NCBI RefSeq assembly: GCF_900200035.1
Contig: NZ_FZTC01000020.1
Coordinates: 1-64,000 of the forward strand
Direction: 5' to 3'
Source of the DNA: Klebsiella grimontii
GTDB lineage: Bacteria > Pseudomonadota > Gammaproteobacteria > Enterobacterales > Enterobacteriaceae
Length of the DNA: 64,000 nucleotides
The notes beneath the pieces were generated by a model that did not search any database, was not told the origin of the DNA, and saw nothing but the letters and a program-made list of their open reading frames with translations. Position 1 is the stretch's first letter; the number at the start of each line of letters is the position of its first letter. Shown piece after piece: positions 1 through 64,000 of the stretch. The position numbers and the translations under genes were made by a program.

Positions 1-18
1 ATCCTTCCCCCACCACCA
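1..18 (+). tRNA. tyrT/tyrV: 3' end of tRNA-Tyr (partial)
   Basis: The first 18 bases match the 3' acceptor side of bacterial tyrosine tRNA, from the end of the T stem through the encoded CCA. The rest of the gene lies before the window. The position next to narI on the same side as in E. coli (tyrT-tyrV, tpr, narI) supports the call. The fragment is too short to tell which tandem copy it is. Confidence 0.75.
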
Positions 19-196
19 TCACTTGTATATCGTTTTAAATTCACACTTCGCTCAGCGCCCCGTATTCATCCCATGTGGGAAGGATGAGAAGCTTCGACTA
101 AGGTTCGATTCGAGCGAAGCGAGAAAGCGTTGCCGCAGGCAACGACCCGAAGGGCGAGGCGCAGCGCGACGAGTAATCCTTCCCCCACCACCATCA
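1..196 (+). repeat. tRNA-Tyr tail repeat (rtT-type)
   Basis: The 21 bases at 1-21 (tRNA 3' end plus TCA) recur exactly at 176-196, a spacing of 175 bases. This is the arrangement of the rtT repeats behind the E. coli tyrT operon, which are about 178 bases long and end in a copy of the tRNA 3' sequence. Between the copies is an arginine-rich reading frame (about 23-208, with runs such as [17 protein letters not shown]) like the protamine-like tpr frame described in E. coli. Whether it is translated cannot be told. The repeat probably gives rise to a processed RNA trailing the tRNA transcript. Confidence 0.7.
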
Positions 197-257
197 TTTC
201 TTCTGTAGCTTAATTATCCCTGAAAAATACATTGCCACCCGTTATGTCGTTGCCTTG

Positions 258-296
258 TCGTAGGCCGGGTAAGACTCTGCCGCCACCCGGCGACGC
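258..296. repeat. REP-like palindrome
   Basis: GCCGGGT at 264-270 and ACCCGGC at 285-291 form an imperfect stem flanked by GTAGG and CGACGC, the usual look of a Klebsiella repetitive extragenic palindrome. It lies just downstream of the Lrp-type gene stop (301) and could act as a 3' end stabiliser or weak terminator for it. Confidence 0.6.
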
Positions 297-300
297 ACGG

Positions 301-747
301 CTACATCGGCGGCAGCCGGCGCTTGACCGGCGAACTCTTCACGATAGAGGTATTGCACTGGGCATGCTCCGCCAGGCCATCGAGCAGCGTATCCAACTGC
401 TCTATCGACCGCACCACCAGCCTGATGACAAAGCAATCCTCGCCGGTCACTTTGTCGCTTTCAATGCACTCCGGCATCGCCTGAATGTACTTATCCACTT
501 TATGTAACAACCCAGGCAATGGGCGAACCCGCACCAGCGCCTGCAGCGTATAGCCTAACGCCGCAAGATTCACCCGCGCGCCGTAACCCTGAATCACCCC
601 GCGCTCCTCAAGCCTTTTCAGACGCTCCGCCGTGCTGGGCGAGGTCAGGCCAATATGACCGCTCAGCACCTTCAGCGAGACGCGCGCATCCTCCACCAGA
701 CAGGCTAAAATTTGTCGGTCGATATCATCAATAAGGTTATCCATCAT
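301..747 (-). CDS. Lrp/AsnC family transcriptional regulator
   Basis: A protein of about 148 residues with the Lrp/AsnC layout: an N-terminal winged helix-turn-helix (IDRQILACLVEDARVSLKVL, then a recognition segment with STAERLKRLEERGVI) and a C-terminal RAM/AsnC ligand-binding domain from about residue 60. Two adjacent ATG codons (747 and 744) follow AGGTG, and either may be the start; a GTG at 753 lacks a ribosome-binding site. It is transcribed divergently from the DMT exporter at 849, so it probably senses an amino acid or related metabolite and controls that exporter. The exact ligand is unknown. Confidence 0.85.
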   Translation of the reverse strand: MMDNLIDDIDRQILACLVEDARVSLKVLSGHIGLTSPSTAERLKRLEERGVIQGYGARVNLAALGYTLQALVRVRPLPGLLHKVDKYIQAMPECIESDKVTGEDCFVIRLVVRSIEQLDTLLDGLAEHAQCNTSIVKSSPVKRRLPPM

Positions 748-848
748 TTTCACCTAATTTTAAAAAGCCATTTACGTTTTCAACCTTATATCACCCCTGT
801 AAAAGCCGACAGCAATTTTCAACAATAGCGTCATTAATCAGGAGGTGG

Positions 849-1748
849 ATGATGCGTGATTTACATAAAGGCGTCTGGCAAATGAGCCTGGCGATGTTAA
901 TTTCCGGATCGATTGGCGCGTTTGTTTTACTTTCCGGCCTGCCGGTGACCGAAGTCGTATTCTGGCGCTGTCTTATCGGGGCTATTGCACTGTTTATTTT
1001 TATTCGGATGAGTCGAAAACCGTTTAGCCCACTCACCCGCATTACGCTGCTGCTGGCTATTCTCGGCGGCGTGGCCTTAGTGGTGAACTGGCTCCTGCTC
1101 TTCGCCGCCTATGAACGGATCTCTATTGGTCTTTCTACCGTGGTGTATAACACCCAGCCGTTTATGCTGGTATTGATGGGGATGCTTTTCGGTGAGCGCG
1201 TCAGCCTGGTGAAATGGGGGTGGCTGTTCCTCGCCTTTGGCGGCGTGGTCATTTTGCTCTCCACGGAGTTAACCGGCGCTCGTGGCGCCGACTGGCTCGC
1301 CGGTATCGGCCTCGCGCTGGGCGCGGCCTTCTTCTACGCGCTCACGGCAATAATTACCCGCAAGCTCAAATCCCTCGCGCCGCAGCATATCGCCTTTATT
1401 CAGGTGCTCACCGGCGTGGTAATGCTTTTACCGCTGGCGCATATGCCGTCGCTCACGCCTCCTTTCCCATGGGTGATGCTATTAACGCTGGGGATCGTGC
1501 ATACCGGCGTAATGTATCAACTGCTGTACAGCGCGATACAGAAGCTTCCCACCCCTATTATCGGCTCGCTGTCATTTATCTATCCCGTCGTGGCGATCGT
1601 TGTCGATAACCGGGTATTTGGCCATTCGCTAAACCTGATCCAGTTGTTCGGCGGCGCGCTGATCCTGTTGGCTGCGGCAGGCAACAATCTTGGCTGGGGC
1701 GAAAAAAAACCCCGCCAAGGCGGGGTTGGTATCAAAACAGCGAATTAG
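849..1748 (+). CDS. EamA/DMT-family transporter
   Basis: A 299-residue inner-membrane protein with about ten hydrophobic segments in two EamA repeats (roughly residues 10-140 and 150-280), typical of drug/metabolite transporter exporters. AGGAGG at 840-845 precedes ATG 849 and a second ATG at 852. It is divergent from the Lrp-type regulator, which suggests an amino-acid or metabolite exporter under that regulator, though the substrate cannot be read from sequence. Its 3' end is unusual: the last codons contain the narI terminator hairpin on the other strand, and its stop overlaps the narI stop by four bases. Confidence 0.85.
1702..1725 (-). terminator. narGHJI terminator inside the DMT gene
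   Basis: On the minus strand a GC stem (CCCCGCC at 1710-1716 paired with GGCGGGG at 1719-1725) is followed by eight T (1702-1709), a textbook intrinsic terminator 20 bases past the narI stop. It is wholly within the coding sequence of the convergent DMT transporter. Confidence 0.85.
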
Positions 1749-2422
1749 CGACGGGCGCGAACAATCTGGTATTTGCGCGTCAGGTACTCGACCGGCGCGC
1801 TCCAGATATGCACCAGACGGGAGAACGGGAACAGCACAAACAGCGTCATGCCCAGAACCAGGTGCACGCGGAAAATAAACGCCACGCCGTCCAGATGCTG
1901 TGAAGCGCCGCCGTGGAAGGTCACCACCGACTGCGCCCAGCCCACCAGCTTCATCATTTCGCTACCGTCCATATGCTGAGCGGAGAATGGAATAGTCAGC
2001 AGGCCCAGCGCGCACTGCACCATCAGCAGGGAGAGGATCAGAATATCCGCTCCGGTGGTGGTGGCGCGAACGCGCGGGCTCAGCAGACGACGCTTGAGCA
2101 GCAGCAGGCCGCCCACCAGCGTCATCACGCCGCAGGCGCCGCCCGCAATCATCGCCATCTTCTGCTTCACGTCGATCGGCAGGAAGGATTCGTACATCCA
2201 GTGCGGCGTCAGCATACCGAGAAAGTGGCCGGCAAAGATCCCGAGAATCCCGATATGAAACAGGTTCGAAGCCAGATTCATCCCTTTACGGTCCAGCATC
2301 TGGCTGGAGGCCGCGCGCCAGGTGTACTGCCCATAGTCGTAGCGCAGCCAGCTGCCGACGAGGAACACCGTCCCGGCGATGTACGGATAAATGTCAAAGA
2401 AGAACATATTCAGGAAGTGCAT
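1745..2422 (-). CDS. narI: respiratory nitrate reductase gamma subunit (cytochrome b)
   Basis: A 225-residue membrane anchor of nitrate reductase A, the same length as E. coli NarI. It takes electrons from quinol and passes them to NarH through two b haems. Five membrane segments are visible, and the haem-ligand histidines are at His56 and His66 ([14 protein letters not shown]) and in the C-terminal HGGASQH and RVHLVLG stretches. It is last in narGHJI and starts in a TAATG overlap with the narJ stop, indicating translational coupling. It ends four bases into the convergent DMT gene. Confidence 0.98.
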
Positions 2423-3132
2423 TATTGCTGTCCTCCGTTAGAGATATTCAAATATTGCGGGGCAACGGCTCCGGCAAAACGACGCTGGTGAGCGGCGATC
2501 TCCGAATCATCGCAGCCCCGATCGGCAAAGAATTTCACCTGTTCTTCTTCCCAGACGGCGTCCAGCGCCTGCGGCGTATCGTCGCGGGCTTCATCGGCGA
2601 TTTTTTCCGCCACTTTCCGGCTATCGACCTGCGCGTTCGCCAGCTTGAGCAGCAGCTCAAACAGCGCCGCGTAGCCGCTTTCGCGTTGTTGTAAGCGAGC
2701 GCTAAGCAGGCCGAGTATCGGCGCGATATCCTGCAATCCGCCGCGCGCTTCCGCTTCCGGCAGCTGCGCCAGATACTCCAGATACAGCGGGAGATGATCC
2801 GGCAGTTCGCGGCTGTCCAGCTGCAGACCGTGGCGCTCGTACTGCGCCATCAGGTCTACCATCGCCTGGCCGCGATCGCGGGATTCGCCGTGCACGTGCT
2901 CAAACAGCAGCAGCGAGGTCGCACGGCCGCGATCGAACAGTTCGCTGTAGCGAGACTGCGCGTCCAGCACGTCCTGGGCGGTCAGGTCGCGCAGGAAAAC
3001 GCTCAGCTTATGGGCATCCTCCGGCGCCAGTTTTTCCGAAGCGGCGATAGCGTCAAACAGCTCCTGCTGATGCTGCCATAAGGCAGCGTCAGGGTACTCG
3101 AGAAGACGCGACACAATGACGAGTTCAATCAT
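2422..3132 (-). CDS. narJ: nitrate reductase molybdenum cofactor assembly chaperone
   Basis: A 236-residue cytoplasmic chaperone of the TorD/DmsD/NarJ family. It is needed for molybdenum cofactor and Fe-S insertion into NarG and for timing membrane attachment of NarGH; it is not part of the final enzyme. The conserved central segment ([17 protein letters not shown], about residues 75-91) is clear. The start overlaps the narH stop as ATGA and the stop overlaps the narI start by one base, so all four subunits are made from tightly coupled reading frames. The acidic C-terminal tail ends NISNGGQQ. Confidence 0.97.
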
Positions 3133-4664
3133 GGGTGCGGCTCCGTTTTGCTGGTGACGTCGATAGCATCGATACGGCGGCTGTTGAACAGATTGAACTG
3201 GCTGTCAGAACCGTGGCAGCCGTCGCCGAAGGTAAAACCGCAACCGCTTTTCTCCGGGAAGGCGTCGCGGGCCTGCTCGCGGTGGCTGCTCGGCACCACG
3301 AAACGGTCTTCGTAGTTGGCGATCGCCAGATAGCGATACATCTCCTGCGCCTGGGCTTCAGTCAGTCCAACCTCTTCCAGCGCCCGGGTATCCACGACGC
3401 CGTCCACCGTTTCCGCGCGCTTGAAGTGACGCATCGCCAGCATGCGCTTCAGCGCCAGCAGCACCGGCTGGGTATCGCCCGCGGTCAGCAGGTTGGCCAG
3501 ATACTGAACCGGAATACGCAGACTTTCTACGTCCGGCAGAATGCCGTTGCTGCCCAGTTCACCCGCATCGGCGGCTGACTGAATCGGCGACAGAGGCGGC
3601 ACGTACCAGACCATCGGCAGCGTGCGATATTCCGGATGCAGCGGCAGCGCCAGCCTCCAGTCCATCGCCATTTTGTAAACCGGCGACTGCTGGGCGGCCT
3701 CGATAACGCCCTGCGGCACGCCGTCTTTCAGCGCCTGCTCAATCACTTTCGGGTCGTTCGGGTTGAGGAACACGTCCAGCTGACGCTGATACAGGTCTTT
3801 CTCATTCTCCGCGCTGGCGGCATTTTCAATGGCGTCCGCGTCATACAGCAGCACGCCGAGGTAGCGAATACGCCCCACGCAGGTTTCCGAGCAGACGGTC
3901 GGCATCCCGGATTCGATACGCGGGTAGCAGAAGATGCACTTCTCGGATTTGCCGCTCTTCCAGTTGAAGTAGATTTTCTTGTACGGACAGCCGGTGATGC
4001 ACATACGCCAGCCGCGGCACTTGTCCTGGTCGATCAGCACGATGCCGTCTTCTTCACGTTTATAGATGGCGCCGCTCGGGCAGGTCGCGACGCACGCCGG
4101 GTTCAGGCAGTGCTCGCACAGGCGCGGCAGATACATCATAAAGGTGTTTTCGAACTGACCGTACATCGCCTTCTGCATGTTCTCGAAGTTCTGGTCTTTG
4201 GCGCGTTTCTCGAACTCGCCGCCCAGAATCTCTTCCCAGTTCGGGCCGCTGGTGATTTTATCCATCCGCTGGCCGGTGATCAGCGAGCGCGGACGGGCGA
4301 TCGGCTGATGTTTGCCCTCCGGCGCGTTGTGCAGGTTCTGGTAGTCGTAGTCAAACGGCTCGTAGTAATCGTCGATGCCCGGCAGATGCGGGTTAGCAAA
4401 GATTTTACCTAGCAGCATCGCGCGGTTGCCCATGCGCGGCTGCAGCTTGCCGTTGATCTTACGGATCCAGCCGCCCTTCCACTTTTCCTGATTCTCCCAG
4501 TCGTTCGGGAAACCGACGCCCGGTTTACTTTCAACGTTGTTAAACCACGCGTACTCCATCCCCTCGCGGCTGGTCCAGACGTTTTTACAGGTGACCGAGC
4601 AGGTATGACAGCCGATGCACTTATCGAGATTCAGCACCATGCCGACTTGTGAACGAATTTTCAT
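3129..4664 (-). CDS. narH: respiratory nitrate reductase beta subunit (Fe-S)
   Basis: A 511-residue electron-transfer subunit linking NarI haems to NarG. The N-terminal cluster motif has Cys16, Cys19, Cys22 and Cys26 (KCIGCHTCSVTC). Further cysteine groups appear as CEHCLNPACVATCP, CRGWRMCITGCP and CIFCYPR near residues 180-250. The Trp in CRGWRMC replaces a cysteine, as expected for the [3Fe-4S] centre of this family. It is nearly identical over long stretches to E. coli NarH, with ATGA overlaps on both sides. Confidence 0.98.
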   Translation of the reverse strand: MKIRSQVGMVLNLDKCIGCHTCSVTCKNVWTSREGMEYAWFNNVESKPGVGFPNDWENQEKWKGGWIRKINGKLQPRMGNRAMLLGKIFANPHLPGIDDYYEPFDYDYQNLHNAPEGKHQPIARPRSLITGQRMDKITSGPNWEEILGGEFEKRAKDQNFENMQKAMYGQFENTFMMYLPRLCEHCLNPACVATCPSGAIYKREEDGIVLIDQDKCRGWRMCITGCPYKKIYFNWKSGKSEKCIFCYPRIESGMPTVCSETCVGRIRYLGVLLYDADAIENAASAENEKDLYQRQLDVFLNPNDPKVIEQALKDGVPQGVIEAAQQSPVYKMAMDWRLALPLHPEYRTLPMVWYVPPLSPIQSAADAGELGSNGILPDVESLRIPVQYLANLLTAGDTQPVLLALKRMLAMRHFKRAETVDGVVDTRALEEVGLTEAQAQEMYRYLAIANYEDRFVVPSSHREQARDAFPEKSGCGFTFGDGCHGSDSQFNLFNSRRIDAIDVTSKTEPHP

Positions 4665-7600
4665 TTTACGCTCTCCTGTACCTGGTCGTTACCTTCGCCA
4701 TCTAACCAGTTAATATTCTTCATCTTACGTACCACCACGAACTCATCGCGGTTAGACCCTACCGTGCCGTAGTAGTTAAAGCCGTAGGCCAACTGGGCAT
4801 AGCCGCCGATCATATGGGTCGGCTTCGGCGTAATACGGGTCACGGAGTTATGAATCCCGCCGCGCTGCTCGGTTACCTCTGAACCCGGCAGGTTTACGAT
4901 ACGTTCCTGGGCGTGATACATCATGGTCATCCCGGCCGGCACGCGCTGGCTGACCACCGCGCGGGCGGTCAGCGCGCCGTTGCTGTTGAACACTTCAATC
5001 CAGTCGTTATCCTCAATCCCCAGATCTTTGGCATCCGCCTCGCTCATCCACACAATCGGGCCGCCGCGGGACAGCGTCAGCATCAGCAGGTTGTCGCTGT
5101 AGGTGGAGTGGATCCCCCACTTCTGGTGCGGCGTCAGGAAGTTCAGCGCTTTTTCCGGGTTGCCGTTGGATTTCTTACCCATCACCGCTTTCACCGAACG
5201 GGTGTCGATTGGCGGACGATAGACCAGCAGGCTTTCGCCGAAGTCGCGCATCCACTGGTGATCCTGATACAGCTGCTGGCGGCCGGAAAGCGTGCGCCAC
5301 GGGATCAGCTCATGAACGTTGGTGTAGCCGGCGTTATAGGAAACGTGCTCATCTTCAAGCCCTGACCAGGTCGGGCTGGAGATAATTTTGCGCGGCTGGG
5401 CCTGAATATCGCGGAAGCGAATTTTCTCTTCCTCTTTATTCTTCGCCAGATGCGTATGGTCGCGACCGGTAAACTCGCTGAGCGCCGCCCAGGCTTTCAC
5501 CGCCACGTGACCGTTGGTTTCCGGCGCCAGGGTCAGCACCATCTCCGCCGCGTCAATTGCGGTATTAAGCATCGGCTGACCTTTGGCCGGACCGTCCGCT
5601 TTGGTGTAGTTGAGCTTACGCAGCAGATCCATCTCGCTCTGGGTATTCCAGGCGATACCTTTACCGCCGTTGCCGATTTTCTCCATCAGCGGGCCGATAG
5701 AGGTGAAGCGTTCGTATGTCGCCGGATAATCGCGTTCGACGGTCAGAATATGCGGCGCGGTTTTCCCCGGAATCAGCTCGCATTCGCCCTTTTTCCAGTC
5801 CTTAACGTCCAGCGGCTGCGCCAGTTCGGCGGCGGAGTCGTGCTGGATGGGCAGCGTCACTACGTCGGTCTCTTTGCCCAGGTGTCCTACGCAGACTTCA
5901 GAGAATTTCTTCGCGATGTCCTTGTAGATATCCCAATCGCTTTTCGATTCCCAGGCCGGATCGACGGCGGCAGACAGCGGATGAATAAACGGATGCATAT
6001 CCGAGGTATTCATGTCGTCTTTTTCATACCAGGTGGCGGTCGGCAGCACGATGTCAGAGTAGAGGCAGGTGCTCGACAAACGGAAGTCCAGCGTCACCAC
6101 CAGATCCAGCTTGCCGTCGAGACCGTTGTCTTTCCACTCCACCTCTTCCGGCTTCACGCCGCCCTGCTTGCCAAGATCTTTGCCCTGAATACCGTTTTCC
6201 GTACCCAGCAGATACTTCAGCATGTACTCGTGGCCCTTACCGGAAGAGCCCAGCAGGTTGGAACGCCAGATGAACAGGTTGCGCGGATGGTTCTTACCGT
6301 TTTCCGGCTGCTCAGCGGCAAAGCGAATGGAGCCCTCTTTCAGGGATTTGACGGTGTAGTCGACCGGCGTCATGCCCGCTTTTTTCGCCTCTTGCGCAAT
6401 GCGCAGCGGGTTGGTGCCCAGCTGCGGCGCCGACGGCAGCCAGCCCATACGTTCAGCGCGCACGTTGAAGTCAATCAGGTGGCCGCTGTAGCGGGATTTA
6501 TCCGCTAACGGCGACAGCAGCTCCTGCGCGGTGACGGTTTCATAGCGCCACTGGCTGGAGTGGTTATAAAAGTACGACGTGCTGTTCATATGACGCGCCG
6601 GACGCTGCCAGTCGAGGGCAAACGCCAGCGGCTGCCAGCCGGTCTGCGGACGCAGTTTTTCCTGGCCCACGTAGTGCGCCCAGCCGCCGCCGCTCTGCCC
6701 GACGCAGCCGCAGAAGATCAGCATATTGATAAGGCCGCGATAGTTCATATCGAGGTGGAACCAGTGGTTCAGACCGGCGCCGACGATGATCATCGAACGG
6801 CCGTGGGTCTTATCGGCGTTATCGGCGAACTCGCGCGCGGTACGGATAATATGCGCCCGGGAAACGCCGGTGATTTTCTCCGCCCATGCCGGGGTATACG
6901 CTTTCACGTCATCATAGCCGCTGGCGCAGTTTTCATCGCCCAGACCGCGATCCAGACCGTAGTTGGCCATGGTCAGATCGTACACGGTGGCGACCAGCAC
7001 GCTAGAGCCGTCGGCTTTCTGCAGGCGTTTGACCGGCAGTTTGTGCAGCAGCACGTTTTCCAGTTCGACTTTATTAAAGTGCTCGGTACCTTCGCCGCCA
7101 AAATAGGGGAAGCCGACGTTGGCGATATCGTCATGGCTACCCAGCAGGCTCAGGCGCAGTTCGACATCTTCGCCGGTTTTACCGTCGCGCTGTTCAAGGT
7201 TCCATTTGCCTTTATCGCCCCAGCGGAAGCCGATAGAACCGTTCGGTACGGTGATTTCGCCCTTCTCATCAAAAGCGACGGTTTTCCATTCCGGATTCTT
7301 TTCCTGACCTAGCGCATCGACCAGATCCGCCGCGCGCAGCATACGGCCCGCCGCGTAATAGCCATCGCGCTCTTCGAGCATCACCAGCATCGGCATGTCG
7401 GTGTAGCGACGCACGTAATCGGTGAAATACTGGCTCGGTTTATCGAGATGGAACTCGCGCAGCATCACGTGGCCCATCGCCAGCGCCATCGCCGCATCCG
7501 TACCCTGCTTCGGCGCCAGCCACAGATCGCAAAGCTTGGCGATTTCGGCGTAGTCAGGGGTGATAGCAACGGTTTTGGTGCCCTTATAGCGCACTTCGGT

Positions 7601-8404
7601 AAAGAAGTGGGCATCCGGGGTACGGGTCTGCGGAACGTTGGAACCCCAGGCGATGATGTAGCTGGAGTTATACCAGTCGGCCGATTCCGGCACGTCGGTT
7701 TGCTCGCCCCAGGTCTGCGGAGAGGCAGGCGGCAGGTCGCAGTACCAGTCGTAGAAGCTCAGGCAGGTGCCGCCGATCAGCGACAGATAGCGCGCGCCGG
7801 AGGCATAGGAGACCATCGACATCGCCGGGATGGGCGAGAAGCCCGCCACGCGGTCCGGGCCGTAGGTTTTGACGGTATAGACGTTAGAGGCGGCAATCAA
7901 CTCGTTCACCTCTTGCCAGGATGAACGCACGAAACCGCCGCGACCACGCGCTTGCTTGAAGCTTTTCGCTTTATCAGCGTCTTCAATAATCGAGGCCCAT
8001 GCGTCAACCGGATCGCTGTGCTGCGCCTTCGCTTCACGCCACATCTTCATCAGGCGTTTGCGCATCAGCGGATACTTCAGGCGGTTGGCGCTGTAGAGGT
8101 ACCAAGAGTAGCTGGCGCCGCGCGGGCAGCCGCGCGGCTCGTGGTTTGGCATATCCGGACGGGTGCGCGGATAGTCAGTCTGCTGGGTTTCCCAGGTGAC
8201 GAGACCATTTTTGACATAAATCTTCCAGCTGCACGAGCCGGTGCAGTTGACGCCGTGGGTGGAGCGCACAACTTTATCGTGCTGCCAACGTTGACGGTAT
8301 CCATCCTCCCAGTCCCGGTTGGTTTTTAGAAGCTGGCCGTGCCCATCGGCAAAGGTTTCACCCTTCTGTTTGAAGTAGCGAAACCGGTCCAGGAATTTAC
8401 TCAT
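4661..8404 (-). CDS. narG: respiratory nitrate reductase alpha subunit (molybdenum)
   Basis: A 1247-residue catalytic subunit carrying Mo-bisMGD, which reduces nitrate to nitrite on the cytoplasmic face of the membrane; the length equals E. coli NarG. The FS0 cluster ligands His50, Cys54 and Cys58 are visible (HGVNCTGSC), with the fourth cysteine in PRGCPRG. The Mo-ligand aspartate lies in the YDWYCDLPP segment near residue 222. There is no twin-arginine signal, fitting a cytoplasm-facing enzyme. The start has GGAGAAACCCG upstream. It is first in the narGHJI operon, and an FNR box and NarL dyad lie upstream. Confidence 0.99.
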   Translation of the reverse strand: MSKFLDRFRYFKQKGETFADGHGQLLKTNRDWEDGYRQRWQHDKVVRSTHGVNCTGSCSWKIYVKNGLVTWETQQTDYPRTRPDMPNHEPRGCPRGASYSWYLYSANRLKYPLMRKRLMKMWREAKAQHSDPVDAWASIIEDADKAKSFKQARGRGGFVRSSWQEVNELIAASNVYTVKTYGPDRVAGFSPIPAMSMVSYASGARYLSLIGGTCLSFYDWYCDLPPASPQTWGEQTDVPESADWYNSSYIIAWGSNVPQTRTPDAHFFTEVRYKGTKTVAITPDYAEIAKLCDLWLAPKQGTDAAMALAMGHVMLREFHLDKPSQYFTDYVRRYTDMPMLVMLEERDGYYAAGRMLRAADLVDALGQEKNPEWKTVAFDEKGEITVPNGSIGFRWGDKGKWNLEQRDGKTGEDVELRLSLLGSHDDIANVGFPYFGGEGTEHFNKVELENVLLHKLPVKRLQKADGSSVLVATVYDLTMANYGLDRGLGDENCASGYDDVKAYTPAWAEKITGVSRAHIIRTAREFADNADKTHGRSMIIVGAGLNHWFHLDMNYRGLINMLIFCGCVGQSGGGWAHYVGQEKLRPQTGWQPLAFALDWQRPARHMNSTSYFYNHSSQWRYETVTAQELLSPLADKSRYSGHLIDFNVRAERMGWLPSAPQLGTNPLRIAQEAKKAGMTPVDYTVKSLKEGSIRFAAEQPENGKNHPRNLFIWRSNLLGSSGKGHEYMLKYLLGTENGIQGKDLGKQGGVKPEEVEWKDNGLDGKLDLVVTLDFRLSSTCLYSDIVLPTATWYEKDDMNTSDMHPFIHPLSAAVDPAWESKSDWDIYKDIAKKFSEVCVGHLGKETDVVTLPIQHDSAAELAQPLDVKDWKKGECELIPGKTAPHILTVERDYPATYERFTSIGPLMEKIGNGGKGIAWNTQSEMDLLRKLNYTKADGPAKGQPMLNTAIDAAEMVLTLAPETNGHVAVKAWAALSEFTGRDHTHLAKNKEEEKIRFRDIQAQPRKIISSPTWSGLEDEHVSYNAGYTNVHELIPWRTLSGRQQLYQDHQWMRDFGESLLVYRPPIDTRSVKAVMGKKSNGNPEKALNFLTPHQKWGIHSTYSDNLLMLTLSRGGPIVWMSEADAKDLGIEDNDWIEVFNSNGALTARAVVSQRVPAGMTMMYHAQERIVNLPGSEVTEQRGGIHNSVTRITPKPTHMIGGYAQLAYGFNYYGTVGSNRDEFVVVRKMKNINWLDGEGNDQVQESVK

Positions 8405-8495
8405 CGGGTTTCTCCTGTGTGGAGCCTGACGGCTCTCTGATAAATCGACATTGCTGGATTTGCAGCGAAGGTAACGCTATGAAAGAGGGCGAGAA

Positions 8496-8509
8496 TTGAT
8501 AACGATCAA
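8496..8509 (-). promoter_or_regulatory. FNR box of the narG promoter
   Basis: TTGATAACGATCAA is a perfect FNR dyad (TTGAT-N4-ATCAA) centred about 98 bases upstream of the narG start, where E. coli has its FNR site at -41.5. It indicates anaerobic activation of narGHJI. Confidence 0.9.
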
Positions 8510-8546
8510 GAGCATAGGGCTTATAAAAGCGAGGTAAAACGCGAAT

Positions 8547-8562
8547 TACCACCAAAGTAGTA
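8547..8562. promoter_or_regulatory. NarL-type 7-2-7 dyad upstream of narG
   Basis: TACCACC-AA-AGTAGTA is an inverted pair of NarL-like heptamers with a two-base spacer. Its centre is 52 bases upstream of the FNR box centre, close to the E. coli site near -89. A further heptamer, TACCCCT on the minus strand, lies at 8653-8659. Together they fit nitrate activation by NarL. Confidence 0.65.
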
Positions 8563-8663
8563 TTTATTTCTATTTATTATTTTATTGATAATTAAAGATA
8601 TTTAATGAAAAAGCCTGCAGAAACCCGGGGTTTGTTATTCCCCACGGTATTAAGGGGTAGGCG

Positions 8664-8696
8664 CGCCTGAAGTCATTTTTTTTGTGACTTCAGGCG
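8664..8696. repeat. perfect 12-bp stem with T-rich loop
   Basis: CGCCTGAAGTCA at 8664-8675 pairs perfectly with TGACTTCAGGCG at 8685-8696 around a nine-base loop of eight T and one G. It lies between narG and the narK terminator with no gene adjacent. The following T run is short (GGCTTTTAAT), so it could be a weak terminator or a relic. The remainder of 8405-8800 holds the narG regulatory sites and the narK terminator; no gene was seen there. Confidence 0.5.
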
Positions 8697-8749
8697 GCTT
8701 TTAATATCCCCCAAAACCACTAGTATGTTGTAACTAAGTAATAACCAAT

Positions 8750-8779
8750 AAAAAGGGCGCAAATATCGTTGCGCCCTTT
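8750..8779 (-). terminator. narK terminator
   Basis: On the minus strand AAAGGGCGC and GCGCCCTTT (8752-8760 and 8771-8779) form a nine-pair stem with a ten-base loop followed by TTTTT. It starts 22 bases after the narK stop. Confidence 0.85.
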
Positions 8780-8800
8780 GCAGAAATTCAAAAAGAAATA

Positions 8801-10195
8801 TTATTTCTGCTTACGTCCGTAGACCGCCCAGGTAATCACCACGCAGGCGATATAGAACACCAGGAATACCTTCATGGCGCCGGCCGGCGAACCGGTCAGA
8901 TCCAGCGAAATACCAAACGCCTTGGGAATAAAGAACCCGCCAATCGCGCCAATCGCCGAAATAAAGCCCAGCGCCGCCGCCGTATCGGTCGCCGCTTCAC
9001 GCATGGCCTGCGCTTCGCTGCCGCCCTGGGCCTTAACGCGATCCATGGTCATTTTGCGGAAAATAACCGAGATCATCTGGAAGGTCGACGCGCTGCCCAG
9101 ACCGGCGGTCAGGAACAGCACCATAAATACCGCGAAGAAGGCGATAAAGTTACCGCCCTCGCCGTGGGTCGGCAGCGTCAGGAACAGCAGGCCGCAGAAG
9201 ATAGCCATCACCACGAAGTTCACCAGCGTCACGCGCGTCCCGCCGAGGCGGTCGGAGATCGCCCCGCCGGTTGAGCGCGCCAGGGCGCCGATAAACGGCC
9301 CGAAGAAGGCATAGTGCAGAATCTGCACATCCGGAAACTGGGTCTTCGACAGCATGGCGAAGCCCGCAGAGAAGCCTATAAACGATCCGAAGGTGGCAAG
9401 ATAGAGCAGCGCCATAATCCACAGATGCGCGCGCTTCAATACCGGTAGCTGCTCGCTCAGCGAGGCCTTCGACGCCGACAGGTCGTTCATAAAGAACCAC
9501 GCCGCCAGGGTGAAGATAATCAGGAACGGCACCCAGATCCACGCCGCGTTTTCCAGATACAGCATGGAGCCATCCGGCTGCTCGCTGCCAGTTCCGCCAA
9601 AGACGGCGAAAATAGACAGCGATACCACCAGAGGGGCAACCAGCTGCATTACGCTGACGCCCATATTCCCGAGGCCGCCGTTGATGCCCAGCGCGCCGCC
9701 CTGCTTCTGTTTCGGAAAGAAGAAGCTGATGTTAGCCATACTGGAAGCAAAGTTCGCCCCCGCAAAGCCGCACAGCAGAGAAATAATCACGAAAACGCTG
9801 AAGGGCGTAGCGGTATCCTGCACCGCGAAGCCTAACCAGACGCAGGGGACGATCATGATCCCGGTGCTGAACGCGGTCCAGCGACGGCCGCCGAACAGCG
9901 GCACCATAAACGCGTACGGCACGCGCAGCAGCGCGCCGGACAGCGCCGGAAGCGCGGTCAGCATAAACAACTGGTCGGTGGTAAACTGAAAGCCGACTTT
10001 ATTCAGGTTGACGGCAACGGCGCTGAACAACATCCAGACGCAGAATGCCAGCAAAAGACATGGAACGGAGATCCACAGATTGCGGCTGGCGACGCGATGA
10101 CCGCGCTGCTGCCAGAATTCAGGATCTTCGGGACGCCAGTCGCTAATGACTGAGCGGGTAGTCTTCTCCGGGATTGAAGAGTGACTCATAGACAC
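8801..10195 (-). CDS. narK: nitrate/nitrite antiporter, MFS family
   Basis: A 464-residue inner-membrane transporter with about twelve hydrophobic segments that brings nitrate in and exports nitrite. It has the NNP-family glycine-rich signatures in the first half (GFAGANFASSMANISFFFPK) and the second half, and a typical MFS loop (SDRLGGTRV). E. coli NarK has 463 residues. It lies between narXL and narGHJI in its own unit, with an FNR box at 10250-10263 and its own terminator, so substrate import is induced with the reductase. Confidence 0.97.
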   Translation of the reverse strand: MSMSHSSIPEKTTRSVISDWRPEDPEFWQQRGHRVASRNLWISVPCLLLAFCVWMLFSAVAVNLNKVGFQFTTDQLFMLTALPALSGALLRVPYAFMVPLFGGRRWTAFSTGIMIVPCVWLGFAVQDTATPFSVFVIISLLCGFAGANFASSMANISFFFPKQKQGGALGINGGLGNMGVSVMQLVAPLVVSLSIFAVFGGTGSEQPDGSMLYLENAAWIWVPFLIIFTLAAWFFMNDLSASKASLSEQLPVLKRAHLWIMALLYLATFGSFIGFSAGFAMLSKTQFPDVQILHYAFFGPFIGALARSTGGAISDRLGGTRVTLVNFVVMAIFCGLLFLTLPTHGEGGNFIAFFAVFMVLFLTAGLGSASTFQMISVIFRKMTMDRVKAQGGSEAQAMREAATDTAAALGFISAIGAIGGFFIPKAFGISLDLTGSPAGAMKVFLVFYIACVVITWAVYGRKQK

Positions 10196-10249
10196 CTCTG
10201 ATAATTCGTATTAACCCTGGCTACCTTATGGGTTACAGGCGGCGGTAAG

Positions 10250-10263
10250 TTGATATAAATCAA
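10250..10263 (-). promoter_or_regulatory. FNR box of the narK promoter
   Basis: TTGATATAAATCAA is a perfect FNR dyad centred about 61 bases upstream of the narK start in the narK-narX divergent region. It indicates anaerobic activation of narK. Confidence 0.88.
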
Positions 10264-10405
10264 AGGAAAAGTGGGCGCCGATTTGGCGAAAAAAAACGCA
10301 TCACCCGAAGTGAGTAGCTATTTCTGCGGAAAAAAGTGTGGTTTTTCACGCCAGTGCTGGAATTCCCCGAACACCTGCCACCAGCCCACCCCGCCCTGAC
10401 AATTA

Positions 10406-10432
10406 AGGGGTAATCCTTTAGGGGTATGGGTA
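10406..10432 (-). promoter_or_regulatory. cluster of NarL heptamers between narK and narX
   Basis: Three heptamers matching TACYYMT lie on the minus strand: TACCCCT at 10406-10412, TACCCCT at 10420-10426 and TACCCAT at 10426-10432. They are 140-180 bases upstream of the narK FNR box and about 70-95 bases before the narX start. This is the arrangement expected for NarL activation of narK and feedback on narXL. Confidence 0.7.
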
Positions 10433-10500
10433 TACTCCGGGGGATGGCCGAGAATAAGCGCCACTCCCGGATAATTTACCGGTCAGGAGCCTCGTACCCC

Positions 10501-12279
10501 ATGTTGAAACGTCTTTTTACGCCGCTGACGCTGGTGAATCAACTCGCGCTGATCGTTCTGCTGGCTACCCTCATCGGCGTCGCCGGAATGGCGATCTCTT
10601 CTCGCCTGGTGCACGGCGTCCAGGGCAGCGCGCACGCCATTAATAAAGCCGGTTCGCTGCGCATGCAGAGCTATCGCCTGCTGGCGGCAGTACCGCTGGG
10701 CGAAAACGATGAAAAGCTACTGGATGAAATGACGGCAACCGTCTTTAGCCCGGAACTGCAGTACGCCGCGCGCCATGACGATCAGCAGCGGCAGCTCCAG
10801 GCGCTGCAGCACTACTGGCAGCTGGAGCTGGCGCCGGGCATGCGCAAAGCGCAAAATCAGGCCTCGGTGGCGACCGATGTCGCCGGGTTTGTCGACCGTA
10901 TAGACCAGCTGGTTACCGCCTTCGATCACACCACCGAAGAGCGGATTAAACACGTTGTCTGGATCCAGCGCATCATGGCTGTGGGAATGGCGCTGCTGCT
11001 GGTGTTCACCATCGTCTGGCTGCGCGCGCGCCTGTTGCGCCCGTGGAAACAGCTGCTGGGTATGGCCCGCGCGGTGAGCCGACGCGATTTTACCCAGCGC
11101 GCGCAGATTAGCGGACGCAACGAGATGGCGACGCTCGGCATGGCGCTGAACAATATGTCTGAAGAGCTGGCGGAGAGCTATTCGGTGCTGGAACGCCGGG
11201 TGCAGGAAAAAACCGCGGGCCTGGAGCAGAAAAACGAGATCCTCGCCTTCCTGTGGCAGGCCAACCGCCGTCTGCACTCGAACGCGCCGCTCTGCGAGCG
11301 CATTTCTCCGGTTCTGAACGGGTTGCAGGGGTTAACCCTGCTGCGCGATATTGAAGTTCGCGTTTACGACCTCGAAGATGAAGACAATCATCAGGAGTTT
11401 TCCTGCCACTCCGATATTCAGTGCGACGACAGAGGCTGCTACCTCTGCCCGCGCGACCTGCCGCCGCTGCCAGATACCGGCACCACCTTAAAATGGCGGC
11501 TGTCGGACGCCCATAATCAGTACGGTATTTTGCTGGCCACCCTGCCCACCGGTCGCCATCTGAGCCACGATCAGCAGCAGCTGGTGGATACGCTGGTTGA
11601 ACAACTCACCGGCACCCTCGCCCTCGATCGGCATCAGGAGCGCCAGCAGCAGCTTATCGTCATGGAGGAGCGCGCCACCATCGCCCGCGAACTCCACGAC
11701 TCCATCGCCCAGTCGCTCTCCTGTATGAAAATGCAGGTCAGCTGCCTGCAGATGCAGGGCGACGATCTGCCGGCAGCGAGCCGCCAGCTGCTGGGGCAAA
11801 TTCGTAATGAACTCAATACCTCCTGGGCCCAGCTGCGCGAACTGCTGACGACCTTCCGGCTACAGCTCACCGAACCGGGGCTACGCCCGGCGCTGGAGGC
11901 CAGCTGCCAGGAATACAGCGCCCACTTCGGTTTTGCGGTGCGCCTGGATTACCAGCTGCCGCCGCGTTTTGTGCCGTCACACCAGGCCATTCATCTGCTG
12001 CAAATCGCCCGCGAGGCGCTCAGCAACGCGCTGAAGCACGCAAGCGCCACTGAGGTCAGCGTCAGCGTGACGCTGCGGGAGAATCAGGTCCGCCTGGTGG
12101 TCGCCGATAACGGCCGCGGCGTGCCGGACCACGCGGAACGCAGCAACCATTACGGCTTGATTATCATGCGCGATCGCGCGCAGAGCCTGCGCGGGGACTG
12201 CCAGGTCCGGCGGCGGGAAACCGGCGGAACCGAAGTGGTGGTTACTTTTATCCCTGAAAAATCGTTTTCAATTCAATAA
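10501..12279 (+). CDS. narX: nitrate/nitrite sensor histidine kinase
   Basis: A 592-residue membrane sensor (E. coli NarX has 598). TM1 is at about residues 15-37, followed by the periplasmic P-box ([19 protein letters not shown], residues 43-61) with conserved Arg54 and Arg59 that bind nitrate. TM2 is near 155-175, followed by HAMP, a cysteine-rich central module ([12 protein letters not shown]) and an HPK7-type kinase core ([13 protein letters not shown], then DNGRGV). The start was set by homology at an ATG with AGGAG 11 bases upstream; an in-frame ATG at 10426 lies within the NarL sites. It phosphorylates NarL, encoded ten bases downstream. Confidence 0.97.
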
Positions 12280-12289
12280 GGAGAACTCC

Positions 12290-12940
12290 ATGAGTCAACA
12301 GGAACGGGCAACCATCCTTCTCATCGACGACCATCCCATGCTGCGCACCGGCGTCAAACAGCTGATCAGCATGGCGCCGGACATCCAGGTGATCGGCGAA
12401 GCCAGCAACGGCGAGCAGGGTATTGCGATGGCGGAAGCCTTAGATCCGGATTTAATTCTGCTGGATCTCAATATGCCGGGCATGAACGGTCTGGAAACCC
12501 TCGACAGGCTGCGCGAGAAGTCGCTTTCCGGCCGCGTGGTGGTATTTAGCGTCTCTAATCATGAAGAAGATGTGGTGACCGCCCTGAAACGCGGCGCCGA
12601 CGGCTATCTGCTGAAGGATATGGAACCGGAAGATCTCCTGAAAGCGCTGCAGCAGGCGGCGGCGGGCGAAATGGTGCTCAGCGAAGCGTTAACCCCGGTG
12701 CTGGCGGCCAGCCTGCGCGCCAATCGCGCCACCTCGGACCGCGACATCAGCCAGTTGACCCCGCGCGAGCGCGATATTCTCAAGCTGATTGCCCAGGGCC
12801 TGCCGAATAAAATGATTGCCCGCCGTCTGGATATCACCGAAAGCACCGTTAAAGTGCACGTTAAGCATATGCTCAAGAAAATGAAGCTAAAATCGCGCGT
12901 GGAAGCGGCGGTTTGGGTCCATCAGGAACGCGTATTCTAG
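12290..12940 (+). CDS. narL: nitrate/nitrite response regulator
   Basis: A 216-residue response regulator, the same length as E. coli NarL. The receiver domain (1-125) has the acidic pair in IDDHP, the phosphoacceptor Asp59 ([10 protein letters not shown]) and a conserved Lys in LLKDM. The LuxR/GerE-type HTH covers about 150-210 ([22 protein letters not shown]). It activates narG and narK with nitrate and represses alternative anaerobic pathways. A good ribosome-binding site (AAGGAGAA) follows the narX stop. Its end overlaps the convergent ychO end by four bases. Confidence 0.98.
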
Positions 12941-14316
12941 GGCTGTTGCGGCCACGAAACGCCCTCGGCCGGTACGTGTACCAACGGCTCCGTCAGCGCC
13001 AGTGCGATCTCATTGGATGAGACGCGCTGACCCGTTTTATCCTCCACCACCAGCGAAAGATGCCAGCGGTTGCTCGCCCCGGCTTCGCTGCTCCAGCGCG
13101 GCATAATCACGGTCCAGCCGTCCGTACTGTTGGCCTCAATCGGCGAGGTCAGGCTTAGCGCCTGGGTATCCCCCTGCCAGCTCAGCGACTTAATGCCGTG
13201 CAGGCTACGAATCTGTAGTTTCAGCTGCACCGTCTCCCCCGGCTGAAGATCCCAGGGCGGCGTCGCCAGATAAACCGACAGCGTTTTGCGCTGGCGATAT
13301 TCAACGACCGGCAGGTTATCGCGTTCCGGGCTGTCGTAGCGGCTGCCGCGAAGCGATCGGCTAACGGCGACTTCATCGGCCGCCAGCTGCTGCTTCAGCG
13401 GGACGCCGAAGCGATAGTTCAGCTTCAGCCCGACATCATTTTGGCTGACGCCGCTCTCGCCCTGCTTATGCTTAGCCGTCACCGTCACCAGCGGAACGGG
13501 AGTGTAATTCAGCCCCACCGACACCGCGACCGGGTTGTGGTAGCCGGTACCCGAATGGAACAGATCGACGCTATCGCCAAAATACTGCTCCACGCTGACG
13601 CTGGTATTAATGTGCTGATAAAACGGCAGCCGCGCCTGGGCGGTCACATCGTAGCCGCTCGCCATACGCTGCTGCTGGGTCAGGCTACTCCCCTGCTGCC
13701 AGCCGCCGAGCGGCTGGTAGTAGTTCGCCGACAGGCGCAGCGACTCGCCCCAGGCTTCGGCCCCGACGCTGCCGCGCGCCATGCGATCGTCCAGGGCTTT
13801 ATCGTAGAAAGAGTTGTAGCCCAGCAGCCAGGAGCCCATCCGCCAGCGCTGGCCGAGACCAATATTGCCGACCAGACCCGTATCACGCTGGGTGACCGAG
13901 TACTGATTCCAGGTAAGGTAGTCGCCGTTATCCTGCAACGGGACAAACCAGCTCCCCTTACTGCCGGTAAAATTGCCCTCTTTGTCGACCAGCAGATCGA
14001 CGTTGGCGTTGCCCCACGGCGAAAGCCAGTTCTCCAACTGGTGGCTGACCTCGTTCCCCAGCTTACCGATGGCAAATACTCGCGCCTGTTCGCTGGTTGT
14101 CAGCCCGTTATCGCTCATACTGGCTTCGCCAAATTTTTTCGCCATCTCGGCAAAGTGCTTTGCGTCGTCATCCACCTGCGGCGCGAGGCCGAGGTCGGGT
14201 AAGGTCTCAGGACCCTTAGAGAACGCATGGTTATCCTGCAGCGCGCGGGCGGGCATGCCTGTCAGCAGCAGGAGAAGCGGTAAAAGCGGGGTTACGCGGA
14301 ACGGCAGAGAGCTCAA
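12937..14316 (-). CDS. ychO: inverse-autotransporter-type outer membrane protein
   Basis: A 459-residue protein close to E. coli YchO (464), which is related to the beta-barrel part of intimin/invasin. It has an N-terminal hydrophobic signal ([15 protein letters not shown]), a barrel domain from about residue 70 to 300 with a run of alternating strands ([36 protein letters not shown]), and a C-terminal Ig-like segment (about 330-450). There is no long adhesive passenger, so a role in adhesion is uncertain. In E. coli it is next to ychN; here the nas cluster separates them. Confidence 0.9.
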
Positions 14317-14418
14317 ATCGGTTACGTCTACTCACGAAGTGGTGGCGGCAAAACATGAGTTTATCGTTTTTTGCGCTCCCCCGCAGCCCTGCGGACGATT
14401 CCAGGAATATGCTGAATC

Positions 14419-17019
14419 TCAGGCCTGCGCCAGCTTCGCCGCCAGCAGCGCTTTCAGCTCCGGGATGCAGGAGCCGCAGTTGGTGCCGCATTTCAGTTTT
14501 CCCCCCAGCGCGCCGGGCGTACGGCAGCCGCCGACAATGGCTTCGCCTATCGCCCGTTCGCCCACGCTAAAGCAGCTGCAGATAATACGCCCGCGCGGCA
14601 TCTCAACGCCGCCTTTTCTGCCGCTCAATAACGCGTGGCGCCGGGCGGCGTTCTGCGGCGGAACGCGAAACGCGGCGTGAATCCAGTCGGCATCGATAGC
14701 CGGCTCGCTGGCGTCGCTCCACCAGCCGAGCATCAGCTCTCCCGCCCGCCACGCCAGCAGGTTCCAGACCTTGCCGCCCTCGGCTACCTGCATCTGCCAT
14801 CCCTGCCGCTGGCACCACTCCACCAGCCAGTCGCGGGAGCGGGTATCCCCCGCCAGCGAAAGATGGATAATGCCCTGCGCCGCCCGCCGCCGCCAGTGCA
14901 GCGAAGCGGGCAGCGGAACCGGCTGGCGCGAAAAAAGCTCGCCTTTCCACGCAGGAAGCCAGGTGGCTATCGCCACCGCCGTCTGTTTACTTTCCGGCTG
15001 CCCGGAGTGCGGGTCGGTGACCGCAGCCAGCAGGTTGTTCACCCGTCCCTGACGAGCAAACTGATTATTCCAGTGCATCGGCACAAACAGCGACCCGGGC
15101 CGTTGCCCGTCGCCGATCGTCACTTTTGCGACCATCACCCCCTTCGGTGAGCGGACCCGCGCCAGTTCACCTTCCAGCAGGTGATAACGCTGCGCGTCCG
15201 CCGGCGCGACCTCCACCACCGGCTCGTTAATATGCTGCATCAGACGCGGCACCGCGCCGGTGCGGGTCATGGTGTGCCATTGATCGCGGATCCGCCCGCT
15301 GTTGAGGATCAGCGGATAGAACGCATCGGTGGTCGCCCGGGTAGGTTGCGGCGCGACCGGCACCATCCGCAGTTTACCGTCGCGATGCCAGCCCTTATGC
15401 ACACTCCAGGCTGCTTCGCTGCGGCTCACCGGCCAGCGCACCGGTTCCAGCGCATCCCACGCTTCGCGGCTGAGATCCGCCAGTCCGCCGATATCAAACG
15501 CCCGCTGGCCATCGTTTTCATATCCTGAAAGCGCGGCGTGTTCGCTGAACACCTCGTGCGGATGCTGCCAGGCAAAGGCGGAGCCGAAGCCCAGCGCCTC
15601 GGCCACGCGGGCGACGATCCACCAGTCGGCCCTGGCCTCTCCCGGCGGCGGCATGAAAGCGCGCTGGCGGGAGATCCGCCGTTCGGAGTTGGTCACCGTG
15701 CCGCTCTTCTCTCCCCACGCCAGCGCGGGAAAACGGATATGGGCGAAGCGTCCGGTATCGGTATCAGCGACGACGTCGGAGACAATGACCAGCGGACACC
15801 GCGCCAGCGCTTCGCTTACCGCGTGGCTGTCCGGCAGCGACACCACCGGATTGGTGCCCATAATCCACACCGCTTTTACCTCGCCGCGGCCAATGGCGGC
15901 GAACAGCTCCACCGCCGTCAGCCCCGGCGTTTGCGCCAGACGTTCGCTGCCCCAGAATCGCGCCAGGCGCCGTAAATCGTCGGGTTCAAAGTTCATATGC
16001 GCCGCCAGCATGGTCGCCAGGCCGCCCACCTCGCGCCCGCCCATGGCGTTAGGTTGACCGGTCAGCGAAAACGGCCCGCAGCCCGGACGCCCGTATTTAC
16101 CGCAGGCCAGGTGTACGTTGATGATAGCGTTGCATTTATCGCTGCCGCTGGCGGATTGGTTGATTCCCATGGTATAGAGCGTGATGGCGCGCGGGGCGGC
16201 GATAAATTCGCGGTAGAAATCGGCAATCTGCTGGCGCGGCAGGCCGCAGAACTGCGCCACTTTGTCGAGGTCCCAGTCCTGGGCGATGGTCAGCGCCCGC
16301 TGCGCATCGTTAAAATCGTCGCTGATGGCGCCGCTGGCGGCAATGGCGTTCAGCAGGCCGACAAACAGCCCGCCGTCGCTGCCGGGGGCCAGCGCCAGAT
16401 GCCGGTCGGCGATATCGCAGGTGGCGGTCCGACGCGGATCAATGACCACTACCCGCATCTGAGGATTGTCGCGCTTCGCCTGCGCCAGCCGCTGATAAAG
16501 CACCGGATGCGCCCAGGCGGCGTTCGACCCGACCAGCACCACCAGATCGCTGTTTTCCACGTCCTCATAGCTGCACGGTACCACGTCCGCGCCCAGCGCC
16601 CGTTTGTAGCCGGTGACCGCTGAAGACATGCACAGCCGCGAATTGGTATCGATATTCGCCGCGCCGATAAACCCCTTCATCAGCTTATTCGCCGCATAAT
16701 AGTCCTCGGTGAGCAGCTGGCCGGAGGCGTAAAACGCCACCGCCTGCGGCCCGTGCCGATCGATAATCTCCCGCAGGCGCGAACCTGCCGCCGCCAGCGC
16801 CTGCGGCCAGGTCGCGCGTTCGCCGTCGACTTCCGGGAATAACATTCGTCCCTCCAGGCCGACGGTTTCGCCCAGCGCCGCTCCTTTAACGCACAGGCGG
16901 CCAAAGTTTGCCGGGTGCTGCTCATCGCCGCGCACGCTCACCTGACCGTGAGGCGCCCTACTGGCGATAACCCCGCAGCCAACCCCGCAATAGGGGCACG
17001 TGGTTCTGGTTTCCGTCAT
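14419..17019 (-). CDS. nasA: assimilatory nitrate reductase catalytic subunit
   Basis: An 866-residue cytoplasmic molybdoenzyme reducing nitrate to nitrite for nitrogen supply. The N-terminal [4Fe-4S] motif (CPYCGVGCG, then GRLCVKG) precedes the Mo-bisMGD domains. The C-terminal 60 residues are a BFD-like [2Fe-2S] module (ICSCFSVGE, then CGTNCGSC) typical of the Klebsiella enzyme. The start at 17019 overlaps the nasB stop as TGATG; a longer in-frame extension upstream lies inside nasB and has no family match. It is the last gene of nasFEDCBA. Confidence 0.95.
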   Translation of the reverse strand: MTETRTTCPYCGVGCGVIASRAPHGQVSVRGDEQHPANFGRLCVKGAALGETVGLEGRMLFPEVDGERATWPQALAAAGSRLREIIDRHGPQAVAFYASGQLLTEDYYAANKLMKGFIGAANIDTNSRLCMSSAVTGYKRALGADVVPCSYEDVENSDLVVLVGSNAAWAHPVLYQRLAQAKRDNPQMRVVVIDPRRTATCDIADRHLALAPGSDGGLFVGLLNAIAASGAISDDFNDAQRALTIAQDWDLDKVAQFCGLPRQQIADFYREFIAAPRAITLYTMGINQSASGSDKCNAIINVHLACGKYGRPGCGPFSLTGQPNAMGGREVGGLATMLAAHMNFEPDDLRRLARFWGSERLAQTPGLTAVELFAAIGRGEVKAVWIMGTNPVVSLPDSHAVSEALARCPLVIVSDVVADTDTGRFAHIRFPALAWGEKSGTVTNSERRISRQRAFMPPPGEARADWWIVARVAEALGFGSAFAWQHPHEVFSEHAALSGYENDGQRAFDIGGLADLSREAWDALEPVRWPVSRSEAAWSVHKGWHRDGKLRMVPVAPQPTRATTDAFYPLILNSGRIRDQWHTMTRTGAVPRLMQHINEPVVEVAPADAQRYHLLEGELARVRSPKGVMVAKVTIGDGQRPGSLFVPMHWNNQFARQGRVNNLLAAVTDPHSGQPESKQTAVAIATWLPAWKGELFSRQPVPLPASLHWRRRAAQGIIHLSLAGDTRSRDWLVEWCQRQGWQMQVAEGGKVWNLLAWRAGELMLGWWSDASEPAIDADWIHAAFRVPPQNAARRHALLSGRKGGVEMPRGRIICSCFSVGERAIGEAIVGGCRTPGALGGKLKCGTNCGSCIPELKALLAAKLAQA

Positions 17020-20000
17020 CAGGAGGCCTCCGCGCGCGCCAGCAGCTGCTGGTTGCCAACCCACACCTTGCCGTTCTCCACTTTGACCGGCCAGGCGCGC
17101 ACCGCCTGTTCGCCGCCGTCGCACTGGCGGCCATCGCGCAGGCGGATTCGCTGCTTATACAGAGGCGAAATCACGATCGGTTCGCCGCCCGCATCGCCAA
17201 GCAGACCGCGCGACAGAACGTTGGCCTCGCTGCCCGGTTCGAGGTTATCGAGGGCATACACCTGGTCGCCAAAGCGGAACAGTGCAATCTGCCGCTCGCC
17301 GAGCCGCGCGCCAATCCCCGCCTGCTGCGGAATGGCGTCGAGATCGCAAATGGCCTGCCACGGGCGCGACGGCAGCGCCGGTTCGCCCTGCGCCGCGAAG
17401 GGGGCCAGCTGCGGCTGGCCGCGCAGGGTTTGCCGCTGTACGGTTTCGTCCGGCTCATCGCTGTTCACGTAGGAGCGGAACAGCGCCAGCCGCTGCGGAT
17501 CGTTAAGGGTGGTTTGCCATTCGCACTGGTAGCTCTCGACCACCCGCGCCATCTCCTGCTCCAGCTCTTCGCCGATGCCGAGGCTGTCTTCGAGGATCAC
17601 CTCGCGCAGATAGTCGACCCCGCCCTCAAGGTTATCCATCCAGGTACTGGTGCGCTGCAGGCGATCGGCGGTACGAATATAGAACATCAGCAGCCGGTCA
17701 ATACTGCGGATAAGCGTGGCTTCATCAAGATCGCTGGCGAACAGGTCGGCATGGCGCGGCTTCATGCCGCCGTTGCCGCAAACGTACAGGTTCCACCCCT
17801 TCTCCGTGGCGATAACCCCAATATCTTTCCCCTGGGCTTCCGCGCATTCGCGGGTACAGCCGGAGACGGCCATTTTAATTTTGTGCGGCGCGCGCAGCCC
17901 CTTGTAGCGATGTTCGAGGGTGACCGCCAGGCCGGTGGAGTCCTGGACGCCGTAGCGGCACCAGGTCGAACCGACGCAGGATTTCACCGTCCGCAGGGAT
18001 TTGCCGTAGGCGTGGCCGGTTTCGAATCCCGCCTCGGCCAGCTCGCGCCAGATTGCCGGGAGCTGTTCCAGGCGCGCGCCGAACAGGTCGATACGCTGGC
18101 CGCCGGTCACCTTACTGTACAGTTGATAGCGTTTGGCGATCTGGCCGATCGCAATCAGACCGTCCGGCGTCACCTCTCCCGCCGCCATGCGTGGCACCAC
18201 CGAATAGGTGCCGTCTTTCTGAATATTGGCGAAGTAGCGATCGTTGGTGTCCTGAAGCGGCAGATGCGCCGGCTTCAGCAGATATTCATTCCAGCAGGAG
18301 GCCAGTACCGAGGCGACCAGAGGTTTACAGACCTCGCAGCCGTGGCCCTGTCCATAACGGGCAATCAGCTGTTCGAAGGTGCGGATATGGTTGACGCGAA
18401 CCAGGTGATAGATCTCCTGGCGCGACCACGGAAAGTGCTCGCAGATATCCTTTTTAACTTCGACGCCCTGCTCGGCAAGCTGGTACTCCATCACCTGTTT
18501 CACCAGCGCGCTACAGCCGCCGCAGCCGGTCGCCGCTTTGGTGCGGCTTTTTATCGCCGCCATGTCGCCCGCGCCGCCGCTCACCGCCTGGCAGATATCG
18601 CCTTTGCTGACGTTGTGACAGGAGCAAATCTGCGCGCCGTCCGGCAGCGCCGCGATCCCGAGCGCCTTCGGCGCGCTGCCCTCCAGCGCCGGAAGGATCA
18701 GGCTTTCCGGGTGTTTGGGTAAAGCCATCCCGTTAAGCATCATCTGGAGCAGCGTGGCGTAGTCGCCGGCATCCCCGACCAGCACCCCGCCGAGCAGGTT
18801 TTTGCCATCCGCGCTGACCACGATTTTTTTGTAGACCTGCTGCGGCCCGTGCGTCCACTGATAGCTCTGACAGCCCGGGGTACGCCCCTGGGCGTCGCCG
18901 AACGAGGCGACATCAACGCCCAGCAGCTTCAGCTTAGTGCTCATATCCGCGCCGCTAAAGCTGCCCGCCTCGCCCGCCAGAGTGGCCGCCGCGGCGCGCG
19001 CCATCTGATAGCCTGGCGCCACCAGGCCATAAATTTTGTTCTCCCACAGGGCGCATTCGCCGATCGCCAGCACGTCCGGGTCGGAGGTACGGCACTGGTT
19101 GTCGATGCAGATCCCGCCGCGTTCACCTACGCTCAGTCCGCCGCTGCGCGCCAGCGCGTCCTGCGGGCGAATACCGGCGGAGAACACCAGCATATCCGTC
19201 GCCAGCGAGCTGCCGTCGGCGAAGTTCAGCTGCAGCCCCTGCTCATTGCGAACAATTTCCGTCGTCGCCTTGCTGGTGTGCACTCCGACGCCCAGCTCGC
19301 TGATTTTTTCCCGCAGCATCGCCGCGCCGCCGTTGTCCAGCTGCACCGCCATCAGGTTCGGCGCAAACTCGACAACGTGAGTTTCCAGCCCCAGTTGCTT
19401 CAACGCATTGGCCGCTTCCAGCCCGAGCAGGCCGCCGCCGATCACCACGCCCCGTCGGGCGGTTGCGGCGCGGGCGGCAATCTGGTCGAGGTCGTCCAGC
19501 GTACGGTAAACAAAACAGCCCTCAAGATTATGGCCCGGCACCGGCGGAACAAACGGGTAAGAGCCCGTCGCCAGCACCAGCTTATCCCAGTGGGTTTCGT
19601 GACCGAAGGCATCGCGCACCACCCGCGCTTCGCGGTCGATGCTGGCGACCGATTCGCTCAGGCGCAGCTCAATACCGTGCTGAGTGAAAAAATCCCCTTC
19701 CACCAGCGACAGCGATTCCGCGCTGCGTCCGGCGAAATATTCCGTCAGATGCACCCGGTCATAGGCGGCATAGCGCTCCTCGCAGAACACCACAATCCGA
19801 TACTGTTGATGAAGGTCACGGCTGACGCATTGCTCAAGAAAATGGTGGCCGACCATACCGTGTCCGACCAGCACTAATACAGGTTTTGTCATCGTAGTTT
19901 GTCCCACAGCGCGCGGCTGCATCGTTGAAGAGGGGTCGAAAAGCCACTCTGCCGGCGCGGGCGCTGACGCCCCCAGCAGAGCGGTGAGGGGCGCGGCGCT

Positions 20001-21089
20001 GCTGCAATCCCCGAGCAGCAGTACGCCGCGCAGCTTACCGTCGCGCAGCAGCAGGCGACGGTAGTGGCGGTCCAGCGGATCCCAACTGGTATAAACGTCA
20101 TCCTGCTCATCGGCCCGCAGCTCGCCGGCGCTGAACAGTTCAATGTCGGTGACCTTCAGGCGGGTGCCGCTATCCTGCCAGCGGAAATCCTCGCCAGGGA
20201 TAGCGCACAGGCGGTCCGCCAGCACCTCCGCCTGGCGCAGGCACGGCGCCACCAGCCCCCAGGTCTGACCGTCGATTTCACAGCATTCGCCGAGGGCGCT
20301 GACTCCCGGCTGCGCGGTTGCCAGCCGGCGGTCGACGAGAATTCCGCGACCGCACGCCAGCCCGCTGCGCTCGGCCAGCCGTTTGTTCGGCTGTACGCCG
20401 GTCGCCAGTACTACCCGCGAGGCGGCAAACGCGCGGCCGTCCTCCAGCAGCACCTGATGTTCATCAATGGCGGCGATACGGCTCTCCATCACGCAGCCGA
20501 TCCCGCGCTCGGCGAGCAGCATTTGCAGCTGTTCGCCGACAAAGGCATCAGTCTGCTGCTCCATCAGCCAGCTTCCGCGGTGCAGTAAAGTGACACTGTC
20601 ACCATGACGACGTAGCGCCGCGGCGGCCTCCACGCCGAGTACGCCGCCGCCGATGACCACCGCCGGGCCGTCGATGGCCAGAATGCCTTCGACGTCCGCC
20701 AGGGTGCGGAAAGCAAAAACGTGCGGCAGCGTGATGCCCGGCAGCGGCGGTAGAAACGGCAGCGACCCCGTGGCGAACACCAGTTCATCCCAGCCAAGTT
20801 CGCCTGCGGTGGTCTGCAGCGTACGGGCCGCCATATCCACCGCGGTAACCGTTTCACCGGCGCGTACCGTGACGTTATGTTGCGAATACCACTCTGCGGG
20901 CAGCAGTCGCGTCGCGCCTGCGGTTTTCTCCGCGCCAAGCACCGGCGAAAGCTGAATGCGGTTATAGGCCTGGCGCGGTTCATCGCCGATAATGGTGATG
21001 CTAAACCGCCGCGCATCCCGCTCCACCAGCGCCTGCGCCAGGCGCGTGGCCGCCATACCGTTGCCGATAATCACCAGTTGCCGCGTCAT
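17019..21089 (-). CDS. nasB: fused NasC-NasB: reductase flavoprotein plus NAD(P)H nitrite reductase
   Basis: A single 1356-codon frame. Residues 1-399 look like NasC, an FAD/NAD flavoprotein (VIIGNGMAA, then GGGVLGVEAA) that passes electrons to NasA. An internal ATG at 19892 begins a 957-residue section equal to NasB: a second pyridine-nucleotide reductase module, BFD-like cysteines (CSCHNVSKGD, CGGCSAL), the sirohaem nitrite reductase part (CVGSTWCRYG, then CTRECAEAQGKD), and a C-terminal NirD-like Rieske-fold tail without the usual Cys/His ligands. In K. oxytoca nasC and nasB are separate genes. Here either a true fusion or a one-base indel near 19932-19935 has joined them. Confidence 0.85.
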   Translation of the reverse strand: MTRQLVIIGNGMAATRLAQALVERDARRFSITIIGDEPRQAYNRIQLSPVLGAEKTAGATRLLPAEWYSQHNVTVRAGETVTAVDMAARTLQTTAGELGWDELVFATGSLPFLPPLPGITLPHVFAFRTLADVEGILAIDGPAVVIGGGVLGVEAAAALRRHGDSVTLLHRGSWLMEQQTDAFVGEQLQMLLAERGIGCVMESRIAAIDEHQVLLEDGRAFAASRVVLATGVQPNKRLAERSGLACGRGILVDRRLATAQPGVSALGECCEIDGQTWGLVAPCLRQAEVLADRLCAIPGEDFRWQDSGTRLKVTDIELFSAGELRADEQDDVYTSWDPLDRHYRRLLLRDGKLRGVLLLGDCSSAAPLTALLGASAPAPAEWLFDPSSTMQPRAVGQTTMTKPVLVLVGHGMVGHHFLEQCVSRDLHQQYRIVVFCEERYAAYDRVHLTEYFAGRSAESLSLVEGDFFTQHGIELRLSESVASIDREARVVRDAFGHETHWDKLVLATGSYPFVPPVPGHNLEGCFVYRTLDDLDQIAARAATARRGVVIGGGLLGLEAANALKQLGLETHVVEFAPNLMAVQLDNGGAAMLREKISELGVGVHTSKATTEIVRNEQGLQLNFADGSSLATDMLVFSAGIRPQDALARSGGLSVGERGGICIDNQCRTSDPDVLAIGECALWENKIYGLVAPGYQMARAAAATLAGEAGSFSGADMSTKLKLLGVDVASFGDAQGRTPGCQSYQWTHGPQQVYKKIVVSADGKNLLGGVLVGDAGDYATLLQMMLNGMALPKHPESLILPALEGSAPKALGIAALPDGAQICSCHNVSKGDICQAVSGGAGDMAAIKSRTKAATGCGGCSALVKQVMEYQLAEQGVEVKKDICEHFPWSRQEIYHLVRVNHIRTFEQLIARYGQGHGCEVCKPLVASVLASCWNEYLLKPAHLPLQDTNDRYFANIQKDGTYSVVPRMAAGEVTPDGLIAIGQIAKRYQLYSKVTGGQRIDLFGARLEQLPAIWRELAEAGFETGHAYGKSLRTVKSCVGSTWCRYGVQDSTGLAVTLEHRYKGLRAPHKIKMAVSGCTRECAEAQGKDIGVIATEKGWNLYVCGNGGMKPRHADLFASDLDEATLIRSIDRLLMFYIRTADRLQRTSTWMDNLEGGVDYLREVILEDSLGIGEELEQEMARVVESYQCEWQTTLNDPQRLALFRSYVNSDEPDETVQRQTLRGQPQLAPFAAQGEPALPSRPWQAICDLDAIPQQAGIGARLGERQIALFRFGDQVYALDNLEPGSEANVLSRGLLGDAGGEPIVISPLYKQRIRLRDGRQCDGGEQAVRAWPVKVENGKVWVGNQQLLARAEAS

Positions 21090-21098
21090 CGCCGCCCC

Positions 21099-21887
21099 CT
21101 ATGCCGCTTTCGGCTGTTTTTCATAGAGGAAGTGCAGGATCTGCTGGCGCAGATGGTGATAGCGGCTGTCGTCCGCCAGCTGCACGCGATTGCGCGGTCG
21201 CGGCAGATTGACGTCGAGGATCTCCCCGACCGTCGCCGCCGGTCCGTTGGTCATCATCAGCACCCGGTCGGAAAGCAGCACCGCCTCATCCACATCATGG
21301 GTAATCATGACGATGGTGGTATTCAGCGACTGCTGGATCTGCATCACCGCGTCCTGTAAATGCGCCCGCGTCAGGGCATCAAGGGCGCCAAAGGGTTCAT
21401 CCAGCAGCAGCACTTTCGGTTTCATCGCCAGCGCCCTGGCAATGCCAACGCGCTGCTTCATCCCACCGGAGATCTCCCCCGGACGCTTGTGCAGGGCGTG
21501 GCCCATCTGTACCCGCTCGAGGTTGTGCTCAATCCACTCTTTGCGCTCGCCTTTGCTCATGCTGCGACGAAAGACCTGGTCCACCGCCAGCGCCACGTTG
21601 TCAAAGCAGGTCAGCCACGGCAGCAGGGAGTGGTTCTGAAACACCACCGCGCGTTCCGGTCCCGGCCCGGCGATTTCGCGGTTGTCGCACAGCAGGCCGC
21701 CCTCCGTCGGCAGGGCTATCCCGGCTATCAGATTCAGCAGGGTTGATTTACCGCAGCCGGAGTGGCCGATCAGGCTGATGGTTTCCCCTTCGTAGATGTC
21801 GAAGGAGACGTTCTGCAATGCGAGGAATTCGCCGCTGGCGGTGTTAAAACGCTGGCTGACGCCCTGGACCTGAATTAATGGTTTCAT
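21099..21887 (-). CDS. nasD: nitrate ABC transporter ATP-binding protein
   Basis: A 262-residue ABC ATPase with Walker A (GHSGCGKST, about residue 40), a signature motif (ISGGMKQRVGIARAL), Walker B (VLLLDEPFGALD) and a switch His (MITHDVDEA). It powers periplasmic nitrate uptake by NasFED. Its start follows AAGGAGTCGCAG that overlaps the nasE stop region, and the nasC start is nine bases past its stop. It belongs to the nitrate/sulfonate/taurine class. Confidence 0.95.
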   Translation of the reverse strand: MKPLIQVQGVSQRFNTASGEFLALQNVSFDIYEGETISLIGHSGCGKSTLLNLIAGIALPTEGGLLCDNREIAGPGPERAVVFQNHSLLPWLTCFDNVALAVDQVFRRSMSKGERKEWIEHNLERVQMGHALHKRPGEISGGMKQRVGIARALAMKPKVLLLDEPFGALDALTRAHLQDAVMQIQQSLNTTIVMITHDVDEAVLLSDRVLMMTNGPAATVGEILDVNLPRPRNRVQLADDSRYHHLRQQILHFLYEKQPKAA

Positions 21888-21897
21888 CTGCGACTCC

Positions 21898-22782
21898 TTA
21901 TTTTTCCTGCCAGCTAAAACGGCGGGCGAGCAGCATCAGCCCCTGTTCCAGCAGCAGACCGACCACGCCGATAATGACGATGGCGATGATGATGTTTTCG
22001 ACGTTGAGGTTGTTCCACTCGTTCCAGATCCAGAAGCCGATCCCTAAGCCGCCGGTGAGCATTTCGGCGGCGACAATCACCAGCCAGGCGATACCGATGG
22101 AGAGACGAACCCCGGTCAGCACCGCCGGCAATACCGCCGGAAAGAGGATCTTGCGCATCACCGTCCATTCGGAAAGCTGCAGCACCCGGGCGACGTTGAG
22201 GTAATCCTCAGGAATGCGCCGCACGCCCTCGGCGGTGTTAATCACCATCGGCCAGATCGAGCAGATAAAAATGGTCCAGCTGGAGGCCGGTTCCGCTTTC
22301 TGGAACAGCAGCAGGCCAATAGGCAGCCAGGCCAGCGGGCTCACCGGGCGCAGCAGCGCAATCAGCGGGTTAAACATCCGCGCGAAAAACAGCGAGCGGC
22401 CAATCAGGAAGCCGAGCGGAATTCCCGCCAGCGCGGCGAGGCCAAACCCCACCGCCACCCGCTGCAATGACGCCAGCACGTTCCAGCCGATGCCCATGTC
22501 GTTCGGTCCGTCCTGATAAAACGGGTCGGCGAAAAGGGTCAGCGCCGAATCCAGCGTGGAGAGCGGCGTCGGGAAACCTTTGCTGTTCATCGCCGCCAGC
22601 TGCCAGCCCAGCAGCAGCAATCCCAGCCCGAGCAGCGGCGGCAGAAGACGTTGGGTAACATCGCGCAGCCAGCGGCTGAGCGGAGGCGTGGTTTTGCGCA
22701 CCTGCAGCGGCGGCAGGGTAATAATTTCGCCGGGCGCTTTATCGGCGCTGGCCGGCGGTTGCGGTTTATATGCGTGTTTCAT
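21898..22782 (-). CDS. nasE: nitrate ABC transporter permease
   Basis: A 294-residue inner-membrane permease of the SsuC/TauC/NrtB class with six or more hydrophobic segments and the EAA-type cytoplasmic loop before the last segments (about residues 190-230). A charged, proline-rich N-terminus precedes the first helix (LLPPLLGLGLLLLGWQLAA). The start at 22782 is one base after the nasF stop (TGA-G-ATG), so translation is coupled. A longer in-frame extension upstream would overlap the end of nasF and has no support. Confidence 0.94.
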   Translation of the reverse strand: MKHAYKPQPPASADKAPGEIITLPPLQVRKTTPPLSRWLRDVTQRLLPPLLGLGLLLLGWQLAAMNSKGFPTPLSTLDSALTLFADPFYQDGPNDMGIGWNVLASLQRVAVGFGLAALAGIPLGFLIGRSLFFARMFNPLIALLRPVSPLAWLPIGLLLFQKAEPASSWTIFICSIWPMVINTAEGVRRIPEDYLNVARVLQLSEWTVMRKILFPAVLPAVLTGVRLSIGIAWLVIVAAEMLTGGLGIGFWIWNEWNNLNVENIIIAIVIIGVVGLLLEQGLMLLARRFSWQEK

Positions 22783-22783
22783 C

Positions 22784-24040
22784 TCATGCCCCCTTACGTT
22801 GAATCGCGAAACTGCGGGCGTAGCCTTCCGGATCGACCCCATTCCAGACCTTGCCATCGATCAGCGTACTGCTGCGCATCGCCTGCGTCGGCGCGCTGAT
22901 GCCGCCGACCGCCTGGGCGGCCTCTTTCCAGACGTCAATCCGGTTAATGCGCTGGGCCACCGCCAGATAATCCGGCGCCGACTTCAGCAATCCCCAACGG
23001 CGGAACTGGGTCAAAAACCACATGCCGTCCGAGAGCCACGGAAAACTCACTTCCCCCTGTTCGTAGAAGCGCATCGGATGCGCGTCCTGCCAGCGGCGGC
23101 CGATACCGTTGTCGTATTCGCCGAGCATGCGCCCGGTGAGGTACTGCTCTTTGGTGTTCAGCCACGCGCGTCTGGCAAGGAGGCGCGCCGTTTCGCGGGT
23201 GTTGTCGGCGGAGGCTTCAATCCAGCGCTGGGCCTCCATCAGCGCCGCTACCAGCGCGCGCGCGGTGTTGGGATGACGCGTAACCCATTCGCTGCGGGTG
23301 CCGAGAATTTTTTCCGGGTGTTCCGGCCAGATATCCTGAGAAGTGGCGGCGGTGAAGCCGATACGATCGTTAATGGCGCGCGCGTTCCACGGCTCGCCGA
23401 CGCAAAAGCCGCTCATGTTGCCGATGCGCATGTTCATCACCATCTGCGGCGGCGGCACGACGACGGTGCGAATATCGGCGAATGGGTTAATTCCGCCGCT
23501 CGCCAGCCAGTAGTAAAGCCACATCGCGTGGGTACCGGTGGGAAAGGTGTGGGCGAAGGTGTAGCTGCCCGGCGCGTGCTGGCCGATCCGTTTTTTCAGC
23601 CCGCTCAGGTCGGTGACGCCCTGTTCCTGCAGCTCGCTGGAGAGCGTAATCGCCTGGCCGTTGCGGTTAAGGGTCATCAGGTTGGCCATCGCCTGCGGTT
23701 TACTGGCGATCCCCAGCTCCAGGCCGTAGAGCATGCCGTACAAAATGTGCGCGGCGTCGAGCTCTCCGGCAACCAGCTTGTCGCGCACCGCGGCCCAGCT
23801 GGCCTCTTTGCTCGGCACGAGGGTGATACCGTACTTTTTATCGAACCCCTTCAGGGAGGCAATGGCTAAGGGAGCGCAGTCGGTTAGCGGAATAAACCCC
23901 ACCCGCACGGTGGTCTGTTCCGGTTTATCCGACCCAGCCGCCCACGCCGCCTGCATTATGCCGGGGAGCAGCATCGCGCCGCCCAGCGCCGCCCCCGTCT
24001 GTAATAAACGTCGCCGTGAAATCGAAAACTTATCGCCCAT
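22784..24040 (-). CDS. nasF: nitrate ABC transporter substrate-binding protein
   Basis: A 418-residue periplasmic nitrate-binding protein with a twin-arginine-type signal (SRRRLLQTGAALGG, then a cleavage region near AWAAGS, about residue 36). The body is a CmpA/NrtA-type binding fold (VGFIPLTDCAPL, GFCVGEPWNARA). ATG 24040 follows GGAGCGGTT; an in-frame ATG seven codons earlier is less well placed. It is the first gene of the operon. Its roughly 120-base leader carries a hexaloop hairpin and an intrinsic terminator that NasR is expected to override with nitrate. Confidence 0.94.
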   Translation of the reverse strand: MGDKFSISRRRLLQTGAALGGAMLLPGIMQAAWAAGSDKPEQTTVRVGFIPLTDCAPLAIASLKGFDKKYGITLVPSKEASWAAVRDKLVAGELDAAHILYGMLYGLELGIASKPQAMANLMTLNRNGQAITLSSELQEQGVTDLSGLKKRIGQHAPGSYTFAHTFPTGTHAMWLYYWLASGGINPFADIRTVVVPPPQMVMNMRIGNMSGFCVGEPWNARAINDRIGFTAATSQDIWPEHPEKILGTRSEWVTRHPNTARALVAALMEAQRWIEASADNTRETARLLARRAWLNTKEQYLTGRMLGEYDNGIGRRWQDAHPMRFYEQGEVSFPWLSDGMWFLTQFRRWGLLKSAPDYLAVAQRINRIDVWKEAAQAVGGISAPTQAMRSSTLIDGKVWNGVDPEGYARSFAIQRKGA

Positions 24041-24059
24041 AACCGCTCCAGAAACGCGC

Positions 24060-24100
24060 AAAAAAAAAGCGCCCGGCGGTGCTTACGCACCGCTGGACGC
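24060..24100 (-). terminator. nasF leader terminator (antitermination target)
   Basis: On the minus strand a 14-bp stem with one mismatch (24069-24082 with 24087-24100, loop of four) is followed by nine T at 24060-24068. It lies 20 bases before the nasF ATG, so most transcripts should stop before nasF unless antiterminated. It corresponds to the 3:4 stem known in the K. oxytoca nasF leader. Confidence 0.92.
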
Positions 24101-24117
24101 CTTTATCCCTGGACATA

Positions 24118-24135
24118 CGCGCCGCCATTGGCGCG
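24118..24135 (-). promoter_or_regulatory. ANTAR-type hexaloop hairpin in the nasF leader
   Basis: The leader RNA has the stem CGCGCC/GGCGCG closing the hexaloop AAUGGC. A at loop position 1 and G at position 4 are the bases reported as required for ANTAR-domain binding. It lies 17 bases before the leader terminator and is the expected NasR binding site. Confidence 0.85.
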
Positions 24136-24170
24136 CTGCCCAAAACCTTTTATTCACTCATTTTATCTAA

Positions 24171-24186
24171 TGCAAAGCTAATGCCA
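24171..24186 (-). promoter_or_regulatory. sigma54 promoter of nasFEDCBA
   Basis: TGGCATTAGCTTTGCA on the minus strand matches the -24/-12 consensus (TGGCAC-N5-TTGCA form) with GG-N10-GC. Transcription would start near 24160, giving a leader of about 120 bases, in line with the K. oxytoca operon under general nitrogen control. Confidence 0.85.
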
Positions 24187-24248
24187 GTTTTTCCGAAGGC
24201 CATTTCACGCGCTTTGGCTCACTACCCGGGCGCGTTTAAAGCGAAAAA

Positions 24249-24287
24249 TGCACCGTCGGCTGGCAATAAATGCCCGCTGATTGTGCA
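24249..24287. promoter_or_regulatory. tandem NtrC-like sites upstream of nasF
   Basis: Two 17-base dyads, TGCAC-N7-TGGCA at 24249-24265 and (minus strand) TGCAC-N7-GGGCA at 24271-24287, resemble the NtrC consensus TGCACC-N5-GGTGCA. They are 22 bases apart and about 65-100 bases upstream of the -24 element, just after the nasR stop. This suits an enhancer pair for nitrogen-limited activation. Confidence 0.6.
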
Positions 24288-24288
24288 T

Positions 24289-25479
24289 CTACTCCTTTGG
24301 GGTTACGCGCCATAGAGCCTTTACCGTCAGCAGCGCGCGGGCTATCTCAACCATGCGCTGATTCTTGTCCATCGCCATTTTACGCAGCGCCTGCCAGGCC
24401 TGCTCCTCCTGCATTCCCTGGTAGGTCATCAGCACGCTTTTGGCCTTTTCAATCAGCTTGCGCTCTTCAAGCGCATCTTTTAATGACGCAAGCTGGCCGG
24501 AGAGCTGCTGTAGCTCATGGGCCTGCTGGCGCACCAGCGGCAACAGCTGCTTATCCAGCCGCAGGGCTATACTGTCCTCCTGCCAGTCAGCGGGCGGTAG
24601 CTGAGCCTCCGGCTCTTCGCCCTCGAGCAGCGCGTCCGCAGCGTTAAGCAGATCAACGATCAGCAGTTCTTCCACGCCGCGCAGCTGCTCGAGGCGCTGA
24701 GTCTGAGCGCAAAACCAGCGCAGCGCCGTTTCTCCCTCGTCCGCCGGCGGCTGACGGGTGCAGGCAACCCGTCGTAGCTGTTCAATCTCCAGGCTGGCCT
24801 GGCACTGTTCAGCGAACAGGGCGGTTTGCGGCGGTTGGGCCAAGGCCTGAAAACTGTCGAAACAGGGCTGCTGGCCGTCAATGCGGTCCACCAGCTGCTG
24901 ACGCAGCTCATCGCTGAACTGCCCGCGGGCAAAGCCCAGCGCGCCCAGCGCGCGCTCCTGTCCGGCCAGCTCTTTTCCCTGCATAAAGCTGTAAAGCGCA
25001 ACCATGCGGCCGGCGATTTGCGGATCGTCGATGCTGTCGTTGAGCTGCGGTACGATATTCAACAAGTGGCGGATAATGCGGCTAAACTGCCCGGTGGCCT
25101 CTTCGGCGGCAATCTCCCGGTCGCGCACGCGTTTACGCAGCGCCGCAAGCTGGGGCAGATACCACACCGCGCAGGCAATGCGCCAGCATAGCGCGCTACT
25201 GGCGGCGTCGCGCGCGGGCTCCAGCGCCGCATAAAACCGCGTGAGCTGCTCATCGACCAGCGCCGCGCCCGCCCGGCACTCCGCCGCATACAGTCTGCCG
25301 CCCGAGCACAGCCAGATATTTGACGCGCCACGCTCGCACTGCAGCATATGCACCAACGCGCTTATCTGGCCTGCCAGCGTCCCCTGCTGCGCCAGTTGGT
25401 GCAGCTGCTGCTTCTGTAAGCGACGCGCGCGCGCAAACCAGTCGACCACCTCAGGCGTATTGCCCGCCATATTATTCAT
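24289..25479 (-). CDS. nasR: nitrate/nitrite-responsive antiterminator (NIT-ANTAR)
   Basis: A 396-residue RNA-binding regulator. The N-terminal NIT domain (about 1-300) is helical with the conserved ERGASNIWL segment, whose Arg50 corresponds to the nitrate-binding arginine. The C-terminal ANTAR domain (about 335-390) holds LKDALEERKLIEKAKSVL and QAWQALRKMAMD. With nitrate it binds the nasF leader hexaloop and allows read-through of the terminator. The first ATG has GGAGAGGGG six bases upstream and was chosen over an ATG three codons later. It is just upstream of and codirectional with nasF. Confidence 0.94.
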   Translation of the reverse strand: MNNMAGNTPEVVDWFARARRLQKQQLHQLAQQGTLAGQISALVHMLQCERGASNIWLCSGGRLYAAECRAGAALVDEQLTRFYAALEPARDAASSALCWRIACAVWYLPQLAALRKRVRDREIAAEEATGQFSRIIRHLLNIVPQLNDSIDDPQIAGRMVALYSFMQGKELAGQERALGALGFARGQFSDELRQQLVDRIDGQQPCFDSFQALAQPPQTALFAEQCQASLEIEQLRRVACTRQPPADEGETALRWFCAQTQRLEQLRGVEELLIVDLLNAADALLEGEEPEAQLPPADWQEDSIALRLDKQLLPLVRQQAHELQQLSGQLASLKDALEERKLIEKAKSVLMTYQGMQEEQAWQALRKMAMDKNQRMVEIARALLTVKALWRVTPKE

Positions 25480-25547
25480 ACCCCTCTCCCGGCTTAACGC
25501 TTTATACTTCAGCCAAGCAATAACCGTGCCTTATAGAAGGAGTCCTT

Positions 25548-25901
25548 ATGCAACGTATTGTGATTATCGCGAACGGTGCCGCCTACGGCAGCGAATCCCT
25601 GTTTAATAGCCTGCGTCTGGCGATCGCCCTGCGCGAGCAGCAGTCGGACCTCGAACTGAAGCTGTTTTTAATGTCCGATGCGGTGACCGCCGGCCTGCGC
25701 GGCCAGAAGCCTGCGGAAGGCTACAACATTCAGCAGATGCTGGAGATCCTCACCGCGCAAAACGTGCCGGTGAAGCTGTGTAAAACCTGCGCCGATGGCC
25801 GGGGGATCGGCGCGCTGCCGCTGATTGACGGCGTGGAGATTGGTACCCTCGTCGAGCTGGCGCAGTGGACGCTGGCGGCGGATAAAGTTCTGACCTTCTA
25901 A
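25548..25901 (+). CDS. ychN: DsrE-like sulfur-relay family protein
   Basis: A 117-residue protein matching E. coli YchN in length and sequence, a hexameric DsrE/DsrF-fold protein of unknown role. It opens with the fold's first strand and loop (IVIIANGAAYGSE), and CKTC near residue 81 is the conserved cysteine region. AGAAGGAGTCC precedes the ATG. It is divergent from nasR, and in E. coli it sits next to ychO, so it marks the far edge of the nas insertion. Confidence 0.92.
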   Translation: MQRIVIIANGAAYGSESLFNSLRLAIALREQQSDLELKLFLMSDAVTAGLRGQKPAEGYNIQQMLEILTAQNVPVKLCKTCADGRGIGALPLIDGVEIGTLVELAQWTLAADKVLTF

Positions 25902-26017
25902 ATATCTCCCGTTCAACGGGATTAAATATCAAGCTGGCGGCGTTTGGTGACCGAAAACAATGCCAGCTGAAAGCTTTCAGGAACAACGTCATTTTTGTTT
26001 AATCTTTATTCTTTTTT

Positions 26018-26031
26018 TTGATCAAAATCAG
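26018..26031 (+). promoter_or_regulatory. FNR-like box upstream of the DUF1883-like gene
   Basis: TTGATCAAAATCAG matches nine of ten conserved FNR positions. A -10-like TGTTAT at 26054-26059 places a start near 26066, with the box about 41 bases upstream, the class II FNR position. Confidence 0.55.
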
Positions 26032-26072
26032 CATCTGCCTCCCTCCCCTTTGGTGTTATGCACAGAGCAAAG

Positions 26073-26088
26073 TGTGAACAATATCACG
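26073..26088 (+). promoter_or_regulatory. CRP-like site upstream of the DUF1883-like gene
   Basis: TGTGAACAATATCACG matches nine of ten positions of TGTGA-N6-TCACA. It falls just downstream of the start predicted from the FNR-like box, so it could repress, or serve another start. Confidence 0.5.
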
Positions 26089-26139
26089 CGGGTTAATGGG
26101 CTGGCAGGATGCTGTAGACAGAAACGGGGTTAAGATTAA

Positions 26140-26382
26140 ATGGCAATGGTAAAAGCAAGTTTAACGTTGTTTGGCGGTGATACATTGGTGGTGCGTTGTT
26201 CCGAACGCTGCCATATTCACCTGATGAGCGCCAAAGTGCCTGGCGATAGTCATGCGGATATTCTGAGCGTACAGGACAGAGATAGCGCGTATCTGACCGT
26301 GCCTTACAGCGGCACCTGGAACGTTCTTATCGACAGCCATAGCCAGTCGCTGGAGCATTCAATAAGCTACGTTCCCGCCTGA
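26140..26382 (+). CDS. small DUF1883-like protein
   Basis: An 80-residue cytoplasmic protein with no signal peptide. The pattern (a GDTLVVRCSE strand pair, then YLTVPYSGTWNVLIDS) resembles the DUF1883 family, all beta strands and of unknown function; this is pattern-based and not certain. The start is ATG 26140 or 26146, with only a weak ribosome-binding site. It stands alone between ychN and chaC with FNR-like and CRP-like sites upstream, hinting at anaerobic control. E. coli K-12 has no gene at this spot in the order I recall. Confidence 0.65.
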   Translation: MAMVKASLTLFGGDTLVVRCSERCHIHLMSAKVPGDSHADILSVQDRDSAYLTVPYSGTWNVLIDSHSQSLEHSISYVPA

Positions 26383-26389
26383 TAGCAAA

Positions 26390-26409
26390 CGCCCGGGGAA
26401 ACCCGGGCG
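26390..26409. terminator. hairpin between convergent genes
   Basis: CGCCCGGG at 26390-26397 and CCCGGGCG at 26402-26409 form an eight-pair stem with a four-base loop between the DUF1883-like gene and chaC, whose ends converge. Only short T runs flank it, so it may be a weak bidirectional terminator. Confidence 0.45.
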
Positions 26410-26417
26410 ATGTACTC

Positions 26418-27098
26418 TTAAGCCAGCCCGGGCTGGCTACTTTCCCCCAGCAGATGACGCACCTTGCCGACTAAATCGTCGAGGCAGGCATCGTGCATAC
26501 CGAGCTTCCGCAGCTCCTGATCGAGCGAGAACAGATACTGAGCGTTGGTGCCAAGCGGCCCGCTGGCGCGCGCTATCAGCGGCGCAATGACCTGCGCGCT
26601 GGTGTCCGCCTCGAACAGCGGATGACGCGGGTCCATAATAAAAACTAATGCGTTGACGGTGCGGCCATCATCCAGATCCAGCTTGCACCAGGTCGGCAGG
26701 TAGCAGCCGGTGATCATCTCCCGCTTCCACAGCAGGGTCAGCTCTTCTTCCAGGGTTTCATCAGGCAGACGATAGGCGACGCCGGTGGTACGCCCGCCCT
26801 CTTTTAGCGCCAGCATACGGCCAGGCTGAGTTGCGCTACCGCGCCCGGCGGTGAGCCGCAGGCAAAACGCGCGGTGCCAGCCCGGTAGGGTACCGGTACA
26901 GGATTCACGATACTCCAGCGCCGGGTTCCACATCAGCGAACCGTAGCCAAAGATCCACACCGAGCCATCGTCCGGACGACAGGCCAGGGTCGCCGCTAAA
27001 GAGGCTGCCCGCTGCTCTGCCGACCAAAGAAGCGATTCCTCAATAGCGCCAAACGCTGTTTTACAATCCGCATTCAGTAAGAAATCACGCGTTAACAC
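26418..27098 (-). CDS. chaC: glutathione-specific gamma-glutamylcyclotransferase
   Basis: A 226-residue ChaC-family enzyme that splits glutathione into 5-oxoproline and Cys-Gly. The substrate loop YGSLMW (about residues 52-57) and the catalytic glutamate segment (LLWKREMITGCYLP) are present, and the protein is very close to E. coli ChaC over most of its length. It is downstream of chaB on the same strand with a 150-base gap, and the chaA antiporter lies divergent beyond it. Confidence 0.95.
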   Translation of the reverse strand: MLTRDFLLNADCKTAFGAIEESLLWSAEQRAASLAATLACRPDDGSVWIFGYGSLMWNPALEYRESCTGTLPGWHRAFCLRLTAGRGSATQPGRMLALKEGGRTTGVAYRLPDETLEEELTLLWKREMITGCYLPTWCKLDLDDGRTVNALVFIMDPRHPLFEADTSAQVIAPLIARASGPLGTNAQYLFSLDQELRKLGMHDACLDDLVGKVRHLLGESSQPGLA

Positions 27099-27248
27099 TT
27101 TCTACTACCTCCGCCACTGCCCGCTTCCCGGCGATGATCTGGTGCCATCCGTGAAGTATTGCCGAATTATTATCCAGCTTTATTTGACAATAAGCAATGA
27201 ACGAGCCGCGGGCAAGGGCTCAGGCAGCACATGTCGTAGCAAAAGCGA

Positions 27249-27479
27249 TTACTTCTTCTTATGCCACTTATCATCATCGCCTTTTTGGTACTCATTTTTC
27301 ACCGCCGCCCAGGCGACTTTGTGCGCGGTCTCTTCACGGCTGGCGTCGTCGCGTCGGTCTTCTTTATGCTTATACTGTTCCCAGGCGCTGTTAAAGGCTT
27401 CTTTGTAAATCTCCTGAGCATGCGCGGGCAGAACGTGCTGAACGCTGTCGGGCAATTCACTTTTGTTGCTATAGGGCAT
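27249..27479 (-). CDS. chaB: ChaB family protein
   Basis: A 76-residue soluble protein, the same length as E. coli ChaB, with the family core YKEAFNSAWEQYK and DDASREETAHKVAWAAVK and a lysine-rich tail. It has been suggested to regulate the ChaA cation antiporter, whose gene is divergent 265 bases away. That gap holds an inverted repeat, TACCACT at 27621-27627 with AGTGGTA at 27641-27647, which might be a regulatory site. Confidence 0.95.
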   Translation of the reverse strand: MPYSNKSELPDSVQHVLPAHAQEIYKEAFNSAWEQYKHKEDRRDDASREETAHKVAWAAVKNEYQKGDDDKWHKKK

Positions 27480-27744
27480 GGCAACCTCCGGTTTAAGGGT
27501 GAATAGTGAGTCTGGTAGAGGATCAACCGGCTGGCAAGGCGAGAGATAAATGAGAAAGATGTTTTAGTAATTATCTGAATAATAAATACAAAAAAATAGT
27601 AACCGCAGTTTATGGCAATCTACCACTTTTACAGAGTCAGAGTGGTAAATTTAAGTAAAAAAACAAAATAGTCCCCGCAATGTCTGTTATTTTATTAACT
27701 TACAATATCTATAATTATAACACCTGCATACCTGGAGATGATTC

Positions 27745-28845
27745 ATGACCGATGCACATGAGGCGGTGAAGACCCGCCACAAGGAGACCTCCCTCGCCTT
27801 TCCGGTTCTGGCGCTGGCGGTGCTGTTTTTCTGGGGAAGCAGCCAGTCACTGCCAGTGGTCGTTGCCATTAATATCCTGGCGCTGGTCGGGATTCTGAGC
27901 AGCGCGTTCAGCGTTGTTCGCCACGCCGACGTTCTGGCGCACCGCCTTGGCGAACCCTATGGTTCATTAATTTTAAGCCTTTCAGTGGTTATTCTCGAAG
28001 TCAGCCTGATTTCCGCATTAATGGCCACCGGCGATGCCGCGCCGACCCTAATGCGCGATACGCTTTATTCAATCATCATGATTGTCACCGGCGGGCTGGT
28101 GGGTTTTTCTTTACTGCTGGGCGGGCGCAAATTCGCCACCCAGTATATGAATCTGTTCGGCCTTAAACAGTACCTGATCGCCCTTTTTCCGCTGGCGATT
28201 ATCGTCCTGGTCTTCCCGATGGCGCTGCCCGGGGCTAACTTCACCACCGGCCAGGCGCTGCTGGTTGCGCTGATTTCCGCCGCCATGTACGGCGTATTCC
28301 TGCTGATTCAAACGAAAACGCACCAGAGCCTGTTTGTTTACGAGCACGAGGATGACGGCGACGACGATGACCCGCACCACGGCAAACCGTCGGCGCATAG
28401 CAGCAAGTGGCACACCGCCTGGCTGCTGGTACACCTGGTTGCGGTGATCGCCGTAACCAAAATGAACGCCAATCCGCTTGAGACGTTGCTGACCAGCATG
28501 AACGCCCCCGTGGCCTTTACCGGCTTCCTGGTCGCGCTGCTGATCCTCTCTCCGGAAGGCCTTGGCGCGCTGAAAGCGGTGCTGAACAATCAGGTCCAGC
28601 GGGCGATGAACCTGTTCTTCGGCTCCGTGCTGGCCACCATTTCTCTGACGGTGCCGGTGGTAACGCTTATCGCCTTCCTCACCGGTAACGAACTACGCTT
28701 TGGCCTTGGGGCACCGGAAATGGTGGTGATGGTTGCCTCCCTGCTGCTGTGCCAGATTTCGTTCTCTACCGGACGCACCAACGTGCTGAACGGCGCGGCG
28801 CACCTGGCGCTGTTCGCCGCCTACCTGATGACCATTTTTGCCTGA
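27745..28845 (+). CDS. chaA: sodium-potassium/proton (calcium/proton) antiporter
   Basis: A 366-residue inner-membrane antiporter, the same length as E. coli ChaA, of the CaCA superfamily. About eleven hydrophobic segments are visible. The two family repeats (SLSVVILEVSLISALMATGD near residue 75-95 and ILSPEGLGALKAVLNN near 265) carry the acidic ion-binding residues, and a strongly acidic loop (HEDDGDDDDPHHG) lies between them. It exports Na+, K+ or Ca2+ in exchange for H+ at alkaline pH. Confidence 0.96.
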   Translation: MTDAHEAVKTRHKETSLAFPVLALAVLFFWGSSQSLPVVVAINILALVGILSSAFSVVRHADVLAHRLGEPYGSLILSLSVVILEVSLISALMATGDAAPTLMRDTLYSIIMIVTGGLVGFSLLLGGRKFATQYMNLFGLKQYLIALFPLAIIVLVFPMALPGANFTTGQALLVALISAAMYGVFLLIQTKTHQSLFVYEHEDDGDDDDPHHGKPSAHSSKWHTAWLLVHLVAVIAVTKMNANPLETLLTSMNAPVAFTGFLVALLILSPEGLGALKAVLNNQVQRAMNLFFGSVLATISLTVPVVTLIAFLTGNELRFGLGAPEMVVMVASLLLCQISFSTGRTNVLNGAAHLALFAAYLMTIFA

Positions 28846-28881
28846 GCCTCCCCCGGCGGCCTCTACCTCTGCCGGGGAGAT

Positions 28882-28918
28882 AAAAAAAGCCTGCCGGTTT
28901 TGCAACGGGCAGGCTTTT
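28882..28918. terminator. bidirectional terminator between chaA and kdsA
   Basis: GCCTGCC at 28889-28895 pairs with GGCAGGC at 28908-28914. It is flanked by seven A on the left and TTTT on the right, so it can stop chaA transcription from the left and kdsA from the right. Confidence 0.85.
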
Positions 28919-28934
28919 GTCATTTCAGGCGCGA

Positions 28935-29798
<864 letters not shown>

Positions 29799-29828
29799 TT
29801 ATCAGGGTGTAACCGGAATGGTTTCAGA

Positions 29829-30641
29829 CTAATGCAATGTAATTTGTTTATGCGAAATGGTGTTGATCTGCGCGCGGATCATCTCGCTAATGGGATCCTC
29901 CGGGCACTGTTCAACGAAGTAACTGAGGTCCTGCAGCGCCACGTGATCGCAATCGAGCTGGGCGTATATCAGCCCGCGATCGCGAATTTCGTACGGATCT
30001 TCCGGGTTGAACTGCAGCAGCGCCTCGCTGGTGCGTAACGCCAGCTCCATCTGCCGCTCTTCCATCAGCGCCGATTTGAGCGTGTCGAGCAGCTTGCGGA
30101 TCACTTCCGCGTTATCGGCTTCGTCGAGATCTTCGTTAAACAGCTCGGCGACCGGGCTAATATTGCCCTTCAGCCACACTTCCAGCGTATGCTCGTTCAG
30201 CGTTTCGCCGTTAAACGGATTAATGAGCCACATCTCTTCGCTCTCTTGCGGATCGGCGCGCAGCAGCATCTGGGTCGGGAAAATAACCGGTACCACCGGC
30301 AGCGCCAGACGCTGTGCGATCCACAGCAGGATTGCGCCTAACGACACCGCGCTGCCCTGGCGGTTGTTGAGAACCTTATCAAGCCAGAGCACATCGGACA
30401 GACGGTAAACGCCGCGCGAATCGCTGAAGCCCCAGTCGTGATAGAACAGCTCCAGCAGACGCTCTATCTGGCGCTCCTGGTCCCAGGAAGAGGCAATCTC
30501 CTCCTGCGCCAGGGCCAGCAGCCGCTCCAGCTCATCCTGCACATAGTGCGTCGGAAAATCGTCGCGGATTAATTCAGAAATGAGGACCATGCCGTCACAT
30601 AACGGCGCTTTATTAAATTCGAAATCAGCTAACGACCTCAT
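29829..30641 (-). CDS. sirB1: SirB1 family protein (transglutaminase-like with TPR)
   Basis: A 270-residue protein equal to E. coli SirB1/YchA (269). The N-terminal 170 residues form a transglutaminase-like fold (LDKVLNNRQGSAVSLGAILLW), and the C-terminal 90 form TPR-like helices (ALRTSEALLQFNPEDPYEIRDRG). The function is unknown; no complete catalytic triad was evident. It follows sirB2 by three bases and precedes kdsA. Confidence 0.9.
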   Translation of the reverse strand: MRSLADFEFNKAPLCDGMVLISELIRDDFPTHYVQDELERLLALAQEEIASSWDQERQIERLLELFYHDWGFSDSRGVYRLSDVLWLDKVLNNRQGSAVSLGAILLWIAQRLALPVVPVIFPTQMLLRADPQESEEMWLINPFNGETLNEHTLEVWLKGNISPVAELFNEDLDEADNAEVIRKLLDTLKSALMEERQMELALRTSEALLQFNPEDPYEIRDRGLIYAQLDCDHVALQDLSYFVEQCPEDPISEMIRAQINTISHKQITLH

Positions 30642-30644
30642 GCC

Positions 30645-31037
30645 TTACCCCAATAACGGTATTCTTGTGATGGCGAGTTGAATAATGATAAACAACACCA
30701 CCAGGGCCAGCAGAAAGGCGACAAACCGGCTCTGCTGACTGCGCGAGCGACGACGGCCCAGCGCGATAAATCCCAATGCGATATAAATGATAACGCCAAA
30801 CAGCTTCTCAGTCAGCCATGTACCCTCTTCGGTAAACGGCAGATAGTGCGTTATTGCCATTAATCCAGCGCCGCTGAGAAACAGCAGCGTATCGCTACAG
30901 TGCGGCGCAATGCGGACCCAGCGCTGGTCGAGCAGGCGGTTCCCGCTCCAGCGCCACCAGTAGCGCAGCACGAACAGGCTGACCGAGACCACCACGCAGG
31001 CGATATGCAAATACAGTACCGCGTTAAACAGATTCAT
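30645..31037 (-). CDS. sirB2: SirB2 family membrane protein
   Basis: A 130-residue integral membrane protein with four hydrophobic segments (LYLHIACVVVSVSLFVLRYWW, LLFLSGAGLMAIT, LFGVIIYIALGFIAL, FVAFLLALVVLFIIIQLA). It equals E. coli YchQ in length; the function is unknown. Its start overlaps the prmC stop as ATGA, so it is translationally coupled. Confidence 0.92.
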   Translation of the reverse strand: MNLFNAVLYLHIACVVVSVSLFVLRYWWRWSGNRLLDQRWVRIAPHCSDTLLFLSGAGLMAITHYLPFTEEGTWLTEKLFGVIIYIALGFIALGRRRSRSQQSRFVAFLLALVVLFIIIQLAITRIPLLG

Positions 31038-31873
31038 ACCTCTCCCTGATAATGCCCGAGCGTCAGGCGCTCGTTGTCTCCATAATCGCGGCAGGTGGCA
31101 ATATTGCCATAACCCGCCTCGCGAAAGAGTTCCCGCACCGCCTGGCCCTGCGTCCAGCCGTGTTCCAGCAACATCACGCCGCCGGCAGCCAGATAGCGGC
31201 GGCCTTCGCGGATGATATGCGCCAGATCGGCCAGACCGCCATCGGCGGCGACCAGCGCCGTTTTCGGCTCAAAGCGGACATCGCCCTGCGCCAGATGCGG
31301 GTCGGTTTCGTCGATATAGGGCGGATTGCTGACGATGATGTCGAACTGCTGTCCGGCGAGCGCGCTAAACCAGTCGCTTTGCAGTACGCTGACGTTAGGG
31401 ATCGCGAGATGCTCAACGTTACGCGCGGCCAGCGCGACCGCATCGGGCATCACATCGACGGCGGTGACGCGGCAGTCCGGGCGTTCGCTGGCCAGCGCCA
31501 GGGCGATCGCGCCGGTGCCGGTGCCGAGATCGAGAATGCGACACGGCTCATCGGATAAGCGCGCCAGCGCCTGTTCAACCAGGCACTCGGTATCCGGACG
31601 CGGGATCAGCGTCGCGGGAGAGACGAACAGCGGCAGCGACCAGAATTCGCGCTGGCCCACCAGGTGAGCCACCGGTTCGCCCCGGGCGCGACGGCTCAGC
31701 AGCGTTTCCAGCTCGGCGGCCTGCGCCGCGGTCAGCGCCGTTTCGCCAAAGGCGAGGATATAGGTCCGCGCTCTGCCGGTCACGTGGCCCAGCAGGATTT
31801 CGGCATCCCGGCGCGGGCTTTCACTTTGGCTCAGGCGGGCGATAGCCTGGGTCAGCCACTGCTGAAAAGTCAT
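31034..31873 (-). CDS. prmC: release factor glutamine methyltransferase
   Basis: A 279-residue SAM-dependent methyltransferase that methylates the GGQ glutamine of release factors 1 and 2. An N-terminal helical domain (about 1-75) precedes the methyltransferase fold with the SAM motif (LDLGTGTGAIALAL) and the catalytic NPPY (VSNPPYIDE). The start at 31873 gives a TGATG overlap with prfA and matches the family N-terminus (MTFQQWL against E. coli MEYQHWL); an ATG one codon earlier is possible. It lies directly behind its substrate gene prfA. Confidence 0.96.
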   Translation of the reverse strand: MTFQQWLTQAIARLSQSESPRRDAEILLGHVTGRARTYILAFGETALTAAQAAELETLLSRRARGEPVAHLVGQREFWSLPLFVSPATLIPRPDTECLVEQALARLSDEPCRILDLGTGTGAIALALASERPDCRVTAVDVMPDAVALAARNVEHLAIPNVSVLQSDWFSALAGQQFDIIVSNPPYIDETDPHLAQGDVRFEPKTALVAADGGLADLAHIIREGRRYLAAGGVMLLEHGWTQGQAVRELFREAGYGNIATCRDYGDNERLTLGHYQGEV

Positions 31874-32955
31874 CATTCCTGCTCGGAAAGGGCGGCCAGC
31901 TGATCGGCCTGATATTCCTGAACGATCGGCTCAATCAGCATATCCAGTTTGCCTTCCATCGCTTCGTCCAGACGATAAAGCGTCAGGTTGATGCGATGAT
32001 CGGTCACGCGGCCCTGCGGATAGTTATAGGTGCGGTTGCGATCGCTGCGATCGCCGCTACCCAGCAGATTACGGCGCTCGGAGGCTTCCGCCTGCTGGCG
32101 CCGGGACACTTCCGCGGCGCGGATGCGCGCGCCAAGCACCGACAACGCTTTCGCTTTGTTTTTGTGCTGGGAGCGTTCGTCCTGACACTCGACGACGATA
32201 CCGGTCGGCAAGTGGGTAATACGGATCGCCGAATCGGTGGTGTTGACGTGCTGACCGCCCGCACCGGAGGAGCGGAAGGTATCGATGCGCAGATCGCTCG
32301 GACTGATATCCGGCATTTCGGCTTCCGGCAGCTCCGGCATCACCGCCACGGTGCAGGCGGAGGTATGGATACGCCCCTGGGATTCGGTGGCCGGTACGCG
32401 CTGCACGCGATGGCCGCCGGATTCGAACTTCAGTCGCCCATAGACGCCGTCGCCGCTGATTTTGGCGATCACTTCTTTAAAGCCGCCGTGTTCGCCTTCG
32501 TTGGCGCTCATGATTTCCACGCGCCAGCGGCGTGATTCCGCGTAACGGCTGTACATACGGAACAGATCGCCCGCGAACAGCGCCGCTTCATCGCCGCCGG
32601 TGCCGGCGCGAACTTCAACAAACGCGTTACGCTCGTCATCCGGGTCTTTGGGCAACAGCAGAACCTGCAGCTGCTGCTCCATCTGTTCGCCCTTCTCTTT
32701 CGCTTCGCGCAGCTCTTCCTGCGCCATTTCGCGCATTTCCGGGTCATCGAGCATCAACTGCGCGGCTTCGATATCATCCTGCAGCTGGCGCCAGTCGGTG
32801 TAGCAGCGGGCGACGTCGCTCAGCTGCGCGTATTCGCGGGATAACGCGCGAAACTTATCCTGATCGGCGATGGTCGCGACATCGCCGAGTAGCGCCTGAA
32901 CTTCCTCATGGCGTTCGTAAAGGGCTTCCAGTTTGGCAACAATAGAAGGCTTCAT
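31873..32955 (-). CDS. prfA: peptide chain release factor 1
   Basis: A 360-residue RF1, which recognises UAA and UAG at the ribosome. The PxT anticodon-like tripeptide is present as PAT ([14 protein letters not shown]), and the GGQ loop is [15 protein letters not shown]. The start at 32955 ([20 protein letters not shown]) matches the family; a longer in-frame extension upstream overlaps hemA and is not supported. It lies between hemA and prmC, as in E. coli. Confidence 0.98.
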
Positions 32956-32998
32956 AGGCGTGAATTCACCCTGTCCTAAAAAAAGAGAGAAAGGTGCG

Positions 32999-34255
32999 CT
33001 ATTCCAGCCCGAGGCTGTTGCGCAGAATATGCAGGCGTTCATCATCCCCGTCACGGGCGGCCTGCTGAAGAGATTTGGTTGGCGAGTGGATCAGGCGGTT
33101 AGTCAGCTTGCGCGCCAGATCCTGCATGATTTCCTGCGCATCGCCGCCCTGATTGAGCGCCGCCAGCGCTTTCGCCGTCAGCTCCTCGCGGACCTGATCG
33201 GCCTGGGAGCGATATTCGCGGATAGTCTCGCTGGCGCTCTGGGCGCGCAGCCAGGCCATAAATTCGCTGGCTTCCTGCTCAACAATGGTTTCCGCCTGCA
33301 CCGCCGCGGCTTTACGCTGCGCCAGGTTGTGCTGAATGATGTTTTGCAGATCGTCCACGCTGTAGAGATAGGCGTTCGCCAGTTTGCCAACCTCCGGTTC
33401 GACATCGCGCGGAACGGCGATATCGACCAGCAGCATCGGCTGGTTGCGGCGCGCCTTCAGCGCGCGCTCCACCATCCCTTTACCAATAATCGGCAGCGGG
33501 CTGGCGGTAGAACTAATAATGATATCCGCTTCATTAAGCCGCTCATCGATGTCGCTCAGGGCGATCACCTCCGCGCCGACTTCATCGGCCAACGCCTGAG
33601 CGCGCTCGCGGGTGCGGTTGGCAATCACCATTTTGCGCACCTTATGCTCGCGCAGATGGCGGGCCACCAGCTCAATGGTTTCACCGGCGCCGACCAGCAG
33701 CACGGTAACGCTGGAGAGCGATTCAAAGATTTGTCGCGCCAGAGTACAGGCGGCAAACGCCACGGAGACCGCGCTGGCGCCGATATCGGTTTCGGTACGC
33801 ACGCGTTTGGCCACCGAGAACGACTTCTGGAACATGCGCTCCAGCTCGCTGACGTTCAGATGTCCGCGACTGGAATCAGCAAAGGCTTTTTTCACCTGCC
33901 CGAGGATCTGCGGCTCGCCCAGCACCAGCGAATCAAGACCGCTGGCGACGCGCATCAGATGGCTGACCGCATCGTTGTCCTGATGCCAGTAGAGGCTTTT
34001 GCGCAGGTCGTCTTCATTTAAGCCGTGGTAATCGCACAGCCAGCGGATAAGAATTTCCTGAAGGTTATCCTGCTCTTCGACGCTGAGGTAGAGTTCCGTG
34101 CGGTTACAGGTCGACAGCACCACCCCGCCCTGCACCATTGGCTGGGCCAGCAAGCTCTCCAGCGCCTGGTCGAGCGTATCCGGCGAAAACGTTACGCGTT
34201 CTCGCAGCGCTACAGGAGCTGTTTTGTGGTTAATGCCAAGAGCTAAAAGCGTCAT
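32999..34255 (-). CDS. hemA: glutamyl-tRNA reductase
   Basis: A 418-residue enzyme, the same length as E. coli HemA, that reduces glutamyl-tRNA to glutamate-1-semialdehyde, the first step of haem synthesis in enterobacteria. The catalytic Cys50 sits in STCNRTE. The NADPH-binding motif is [11 protein letters not shown], and the C-terminal dimerisation helices end with [10 protein letters not shown]-like residues. It is first in the row leading to kdsA and divergent from lolB across 273 bases. Confidence 0.98.
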
Positions 34256-34528
34256 TGTGAGGGAGTAGTACCAGCGTTGCTAAGGTTAGTCTGCAGGCAT
34301 CATACAGGATGCGCGTAATCAATAAAAGAGAGGCTCCCCTTTTGGAGTAATAGCTAATCTGTAATAGCCATTAACGGTAATTTTTTGATTTCAGACAACT
34401 TGAACGTAGACGCTACCGCCCGGCAACGCTAGCATTAATGGTTATTATTGTAACCCGCTACACAAATCGGCCAGCTGTTACTCTCATTTGCCGCATTTCA
34501 CTGTAGACATCAAGGATTTGTCATCATT

Positions 34529-35140
34529 ATGAATCGACTGTTCCGCCTGTTGCCGCTGGCAAGCCTCGTTCTGACCGCCTGTGCGATTAATGCTCCGAAA
34601 GGGCCGGGTAAAAGCCCGGATTCACCGCAGTGGCGTCAGCACCAGCAAGATGTCCGCAATCTTAATCAGTTCCAGACGCGCGGCGCTTTCGCTTATCTCT
34701 CGGATGAGCAAAAGGTGTATGCCCGCTTCTTCTGGCAGCAAACCGGCCAGGACCGCTATCGCCTGCTGCTGACTAACCCGCTCGGCAGCACCGAGCTGTC
34801 GTTAACCGCCCAGCCGGGCAACGTGCAGCTGATTGACAATAAAGGACAGACCTACACGGCGACCGATGCCGAAGAGATGATTGGCCGTCTGACCGGTATG
34901 CCGATTCCGCTCAATAGCCTGCGCCAGTGGATTATTGGCCTGCCTGGCGACGCCACCGACTACTCGCTTGATGACCAGTACCGCCTGCGCGAACTGAACT
35001 ACACGCAAAACGGCAAGACCTGGCATGTCACCTGGGGCGGCTACACCTCCGACACCAAACCGTCGCTGCCGGCCAATATGGAGCTTAACGACGGAAGCCA
35101 GCGCATCAAGCTGAAAATGGATAACTGGATTGTGAAATGA
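34529..35140 (+). CDS. lolB: outer membrane lipoprotein receptor LolB
   Basis: A 203-residue outer-membrane lipoprotein that takes lipoproteins from LolA and inserts them in the outer membrane. The signal peptide ends in the lipobox LTAC, with alanine at +2 as expected for outer-membrane sorting. The body is the LolA/B half-barrel ([24 protein letters not shown]). It is divergent from hemA and overlaps the ispE start as ATGA. Confidence 0.97.
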
Positions 35141-35988
35141 TGACCCGCTGGCCCTCTCCCGCAAAGCTGAACCTGTTTTTGTACATTACCGGGCGGCGCG
35201 CCGACGGTTACCACACGCTGCAAACGCTGTTTCAGTTTCTGGATTATGGCGACACGCTGACGATTGAGCCGCGCGACGACGGCCAGCTGCGTCTGCTGAC
35301 GCCGGTTGACGGCGTGCCGGATGAAGAGAACCTGATCATCCGCGCGGCCAGGCTATTAATGCAGGCCGCAGCGCAGGCCGGGACGCTTCCTGCGGGCAGC
35401 GGCGCCGATATCAGCATCAACAAAGTGCTGCCGATGGGCGGCGGCCTCGGCGGCGGCTCGTCCAACGCCGCGACCGTTCTGGTGGCGCTGAACCATTTAT
35501 GGGGCTGTAATCTCTCGGAAGATGAGCTGGCGGCTTTGGGTCTGCAGCTGGGCGCCGACGTGCCGGTGTTCGTTCGCGGCCATGCGGCCTTTGCCGAAGG
35601 CATCGGGGAAATTCTGACCCCGGTCGAACCGGAGGAAAAATGGTATCTGGTGGCGCATCCGGGGGTCAGCATTCCAACGCCGATCATTTTTCGCGATCCG
35701 CAACTGCCGCGCGATACCCCGGCCAGGTCAATTAATACGTTATTAAAATGTAAATTCGGCAATGATTGCGAGGTTATCGCAAGAAAACGTTTTCGTGAGG
35801 TTGATGCGGCGCTTTCCTGGCTGTTAGAATATGCGCCGTCGCGCCTGACTGGCACCGGTGCATGTGTATTTGCTGAATTTGACACTGAATCCGCCGCTCG
35901 TCAGGTGCTTGAAAAAGCCCCGGCATGGCTGCATGGCTTCGTGGCGCGAGGTGTTAACATCTCTCCGCTCAAGCAGGCGCTGCGCTAA
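35137..35988 (+). CDS. ispE: 4-diphosphocytidyl-2-C-methyl-D-erythritol kinase
   Basis: A 283-residue GHMP kinase of the MEP isoprenoid pathway. The ATP-binding glycine loop is [17 protein letters not shown] (about residues 95-111), [12 protein letters not shown] is at the N-terminus and [11 protein letters not shown] is near the C-terminus. The start at 35137 aligns exactly with the E. coli N-terminus and overlaps the lolB stop. prs follows after 183 bases. Confidence 0.97.
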
Positions 35989-36045
35989 GTTCTGCTAAAT
36001 TATTGCAAATTTGGCGAAAACGCCGGGGAAACTGAGTTACGGTGA

Positions 36046-37119
<1,074 letters not shown>

Positions 37120-37133
37120 TCGAGCCCGGCACA

Positions 37134-37158
37134 AAAACCCGCTGCGGCGGGTTTTTTT
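37134..37158 (+). terminator. prs terminator
   Basis: ACCCGC and GCGGGT (around 37137-37142 and 37147-37152) form a stem followed by seven T, 15 bases after the prs stop. Confidence 0.9.
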
Positions 37159-37369
37159 GTCTCTGAACCTTTTATTCTTCCACAAAATCATTCGGCATGC
37201 GTCAAGGCGGCAAGTGAATGAATCTCCGGCAGCGTACAGGCAGTACGGGATCGGGGTAAATGAACGCAGCCAACACAGAGGCATCCCGAAGGATGACGTG
37301 GAAATGACCGATGCCTCCTTCACCTGCCATTTAGTTGACAGATGATGCGCTCATGGATGAAACATTATT

Positions 37370-39049
37370 GTGAATAGATTATTTTCCTCACATGTGATGC
37401 CTTTCCGCGCCCTCATCGACGCTTGTTGGAAAGAAAAATATACCGCTTCGCGGTTTACTCGTGATGTGATTGCCGGGATTACCGTCGGGATTATCGCTAT
37501 CCCGCTGGCGATGGCGCTGGCTATTGGCAGCGGGGTGGCGCCGCAGTACGGTCTCTATACCTCCGCGGTGGCGGGGATCGTCATTGCGTTAGCCGGCGGC
37601 TCGCGCTTTAGCGTTTCCGGGCCTACCGCCGCTTTCGTGGTGATCCTCTACCCGGTCTCGCAGCAGTTCGGGCTTGCCGGACTGCTGGTCGCAACCTTGA
37701 TGTCGGGGATCTTCCTGATTCTTTTCGGCCTGGCGCGCTTTGGCCGCCTGATTGAGTATATTCCGCTATCGGTCACCCTCGGCTTCACCTCCGGGATCGG
37801 TATCACCATCGGTACCATGCAAATTAAAGATTTTCTCGGTCTGCAGATGGCGCACGTGCCTGAACATTATCTACAGAAAGTCGGCGCGCTGGCGATGGCG
37901 CTGCCGACCATTAATCCCGGCGATGCCGCCATCGGCGTTGTCACGCTGGGCACGCTGATTATCTGGCCGCGTCTGGGGATTCGTCTGCCGGGCCACCTGC
38001 CGGCCCTGCTGGCGGGCTGCGCGGTGATGGGCGTGGTCAACCTGCTTGGCGGGCACGTCGCCACCATTGGCTCTCAGTTCCACTATATTCTCGCCGACGG
38101 CAGCCAGGGCAACGGTATTCCGCAGCTGCTGCCGCAGCTGGTGCTGCCGTGGGATATGCCGGGTTCAGACTTCACCCTCAGCTGGTCCTCGCTGCAGGCG
38201 CTGCTGCCGGCGGCGTTTTCCATGGCCATGCTCGGGGCGATTGAGTCCCTGCTGTGCGCCGTGGTGCTGGACGGCATGACCGGCACCAAACACAAGGCCA
38301 ACAGCGAGTTGATTGGCCAGGGGCTCGGCAATATCGTGGCGCCGTTCTTCGGCGGCATTACCGCCACCGCCGCCATCGCCCGCTCGGCGGCCAACGTCCG
38401 CGCCGGGGCGACCTCGCCGGTTTCCGCCGTGATCCACGCGCTGCTGGTGATCATGGCGCTGCTGGTGCTTGCCCCTCTGCTCTCCTGGTTGCCGCTTTCC
38501 GCGATGGCGGCGCTGCTGCTGATGGTGGCATGGAATATGAGCGAAGCGCACAAGGTCGTTAACCTGCTGCGCTATGCGCCAAAAGACGACATTATCGTTA
38601 TGCTGATGTGCATGTCGCTGACCGTACTGTTTGATATGGTCATCGCGATTAGCGTCGGCATCGTGCTGGCTTCCCTGTTGTTTATGCGCCGGATCGCGCG
38701 GATGACCCGCCTGGCGCCGGTCAACGTTGAGGTTCCGGATGATGTGCTGGTGCTGCGCGTCATAGGTCCGCTGTTTTTCGCCGCCGCGGAAGGATTATTT
38801 ACCGATCTGGAAACGCGGGTCGCAGGCAAGCGTATCGTGGTACTGAAATGGGATGCGGTGCCGGTGCTGGACGCCGGCGGACTGGATGCCTTCCAGCGTT
38901 TCGTGAAGAAGCTGCCGGAAGGCTGTGAGCTGCGCGTGTCGAACCTGGAATTTCAGCCGCTGCGCACCCTGGCGCGGGCAGGCGTTAAACCGATTCCGGG
39001 CCGCCTGAGCTTCTACCCGGACCGCAACGCCGCGCTGGCGGATATTTAA
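37370..39049 (+). CDS. dauA: C4-dicarboxylate transporter, SulP family
   Basis: A 559-residue protein very close to E. coli DauA (YchM), the aerobic C4-dicarboxylate transporter. About 14 membrane segments (SulP signature region [22 protein letters not shown]) are followed by a cytoplasmic STAS domain (about 440-555; [18 protein letters not shown]). The GTG at 37370 is the start that gives MNRLFSSH, matching E. coli MNKIFSSH. Its stop abuts the convergent merR-type gene with no gap. Confidence 0.96.
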
Positions 39050-40156
<1,107 letters not shown>

Positions 40157-40306
40157 GCGCTCAGTACCGGAATTGTATTAGGCAGACTGTGCCGATGAAA
40201 GATGAAGAGAGATAAGGAGGATTTGAGACAACAACAAGCGGGCAGCCTGAACGGACGGCGTTAAAACGCACCAGCCGTTCACAACGGCTGGTGGTATGGA
40301 ATTCAC

Positions 40307-40582
40307 TCAACTGTGGCGATGCTGATCGCGGCGGCAGCGTTTGTCGTAGTGGCGAACCCACCAGTATCTGTCGCTAACCTGTTCATGACCGCCGACGCGA
40401 GCGCCAGCCAGCCACAGTACCGCGCCGACAAAGATACTCAGGATCGCGCCGTGTGCGAAAAACTGCGGCAGGTCAAGCTGCGGAAGCTGGTTTAAAATAG
40501 AGTAACCAACGCCGACAACCATGACGACCAACCCCAACCCCATCAGCACATTACCGAGTAACGAAGCGTTTCTGCGTTTCAT
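40307..40582 (-). CDS. ychH: stress-induced small membrane protein
   Basis: A 91-residue protein with two hydrophobic segments (VLMGLGLVVMVVGVGYSIL and HGAILSIFVGAVLWLAGARV) and a basic C-terminus (DRYWWVRHYDKRCRRDQHRHS), very close to E. coli YchH (92). It is an inner-membrane protein induced by stress in E. coli; its biochemical role is unknown. It is divergent from pth. Confidence 0.95.
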   Translation of the reverse strand: MKRRNASLLGNVLMGLGLVVMVVGVGYSILNQLPQLDLPQFFAHGAILSIFVGAVLWLAGARVGGHEQVSDRYWWVRHYDKRCRRDQHRHS

Positions 40583-40854
40583 ATGTCACCTCCGGAACCT
40601 TGGGTTGCATGGGAATATCCCCAAATCTTATAGGTGTAGTATAGACAATGAGCAATATACCGATTGCGTGAAGGATCACAGAAGCGAACATCTTGCCCAC
40701 AAAAGTTTACAAATAACCCACTGAACAACATCAAATTCTAATTATTCAAACCCGTTATTACCTCTGTCAGCCGCGCTTCGCTGGCAGAACTTTGTCAACC
40801 GCGCGCGCAGACAGTACACTACGCGCCAGAGAACGACCCAAGCAGGATAAAAAA

Positions 40855-41439
40855 GTGAGCATAAAATTGATTGTCGGCCTGGCGAACCCCGGCGCTGAAT
40901 ACGCAGCGACCCGACATAACGCCGGCGCCTGGTACGTGGATTTACTGGCGGAACGCCACCGCGCGCCGCTGCGCGAAGAGAGTAAATTCTTCGGCTACAC
41001 CTCGCGGATTAACCTTGCCGGCGAAGATGTCCGCCTGCTGGTGCCGACCACCTTTATGAACCTGAGCGGCAAAGCCGTCGGCGCGATGGCGACCTTCTTT
41101 CGCATTAACCCGGACGAAATCCTCGTCGCCCACGATGAGCTCGATTTACCGCCAGGCGTGGCTAAGTTCAAGCTGGGCGGCGGTCATGGCGGCCATAATG
41201 GCCTGAAAGACATCATCAGCAAGCTGGGCAATAACCCGAACTTTCACCGCTTACGCGTGGGAATCGGCCATCCGGGCGATAAAAATAAAGTTGTCGGTTT
41301 TGTGTTGGGCAAACCGCCCGCCAGCGAACAGAAGTTGATTGATGAGGCCGTTGACGAAGCGGCACGCTGCACCGAGGTGTGGCTGAAGGATGGCCTGACC
41401 AAAGCGACCAACCGTTTACACGCTTTTAAAGCGCAATAA
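40855..41439 (+). CDS. pth: peptidyl-tRNA hydrolase
   Basis: A 194-residue enzyme releasing tRNA from stalled peptidyl-tRNA. It starts with GTG 40855 ([24 protein letters not shown]), as in E. coli, and the catalytic histidine is in TRHNAG, with DELDLPPG and [13 protein letters not shown] also present. A longer in-frame ATG extension upstream has no homology. ychF follows after 117 bases. Confidence 0.97.
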
Positions 41440-41556
41440 CCGGTCGGCGTGCGGAATTTTTGTCACGCACCGTGTATAATAGGCGAAGCTATTTACTTTT
41501 CTGCAATCTGTTCGCTGTAACAGGTTGATTATCCAAAGATTAAGGTGATTTAAATC

Positions 41557-42651
41557 ATGGGATTCAAATGCGGTATCGTCGGTTTGCCCAACGTCGGCAA
41601 ATCCACCCTGTTCAATGCGCTCACCAAAGCGGGTATTGAAGCGGCCAACTTCCCCTTCTGTACCATTGAGCCGAACACCGGTGTCGTGCCGATGCCCGAT
41701 CCGCGTCTGGACAAACTGGCTGAAATCGTCAAACCGCAGCGTATTCTGCCGACCACGATGGAATTCGTCGATATCGCGGGCCTGGTAAAAGGCGCGTCGA
41801 AAGGTGAAGGTCTGGGCAACCAGTTTCTGACCAACATCCGCGAAACCGAAGCTATCGGCCACGTCGTGCGCTGTTTCGAAAACGACAACATCATCCACGT
41901 TAACAATAAAGTGGATCCGGCTGACGATATCGAGGTTATCAACACCGAGCTGGCGCTCTCCGACCTGGATACCTGCGAGCGCGCTATCCACCGCGTGCAG
42001 AAGAAAGCCAAAGGCGGCGATAAAGACGCGAAAGCCGAGCTGGCGGCGCTGGAAAAATGCCTGCCGCAGCTGGAAAACGCCGGTATGCTGCGTGCGCTGA
42101 AAAACCTGACAGAAGAAGACAAAGCGGCGATTAAATACCTGAGCTTCCTGACCCTGAAGCCGACCATGTATATCGCCAACGTCAACGAAGACGGCTTTGA
42201 GAACAACCCCTATCTCGATAAAGTCCGCGAAATCGCCGCCGCCGAGGGTTCGGTGGTCGTCGCCGTTTGCGCCGCCGTTGAGTCCGATATCGCCGAGCTG
42301 GACGATGCCGACCGCGATGAGTTTATGGCCGAGCTGGGTCTGGAAGAGCCGGGCCTGAACCGCGTTATCCGCGCCGGTTACGAGCTGCTGAACCTGCAGA
42401 CCTACTTCACCGCAGGGGTGAAGGAAGTCCGCGCATGGACCATCCCGGTCGGCGCCACTGCCCCGCAGGCCGCGGGTAAAATCCACACCGACTTTGAAAA
42501 AGGCTTTATCCGCGCGCAGACCATCGCCTATGAAGACTTTATTACCTATAAAGGCGAACAGGGCGCCAAAGAAGCCGGGAAAATGCGCGCCGAAGGTAAA
42601 GACTACATCGTGAAAGATGGCGATGTGATGAACTTCCTGTTCAACGTCTAA
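41557..42651 (+). CDS. ychF: redox-regulated ATPase YchF (OLA1 family)
   Basis: A 364-residue Obg-like ATPase. The P-loop is GLPNVGKST (residues 9-17), with switch and G3 motifs [16 protein letters not shown], a coiled-coil insertion (about 135-200) and the C-terminal TGS domain ending in [12 protein letters not shown]. It binds ribosomes and is linked to oxidative-stress control. This is the last conserved neighbour before the purine island. Confidence 0.97.
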
Positions 42652-42681
42652 GCTTTTCTTCGCAGTAACATCATCCATAAA

Positions 42682-42709
42682 ATCCACGCGCTCGCGTGGA
42701 TTTTTTTAT
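42682..42709. terminator. terminator between ychF and the YgeV-type gene
   Basis: ATCCACG and CGTGGAT arms (around 42682-42701) are followed by a long T run on the plus strand. It lies 30 bases after the ychF stop and marks the core-island boundary. Confidence 0.85.
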
Positions 42710-42724
42710 TGCCCGCCATTGCCG

Positions 42725-44509
42725 TCAGTTCTGGCCCGCCGCCAGCGAATATTTCTTTATTTTGCGATACAGCGTGGCGATACCAATCCCCAGCTCGTCC
42801 GCCGCCTGTTTTTTATTACTGTAGCGCGAGAGCGCATCGCGGATCATCTGCCGCTCCATCTCTTCCAGCGCCGTCACGTTCTCCTCCTGAGCGAGGGTCG
42901 CTGCCGCGGAAGCAGAAGACGGCGGCTGACTCGCCAGCTCGCTGCTGCTCAGCAGATTGGGCGGCAGCAGCGACATATCGATGATTTCTCCCGACGGCAC
43001 CACGTTGACCAGGTACTCCATCAGGTTGCTGAGTTCGCGAATATTGCCCGGCCAGCGGTAGCGTTTAAGGAAATCGATCACATCCTGCGCCACGCCGGGG
43101 TAAACGAGGTTGAGCCGGCCGGTATGCAGATGCAGGAAATAGTGAATCAGCAGCTCGATATCCTCCTGCCGTTCGCGCAGCGGCGGCAGGCGCAGCGGGA
43201 TCACGTTCAGACGGTAATAGAGGTCCTCGCGAAACTTTCCTTCCGCGATGTACAGTTCAAGATTTTGATTGGTCGCGGAAATAATACGAATATCGACCTG
43301 AACCGGGTGGCTGGCACCCACCGGCTGAATCTCCCGCGATTCGATGGCCCGCAGCAGTTTGGCCTGTAGCGTAAGCGGCATATCACCAATCTCGTCAAGA
43401 AACAGCGTCCCGCTATTCGCCGCCTGAATCAGGCCAGTCTTACCGTTTGCCGATGCGCCAGTAAACGCCCCCTTCACGTAGCCAAACAGTTCGCTTTCTA
43501 ACAGCTGCTCGGGTATCGCGGCGCAGTTAATCGCGATAAAGGGCTTTGCGTGGCGGTCGCTGAGCTTGTGGATTGCGCGGGCCACAACCTCCTTGCCGGT
43601 GCCGCTCTCGCCGGCAATCATCACGCTGGAAGGGCTCGGCGCCACGCGGCTGATCAGCTTTTTAAGCTGCCGCATGGGCCGACACTCTCCGACCATCGCC
43701 TCAATCTGTGGCCCTTCCTGCCCGCTGCTAAAATCGGCGGACGAGTGCGACTGATGGAACGCCATTAAAAATAGCCATTGATCCTGCACCGCGTGCAGTT
43801 GGCCGATAATGAGCTCCTTGCGATCGTCAAAGGAGATAATGTGCTGCATATGTCCGTGCTTGAAATTATCTTCGAAGGTCAACGGCTGAAACTGGATTGC
43901 CTTACCAATAACCTGTCCCTGCGTCACGCTCATTATTTTCAGCGCGGCCTGATTGGCAAATTTGACTATTTGATCGTTACCCACCACCAGCACGCCCTGA
44001 TCCATATTTTCAATCATGGTTAAAAATATTTTATGGATATTGTCGCCGACCGCTCGTTCCTGTAAAAATCGGGAAACGAATATGGTTGATACATGGCGAA
44101 CATAATCAGAAAACTCCTGGATATTCGCATTAATACGCTCCTGCTGCTCGCGCGTCAGCGCGACAAGGCTAATAACGCCGACGCAGCGGTCGTGATACAT
44201 CACCGGGGTGCCAAGAAAGGCTTTCTCTTCACATTTATCTTTATTGTTACAGCCTTTGCAAAGGGGGTCGAAGCGGGAATGAGTGACGACCTTTTCGGTC
44301 TGTGTTTCAATAATGTAGCGAAGAAGCCGCGAGTTTGAATTTAATTTATAGCCAATCTGCTTACTATAAGCCCCGGTTCCGGCCACCCGGTATAATTCGT
44401 TATCGACAATTTCGACTTCCAGCTGGAGGACGCTGGAAAGCATCCGTGCAAACTTCTGAATTGTAGGCTGAATTTGCATTAAAATGGAGGGTGTTTTGGA
44501 CGGTATCAT
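42725..44509 (-). CDS. ygeV: sigma54-dependent activator, YgeV type
   Basis: A 594-residue enhancer-binding protein very close to E. coli YgeV (592). The N-terminal sensor (about 1-180) carries CKGCNNKDKCEEKAF, a cysteine cluster that may sense redox or metal. A PAS-like part (180-270) precedes the AAA+ domain with GESGTGKE, the sigma54-contact loop GAFTGA and RYRWPGNIREL, and a Fis-type HTH lies at the end (KKQAADELGIGIATLYRKIKK). AGAAGG precedes ATG 44509. It is divergent from the ygeW operon and is the likely activator of the sigma54 promoters in the island. Confidence 0.93.
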   Translation of the reverse strand: MIPSKTPSILMQIQPTIQKFARMLSSVLQLEVEIVDNELYRVAGTGAYSKQIGYKLNSNSRLLRYIIETQTEKVVTHSRFDPLCKGCNNKDKCEEKAFLGTPVMYHDRCVGVISLVALTREQQERINANIQEFSDYVRHVSTIFVSRFLQERAVGDNIHKIFLTMIENMDQGVLVVGNDQIVKFANQAALKIMSVTQGQVIGKAIQFQPLTFEDNFKHGHMQHIISFDDRKELIIGQLHAVQDQWLFLMAFHQSHSSADFSSGQEGPQIEAMVGECRPMRQLKKLISRVAPSPSSVMIAGESGTGKEVVARAIHKLSDRHAKPFIAINCAAIPEQLLESELFGYVKGAFTGASANGKTGLIQAANSGTLFLDEIGDMPLTLQAKLLRAIESREIQPVGASHPVQVDIRIISATNQNLELYIAEGKFREDLYYRLNVIPLRLPPLRERQEDIELLIHYFLHLHTGRLNLVYPGVAQDVIDFLKRYRWPGNIRELSNLMEYLVNVVPSGEIIDMSLLPPNLLSSSELASQPPSSASAAATLAQEENVTALEEMERQMIRDALSRYSNKKQAADELGIGIATLYRKIKKYSLAAGQN

Positions 44510-44669
44510 GTATATCGGCCTTCTCATTATTGCGCACCTGAAGAGCGTCGAGCGCGGTGGCTTTATTTATGTTCTGCAGATGATATCACTCCCTTTGCCA
44601 GGGAGCATTGATATAGATAGGGCTAATCTCGGCACCTTATCTTAAATATGCAATAGGAATCACAATTTC

Positions 44670-44684
44670 TTATCATTATGATAA
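44670..44684. promoter_or_regulatory. dyad upstream of ygeW, possible activator site
   Basis: TTATCA-TTA-TGATAA is a perfect 15-base dyad about 205 bases upstream of the sigma54 promoter, the usual distance for an enhancer. Related dyads lie at 52293-52307 and 59682-59696. The 491-base gap 44510-45000 otherwise shows only AT-rich sequence and the -24/-12 element. Confidence 0.55.
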
Positions 44685-44888
44685 ATTTATGGCGACTTTT
44701 ATCATATTGGTGCGATGCGCAGATGATAATCCCATTATTCCTGACGCCAGCAATTGCCCATTACGCTGAAATTTATGGCGGGAGTAAAAACGTCCCCTCT
44801 CCCCGTCGCCAAATACTATCCTGAATTCGTGACAGACTTAGCATAATCCTAACCGTTCAATCCTGTCCGCCGCCTCTCCTCGAGAATT

Positions 44889-44904
44889 TGGCACGCTTAT
44901 TGTT
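44889..44904 (+). promoter_or_regulatory. sigma54 promoter of the ygeW operon
   Basis: TGGCACGCTTATTGTT matches the -24/-12 consensus TGGCACG-N4-TTGCW at all but one fixed position (T for C in the -12 GC). It is about 97 bases before ygeW, which lies divergent from a sigma54 activator gene. Confidence 0.8.
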
Positions 44905-45000
44905 AGTGATAATACAGCGCTGGCAGTCGCTAATTCGGCAACTCTGCATATCCGACCGCACAGCAATCATTAAGCCGTCATTTACGACCAGGATTGAAAC

Positions 45001-46188
45001 ATGAAAACTGTTAACGAACTGATTAAGGATATCAATCAACTTAACTCGCATCTCAGTGAGAAAGACTTTCTGCTGACCTGGGAACAAACGCCGGATGAGC
45101 TGAAACAGGTGCTGGATGTCGCCGCCGCGCTGAAAACGCTGCGCGCTGAAAATATCGCCACCAAAGTGTTTAACAGCGGCCTGGGCATTTCCGTGTTTCG
45201 CGATAACTCAACCCGCACCCGCTTCTCCTATGCTTCCGCGCTCAACCTGTTAGGTCTGGCCCAGCAGGATCTGGATGAGGGAAAATCGCAGATTGCCCAC
45301 GGCGAAACGGTGCGTGAAACCGCCAACATGATCTCCTTCTGCGCCGACGCCATCGGCATCCGTGATGACATGTTCCTTGGCGCGGGCAACGCCTATATGC
45401 GCGAAGTCGGCGAGGCGCTGGATGACGGCCACAAGCAGGGCGTGCTGCCGCAGCGTCCGGCGCTGATCAATTTACAGTGCGATATCGACCACCCAACGCA
45501 GTCCATGGCGGACCTCGCCTGGCTGCGCGAGCACTTCGGCTCGCTGGAGAACCTGAAAGGCAAGAAGATCGCCATGACCTGGGCCTATTCGCCGAGTTAC
45601 GGGAAACCGCTTTCGGTACCGCAGGGCATTATCGGCCTGATGACCCGCTTCGGTATGGAGGTCACCCTCGCCCACCCGGAAGGCTATGACCTGATCCCGG
45701 ACGTTATCGAAGTGGCGAAAAACAACGCACAGGCCTCCGGCGGCAGCTTCCGCCAGGTCAACAGCATGGAGGAAGCCTTTAAAGACGCCGATATCGTCTA
45801 TCCGAAATCCTGGGCGCCGTACAAAGTGATGGAAAAACGCACCGAACTGCTGCGCGCTAACGACCACGAAGGGCTGAAGGCGCTGGAGAAAGCCTGCCTG
45901 GAACAGAACGCCGGGCATAAAGACTGGCACTGTACGGAAGAGATGATGAAGCATACCCGCGACGGCGAAGCGCTGTACATGCACTGCCTGCCGGCGGATA
46001 TCACCGGCGTCTCCTGCGAGGCGGGCGAAGTCACCGAAGGGGTCTTCGAGAAGTACCGGATCCCGACCTACAAAGAGGCAAGCTGGAAGCCGTACATCAT
46101 CGCCGCGATGATCGTCTGCCGCAAATACGCGAACCCGGGCAAGGTGCTGGAGCAGCTGCTCAAGGACGCGCAGAAACGCATCAAATAA
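45001..46188 (+). CDS. ygeW: knotted carbamoyltransferase YgeW
   Basis: A 395-residue member of the aspartate/ornithine carbamoyltransferase superfamily (E. coli YgeW 396). The carbamoyl-phosphate loop is FRDNSTRTRFSYAS (about 62-75), HPTQSMADL follows, and HCLPADI lies near the C-terminus. Its true substrate is not established; in this context it would transfer or release carbamoyl phosphate from a purine-derived ureido compound, feeding the YqeA carbamate kinase four genes on. It is first in the ygeW-ygeX-ygeY-hyuA-yqeA row. Confidence 0.93.
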   Translation: MKTVNELIKDINQLNSHLSEKDFLLTWEQTPDELKQVLDVAAALKTLRAENIATKVFNSGLGISVFRDNSTRTRFSYASALNLLGLAQQDLDEGKSQIAHGETVRETANMISFCADAIGIRDDMFLGAGNAYMREVGEALDDGHKQGVLPQRPALINLQCDIDHPTQSMADLAWLREHFGSLENLKGKKIAMTWAYSPSYGKPLSVPQGIIGLMTRFGMEVTLAHPEGYDLIPDVIEVAKNNAQASGGSFRQVNSMEEAFKDADIVYPKSWAPYKVMEKRTELLRANDHEGLKALEKACLEQNAGHKDWHCTEEMMKHTRDGEALYMHCLPADITGVSCEAGEVTEGVFEKYRIPTYKEASWKPYIIAAMIVCRKYANPGKVLEQLLKDAQKRIK

Positions 46189-46250
46189 TCCCCCGGCTGG
46201 CCCACGGGCCAGCCCCACGACTGTCGAACTTCAAAGGATAAGGATCGAGT

Positions 46251-47450
46251 ATGTCTGCTTTCTCATTGAAAATGGATATTGCCGAAAACCGTTTTTTTAA
46301 CGCGGAGACTTCACCGCTGTTTTCACGCCAGCAGGCGCAGCAGGCTCGCCGCTTTCATCAAAAGATTGCCGGCTATAAGCCCACGCCGCTGGTGGCGCTG
46401 AACGAACTTTCCGCCCTGTTTGGCGTGCAAAAAATCCTCGTCAAAGACGAATCCCGGCGCTTTGGCCTCAACGCCTTCAAAATGCTCGGCGGCTCTTACG
46501 CCATTGCCCGGCTGCTATGTGAAAAATACGATTTAGATATCAACGACCTCTCCTTCGAAACGCTTAAATCCAGCATCAAAGAGAAGATGACTTTCGCCAC
46601 CACCACCGACGGCAACCACGGCCGCGGCGTGGCGTGGGCGGCCCGCCAGTTAGGCCAGAACGCGGTCATCTATATGCCGAAAGGCTCCGCGCAGGAGCGG
46701 GTTGACGCCATTCTGCGACTCGGCGCGGAATGCATCGTCACCGACATGAACTACGACGACACCGTCCGCTTTACCATGCAGACCGCGCAGAAAAACGGCT
46801 GGGAGGTGGTGCAGGACACTGCCTGGGAAGGTTACACAAAAATTCCGACCTGGATTATGCAGGGCTACGCCACCCTCGCCGATGAAGCGGTAGAACAGCT
46901 CTCCTCAATGGGTATCGCCCGCCCTACGCACGTGCTCCTGCAGGGCGGCGTGGGCGCGATGGCCGGCGGCGTGCTGGGCTATCTTGCCGACGTCTACGGC
47001 GCAAAGCATCTCCATTCCATTATCGTCGAGCCGGAGCTGGCCGACTGTCTCTACCGCTCTGCGCTGAAGGGCCAGATGGTCAACGTCAGCGGCGATATGG
47101 CGACCATTATGGCCGGCCTTGCCTGCGGTGAGCCCAACCCGCTGGGCTGGGAAGTGCTGCGCAACTGCGCCACGCAGTTTGTCTCCTGCCAGGACGCCGT
47201 CGCCGCCCTCGGCATGCGAGTGCTGGGAAACCCGACGGGCCAGGATCCGCGCATTATTTCCGGCGAATCCGGCGCTGTCGGTCTCGGCCTGCTGGCGGCG
47301 ATTCATTTCCATCCGCAGCGCGACGCGCTGATGCACAAGCTCAAGCTGGACAGCCGCTCCGTGGTGCTAGTGATTAGCACCGAAGGCGACACCGACGTTA
47401 AGCACTATCGCGAAGTCGTCTGGGAAGGCAGGCATCCGGCGGCGCAGTAG
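46251..47450 (+). CDS. ygeX: 2,3-diaminopropionate ammonia-lyase
   Basis: A 399-residue PLP enzyme (DpaL, E. coli 398) converting 2,3-diaminopropionate to pyruvate and ammonia. The PLP lysine lies in KDESRRFGLNAFKMLGG, and the phosphate-binding glycine loop is TTDGNHGRGVAW and GGVGAMAGGV. Its presence suggests that diaminopropionate is an intermediate, yielding pyruvate and ammonia from a purine-derived compound. A 20-base perfect hairpin lies in the gap before it (46195-46214). Confidence 0.94.
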   Translation: MSAFSLKMDIAENRFFNAETSPLFSRQQAQQARRFHQKIAGYKPTPLVALNELSALFGVQKILVKDESRRFGLNAFKMLGGSYAIARLLCEKYDLDINDLSFETLKSSIKEKMTFATTTDGNHGRGVAWAARQLGQNAVIYMPKGSAQERVDAILRLGAECIVTDMNYDDTVRFTMQTAQKNGWEVVQDTAWEGYTKIPTWIMQGYATLADEAVEQLSSMGIARPTHVLLQGGVGAMAGGVLGYLADVYGAKHLHSIIVEPELADCLYRSALKGQMVNVSGDMATIMAGLACGEPNPLGWEVLRNCATQFVSCQDAVAALGMRVLGNPTGQDPRIISGESGAVGLGLLAAIHFHPQRDALMHKLKLDSRSVVLVISTEGDTDVKHYREVVWEGRHPAAQ

Positions 47451-47513
47451 CCGACTTGGCAAAATTCCTCCCGCCGTGCGGGAAGCTCGTATTCAGAACT
47501 GGAGAACATCGTT

Positions 47514-48725
47514 ATGGCTAAGCAAATTCCGTTCAACGCAATCCTGGAAAAATCAAAACAGTACGAAAAAGAGATGACCCGTTTCCTGCGCGATATGATC
47601 GCTATCCCCAGCGAAAGCAGCGATGAGAAGCGCGTGGTGCACCGCATTAAAGAAGAGATGGAAAAAGTCGGCTTCGATAAAGTTGAAATCGATCCGATGG
47701 GCAACGTGCTGGGCTACATCGGCCACGGCCCGCGTCTGCTGGCGATGGACGCGCACATTGATACCGTCGGTATTGGCAATATCAAAAACTGGAACTTCGA
47801 CCCGTACGAAGGTATGGAAACCGATGAGCTGATCGGCGGACGCGGCGCGTCTGACCAGGAGGGCGGAATGGCCTCCATGGTATACGCCGGTAAAATTATT
47901 AAAGATCTGGGCCTGGAAGATGAGTATACCCTGCTGGTCACCGGTACCGTTCAGGAAGAGGATTGCGACGGCCTGTGCTGGCAGTACATCATCGAACAAT
48001 CCGGCATACGTCCTGAATTTGTGGTCAGCACCGAGCCCACCGACTGCCAGATTTACCGCGGGCAGCGCGGGCGTATGGAGATCCGCGTGGAGGTTCAGGG
48101 CGTCAGCTGCCACGGCTCCGCTCCGGAGCGCGGCGATAACGCCATCTTCAAAATGGCGCCGATCCTGACCGAGCTGGAGCAGCTTTCGCAGAAGCTGGGC
48201 TATGACGAATTCCTCGGCAAAGGCACCCTGACCGTTTCCGAGATTTTCTTCACCTCGCCGAGCCGCTGCGCGGTGGCGGATAGCTGCGCCGTCTCCATCG
48301 ACCGCCGTCTGACCTGGGGCGAAACCTGGGAAGGCGCGCTGGATGAAATCCGCGCGCTGCCGGCGGTGAAAAAAGCCGCCGCGGTGGTCTCGATGTACAA
48401 CTACGAGCGTCCCTCCTGGACCGGCCTGGTCTACCCGACCGAATGCTACTTCCCGACCTGGAAAGTGGAAGAGAACCACTTCACCGTCCGCGCCCTGAGC
48501 AACGCCTATGAAGGGCTGTTCGGCAAAGCGCCGGTGGTGGATAAGTGGACCTTCTCCACCAACGGCGTCTCCATTATGGGCCGCCACGGCATTCCGGTTA
48601 TCGGCTTTGGGCCAGGGAAAGAGCCGGAAGCGCATGCGCCAAATGAGAAAACCTGGAAATCGCATCTGGTGACCTGCGCCGCGATGTATGCCGCCATCCC
48701 GCTGAGCTGGCTGGCCACGGAGTAA
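47514..48725 (+). CDS. ygeY: M20-family peptidase/deacetylase YgeY
   Basis: A 403-residue metallohydrolase (E. coli YgeY 403). The zinc-binding motifs are MDAHIDTVG and [16 protein letters not shown], with EED for the catalytic base and TEPTDC, and a dimerisation lid domain is in the middle (about 180-290). The substrate is unproven; amidohydrolysis of a ureido or acylated amino-acid intermediate fits the cluster. It is between ygeX and hyuA, separated by small gaps each with a hairpin. Confidence 0.92.
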
Positions 48726-48775
48726 TCGTTCGTCCTGTCTGCCGCCGCGTCCTGCGGCGGCATATTGAGGTTTCT

Positions 48776-50182
48776 ATGCGCGTACTGATTAAAAATGGCC
48801 TCGTCGTCAACGCCGACGGCCAGGTGAAGCAGGACCTGCTTATCGAAGATGGCCTCGTCAAGCGCCTTGCCGATTCAATTGAGGCCGAACAACCCTGCGA
48901 AGTGATTGACGCCGAGGGCTGCTACGTGATGCCCGGCGGCGTCGACGTTCATACCCATTTCAATATTGACGTGGGTCTCGCCCGCAGCTGCGATGATTTC
49001 TTTACCGGCACCCGGGCCGCGGCCTGCGGCGGTACCACTACCATTGTTGATCATATGGGCTTCGGGCCCGTCGGCTGCCATCTACGCCACCAGTTCGAAG
49101 TCTATCGCGGCTACGCCGCCTATAAAGCCGTTATCGACTACAGTTTTCACGGCGTTATCCAGCACGTTAACCACGGCATTCTCGACGAGATTCCGATGAT
49201 GGTGGATAGCGGCATCAGCAGCTTTAAGCTCTATCTGACCTACCAGTACAAACTCAACGATGATGAGATATTGCAGGCGATGCGCCACCTCCAGCGCGCC
49301 GGCGCGCTGACTACCGTGCATCCCGAAAACGATGCCGCCATCGCCCAGCGCCGGGCTGAATTTATCAACGCCGGTAAAACCGCGCCGCGCTATCACGCCC
49401 TGAGCCGCCCGCTGGAGTGCGAGGCGGAAGCCATCGCCCGAACCATCAACCTTGCGCAGCTGGCGGGTAACGCGCCGCTGTATATCGTGCATCTTTCCAA
49501 CGCCCTAGGTCTGGAATATCTACGCCTGGCCAGAAGACGCCGCCAGCCGGTGTGGGTGGAGACCTGTCCGCAGTATCTGCTGCTGGACGAGCGCTGCTAC
49601 GAGCGCGAAGACGCGCTTAACTATCTGCTCAGCCCTCCTCTGCGCAACGCCAGCAACAACGATGCGCTATGGAGTGGTATCAGCAATGGCGACATTGACA
49701 CGGTCGCCACCGACCACTGCGCGTTCTCAGCACAGCAGCGCAGGCAGATCTCCGGCGGCGACTTTAGCCGCTGCCCGAACGGTCTGCCGGGAGTGGAAAA
49801 CCGCCTGCTGCTGCTGTTCTCGCATGGGGTCATGAGCGGGCGCATCACCCCCGAGCGCTTTGTGGCGCTCACCAGCGCCAATCCGGCGAAGCTGTTTGGC
49901 CTGTGGCCGCAGAAGGGCTTGCTGGCGCCCGGCGCCGATGGCGACGTGGTGATCATCGACCCCAAACGCACCACCACCATTCGCCACGACATGCTGCACG
50001 ACAACGCTGACTATTCACCCTATGAGGGCTTGATCTGCCAGGGCGCGATTCGCCAGACGCTCTCCCACGGCAGGGTGATTTTTGATAACGGCACCTTTAG
50101 CGGCACCGCCGGGCAGGGCCGTTTTTTACGCCGACAACCCTTTTCCACCGCTCACCTGGCCGTCAGCGGAACAGAAACGTAA
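48776..50182 (+). CDS. hyuA: D-phenylhydantoinase/dihydropyrimidinase-like hydrolase
   Basis: A 468-residue cyclic amidohydrolase (E. coli HyuA 461). The metal-binding DVHTHFNID, the carboxylated-lysine region SSFKLYLTYQYKL, the TVHPEN histidine, CPQYLLLDE and ATDHCAFS are all present. It opens cyclic ureides such as hydantoins, suited to a purine ring-opening step. It is followed by yqeA after 12 bases with GAGAGGA upstream. Confidence 0.93.
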   Translation: MRVLIKNGLVVNADGQVKQDLLIEDGLVKRLADSIEAEQPCEVIDAEGCYVMPGGVDVHTHFNIDVGLARSCDDFFTGTRAAACGGTTTIVDHMGFGPVGCHLRHQFEVYRGYAAYKAVIDYSFHGVIQHVNHGILDEIPMMVDSGISSFKLYLTYQYKLNDDEILQAMRHLQRAGALTTVHPENDAAIAQRRAEFINAGKTAPRYHALSRPLECEAEAIARTINLAQLAGNAPLYIVHLSNALGLEYLRLARRRRQPVWVETCPQYLLLDERCYEREDALNYLLSPPLRNASNNDALWSGISNGDIDTVATDHCAFSAQQRRQISGGDFSRCPNGLPGVENRLLLLFSHGVMSGRITPERFVALTSANPAKLFGLWPQKGLLAPGADGDVVIIDPKRTTTIRHDMLHDNADYSPYEGLICQGAIRQTLSHGRVIFDNGTFSGTAGQGRFLRRQPFSTAHLAVSGTET

Positions 50183-50194
50183 TGAGAGGATGCT

Positions 50195-51127
50195 ATGAGT
50201 AAAAAAATTGTTCTCGCTCTCGGCGGGAATGCGCTGGGCGACGATCTCGCCGGACAGATGCAGGCCGTACGGCACACCGCGCGGACGATCGTCGATCTTA
50301 TCGCCCTTGGCCATCAGGTGGTAGTGACTCACGGTAACGGCCCGCAGGTGGGCATGATCAACCAGGCCTTTGAAGCCGCGGCCAAGACCGAGGCCCACAC
50401 GCCCATGCTGCCGATGTCGGTCTGCGTGGCGTTGAGCCAGGGCTACATCGGCTACGACCTGCAGAACGCGATTCGCGAAGAGCTGCTGTCGCGCCAGCTG
50501 GATATTCCAGTGGCGACCCTGATAACCCAGGTGGAAGTGGACGCTAACGATGAAGCTTTTCTTAATCCGACCAAGCCCATCGGCTCGTTCTTCAGCAAAG
50601 AAGAGGCCGAAAAGCTGAGCCAAAACGGCCACATCATGAAAGAGGATGCCGGGCGCGGCTACCGTCGCGTCGTGGCATCGCCTAAGCCGGTCGATATTAT
50701 CGAGAAACAAACGGTAAAAGCGCTGATGGATGACTGCCACGTGGTGATCACCGTCGGCGGCGGCGGCATTCCAGTGATTCGCGAGGGTAACCATCTGCGC
50801 GGCGCCAGCGCGGTCATCGACAAGGACTGGGCCAGCGCGAAGCTGGCGGAGACGATCGACGCCGACCTGCTGATCATTCTCACCGCCGTGGAAAAGGTGG
50901 CGATCAACTTCGGTAAACCTGGCGAACAGTGGCTGGATAACCTCTCCCTGCGCGATGCCGAACGTTTTATCGCAGAGGGACACTTTGCCAAAGGCTCGAT
51001 GCTGCCGAAAGTGGAAGCCGCCGCCGCCTTCGCCCGCTCCCGGCCGGGACGCCAGGCGCTGATCACCATGTTAAGCAAAGCCAAAGAGGGTATCGAAGGG
51101 AAAACCGGCACCATCATTAGCCAGTAA
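50195..51127 (+). CDS. yqeA: carbamate kinase-like protein
   Basis: A 310-residue amino-acid kinase fold protein (E. coli YqeA 310), with LALGGNALG near the N-terminus, VTHGNGPQVG (about 48-57), and VGGGGIPV and LLIILTAVEKV later. Carbamate kinases run carbamoyl phosphate plus ADP to ATP, CO2 and ammonia. It ends the ygeW operon and points to ATP gain from ureido breakdown. A strong stem-loop follows it. Confidence 0.94.
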   Translation: MSKKIVLALGGNALGDDLAGQMQAVRHTARTIVDLIALGHQVVVTHGNGPQVGMINQAFEAAAKTEAHTPMLPMSVCVALSQGYIGYDLQNAIREELLSRQLDIPVATLITQVEVDANDEAFLNPTKPIGSFFSKEEAEKLSQNGHIMKEDAGRGYRRVVASPKPVDIIEKQTVKALMDDCHVVITVGGGGIPVIREGNHLRGASAVIDKDWASAKLAETIDADLLIILTAVEKVAINFGKPGEQWLDNLSLRDAERFIAEGHFAKGSMLPKVEAAAAFARSRPGRQALITMLSKAKEGIEGKTGTIISQ

Positions 51128-51134
51128 GCCACGC

Positions 51135-51157
51135 GTTGCCGGGCGCCTCCCGGCAAC
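51135..51157. terminator. hairpin between yqeA and the XdhC-like gene
   Basis: GTTGCCGGG at 51135-51143 and CCCGGCAAC at 51149-51157 form a perfect nine-pair stem with a five-base loop between convergent genes. The following sequence (ATTTCCCC) has a short T run, so it may be a terminator in either direction. Confidence 0.6.
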
Positions 51158-51175
51158 ATTTCCCCTGGCAGGACC

Positions 51176-52009
51176 TCAGATTTCCACCGCCTCCACGGCA
51201 TATTCCTGCTGGCCCGCCTGTTTCACCTGGTTCATCAGCCCCCCCGGCGCGCCGTTTTTCACCTGCAGGATTTCCGCCAGTACGCTGATAGCGATCTCGT
51301 TTGGCGTCTCGGCGCCGATGTCGTAGCCAATCGGCGCCCGCAGGCGGCTGATATCCGCCTCCGGCACGCCGTTCTCCCGCAGCTGGCGTACAAAGGCCTG
51401 CACTTTCCGCCGACTGGCCAGCAGCCCCAGCCAGGCGACCGGCTGGGTTATCAGCCTGTCCAGCGCCTCCCAATCCTGGTTGTTGGTGGCAATCAGCACG
51501 AAATCCTGCGGCCGTACCGCCATCGCCTCCACCACGTCCGTGAAGCTGGCGGCGTGCGCCAGCCGCGCCGAAGCGGGGAAAGCGTCGGGACAGAGGCTTG
51601 CGGCATAGGTATCGCCGACGCAGATATCAAAATCCAGCAGCGCCGCGGCGTGGGCAACCGCGCGGTTAACGTGCCCGGCGCCGACCAGCAGCAGGCGCGG
51701 GCGCAGGCCGTGAACGCTGATGTATACCGACATCGCGCCGCCGCAGTCGGAGCCCACGGCGTCGCTGCCGGTGCGCGCCATACGGCCGTGAAACATTCGC
51801 GATTCCCGCTCGCGCAGCGCCGCCTGCGCCGCATCGATAACTTTACGCTCTACCATCCCGCCGCCAATGGTCCCCACAATCGAACCGTCCTCTCGGATCA
51901 GCATCTGAGCGGCGTGTCGGGGGGTGGAGCCCCGGCTTTCAACAATCTGCGCGAGGGCAAAGGGGCGGTTCTGTTCTTCAAGCCGTGCTGCTTCTGCGAA
52001 AATATTCAT
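51176..52009 (-). CDS. yqeB: XdhC/CoxI-family molybdoenzyme accessory protein
   Basis: A 277-residue protein of the XdhC/CoxI family that matures molybdenum hydroxylases, probably by handling the sulfurated cofactor. The N-terminal part (ESRGSTPRHAAQMLI, GTIGGGMVE) and the Rossmann part (LLLVGAGHVNRAVAH, then ASRRKVQAF and APIGYDIGAETPNEIAISVLAEI) are complete for an XdhC, but it is half the length of E. coli YqeB (541). It is transcribed against its neighbours. Its client xanthine-dehydrogenase-type enzyme is not in the window. Confidence 0.8.
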   Translation of the reverse strand: MNIFAEAARLEEQNRPFALAQIVESRGSTPRHAAQMLIREDGSIVGTIGGGMVERKVIDAAQAALRERESRMFHGRMARTGSDAVGSDCGGAMSVYISVHGLRPRLLLVGAGHVNRAVAHAAALLDFDICVGDTYAASLCPDAFPASARLAHAASFTDVVEAMAVRPQDFVLIATNNQDWEALDRLITQPVAWLGLLASRRKVQAFVRQLRENGVPEADISRLRAPIGYDIGAETPNEIAISVLAEILQVKNGAPGGLMNQVKQAGQQEYAVEAVEI

Positions 52010-52076
52010 ACCAACCTCAAAGGCAATTTCTTTTACGGTTTTGGGGATTGTCTGCGATATTGCCCGGCTTCTCAGT

Positions 52077-52366
52077 TTGAGAGCTCACCCTCCGTTGAAA
52101 ATACCGTCGCAGCGACCGATTATGGCTATGCAATATTTATACTGCCCCGCCGTTTTTTATCGCGAATTGTGAATCAGGTCATTTTTTTAGCCCTGGCGAC
52201 GTTGAAATTAGGCTATCGCGCCGATTATTCCGTCAACCGCCGAGCCAAATTTCCGCCGCCCGCTGAAAACGCCGCCGGGCGGCCCGGGTAAATTATCATT
52301 CTGATATTTGCGATCTGATTTTGAGAAATCTCACCCGCTCAAAAAACGTATTGATTTGAGTTCTCA
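52077..52366. promoter_or_regulatory. series of dyads between yqeB-like gene and ygfK
   Basis: This 533-base gap (52010-52542) carries no gene but several dyads: TGAG-AG-CTCA at 52077-52086, TTATCA-TTC-TGATAT at 52293-52307, TGAGA-AA-TCTCA at 52322-52333 and TGAG-TT-CTCA at 52357-52366. The three TGAG/CTCA repeats each follow TTT. They may be operators for the two divergent units. The TTATCA-N3-TGATA dyad is like those at 44670 and 59682. Confidence 0.5.
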
Positions 52367-52454
52367 TTCCCCAACGATGAAATTATTCACGCCGCGGCGT
52401 TGAGTTTCGACCTGGTTCACAAATTAATTATTCCGCCGCCGCGGTTTGAATAAC

Positions 52455-52470
52455 TGGTGTGATTGTTGCT
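52455..52470 (+). promoter_or_regulatory. sigma54-type promoter of ygfK-ssnA
   Basis: TGGTGTGATTGTTGCT has GG-N10-GC spacing and a perfect TTGCT -12 block, with a poorer -24 block (TGGTG for TGGCA). It is 88 bases before the ygfK start, in line with the other island units. Confidence 0.65.
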
Positions 52471-52542
52471 CCTCTTCCGTTATCCGTCGGGATGATGACC
52501 ACCGGCAATGTCGATCTTACAATGATATCTAAGGAGTGGGTT

Positions 52543-55500
52543 ATGGGAGATATAATGCGTCCCGTGCCGTTTGAGGAGCTATTAACGCGCATTTTCGATG
52601 AGTATCAGAGTCAGCGATCTATTTTTGGCATTCCTGAACAGCAGTTTTATTCGCCGCAGGCGCAGCGTTCGATCGGCGTATTCGGCGAAAGCTGCGCCAC
52701 GCCTCTCGGCCCGGCTGCCGGGCCGCACACCCAGCTGGCGCAGAACATTATTACCGCCTGGCTAACCGGCGGGCGGTTTATAGAGCTGAAAACCGTTCAG
52801 ATCCTTGACCGCCTGGAGCTGGAAAAGCCCTGTATCGATGCGGAAGATGAGTGCTTCAATACCGAATGGTCCACTGAATTTACCCTGAAAAAAGCCTGGG
52901 ATGAGTACCTGAAAGCCTGGTTCGCCCTGCATCTGCTGGAGCAGGTCTTTCCGCTGGCGACGAACAAAGAGAGCAAGTCGTTTATTTTCAATATGAGCGT
53001 CGGCTACAACCTTGACGGTATTAAGCAGCCGCCGATGCAGGAATTTATCGACAACATGATGGACGCCTCCGCGCATCCTAAATTCGCCCAGTACCGCGAC
53101 ACGCTGAACCGCTGGCTGCAAAATAAACCCTTTATTGACAGCCTGCCAACATGCGCGCGCAAAGACGGGCTGGACAACCTGGCGCAGCGCGTACCGGCCA
53201 GGCTGGTCCAGGGCGTCACCCTCTCGACGATGCACGGCTGCCCGCCGGATGAGATCGAAGCCATCTGCCGCTATATGCTGACCGAGAAAAATCTCAATAC
53301 CTTTGTGAAGCTCAATCCGACCCTGCTCGGCTATCCGCGCGTGCGCCAGATCCTCGACGCCTGCGGCTTCGGCTATATCGGCCTTAGCGAAGCGTCGTTT
53401 GACCACGACCTTAAGATCGACCGGGCGCTGGAGATGCTGACGCGCCTGATGGCGCTGGCGAAGGAGCGCAGCCTCGGCTTTGGCGTCAAGCTGACCAACA
53501 CCCTCGGCACCGTCAACAACAAGGGGGCGCTGCCCGGGGATGAAATGTATATGTCCGGGCGCGCGCTGTTCCCGCTCTCTATCAACGTGGCCGCCCTGCT
53601 CTCGCGGGCGTTTGACGGCAAGCTGCCGATCTCCTACTCCGGCGGCGCCAGCCAGCTCAACATTCGCGAGATTTTCGACACCGGTATTCGCCCTATCACC
53701 ATGGCCACCGACCTGCTGAAGCCGGGAGGATATCTGCGCCTGAGCGAGTGCATGCGCGAGCTGGAGAAAGCCGACGGCTGGAACATGACGCAGATCGATG
53801 TCGAGCGCCTCAACGCGCTGGCGGAAAAAGCGGTGAGCATGGACTACACCCAGAAACAGTGGAAGCCGGAAGAGCGCATTGATACCGGCGAGCCGCTGCC
53901 GCTGCTGGACTGCTACGTCGCCCCCTGCGTGACGGCCTGCGCCATCAAGCAGGATATTCCGGAGTATATCCGCCTGCTGGGCGAGCATCGCTACGCCGAC
54001 GCGCTGGAGCTGATCTATCAGCGCAACGCTTTACCGGCCATCACCGGCCATATCTGCGATCACCAGTGCCAGTACAACTGTACGCGGCTGGATTACGACA
54101 GCGCGCTCAACATCCGCGAACTGAAAAAAGTGGCGCTGGAGAAAGGCTGGGACGCGTACCGTAGCCGCTGGCATAAGCCCGCGGGATCCGGCTCCCGGCA
54201 CCCGGTAGCGGTGATCGGCGCAGGCCCTGCCGGTCTCGCCGCCGGCTACTTCCTCGCCCGCGCCGGGCATCCGGTCACGGTTTTTGAACGTGAAGCCAAC
54301 GCCGGGGGCGTGGTGCAGAATATCATTCCGCAGTTCCGCATTCCCGGGGAACTTATCCAGCACGATATTGATTTTGTCGTCGCCCACGGCGTCAAAATTG
54401 AATACGGTTGCGATCCGCATCTGAGCGTGGAAAAGCTGCAGGCGAAAGGTTTTCGTTACGTGCTGGTCGGCACCGGTACCGATAAAAACAGCGGCGTGAA
54501 GCTGGGCGGCGACAACCAGAACGTGCATAAGTCGCTGCAGTTCCTGCGCCAGTTTAACCGCGGCGCCGAGCTGAATCTGGGCAAACATGTGGCCGTGGTC
54601 GGCGCCGGCAATACCGCGATGGACTGCGCCCGCGCGGCGCTGCGCGTACCGGGCGTGCAGAGCGCGACCATCGTCTATCGCCGTTCTCAGCAGGAGATGC
54701 CCGCCTGGCGCGAAGAGTACGATGAGGCGCTGCTCGACGGCGTCGGCTTCGAGTGGCTATGTAACCCGGAACAGTTTAACGCCGACGGAACGCTCGTCGT
54801 ACGCGTCATGAAGCTGGGCGAGCCGGATGAGAAAGGCCGCCGCCGTCCGGTAGAAACCGATGAACTTCGCACGCTGAAAGTCGACTCCCTGATTACCGCC
54901 ATCGGCGAGCAGCAGGACGGCGAAGCGCTGTCGGCAATGGGGATCCCGCTCGACCCGCAGGGCTGGCCGGTGGTCAACGCCGATGGCGAGACCAGCAAGC
55001 CGAACGTCTTCCTGATCGGCGACGTTCAGCGCGGCCCCTCATCTATCGTCTCCGCTATCGGCAACGCGCGACGGGCCACGGACGTGATTCTGGCCCGGGA
55101 AAATATCGCCAGCCGCTACGGAAACAAAGTCTGGAACAATGTCGATCCGGCGAAGGTGTACCAGCGCAAAGGCGCCATCGCCGTCACCCTGGTGGATAAA
55201 AACCAGCGCGAGGCTTTTGTCGAGCAGGAAGCCAGCCGCTGCCTGGAGTGTAACTACGTGTGCAGCAAGTGCGTCGACGTCTGTCCGAACCGCGCCAATA
55301 TTTCCGTGGCCGTCCCGGGCTTCCAGAATCGCTTCCAGACCCTGCATCTGGACGCTTATTGCAACGAATGCGGCAACTGCGCTCAGTTCTGCCCGTGGCA
55401 GGGAAAACCGTATAAAGACAAAATCACCGTGTTCAGCCTGGAGCAGGATTTTGTCAACAGCACCAATCCGGGCTTCTTCGTCGCGGGCGCCAGCGTCAAA

Positions 55501-55647
55501 GTGCGTCAGGACGACCAGACGTGGCAGCTGGAAATAAACGACCGCGGCCAGTTTAACGAGGTACCGGCTCAGTTGGATGCCATGTGCCGCATCATAAGCC
55601 ATATTCATCAGCACCAAAGCTATCTTCTGGGAGGCGTTGAAGTATGA
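52543..55647 (+). CDS. ygfK: YgfK: flavin/Fe-S oxidoreductase (putative selenate reductase subunit)
   Basis: A 1034-residue protein very close to E. coli YgfK (1032). The N-terminal half (1-470) resembles a dihydropyrimidine/dihydroorotate dehydrogenase-type barrel (GPAAGPHTQLAQN). A GltD-like FAD/NAD part follows (VIGAGPAGLAAGYFLARAG at about 555, VVGAGNTAMDCARAA). The C-terminal ferredoxin part has CLECNYVCSKCVDVCP and CNECGNCAQFCPW. The start is at ATG 52543 (MGDIMRPVPF) with AAGGAG upstream. Known names link it to selenate reduction, but clusters like this one point to anaerobic purine or urate reduction. It overlaps ssnA by four bases. Confidence 0.93.
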   Translation: MGDIMRPVPFEELLTRIFDEYQSQRSIFGIPEQQFYSPQAQRSIGVFGESCATPLGPAAGPHTQLAQNIITAWLTGGRFIELKTVQILDRLELEKPCIDAEDECFNTEWSTEFTLKKAWDEYLKAWFALHLLEQVFPLATNKESKSFIFNMSVGYNLDGIKQPPMQEFIDNMMDASAHPKFAQYRDTLNRWLQNKPFIDSLPTCARKDGLDNLAQRVPARLVQGVTLSTMHGCPPDEIEAICRYMLTEKNLNTFVKLNPTLLGYPRVRQILDACGFGYIGLSEASFDHDLKIDRALEMLTRLMALAKERSLGFGVKLTNTLGTVNNKGALPGDEMYMSGRALFPLSINVAALLSRAFDGKLPISYSGGASQLNIREIFDTGIRPITMATDLLKPGGYLRLSECMRELEKADGWNMTQIDVERLNALAEKAVSMDYTQKQWKPEERIDTGEPLPLLDCYVAPCVTACAIKQDIPEYIRLLGEHRYADALELIYQRNALPAITGHICDHQCQYNCTRLDYDSALNIRELKKVALEKGWDAYRSRWHKPAGSGSRHPVAVIGAGPAGLAAGYFLARAGHPVTVFEREANAGGVVQNIIPQFRIPGELIQHDIDFVVAHGVKIEYGCDPHLSVEKLQAKGFRYVLVGTGTDKNSGVKLGGDNQNVHKSLQFLRQFNRGAELNLGKHVAVVGAGNTAMDCARAALRVPGVQSATIVYRRSQQEMPAWREEYDEALLDGVGFEWLCNPEQFNADGTLVVRVMKLGEPDEKGRRRPVETDELRTLKVDSLITAIGEQQDGEALSAMGIPLDPQGWPVVNADGETSKPNVFLIGDVQRGPSSIVSAIGNARRATDVILARENIASRYGNKVWNNVDPAKVYQRKGAIAVTLVDKNQREAFVEQEASRCLECNYVCSKCVDVCPNRANISVAVPGFQNRFQTLHLDAYCNECGNCAQFCPWQGKPYKDKITVFSLEQDFVNSTNPGFFVAGASVKVRQDDQTWQLEINDRGQFNEVPAQLDAMCRIISHIHQHQSYLLGGVEV

Positions 55648-56981
55648 GTATCCTGATCCTGAAAAATGCCACCGCCGCGCAGATCTATCCGGCGAAAGTG
55701 TGGGAGAACGTCGATATCGCCATTGAGAATGATAAAATTCTCGCTGTCGGCCCCGGCCTGTGCCAGCGCTATCCGCAGGCGCAGGTGAAAGAGATGCGCG
55801 GGCAGCTGGTGATGCCCGGCATGGTCTGCTCGCACAATCACTTTTATTCCGGCCTTTCCCGGGGGATTCAGGCCAATATCGCCCCCAGTCCGGACTTTAT
55901 CTCCACGCTGAAAAACCTGTGGTGGCGCCTTGACCGGGCGCTGGACGAAGAGTCGCTCTACTACAGCGGGCTGATCTGCGCTATGGAGGCCGTACGTAGC
56001 GGCTGCACGGCGGTTATCGATCACCATGCGTCGCCCCACTATATCACGGGCTCCCTGAGCCAGCTGCGCAACGCCTTCCTCAAAATCGGGCTGCGCGGGA
56101 TGACCTGCTTCGAAACCACCGACCGCAACTTTGGCAGCCGCGAGCTGCGCGACAGCGTTGAGGAGAACATTCGTTTCGCCAGAGAGATCGACGCCGCCCG
56201 CGAGAAGGGAGACCAGCCTTATCTGGTCGAGGCCCATATCGGCGCCCATGCGCCGTTCACCGTGCCGGATGAAGGTCTGGCGATGCTGGGCGAAGCGCTA
56301 AAAGCCACCGGCCGCGGCCTGCATATCCACGCGGCGGAAGACCGCTACGATGTCTCTCACAGCCATCACCTTTACGGCAAGGATCTGCTGGCGCGGCTGG
56401 CGGAGTTCGGCCTTATCAACAGTAAAACGCTGATTGCTCACGGTCTGTACATCTCCGATGCTGACGTGGAGCTGCTCAATGCGCAGGACGGTTTCCTGGT
56501 GCACAACGCGCGCTCCAATATGAACAACCACGTCGGCTACAACCACCGCCTGCCGCAGATCCGCAATCTGGCGCTCGGTACCGACGGCATCGGTTCCGAT
56601 ATGTTCGAGGAGATGAAGTTTGCCTTCTTTAAACACCGCGACGCCGGCGGGCCGCTGTGGCCGGACAGCTTCGCGAAGGCGCTGAGCAACGGCAATGAAC
56701 TGTTGAATCGCAACTTCAACGCCCGCTTTGGCCGCCTTGAGGCGGGCTATAAAGCGGACCTCACCCTTTGCGACTATATGGCGCCGACGCCGCTTATCGC
56801 GGAAAACATCGCCGGGCATATCGCTTTCGGCCTGGGGTCAAACAGCGTGCGCAGCGTCATGGTGAACGGCGTGATGATCTACGAGGATCGCCAGTTCAGA
56901 TTCGACTGCGAGCCGATATTCCGCGAAGCGCAGAAAGTGGCGAAAAAAATGTGGGCGCGAATGGACGCGCTCCCCGCGTAG
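55644..56981 (+). CDS. ssnA: SsnA-family aminohydrolase
   Basis: A 445-residue amidohydrolase (E. coli SsnA 442). Metal motifs: CSHNHFYSG, the middle HAAEDRYD and HG, and the aspartate in LGTDGIGSDM. Related enzymes deaminate purine or guanine-like rings, and the cluster context suggests a hydrolytic step on a purine product. The start overlaps the ygfK stop (ATGA). A good terminator follows. Confidence 0.92.
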   Translation: MSILILKNATAAQIYPAKVWENVDIAIENDKILAVGPGLCQRYPQAQVKEMRGQLVMPGMVCSHNHFYSGLSRGIQANIAPSPDFISTLKNLWWRLDRALDEESLYYSGLICAMEAVRSGCTAVIDHHASPHYITGSLSQLRNAFLKIGLRGMTCFETTDRNFGSRELRDSVEENIRFAREIDAAREKGDQPYLVEAHIGAHAPFTVPDEGLAMLGEALKATGRGLHIHAAEDRYDVSHSHHLYGKDLLARLAEFGLINSKTLIAHGLYISDADVELLNAQDGFLVHNARSNMNNHVGYNHRLPQIRNLALGTDGIGSDMFEEMKFAFFKHRDAGGPLWPDSFAKALSNGNELLNRNFNARFGRLEAGYKADLTLCDYMAPTPLIAENIAGHIAFGLGSNSVRSVMVNGVMIYEDRQFRFDCEPIFREAQKVAKKMWARMDALPA

Positions 56982-56997
56982 CCCGCGTAAAAACGCT

Positions 56998-57025
56998 AAA
57001 CCGGCCTGGCAAGCCGGTTTTTTTT
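56998..57025 (+). terminator. ssnA terminator
   Basis: AACCGGC and GCCGGTT (56999-57005 and 57013-57019) form a stem with a seven-base loop followed by a T run to 57025, 17 bases past the ssnA stop. Confidence 0.88.
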
Positions 57026-57085
57026 GCTGACAGAACGCGGGCGTGTGAAATTGCCCGGGGGCTTCCGCGCCGCCGGGCGCAACGT

Positions 57086-57562
57086 TTACAGCGACAGCAG
57101 CGCGGCGGTGGCGATATTGCGCTGCTTTTGCAGCGCGCTGAGCTGCTCTTCGGTCATGATAATCAGCGCCGCCGTCGGGCAGACGTCAACGCAGGCGGGG
57201 CCGCGCTCCCGGGCGCCGCAAAGATCGCACTTAACGATAACCGGCGTCAGGCCGGCCGCCACCTCGATGGCAATCGCCCCAAACGGGCAGGCGATCGCGC
57301 AGCTCTGGCAGCCAATGCAGCGCCCGCCGTCGGCTTCCACCTTCTCCGCCCCCATGCTCAGCGCCCCGGTCGGGCAGGCGCCCACGCAGGGCGCGTTCTC
57401 GCACTGATGACACATCACCGGTACGCTAAGATCGTCGAGGCGCATCACCTTCAGGCGGGGGTGAAACTCCGCCCCCGGCGCCACGTGTTCCAGCGCACAG
57501 GCTACCTCACAGGTCCGGCAGCCGATGCAGGCCTGCGAACTGGCAACGATAAAACGGGTCAT
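57086..57562 (-). CDS. four-cluster ferredoxin, HydN/YgfS type
   Basis: A 158-residue electron-transfer protein with four cysteine groups: CIGCRTCEVAC, CHQCENAPCVGACP, CIGCQSCAIACP and CDLCGARERGPACVDVCP, as in HydN (linked to formate dehydrogenase H in E. coli) and YgfS. It has no signal peptide and is cytoplasmic. The start overlaps the aegA-type stop as ATGA, so it is coupled to that flavoprotein. It may relay electrons between FdhF and the aegA-type enzyme. Confidence 0.88.
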   Translation of the reverse strand: MTRFIVASSQACIGCRTCEVACALEHVAPGAEFHPRLKVMRLDDLSVPVMCHQCENAPCVGACPTGALSMGAEKVEADGGRCIGCQSCAIACPFGAIAIEVAAGLTPVIVKCDLCGARERGPACVDVCPTAALIIMTEEQLSALQKQRNIATAALLSL

Positions 57563-59499
57563 ATCTCCTCCCGGGCCGTGAATTGCGCCAACATCTCGCT
57601 GGCCGCCTGCCGCCCGGCGACCATGGCGGTGACCACCAGGTCCGCGCCGGTCACGGCGTCGCCGCCGGCAAAGATTTTGTCATGGCTGGTTTGCGTCGTT
57701 CCGCGCCCTTTGCCGCCGGTGACTATCTGCCCCCAGCGGTCCAGCTTAATGCCGTGGCCGCGCAGCCACGGCATCTCGTGAGCCTGAAAGCCAAACGCCA
57801 TAATGAGCACATCGGCTTTAAGTTCAAACCCGGAGTCCGGGATCGGCTGCGGCCGGCGGCGGCCGTCCGGGCCCGGATCGCCCATCTTCGTGCGGATCAT
57901 CTCCACCGCGCAGACCTGCCCCTTACGGTTGAGCTGAATGCGCTGCGGCTGCACGTTAAACTCAAATTTCACCCCCTCTTCCCGCGCGTTCACCACCTCT
58001 TTTTTCGACCCGGGCATGCTTAGCTCATCGCGACGGTAGGCGCAGGTTACGCTCTCGGCCCCGCGACGAACGGCGGTGCGCAGGCAGTCCATCGCCGTAT
58101 CGCCTCCGCCAAGCACCACCACGCGTTTCCCCTTGATGTCGGTCAGCGGATACTCGGCGCTCTCTTCGAGCCCCATCACCTCGCGGGTGCTGGCAATCAG
58201 AAACGGCAGCGCCTGAATCACGCCGGGGGCGTTCTCTCCCTCCAGACCGGCGGCCATCAGACCGTAGGTGCCCACGCCGAGGAAAACGGCGTCATAGTTT
58301 TTCAGCAGATCGGCAAAAGCCACGTCGCGTCCCACCTCCTGGTTGAGATGAAAATTGACGCCCATGGCGCTAAAAACGTCGCGCCGCCTCTCAAGCACGT
58401 TTTTATCCAGCTTGAACGGCGGAATACCGAAGGTCAGCAGGCCGCCGATTTCCGGATGGCGATCGAAGACGTCAACGTGCACGCCCGCGCGCACCAGAAT
58501 ATCGGCGCAGCCCAGTCCGGCGGGCCCGGCGCCAATCACCGCCACCCGCTCCGGGCGCGGGGCCACGTTGTCGATGGTCGGTCGCCAGCCCATCGCCAGC
58601 GCGGTATCGGTGATATAGCGCTCAAGATTGCCAATGGCGACCGAGCCGCCCTCGTTCTTTAAGGTGCAGGCCCCTTCGCACAGCCTGTCCTGCGGACAGA
58701 CGCGGCCGCAAATCTCCGGCAGGGAACTGCTTTGATGGCACAGTTCCGCCGCCTCGATAATCTTGCCTTCGTTCACCAGGCGGATGAAATCGGGAATGTG
58801 GTTATGCAGCGGACAGATCCAGTTGCACCACGCCTTCTGTGCGCAGTAGAGGCAGCGTTCGCTCTCATATTCCGCATCGCGCTCGCTCAGCGGCTGATAG
58901 ATTTCGCCGAAATGCCGCAGGCGGTCATCGGCGGGCACTTTTTTCGCCCCAACGCGCGGAGGTTTATTGAGTATCGCATTACGTCTCGCACCGCGAACGC
59001 CCTCCAGCGGTCTTTCCAGCGCGGAGCGGATCTGCCGCGCGGTGCGCAGCTGGTTAACGGCGGCTTCATCCATCAGGCGCAGCGCCTGGGTTGGACAGCT
59101 GGCTACGCAGGCCTGCTGGCCGGACGGGTGCTGACGGCAAAGATCGCACTTCTGCGCCAGCTGCGGCGCGTCGTCATCGTTGGCCACCATCTCAATGGCG
59201 CCAAAAGGACAGGCGATGACGCAGTTTTTACAGCCGATGCACAGCGCCTCGGTAAACTGAACGCTGTCGTTAGCCACGCTCAGCGCCTGAGTCGGGCACG
59301 AGCCGACGCAGGGGGCGTCGTTGCAGTGGCGGCAGGTCGTCGCGCTGCTGGCCTTGCGGTTGAAGAACACGCGGATGCGCGGAAGAAAGTCGCTGCGCTG
59401 CTGGGGCCAGCTGTCCTGGCGATGAGAGGTGACGCAGGCCACTTCACAGGCGTGGCAGCCAATACAGTTTGCAGAATCGGCAACGATAAATTTATTCAT
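57559..59499 (-). CDS. aegA: AegA/YgfT-type ferredoxin-flavoprotein oxidoreductase
   Basis: A 646-residue protein. The N-terminal 180 residues are a HydN-like ferredoxin with four cluster motifs (CIGCHACEVAC, CRHCNDAPCVGSCP, CIGCKNCVIACP, CDLC). From about residue 200 it is GltD-like: a bis-Fe-S region (CLYCAQKAWCNWICP, CGRVCPQDRLCEGAC), FAD motif IGAGPAGLGCADILV and NAD motif VVLGGGDTAMDC. ATG 59499 (MNKFIVADSANCIGC) was chosen. E. coli AegA (659) and YgfT (639) are required for formate-dependent urate degradation. It is divergent from the permease-fdhF unit. Confidence 0.9.
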   Translation of the reverse strand: MNKFIVADSANCIGCHACEVACVTSHRQDSWPQQRSDFLPRIRVFFNRKASSATTCRHCNDAPCVGSCPTQALSVANDSVQFTEALCIGCKNCVIACPFGAIEMVANDDDAPQLAQKCDLCRQHPSGQQACVASCPTQALRLMDEAAVNQLRTARQIRSALERPLEGVRGARRNAILNKPPRVGAKKVPADDRLRHFGEIYQPLSERDAEYESERCLYCAQKAWCNWICPLHNHIPDFIRLVNEGKIIEAAELCHQSSSLPEICGRVCPQDRLCEGACTLKNEGGSVAIGNLERYITDTALAMGWRPTIDNVAPRPERVAVIGAGPAGLGCADILVRAGVHVDVFDRHPEIGGLLTFGIPPFKLDKNVLERRRDVFSAMGVNFHLNQEVGRDVAFADLLKNYDAVFLGVGTYGLMAAGLEGENAPGVIQALPFLIASTREVMGLEESAEYPLTDIKGKRVVVLGGGDTAMDCLRTAVRRGAESVTCAYRRDELSMPGSKKEVVNAREEGVKFEFNVQPQRIQLNRKGQVCAVEMIRTKMGDPGPDGRRRPQPIPDSGFELKADVLIMAFGFQAHEMPWLRGHGIKLDRWGQIVTGGKGRGTTQTSHDKIFAGGDAVTGADLVVTAMVAGRQAASEMLAQFTAREEI

Positions 59500-59681
59500 T
59501 TGCTTCCCTTTATTATTCCAGGACTCACCGGGGAGCAATGCAATAATCAGACGCTTTTTTAAAAGCGATTAATATGCCGCTCATTTTTGCGAGCAGCCTC
59601 AAAAAAACGGCTTTATTCCCGCTTAGCGACTCGATAAATATCCCCTGCCGCGGAGCGATGATGTTTTCCTTCACCCGGGTT

Positions 59682-59742
59682 TAATCATGTTGATAATTCA
59701 CCGTATCGATCGCGATACCAAAATGAGATTCTGCCTATCTCA
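59682..59742. promoter_or_regulatory. three adjacent dyads between aegA and uacT
   Basis: TAATCA-TGT-TGATAA (59682-59696), GTATCG-ATCG-CGATAC (59703-59718) and TGAGAT-N7-ATCTCA (59724-59742) follow one another. The first is a near match of the TTATCA-N3-TGATAA dyads at the other two sigma54 units. They sit 126-186 bases upstream of the uacT -24/-12 element. The 510-base gap 59500-60009 holds no convincing gene; a 108-codon frame overlapping these sites (59687-60013) was rejected. Confidence 0.5.
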
Positions 59743-59867
59743 ATGTGATAGCGCGCGTTTATTTATCGCGGGGCGTCTTGCAGGAAATTTCAGACTGGAA
59801 GATATTCCGCCCTTTTCGCGTGAGTTATTTCACACAATTCCCCATCAATTCCCTCAGCGCTTATTTT

Positions 59868-59883
59868 TGGCACAGCTTACGCA
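59868..59883 (+). promoter_or_regulatory. sigma54-type promoter of uacT-fdhF
   Basis: TGGCACAGCTTACGCA has a perfect TGGCAC -24 block and GG-N10-GC spacing, with ACGCA instead of TTGCA at -12. It lies 127 bases before the permease start. Confidence 0.7.
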
Positions 59884-60009
59884 TATCCCTCATTGTGCGC
59901 GCAACACGCTGATGAACGTATCGGCTCAGGGAGGCAGCGGCCTTCGAATCGTAACTTCAACTTTGTCCTCGCTTATACAGAGTGAAGTCGTACAGGAGAT
60001 AACAACTTC

Positions 60010-61482
60010 ATGAAAGATATCGCCAATTCCGCCTCACGAAACGGGAGCTCGACCGCGCCGGTCGATGAAGTTTTACCCGTTACGCAAATGATTCTTTATG
60101 GGCTACAGCACGTGCTGGTGATGTACGCCGGCGCCGTCGCGGTTCCGCTGGTGGTGGGCAACGCGGTAGGGCTCCCGCCGGAACACATTATTTTACTCAT
60201 CAGCGCCGACCTGTTTATCTGCGGCGCGGCCACCATCGTGCAGTCGCTGGGGGTCGGTAAGTGGCTCGGCTGTCGGCTGCCGCTTATCCAGGGCTGCACC
60301 TTCGCGGCGCTAATCCCGATGGTGCTGATCGGTAAGGAGTACGGGATCGGCGGTATTTCCGGGGCGGTGATCGTGTCCGGTATATTCATCCTCTGCTGCG
60401 CGCCGTGGATTAGTAAGCTCATCCGCTTCTTTCCCAAGGTGGTGATGGGCAGCATCGTCACGCTTATCGGCATGTCAATTATGCCGGTCGCAGGCGGATG
60501 GATTGGCGGCGGCAGCAGCGAAATGAGCGGCTTTGGCGCCCCCTTCTCGCTGCTGATGGCGGCGATTACGCTGGTGATTATTCTCAATATTTACACCTTT
60601 GCCTCCGGCGTCGTGAAAAACACGTCGGTGCTGATCGGTCTTATCATCGGCACCGTACTCTGGAGCTGCTTTAAGCCTCTCGACTTTAGCCTCGTCCACG
60701 CCACCCCCTGGCTCCATCTACCGACCCTGATGCCCTTCGCCAAACCTGAGTTTCACATTATTCCCGTCGCCCTGCTGTCGATGGTGATGGTGGTGGTAAT
60801 GGTGGAAACCATGTCCTCGATGATGGCGACCGGGGATATCGTCGGGAAAAAGGTGGACGCGAAGATGCTGCGCAACGGCCTTAACACCTGCGGTATCGCG
60901 ACCACTATTTGCGGCTTCTTCAATCTGTTTCCCTACGCCGCGTTCGCGCAGAACGTCGGCCTGATCGGTTTAACCGGGGTGCGCAGCCGTTTTGTGGTGT
61001 CGGTCTCCGGCATCATTCTGATTCTGATGGGCGTGTTCTCAAGGATGGCGGCGCTGGTGGTGCTGATACCGAAACCGATCCTCGGCGGCGCGGGCATCGT
61101 CATGTTCGGTATGGTGGCGGTGTCCGGTATCCGTACCCTGGGGCAGGTCAACTACCGCAACAATAATAACGGTATGGTGGTGGCATTAACGCTCGGCCTC
61201 GGCATGATGCCGGTGCTGGTGCCCAACTTATTCACCCAGTTTCCGCCGATGGTTCAGCTGTTTCTGCACAGCGGGATTACGATCGGTACCCTGACGGCTA
61301 TCGTCGCCAACCTCACCCTCAACGGCAGCGTACCTTTGCGCGTTAACCACGAAACGCCGGTCCCCGATCCGGCCCCGCCAAGCTCGGCGGCGCGCAACAT
61401 GGCCGTCAGAACCGTCAGAATGTGGCTCCTGCTGCGCAAAGTTCAAAAGGAGAGACAGCCGGAAGAAGCCCAGGAGGGGTAA
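60010..61482 (+). CDS. uacT: urate/xanthine:proton symporter, NCS2 family
   Basis: A 490-residue inner-membrane protein with about 14 hydrophobic segments. It has the NCS2 signature QNVGLIGLTGVRSR, the conserved acidic TM8 (MVVVMVETMSSMMATGDIVG) and NLFPYAAFAQN before the signature. The C-terminus, VRTVRMWLLLRKVQK, is close to that of E. coli UacT (VRTVRMWLLMRKLKK), so urate is the likelier substrate; xanthine remains possible. Its stop overlaps the next small frame (TAATG). It starts the unit that includes fdhF, so urate uptake and formate oxidation are coexpressed. Confidence 0.9.
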   Translation: MKDIANSASRNGSSTAPVDEVLPVTQMILYGLQHVLVMYAGAVAVPLVVGNAVGLPPEHIILLISADLFICGAATIVQSLGVGKWLGCRLPLIQGCTFAALIPMVLIGKEYGIGGISGAVIVSGIFILCCAPWISKLIRFFPKVVMGSIVTLIGMSIMPVAGGWIGGGSSEMSGFGAPFSLLMAAITLVIILNIYTFASGVVKNTSVLIGLIIGTVLWSCFKPLDFSLVHATPWLHLPTLMPFAKPEFHIIPVALLSMVMVVVMVETMSSMMATGDIVGKKVDAKMLRNGLNTCGIATTICGFFNLFPYAAFAQNVGLIGLTGVRSRFVVSVSGIILILMGVFSRMAALVVLIPKPILGGAGIVMFGMVAVSGIRTLGQVNYRNNNNGMVVALTLGLGMMPVLVPNLFTQFPPMVQLFLHSGITIGTLTAIVANLTLNGSVPLRVNHETPVPDPAPPSSAARNMAVRTVRMWLLLRKVQKERQPEEAQEG

Positions 61483-61601
61483 TGATGCTCACCAGACTCC
61501 TGTTCGCATTGCTAACCCTGCTGCTGCTGGCGATCCCCGTCGTGCAGCAGGGGATCGCCCAGGGCCTGAACGGCCGCTTTAGTTTTGCCCTGCTGTTCTA
61601 A
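61482..61601 (+). CDS. unnamed 39-residue membrane peptide
   Basis: A short frame starting in a TAATG overlap with the permease stop, preceded by AGGAGGGG at 61472-61479. It encodes 39 residues: a short basic N-terminus (MMLTR), one strongly hydrophobic stretch (LLFALLTLLLLAIPVV, about 6-21), then QQGIAQGLNGRFSFALLF. This suggests a single-span membrane peptide. The second ATG at 61485 is an alternative start. I do not recognise a family. Its place between the urate permease and fdhF suggests a subunit or regulator of one of them; this is inference. Confidence 0.65.
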   Translation: MMLTRLLFALLTLLLLAIPVVQQGIAQGLNGRFSFALLF

Positions 61602-61618
61602 GGTTAAGGACCCTTGCT

Positions 61619-63766
61619 ATGAAGAGAATAACGACCGTCTGCCCCTACTGCGCCTCCGGCTGCAAAATGCAGCTCACGGTAGAGGAGGGAAACATTACCC
61701 GCGCCGACGCCGCGATGGGAAAAAACAATCAGGGCACCCTGTGCCTGAAGGGCTACTACGGCTGGGATTTTATTAACGATACCCAGATCCTCACGCCGCG
61801 CCTGAAAACCCCGATGATCCGCCGCCAGCGCGGCGGCAGGCTAGAATCCGTCTCCTGGCATGAGGCGCTCGATTACGTCGCCACCCGTCTGAGCGCCATT
61901 AAAGAGAAGTATGGGCCGGACGCGATTCAGACCACCGGATCTTCGCGCGCCACCGGCAATGAAACCAACTACATCATGCAAAAATTCGCGCGCGCCGTTA
62001 TTGGTACCAATAACGTCGACTGCTGCGCTCGCGTCTGACACGGCCCTTCGGTTGCAGGTCTGCACCAGTCGGTCGGCAACGGCGCGATGAGTAATGCCAT
62101 CACCGAGATCGATAATACCGATCTGGTGTTTATTTTCGGCTATAACCCGGCGGATTCGCACCCTATCGTGGCGAATCATATCCTCAACGCCAAACGCAAC
62201 GGGGCGAAAATTATCGTCTGCGATCCGCGTAAAATCGAAACCGCGCGCATTGCCGATCTGCACCTTGCCCTGAAAAACGGCTCCAATATTGCGCTGCTCA
62301 ACGCCATCGGTCACGTCATTATCGAAGAGGATCTGTACGATAAATCCTTCGTCGCCGGGCGTTCCGAAGGCTTCGACGCGTATCGCAACATCGTCGAAAG
62401 CTATACGCCGGAATCGGTGGAAGCCATCACCGGCATCAGCGCCAGGCAGATTCGCGAATGCGCGCGGCTGTACGCCACCGCCGGAAACGCCATGATTCTA
62501 TGGGGAATGGGGGTGACCCAGTTCTGGCAGGGCGTCGAAACGGTGCGCTCCCTGACTAGCCTGGCGATCCTCACCGGCAACCTGGGGAAACCGCACGTCG
62601 GCGTTAACCCGGTACGCGGCCAGAACAACGTCCAGGGGGCCTGCGACATGGGCGCGCTGCCCGACACCTTTCCGGGCTATCAGTATGTGAAATTCCCGGA
62701 AAACCGGGAGAAGTTCGCCAACGCCTGGGGCGTCGAGAGCCTGCCGGAGAACCCCGGCTACCGCATCAGCGAGCTGCCGCACCGCGTGGCGCGCGGTGAA
62801 GTGCGGGCGGCGTATATCATGGGGGAAGATCCGCTGCAGACCGACGCCGAGCTTTCCGCCGTACGTCAGGCCTTCGAGGATTTGGAGCTGGTTATCGTCC
62901 AGGATATTTTCATGACCAAAACCGCCGCGGCGGCCGATGTGATTCTGCCCTCGACATCGTGGGGCGAGCATGAGGGCGTCTATACCGCTGCGGACCGCGG
63001 CTTCCAGCGTTTTTTCAAGGCGGTAGAGCCGAAGTGGGATCTGAAGACCGACTGGCAGATCATCGGCGAGATCGCCACCCGCATGGGTTATCCGATGAAG
63101 TACGACAACACGCAGCAGATCTGGGATGAGCTCCGCCAGCTGTGTCCCAACTTTTTCGGCGCGACCTACGAGAAGATGGGAGAGCTGGGCTACGTGCAGT
63201 GGCCGTGCCGCGACGAGTCGGAGGCGGACCAGGGCACTTCGTATCTGTTTGCGGAGCGCTTCTCAACGCCGAACGGGCTGGCGCAGTTCTTCACCTGTGA
63301 ATGGCAGGCGCCGATCGATAAGCTGAGCGACGAGTATCCGCTGGTGCTCTCCACGGTGCGCGAAGTGGGCCACTACTCCTGCCGCTCGATGACCGGCAAC
63401 TGCGCGGCGCTGGCCAAACTGGCGGACGAACCGGGATACATCCAGATCAACACCGCCGACGCCAAACGGCTCGGCATTGAGGACGAAGAACTGGTGTGGG
63501 TTAACTCGCGCAAAGGCAAGGTGATTTCCCGGGCGAAGGTCAGCGACAGGCCGAATAAAGGGGCGGTCTATATGACCTACCAGTGGTGGATCGGCGCCTG
63601 CAACGAGCTGGTCACCGAGAATCTCAGCCCGATAACTAAAACCCCGGAGTATAAGTACTGCGCGGTTAACGTTGAGCGCATTGCCGATCGGCAAGCCGCC
63701 GAACGGTACGTTATTGATCAATACAACCAGCTGAAAACCCGTCTGCGCGACAGCGCCGCAGGGTAA
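61619..63766 (+). CDS. fdhF: formate dehydrogenase H, selenocysteine-containing
   Basis: A 715-residue molybdoenzyme oxidising formate to CO2. The in-frame UGA at 62036-62038 encodes selenocysteine 140, as in E. coli FdhF (DCCARV-U-HGPSVAG), so the two halves seen as separate frames are one gene. The N-terminal [4Fe-4S] motif is CPYCASGC, then GTLCLKG. The rest matches E. coli FdhF over its length, including EVGHYSCRSMTGNC near the C-terminus. It has no signal and is cytoplasmic. It lies 17 bases after the small membrane peptide and probably forms one operon with the permease; the usual E. coli location is unlinked to purine genes. Confidence 0.96.
62036..62066 (+). promoter_or_regulatory. 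SECIS element of fdhF
   Basis: Just after the UGA, GGU (62050-62052) pairs with ACC (62064-62066) and GCA (62054-62056) with UGC (62061-62063). U62053 is bulged and the apical loop is GGUC. This is the SelB-binding hairpin known from E. coli fdhF, directing selenocysteine insertion. Confidence 0.92.
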
Positions 63767-63802
63767 AAAATATCGCCCCGCGGTGCGCACCCCGGGGCGA
63801 TA
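63765..63802 (-). terminator. terminator of the MocA-like gene
   Basis: On the minus strand TATCGCCCCG and CGGGGCGATA (63771-63780 and 63793-63802) form a ten-pair stem with a twelve-base loop, followed by TTTTTT at 63765-63770. It serves the minus-strand gene ending at 63831 and may also hinder read-through from fdhF. Confidence 0.8.
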
Positions 63803-63830
63803 GTGTCTCTTCTCATTCCCTTCGCCAACG

Positions 63831-64000
63831 CTAACCGACAGCGGCCTGATCCTTACGGCAGCGACGGGCGACCTCAAGATACTGCTGCGGAGTATCAACG
63901 TCCCAGTGAATCCCCTGACTCGCCACGGGAATAACGCGCACCGCCATCTGACCGATAACGTCTCGTAGGGTGGCCCCTTGCGGGGCGCGATGAATCAGCG
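63831..64000 (-). CDS. mocA: MocA-like molybdenum cofactor cytidylyltransferase (3' end)
   Basis: The last 56 codons of a gene running off the right edge; its start is outside the window. The reading (GATLRDVIGQMAVRVIP, then GIHWDVDTPQQYLEVARRC) matches the C-terminus of MobA/MocA nucleotidyltransferases, including the WDVDTP motif. MocA (YgfJ) makes the cytosine-dinucleotide cofactor for xanthine-dehydrogenase-type enzymes, and in E. coli it lies in the same purine cluster. The call is family-level because only the end is visible. Confidence 0.7.
   Translation of the reverse strand, partial: LIHRAPQGATLRDVIGQMAVRVIPVASQGIHWDVDTPQQYLEVARRCRKDQAAVG

Follow-up and report, generated by a model that had tools for sequence, protein, structure and literature searches.

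A duplicated formate dehydrogenase H gene, probably a dedicated electron source, in the uric-acid reduction cluster of Klebsiella-type bacteria

Results and Discussion

The window, by which we mean the whole stretch of 64,000 nucleotides that was analysed, lies on contig C27 of a 6.17 Mb genome (G000) and carries a reductive uric-acid cluster in which a formate dehydrogenase H (FDH-H) gene, fdhF, follows a purine permease and a small membrane peptide (Table 1). The pathway set ygfK, ssnA, hyuA, ygeW, ygeY and ygeX is present in full. An earlier reading of the DNA, made from the letters alone (the sequence-only reading), had placed fdhF beside a urate-type permease, a small peptide and a divergent flavoprotein/ferredoxin pair; this adjacency holds, the reading frames being real and the coordinates confirmed. 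The stop codon of the permease gene is overlapped by the ATG of the YqfG-like peptide, whose gene is separated by 17 nt from the fdhF start, and ygfS and ygfT, which overlap at their ends, both diverge from permease-yqfG-fdhF. The ATG of ygfT is found 39 nt inside the listed open reading frame. Two further frames were rejected as genes: one of 108 aa (59687-60013) spans the promoter region, and one of 211 aa (63263-63898) runs opposite fdhF and has no NCBIfam match. YqeC is absent from the window, and no hydrogenase genes are among those annotated at 35-64 kb. Beyond the window, at 64500-68228, follow a 2Fe-2S subunit and a fused XdhA-XdhB-type enzyme that keeps its FAD domain, which rules out a cluster lacking any FAD subunit. 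The genome stands close to Klebsiella michiganensis and K. oxytoca, to which the 11.3 kb from ygfK to fdhF are 94.7% and 93.2% identical, respectively.

Table 1. Features of the uric-acid cluster in the window, with the basis of each assignment.
Feature	Position	Strand	Basis or remark
uacR/ygeV-type sigma-54 activator	42725-44527	-	73% to E. coli YgeV
ygeW	45001-46188	+	reductive uric-acid pathway gene
ygeX	46251-47450	+	reductive uric-acid pathway gene
ygeY	47514-48725	+	reductive uric-acid pathway gene
hyuA-type dihydropyrimidinase	48776-50182	+	reductive uric-acid pathway gene
carbamate kinase	50195-51127	+	reductive uric-acid pathway gene
short YqeB-like protein, 277 aa	51176-52009	-	similarity confined to residues 1-259 of E. 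coli YqeB, which has 541 aa
ygfK, yanthine reductase homologue	52459-55647	+	TIGR03315; 80% to E. coli YgfK
ssnA aminohydrolase	55644-56981	+	TIGR03314
ygfS, HydN/HycB-like 4Fe-4S ferredoxin	57086-57562	-	57% to E. coli YgfS
ygfT/uacF, HycB-like ferredoxin domain fused to GltD-like NAD(P)H-flavin module	57559-59499	-	NCBIfam NF009451; structure matches
sigma-54-type box TGGCACAGCTTACGCA	59868-59883	+	~140 nt before the permease ATG
NCS2 purine permease, UacT-like	60010-61482	+	42.5% to E. coli UacT, 27% to XanQ
YqfG-like small membrane peptide, 39 aa	61482-61601	+	by-eye likeness to E. coli YqfG
fdhF, second FDH-H paralogue, selenoprotein, 715 aa	61619-63766	+	complete ORF; FDH alpha model; catalytic positions
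first 36 codons of fdhF, purine-type N-terminal segment	61619-61726	+	copy comparison
SECIS_2 element at the Sec codon	62031-62085	+	Rfam RF01988, 77.7 bits against a gathering score of 70
mocA-like gene, 3' end	63831-64000, on to contig position 64442	-	L013

The permease occupies the place of E. coli uacT, and its substrate is uncertain because the identity to E. coli UacT is so low; four other fdhF-linked loci carry a UacT of 82-84%. Matches to the YqfG-like peptide (45-85%) were found by tblastn at the same place in four loci (L017, L020, L123, L131). The flavoprotein had been taken as AegA-type, a name we had to correct: it scores 964.6 bits against the AegA model NF009408, under the curated cut-off of 1003, and 1189.7 bits against the YgfT/UacF model NF009451, over its cut-off of 1154. 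In UacF, residues 1-106 (14-119 of the listed frame) resemble the formate hydrogenlyase subunit HycB (7z0s_B, 2e-32); the remainder matches solved structures of GltD, NfnI alpha and dihydropyrimidine dehydrogenase. Because of these matches, UacF can be described as the known partner type of FdhF joined to an NAD(P)H-flavin module.

The reading of fdhF as a selenoprotein gene was borne out. Codon 140 is an in-frame TGA (62036-62038) with the SECIS_2 element at it, the protein reaches 1031 bits with the FDH alpha model TIGR01591 (curated cut-off 666.25), and it carries the [4Fe-4S] cysteines, His141 and Arg333 which, with Sec140, we take to be the functional positions of FdhF. It is also closely related to the E. 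coli subunit (PDB 1aa6, 7z0t). Eight checked catalytic and cluster positions are invariant in all 100 aligned FdhF rows, with Sec counted as Cys; position 140 is Cys (TGT) in the cluster copy of G052. The SECIS_2 element is at or above the gathering score in 6 of 7 scanned fdhF-linked loci, L121 lying below. The cluster gene is an additional paralogue: an E. coli-type seleno-fdhF, 88% identical, sits on contig C22 of the same genome, with the same neighbours as E. coli fdhF (L090), which we take to be gltP-, yjcO-, mdtP- and mdtO-like genes. A third form on C5 is 64% identical and has no stop codon, and C15 holds a hyc-type operon and a HydN-like gene, named by eye. Measured against the canonical copy of its own genome (dN 0.071, dS 0.655), the cluster fdhF is under constraint by its dN/dS.

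The sequence-only reading had proposed a comparison of gene order in relatives, and the linkage recurs there. Our genus sample comprised 20 genomes, the window's own included. YgfT is found in 11 of them, and fdhF comes after the permease in 11 of 11: eight have a whole fdhF ~2 kb from YgfT, and in three the contig ends inside fdhF just past the permease. The nine genomes without YgfT have one seleno-type fdhF each, partial in one. In a named collection, purine-cluster neighbours occur at 10 of the best 80 of 584 FdhF loci; among these best 80, purine-linked copies belong to K. michiganensis, K. oxytoca, Pluralibacter gergoviae, Enterobacter sp. JUb54, Cedecea colo, Raoultella ornithinolytica, two Serratia, Enterobacter genomosp. 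O and one MAG. A YgfT-type protein is encoded by 15 of 149 family genomes, with 10 over the curated cut-off; outside the genus we set the line ourselves, at the gap between 1049.6 and 910.4 bits. The order-wide search yielded YgfT-type matches in 5 of 394 genomes, one of them outside the family (G382).

Pooling gave 24 YgfT genomes, which are related and include 11 from one genus. The cluster contains fdhF in 17 of the 24, namely the 11 genus genomes and G092, G096, G052, G060 (cut), G045 and G068; the seven without it are G061, G099, G102, G160, G080, G111 and G157. G045 and G068/L088 represent a second setting, in which the order is ygfK-ssnA-permease and then fdhF, with a reverse gene of 261-264 aa between the last two and YgfT 21 kb off or on another contig. 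G061 has the same cluster without the gene: mocA and the fused Xdh come straight after its permease, so the cluster can exist without fdhF. Gene order thus marks the junction as not a chance one, since it recurs in several genera.

Comparison with E. coli defines what is new. Its formate-dependent uric acid degradation shares the ygfS-ygfT/permease-yqfG block, a UacR homologue and downstream pathway genes with the window. The only novelty is thus fdhF in the cluster, as an extra copy, since ygfS-ygfT-uacT-yqfG is ordinary E. coli order, as found in the E. coli genome examined. The E. coli records at hand have fdhF away from this block (L090) and idi after yqfG, whereas the window has the second FdhF paralogue in an apparent operon. 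The reductive uric acid pathway of E. coli has YgfK, SsnA, HyuA-type, YgeW, YgeY and YgeX proteins in common with the window, which also encodes carbamate kinase. A megablast of 53000-64000 against 5426 E. coli genomes gave no place covered to 80% or more, a result that by itself says nothing on fdhF linkage. Formate hydrogenlyase-1 is resembled in the FdhF, which is near the E. coli subunit, and in the HycB-like domain of UacF; it differs in that the window has no annotated hydrogenase genes, no fdhF-type promoter and a different N-terminal segment. In the purine fermenter Clostridium acidurici, FDH-H genes (fdhF1/fdhF2-hydABC) are likewise present, there clustered with an iron-only hydrogenase, as far as the available text of PMC3519856 goes. 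In the literature covered, from which subscription papers mostly fall out, we came across no description of an fdhF that shares an operon with a urate permease.

How the gene entered the cluster was approached with a tree of 100 FdhF rows. The purine-linked copies of the second setting (G045, L088) group with L087 (SH-aLRT 99), and the other 16 lie apart from them among Klebsiella canonical copies. This suggests at least two recruitments of fdhF into purine clusters. A single origin of all purine-linked FdhF was rejected, because the tree requires three or more changes of label across its starred branches; this count is to be read with the caveat that conversion mixes the bodies of the copies and that a label change may equally be a loss.

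The promoters differ as well. A TGGCAC/TGGCAT box with GC ten bases on, in the same strand, is the best match in all 18 permease promoter regions, ~86-157 nt before the start, including those of E. coli ygfT/uacT and of the fdhF-less L120 and L140. Taken alone each of these boxes is weak, as 7-48 of 100 shuffles reach its score. The canonical fdhF box, TGGCATA...TGCA, stands before each of the four canonical copies that were scanned, and the alignment of canonical copies shows it to be conserved; no fdhF-type sigma-54 box was found directly before the cluster fdhF in six scanned loci of the main arrangement, the window's included. In the second setting fdhF retains a sigma-54-type box of its own. 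Co-transcription of fdhF with the permease is likely, because the cluster gene has no fdhF-type box of its own and stands behind the sigma-54-like box of the permease.

A further difference from the E. coli pathway concerns the enzyme that opens it. Searches of G000 at E 1e-60 and 1e-15 found neither XdhD nor YgfM, and the fused XdhA-XdhB-type protein with its separate 2Fe-2S subunit is encoded beside fdhF instead. XdhD and YgfM occur together in 6 of the 24 YgfT genomes: in 1 of 17 with a cluster fdhF versus 5 of 7 without (Fisher p = 0.003) and, outside the host genus, in 0 of 6 versus 5 of 7 (p = 0.02), the genomes in both comparisons not being independent. The one genome with both systems, G002, has XdhD-YgfM more than 1 Mb from its fdhF cluster. 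The fused protein is present in 20 of 24, including 17 of 17 with a cluster fdhF, and most of the main-arrangement loci seen have it no more than a few kb from that gene; in G052 it is ~1.2 Mb away, and in G011, G014 and G018 the contigs end between the two. From this layout we infer that the fused enzyme carries out the first reduction, that of urate. The reported XdhD Glu606 was dropped as a marker of urate reductases, its aligned position falling in a gapped loop where placement is unreliable. A loss of YqeC/YqeB accompanying that of XdhD was also discarded, as YqeC is present in the fdhF-linked L128, L130 and L068, which have no XdhD nearby.

For the path of the electrons, published work on E. 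coli offers a frame. In the accessible parts of PMC12507026, purified XdhD-YgfM reduces urate with NADH and YgfK + SsnA reduces yanthine with NAD(P)H; the same source and PMC8097209, as far as available, describe formate-dependent urate degradation, for which FDH-H and AegA/UacF are proposed. Because the two reductions are assigned to these enzymes, UacF is probably not the purine reductase, and by analogy with E. coli formate need not be the direct donor. In the two-hybrid data of PMC6004506, in the portion available, FdhF-AegA reached 511 MU, below the threshold of 600, AegA bound HydN, HycB and YsaA strongly, and YgfT and YgfS do not appear in that table; the effect of an aegA deletion on FDH-H dye activity was no greater than in parent strains. 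The connection to FdhF may here be made by YgfS or by a different ferredoxin. In the formate hydrogenlyase structure, hydrophobic patches and hydrogen bonds make up the contact between FdhF and HycB (PMC9474812, as far as accessible).

In the mechanism we propose, UacR and sigma-54 would switch on permease-yqfG-fdhF when urate is present, and FdhF would oxidise formate. Its N-terminal [4Fe-4S] cluster would be the exit by which electrons reach YgfS, the HycB-like domain of UacF or both, in place of HycB of hydrogenase 3, and the GltD-like flavin module would make NAD(P)H or pass the electrons on directly. These electrons would drive the conversion of urate into yanthine by the XDH-type enzyme and that of yanthine into its dihydro form by YgfK. 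In short, the proposed route runs from FdhF over YgfS or the HycB-like domain to NAD(P)H and both reductions.

YgfS could also hand formate electrons at low potential straight to the XDH-type enzyme or to YgfK, leaving UacF as a bifurcating or side enzyme instead of a maker of NAD(P)H. The NADH-linked XdhD-YgfM is missing from 16 of the 17 cluster-fdhF genomes, ferredoxin is believed to serve the C. difficile enzymes (PMC12507026, available part), and a 2025 commentary counts the physiological donor of electrons to XdhAC, the molybdoenzyme that starts the pathway, as undiscovered (PMC12990295, available part). We nevertheless consider such a direct route somewhat unlikely, as the fused XDH keeps its own FAD domain and could take NADH, and as the YgfK of E. 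coli works with NAD(P)H when assayed in vitro (PMC12507026, in the text at hand).

The copies of FdhF also differ at their N-termini. Twelve positions separate eight window-type purine copies from 79 other FdhF rows (three distant and ten purine rows were left out). Seven of these 12 fall in residues 17-36, between the ligands Cys15 and Cys42, in the unconverted lineage of the window as well, and 0 of 20,000 permutations cluster so. All 15 main-clade purine copies have Met33 and Asn36, as do a few copies of the non-purine kind. The first 36 codons, which hold three of the four [4Fe-4S] cysteine ligands, place 11 purine copies on one side of a branch (bootstrap 100, SH-aLRT 99). The bodies pair with the canonical copy of the same genome, with full support in three genomes and in G001 by identity (97.4% to its own canonical copy, at most 93.0% to a copy of another genome).

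We compared the two copies at DNA level in eight genomes. In G001, G002, JUb54 and R. ornithinolytica they are 97.4-98.9% identical after bp 150 and 77-82% identical up to that point; of their 52-86 mismatches, 27-34 fall within the first 108 bp. In the window, K. michiganensis, K. oxytoca and G010 the bodies are 83-86% identical; the conversion pattern is thus seen in 4 of 8 pairs, the window's own pair being without it. The pattern is most simply explained if gene conversion acts on the body while the N-terminal electron-exit segment stays distinct, perhaps through partner specialisation. We tentatively regard the first 36 residues as an exchangeable electron-exit module, a reading that we hold at somewhat under an even chance: two FDH-H paralogues would share one body through conversion while selection holds their N-termini apart, one leading to hydrogenase 3 and the other to a soluble FdhF-YgfS-UacF formate:NAD(P)H unit for urate reduction that would replace the NADH-linked XdhD-YgfM.

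The divergent 36 codons could instead be a passive relic, with conversion tracts stopping where upstream homology ends and no specialisation for a partner. The two copies indeed share no homology upstream of the start codon, the purine copies diverge widely at DNA level in this stretch too, and synonymous constraint there ranks 26 of 677 windows in canonical copies and 580 in purine copies, that is, mild in the former (a strong overlapping constraint was discarded) and not raised in the latter. What makes a relic unlikely in our view is that high identity runs to the stop codon and, in G001, G002 and JUb54, ~50-100 bp past it, that the dense mismatch block ends at bp 107-108 in all four, and that the diagnostic residues cluster at 17-36 even in the unconverted window lineage.

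That the second fdhF is a spare copy at a chance insertion site, adding FDH-H for formate hydrogenlyase or general formate disposal, appears quite improbable: identical catalytic positions, bodies 97-99% identical in 4 of 8 pairs, which make the catalytic parts look interchangeable, and the hyc-type operon of the host are in its favour, but the junction recurs in several genera with apparently at least two recruitments, the six main-arrangement loci have no fdhF-type box, the purine-type 36 codons are set off together by a single branch (100/99), which the bodies are not, and within the genus the cluster copy goes with YgfT.

Several observations run counter to a dedicated electron source, namely the fdhF-less cluster of G061, the distant fused Xdh of G052, the two systems of G002, the AegA two-hybrid value, the weak boxes and the conversion pattern in half of the pairs. 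Our confidence in the dedicated source is slightly lower because of the last of these and because G052 breaks the linkage of fdhF with Xdh.

Conclusion

In our reading of gene order, promoters and copy comparison, the uric-acid reduction cluster of Klebsiella-type bacteria has probably taken in a duplicated FDH-H gene as a dedicated electron source. The claim of a formate-dependent purine-reduction locus was upheld in part: a formate-linked locus is well supported by the recurrent order, apparently at least two recruitments, the loss of the gene's own promoter and the distinct N-terminus. The AegA name was lost, and the role of purine reductase probably does not belong to UacF. The sequence-only reading pointed the right way and erred in some names; its case is better than it claimed, since fdhF turns out to be a second, seemingly specialised copy.

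By breaking down urate anaerobically, gut bacteria influence how much of it the host has to balance, and so contribute to host urate balance. A dedicated, cluster-encoded FdhF would be a named candidate for the electron donor, and one that can be tested by removing a single gene with the canonical fdhF kept; in E. coli a single fdhF would serve both formate hydrogenlyase and the urate route, which would blur such a test. Genomes with two copies may moreover be viewed as a natural domain-swap experiment on what sets the electron destination of FDH-H.

Besides the selenoprotein paralogue of the purine cluster and the canonical fdhF copy, the K. grimontii genome encodes a third FdhF-like protein on contig C5, which shows no stop codon at position 140 and whose gene is adjoined, as judged by eye, by LDH-type and amidohydrolase-type genes. 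This stop-less, 64%-type form is present in 18 of the 20 genomes of the genus set. In genome G052 (3.2 Mb) the purine-cluster FdhF itself has Sec replaced by Cys (TGT), and it is the sole FdhF that we found there (E <= 1e-250). Separately, we observed an Enterobacteriaceae-type fdhF on a contig labelled Chryseobacterium (locus L063), probably through contamination or a mislabel.

Coordinates of the features discussed
Feature	Location	Remarks
Third FdhF-like protein, K. grimontii	C5:724180-726315 = L012:9180-11330	64% identical
Purine-cluster fdhF, G052	L123:9523-11667	
Intervening gene, 261-264 aa	L088:8935-9720	reverse strand; in L121, the gap between permease and fdhF
Fused XDH, K. michiganensis assembly	L014:13358-16570	split into two adjoining ORFs, 619 + 450 aa
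Fused-XDH-sized tandem pair, Enterobacter genomosp. O	L068:12705-19607	1080 + 1077 aa; adjoining fdhF
RtT RNA	window:63-193	Rfam RF00391, 134.8 bits
Molybdoenzyme like assimilatory nitrate reductase	window:14419-17124	C-terminal NirB-like stretch; narX nearby
YqeB-like protein, 277 aa	window:51176-52009	matches E. coli YqeB residues 1-259 only

The surroundings of the nitrate reductase-like molybdoenzyme are an ordinary nitrate region. The split of the fused XDH in this one K. michiganensis assembly points to either an assembly error or a pseudogene. In the second arrangement, permease and fdhF are separated by a reverse-strand gene, whose products in loci L088 and L121 carry the motif HCSAGKDRTG or HCTAGKDRTG, which we take to be phosphatase-like. 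YqeC is absent from the 64,000-nt window; it was found in the fdhF-linked clusters L128, L130, and L068.
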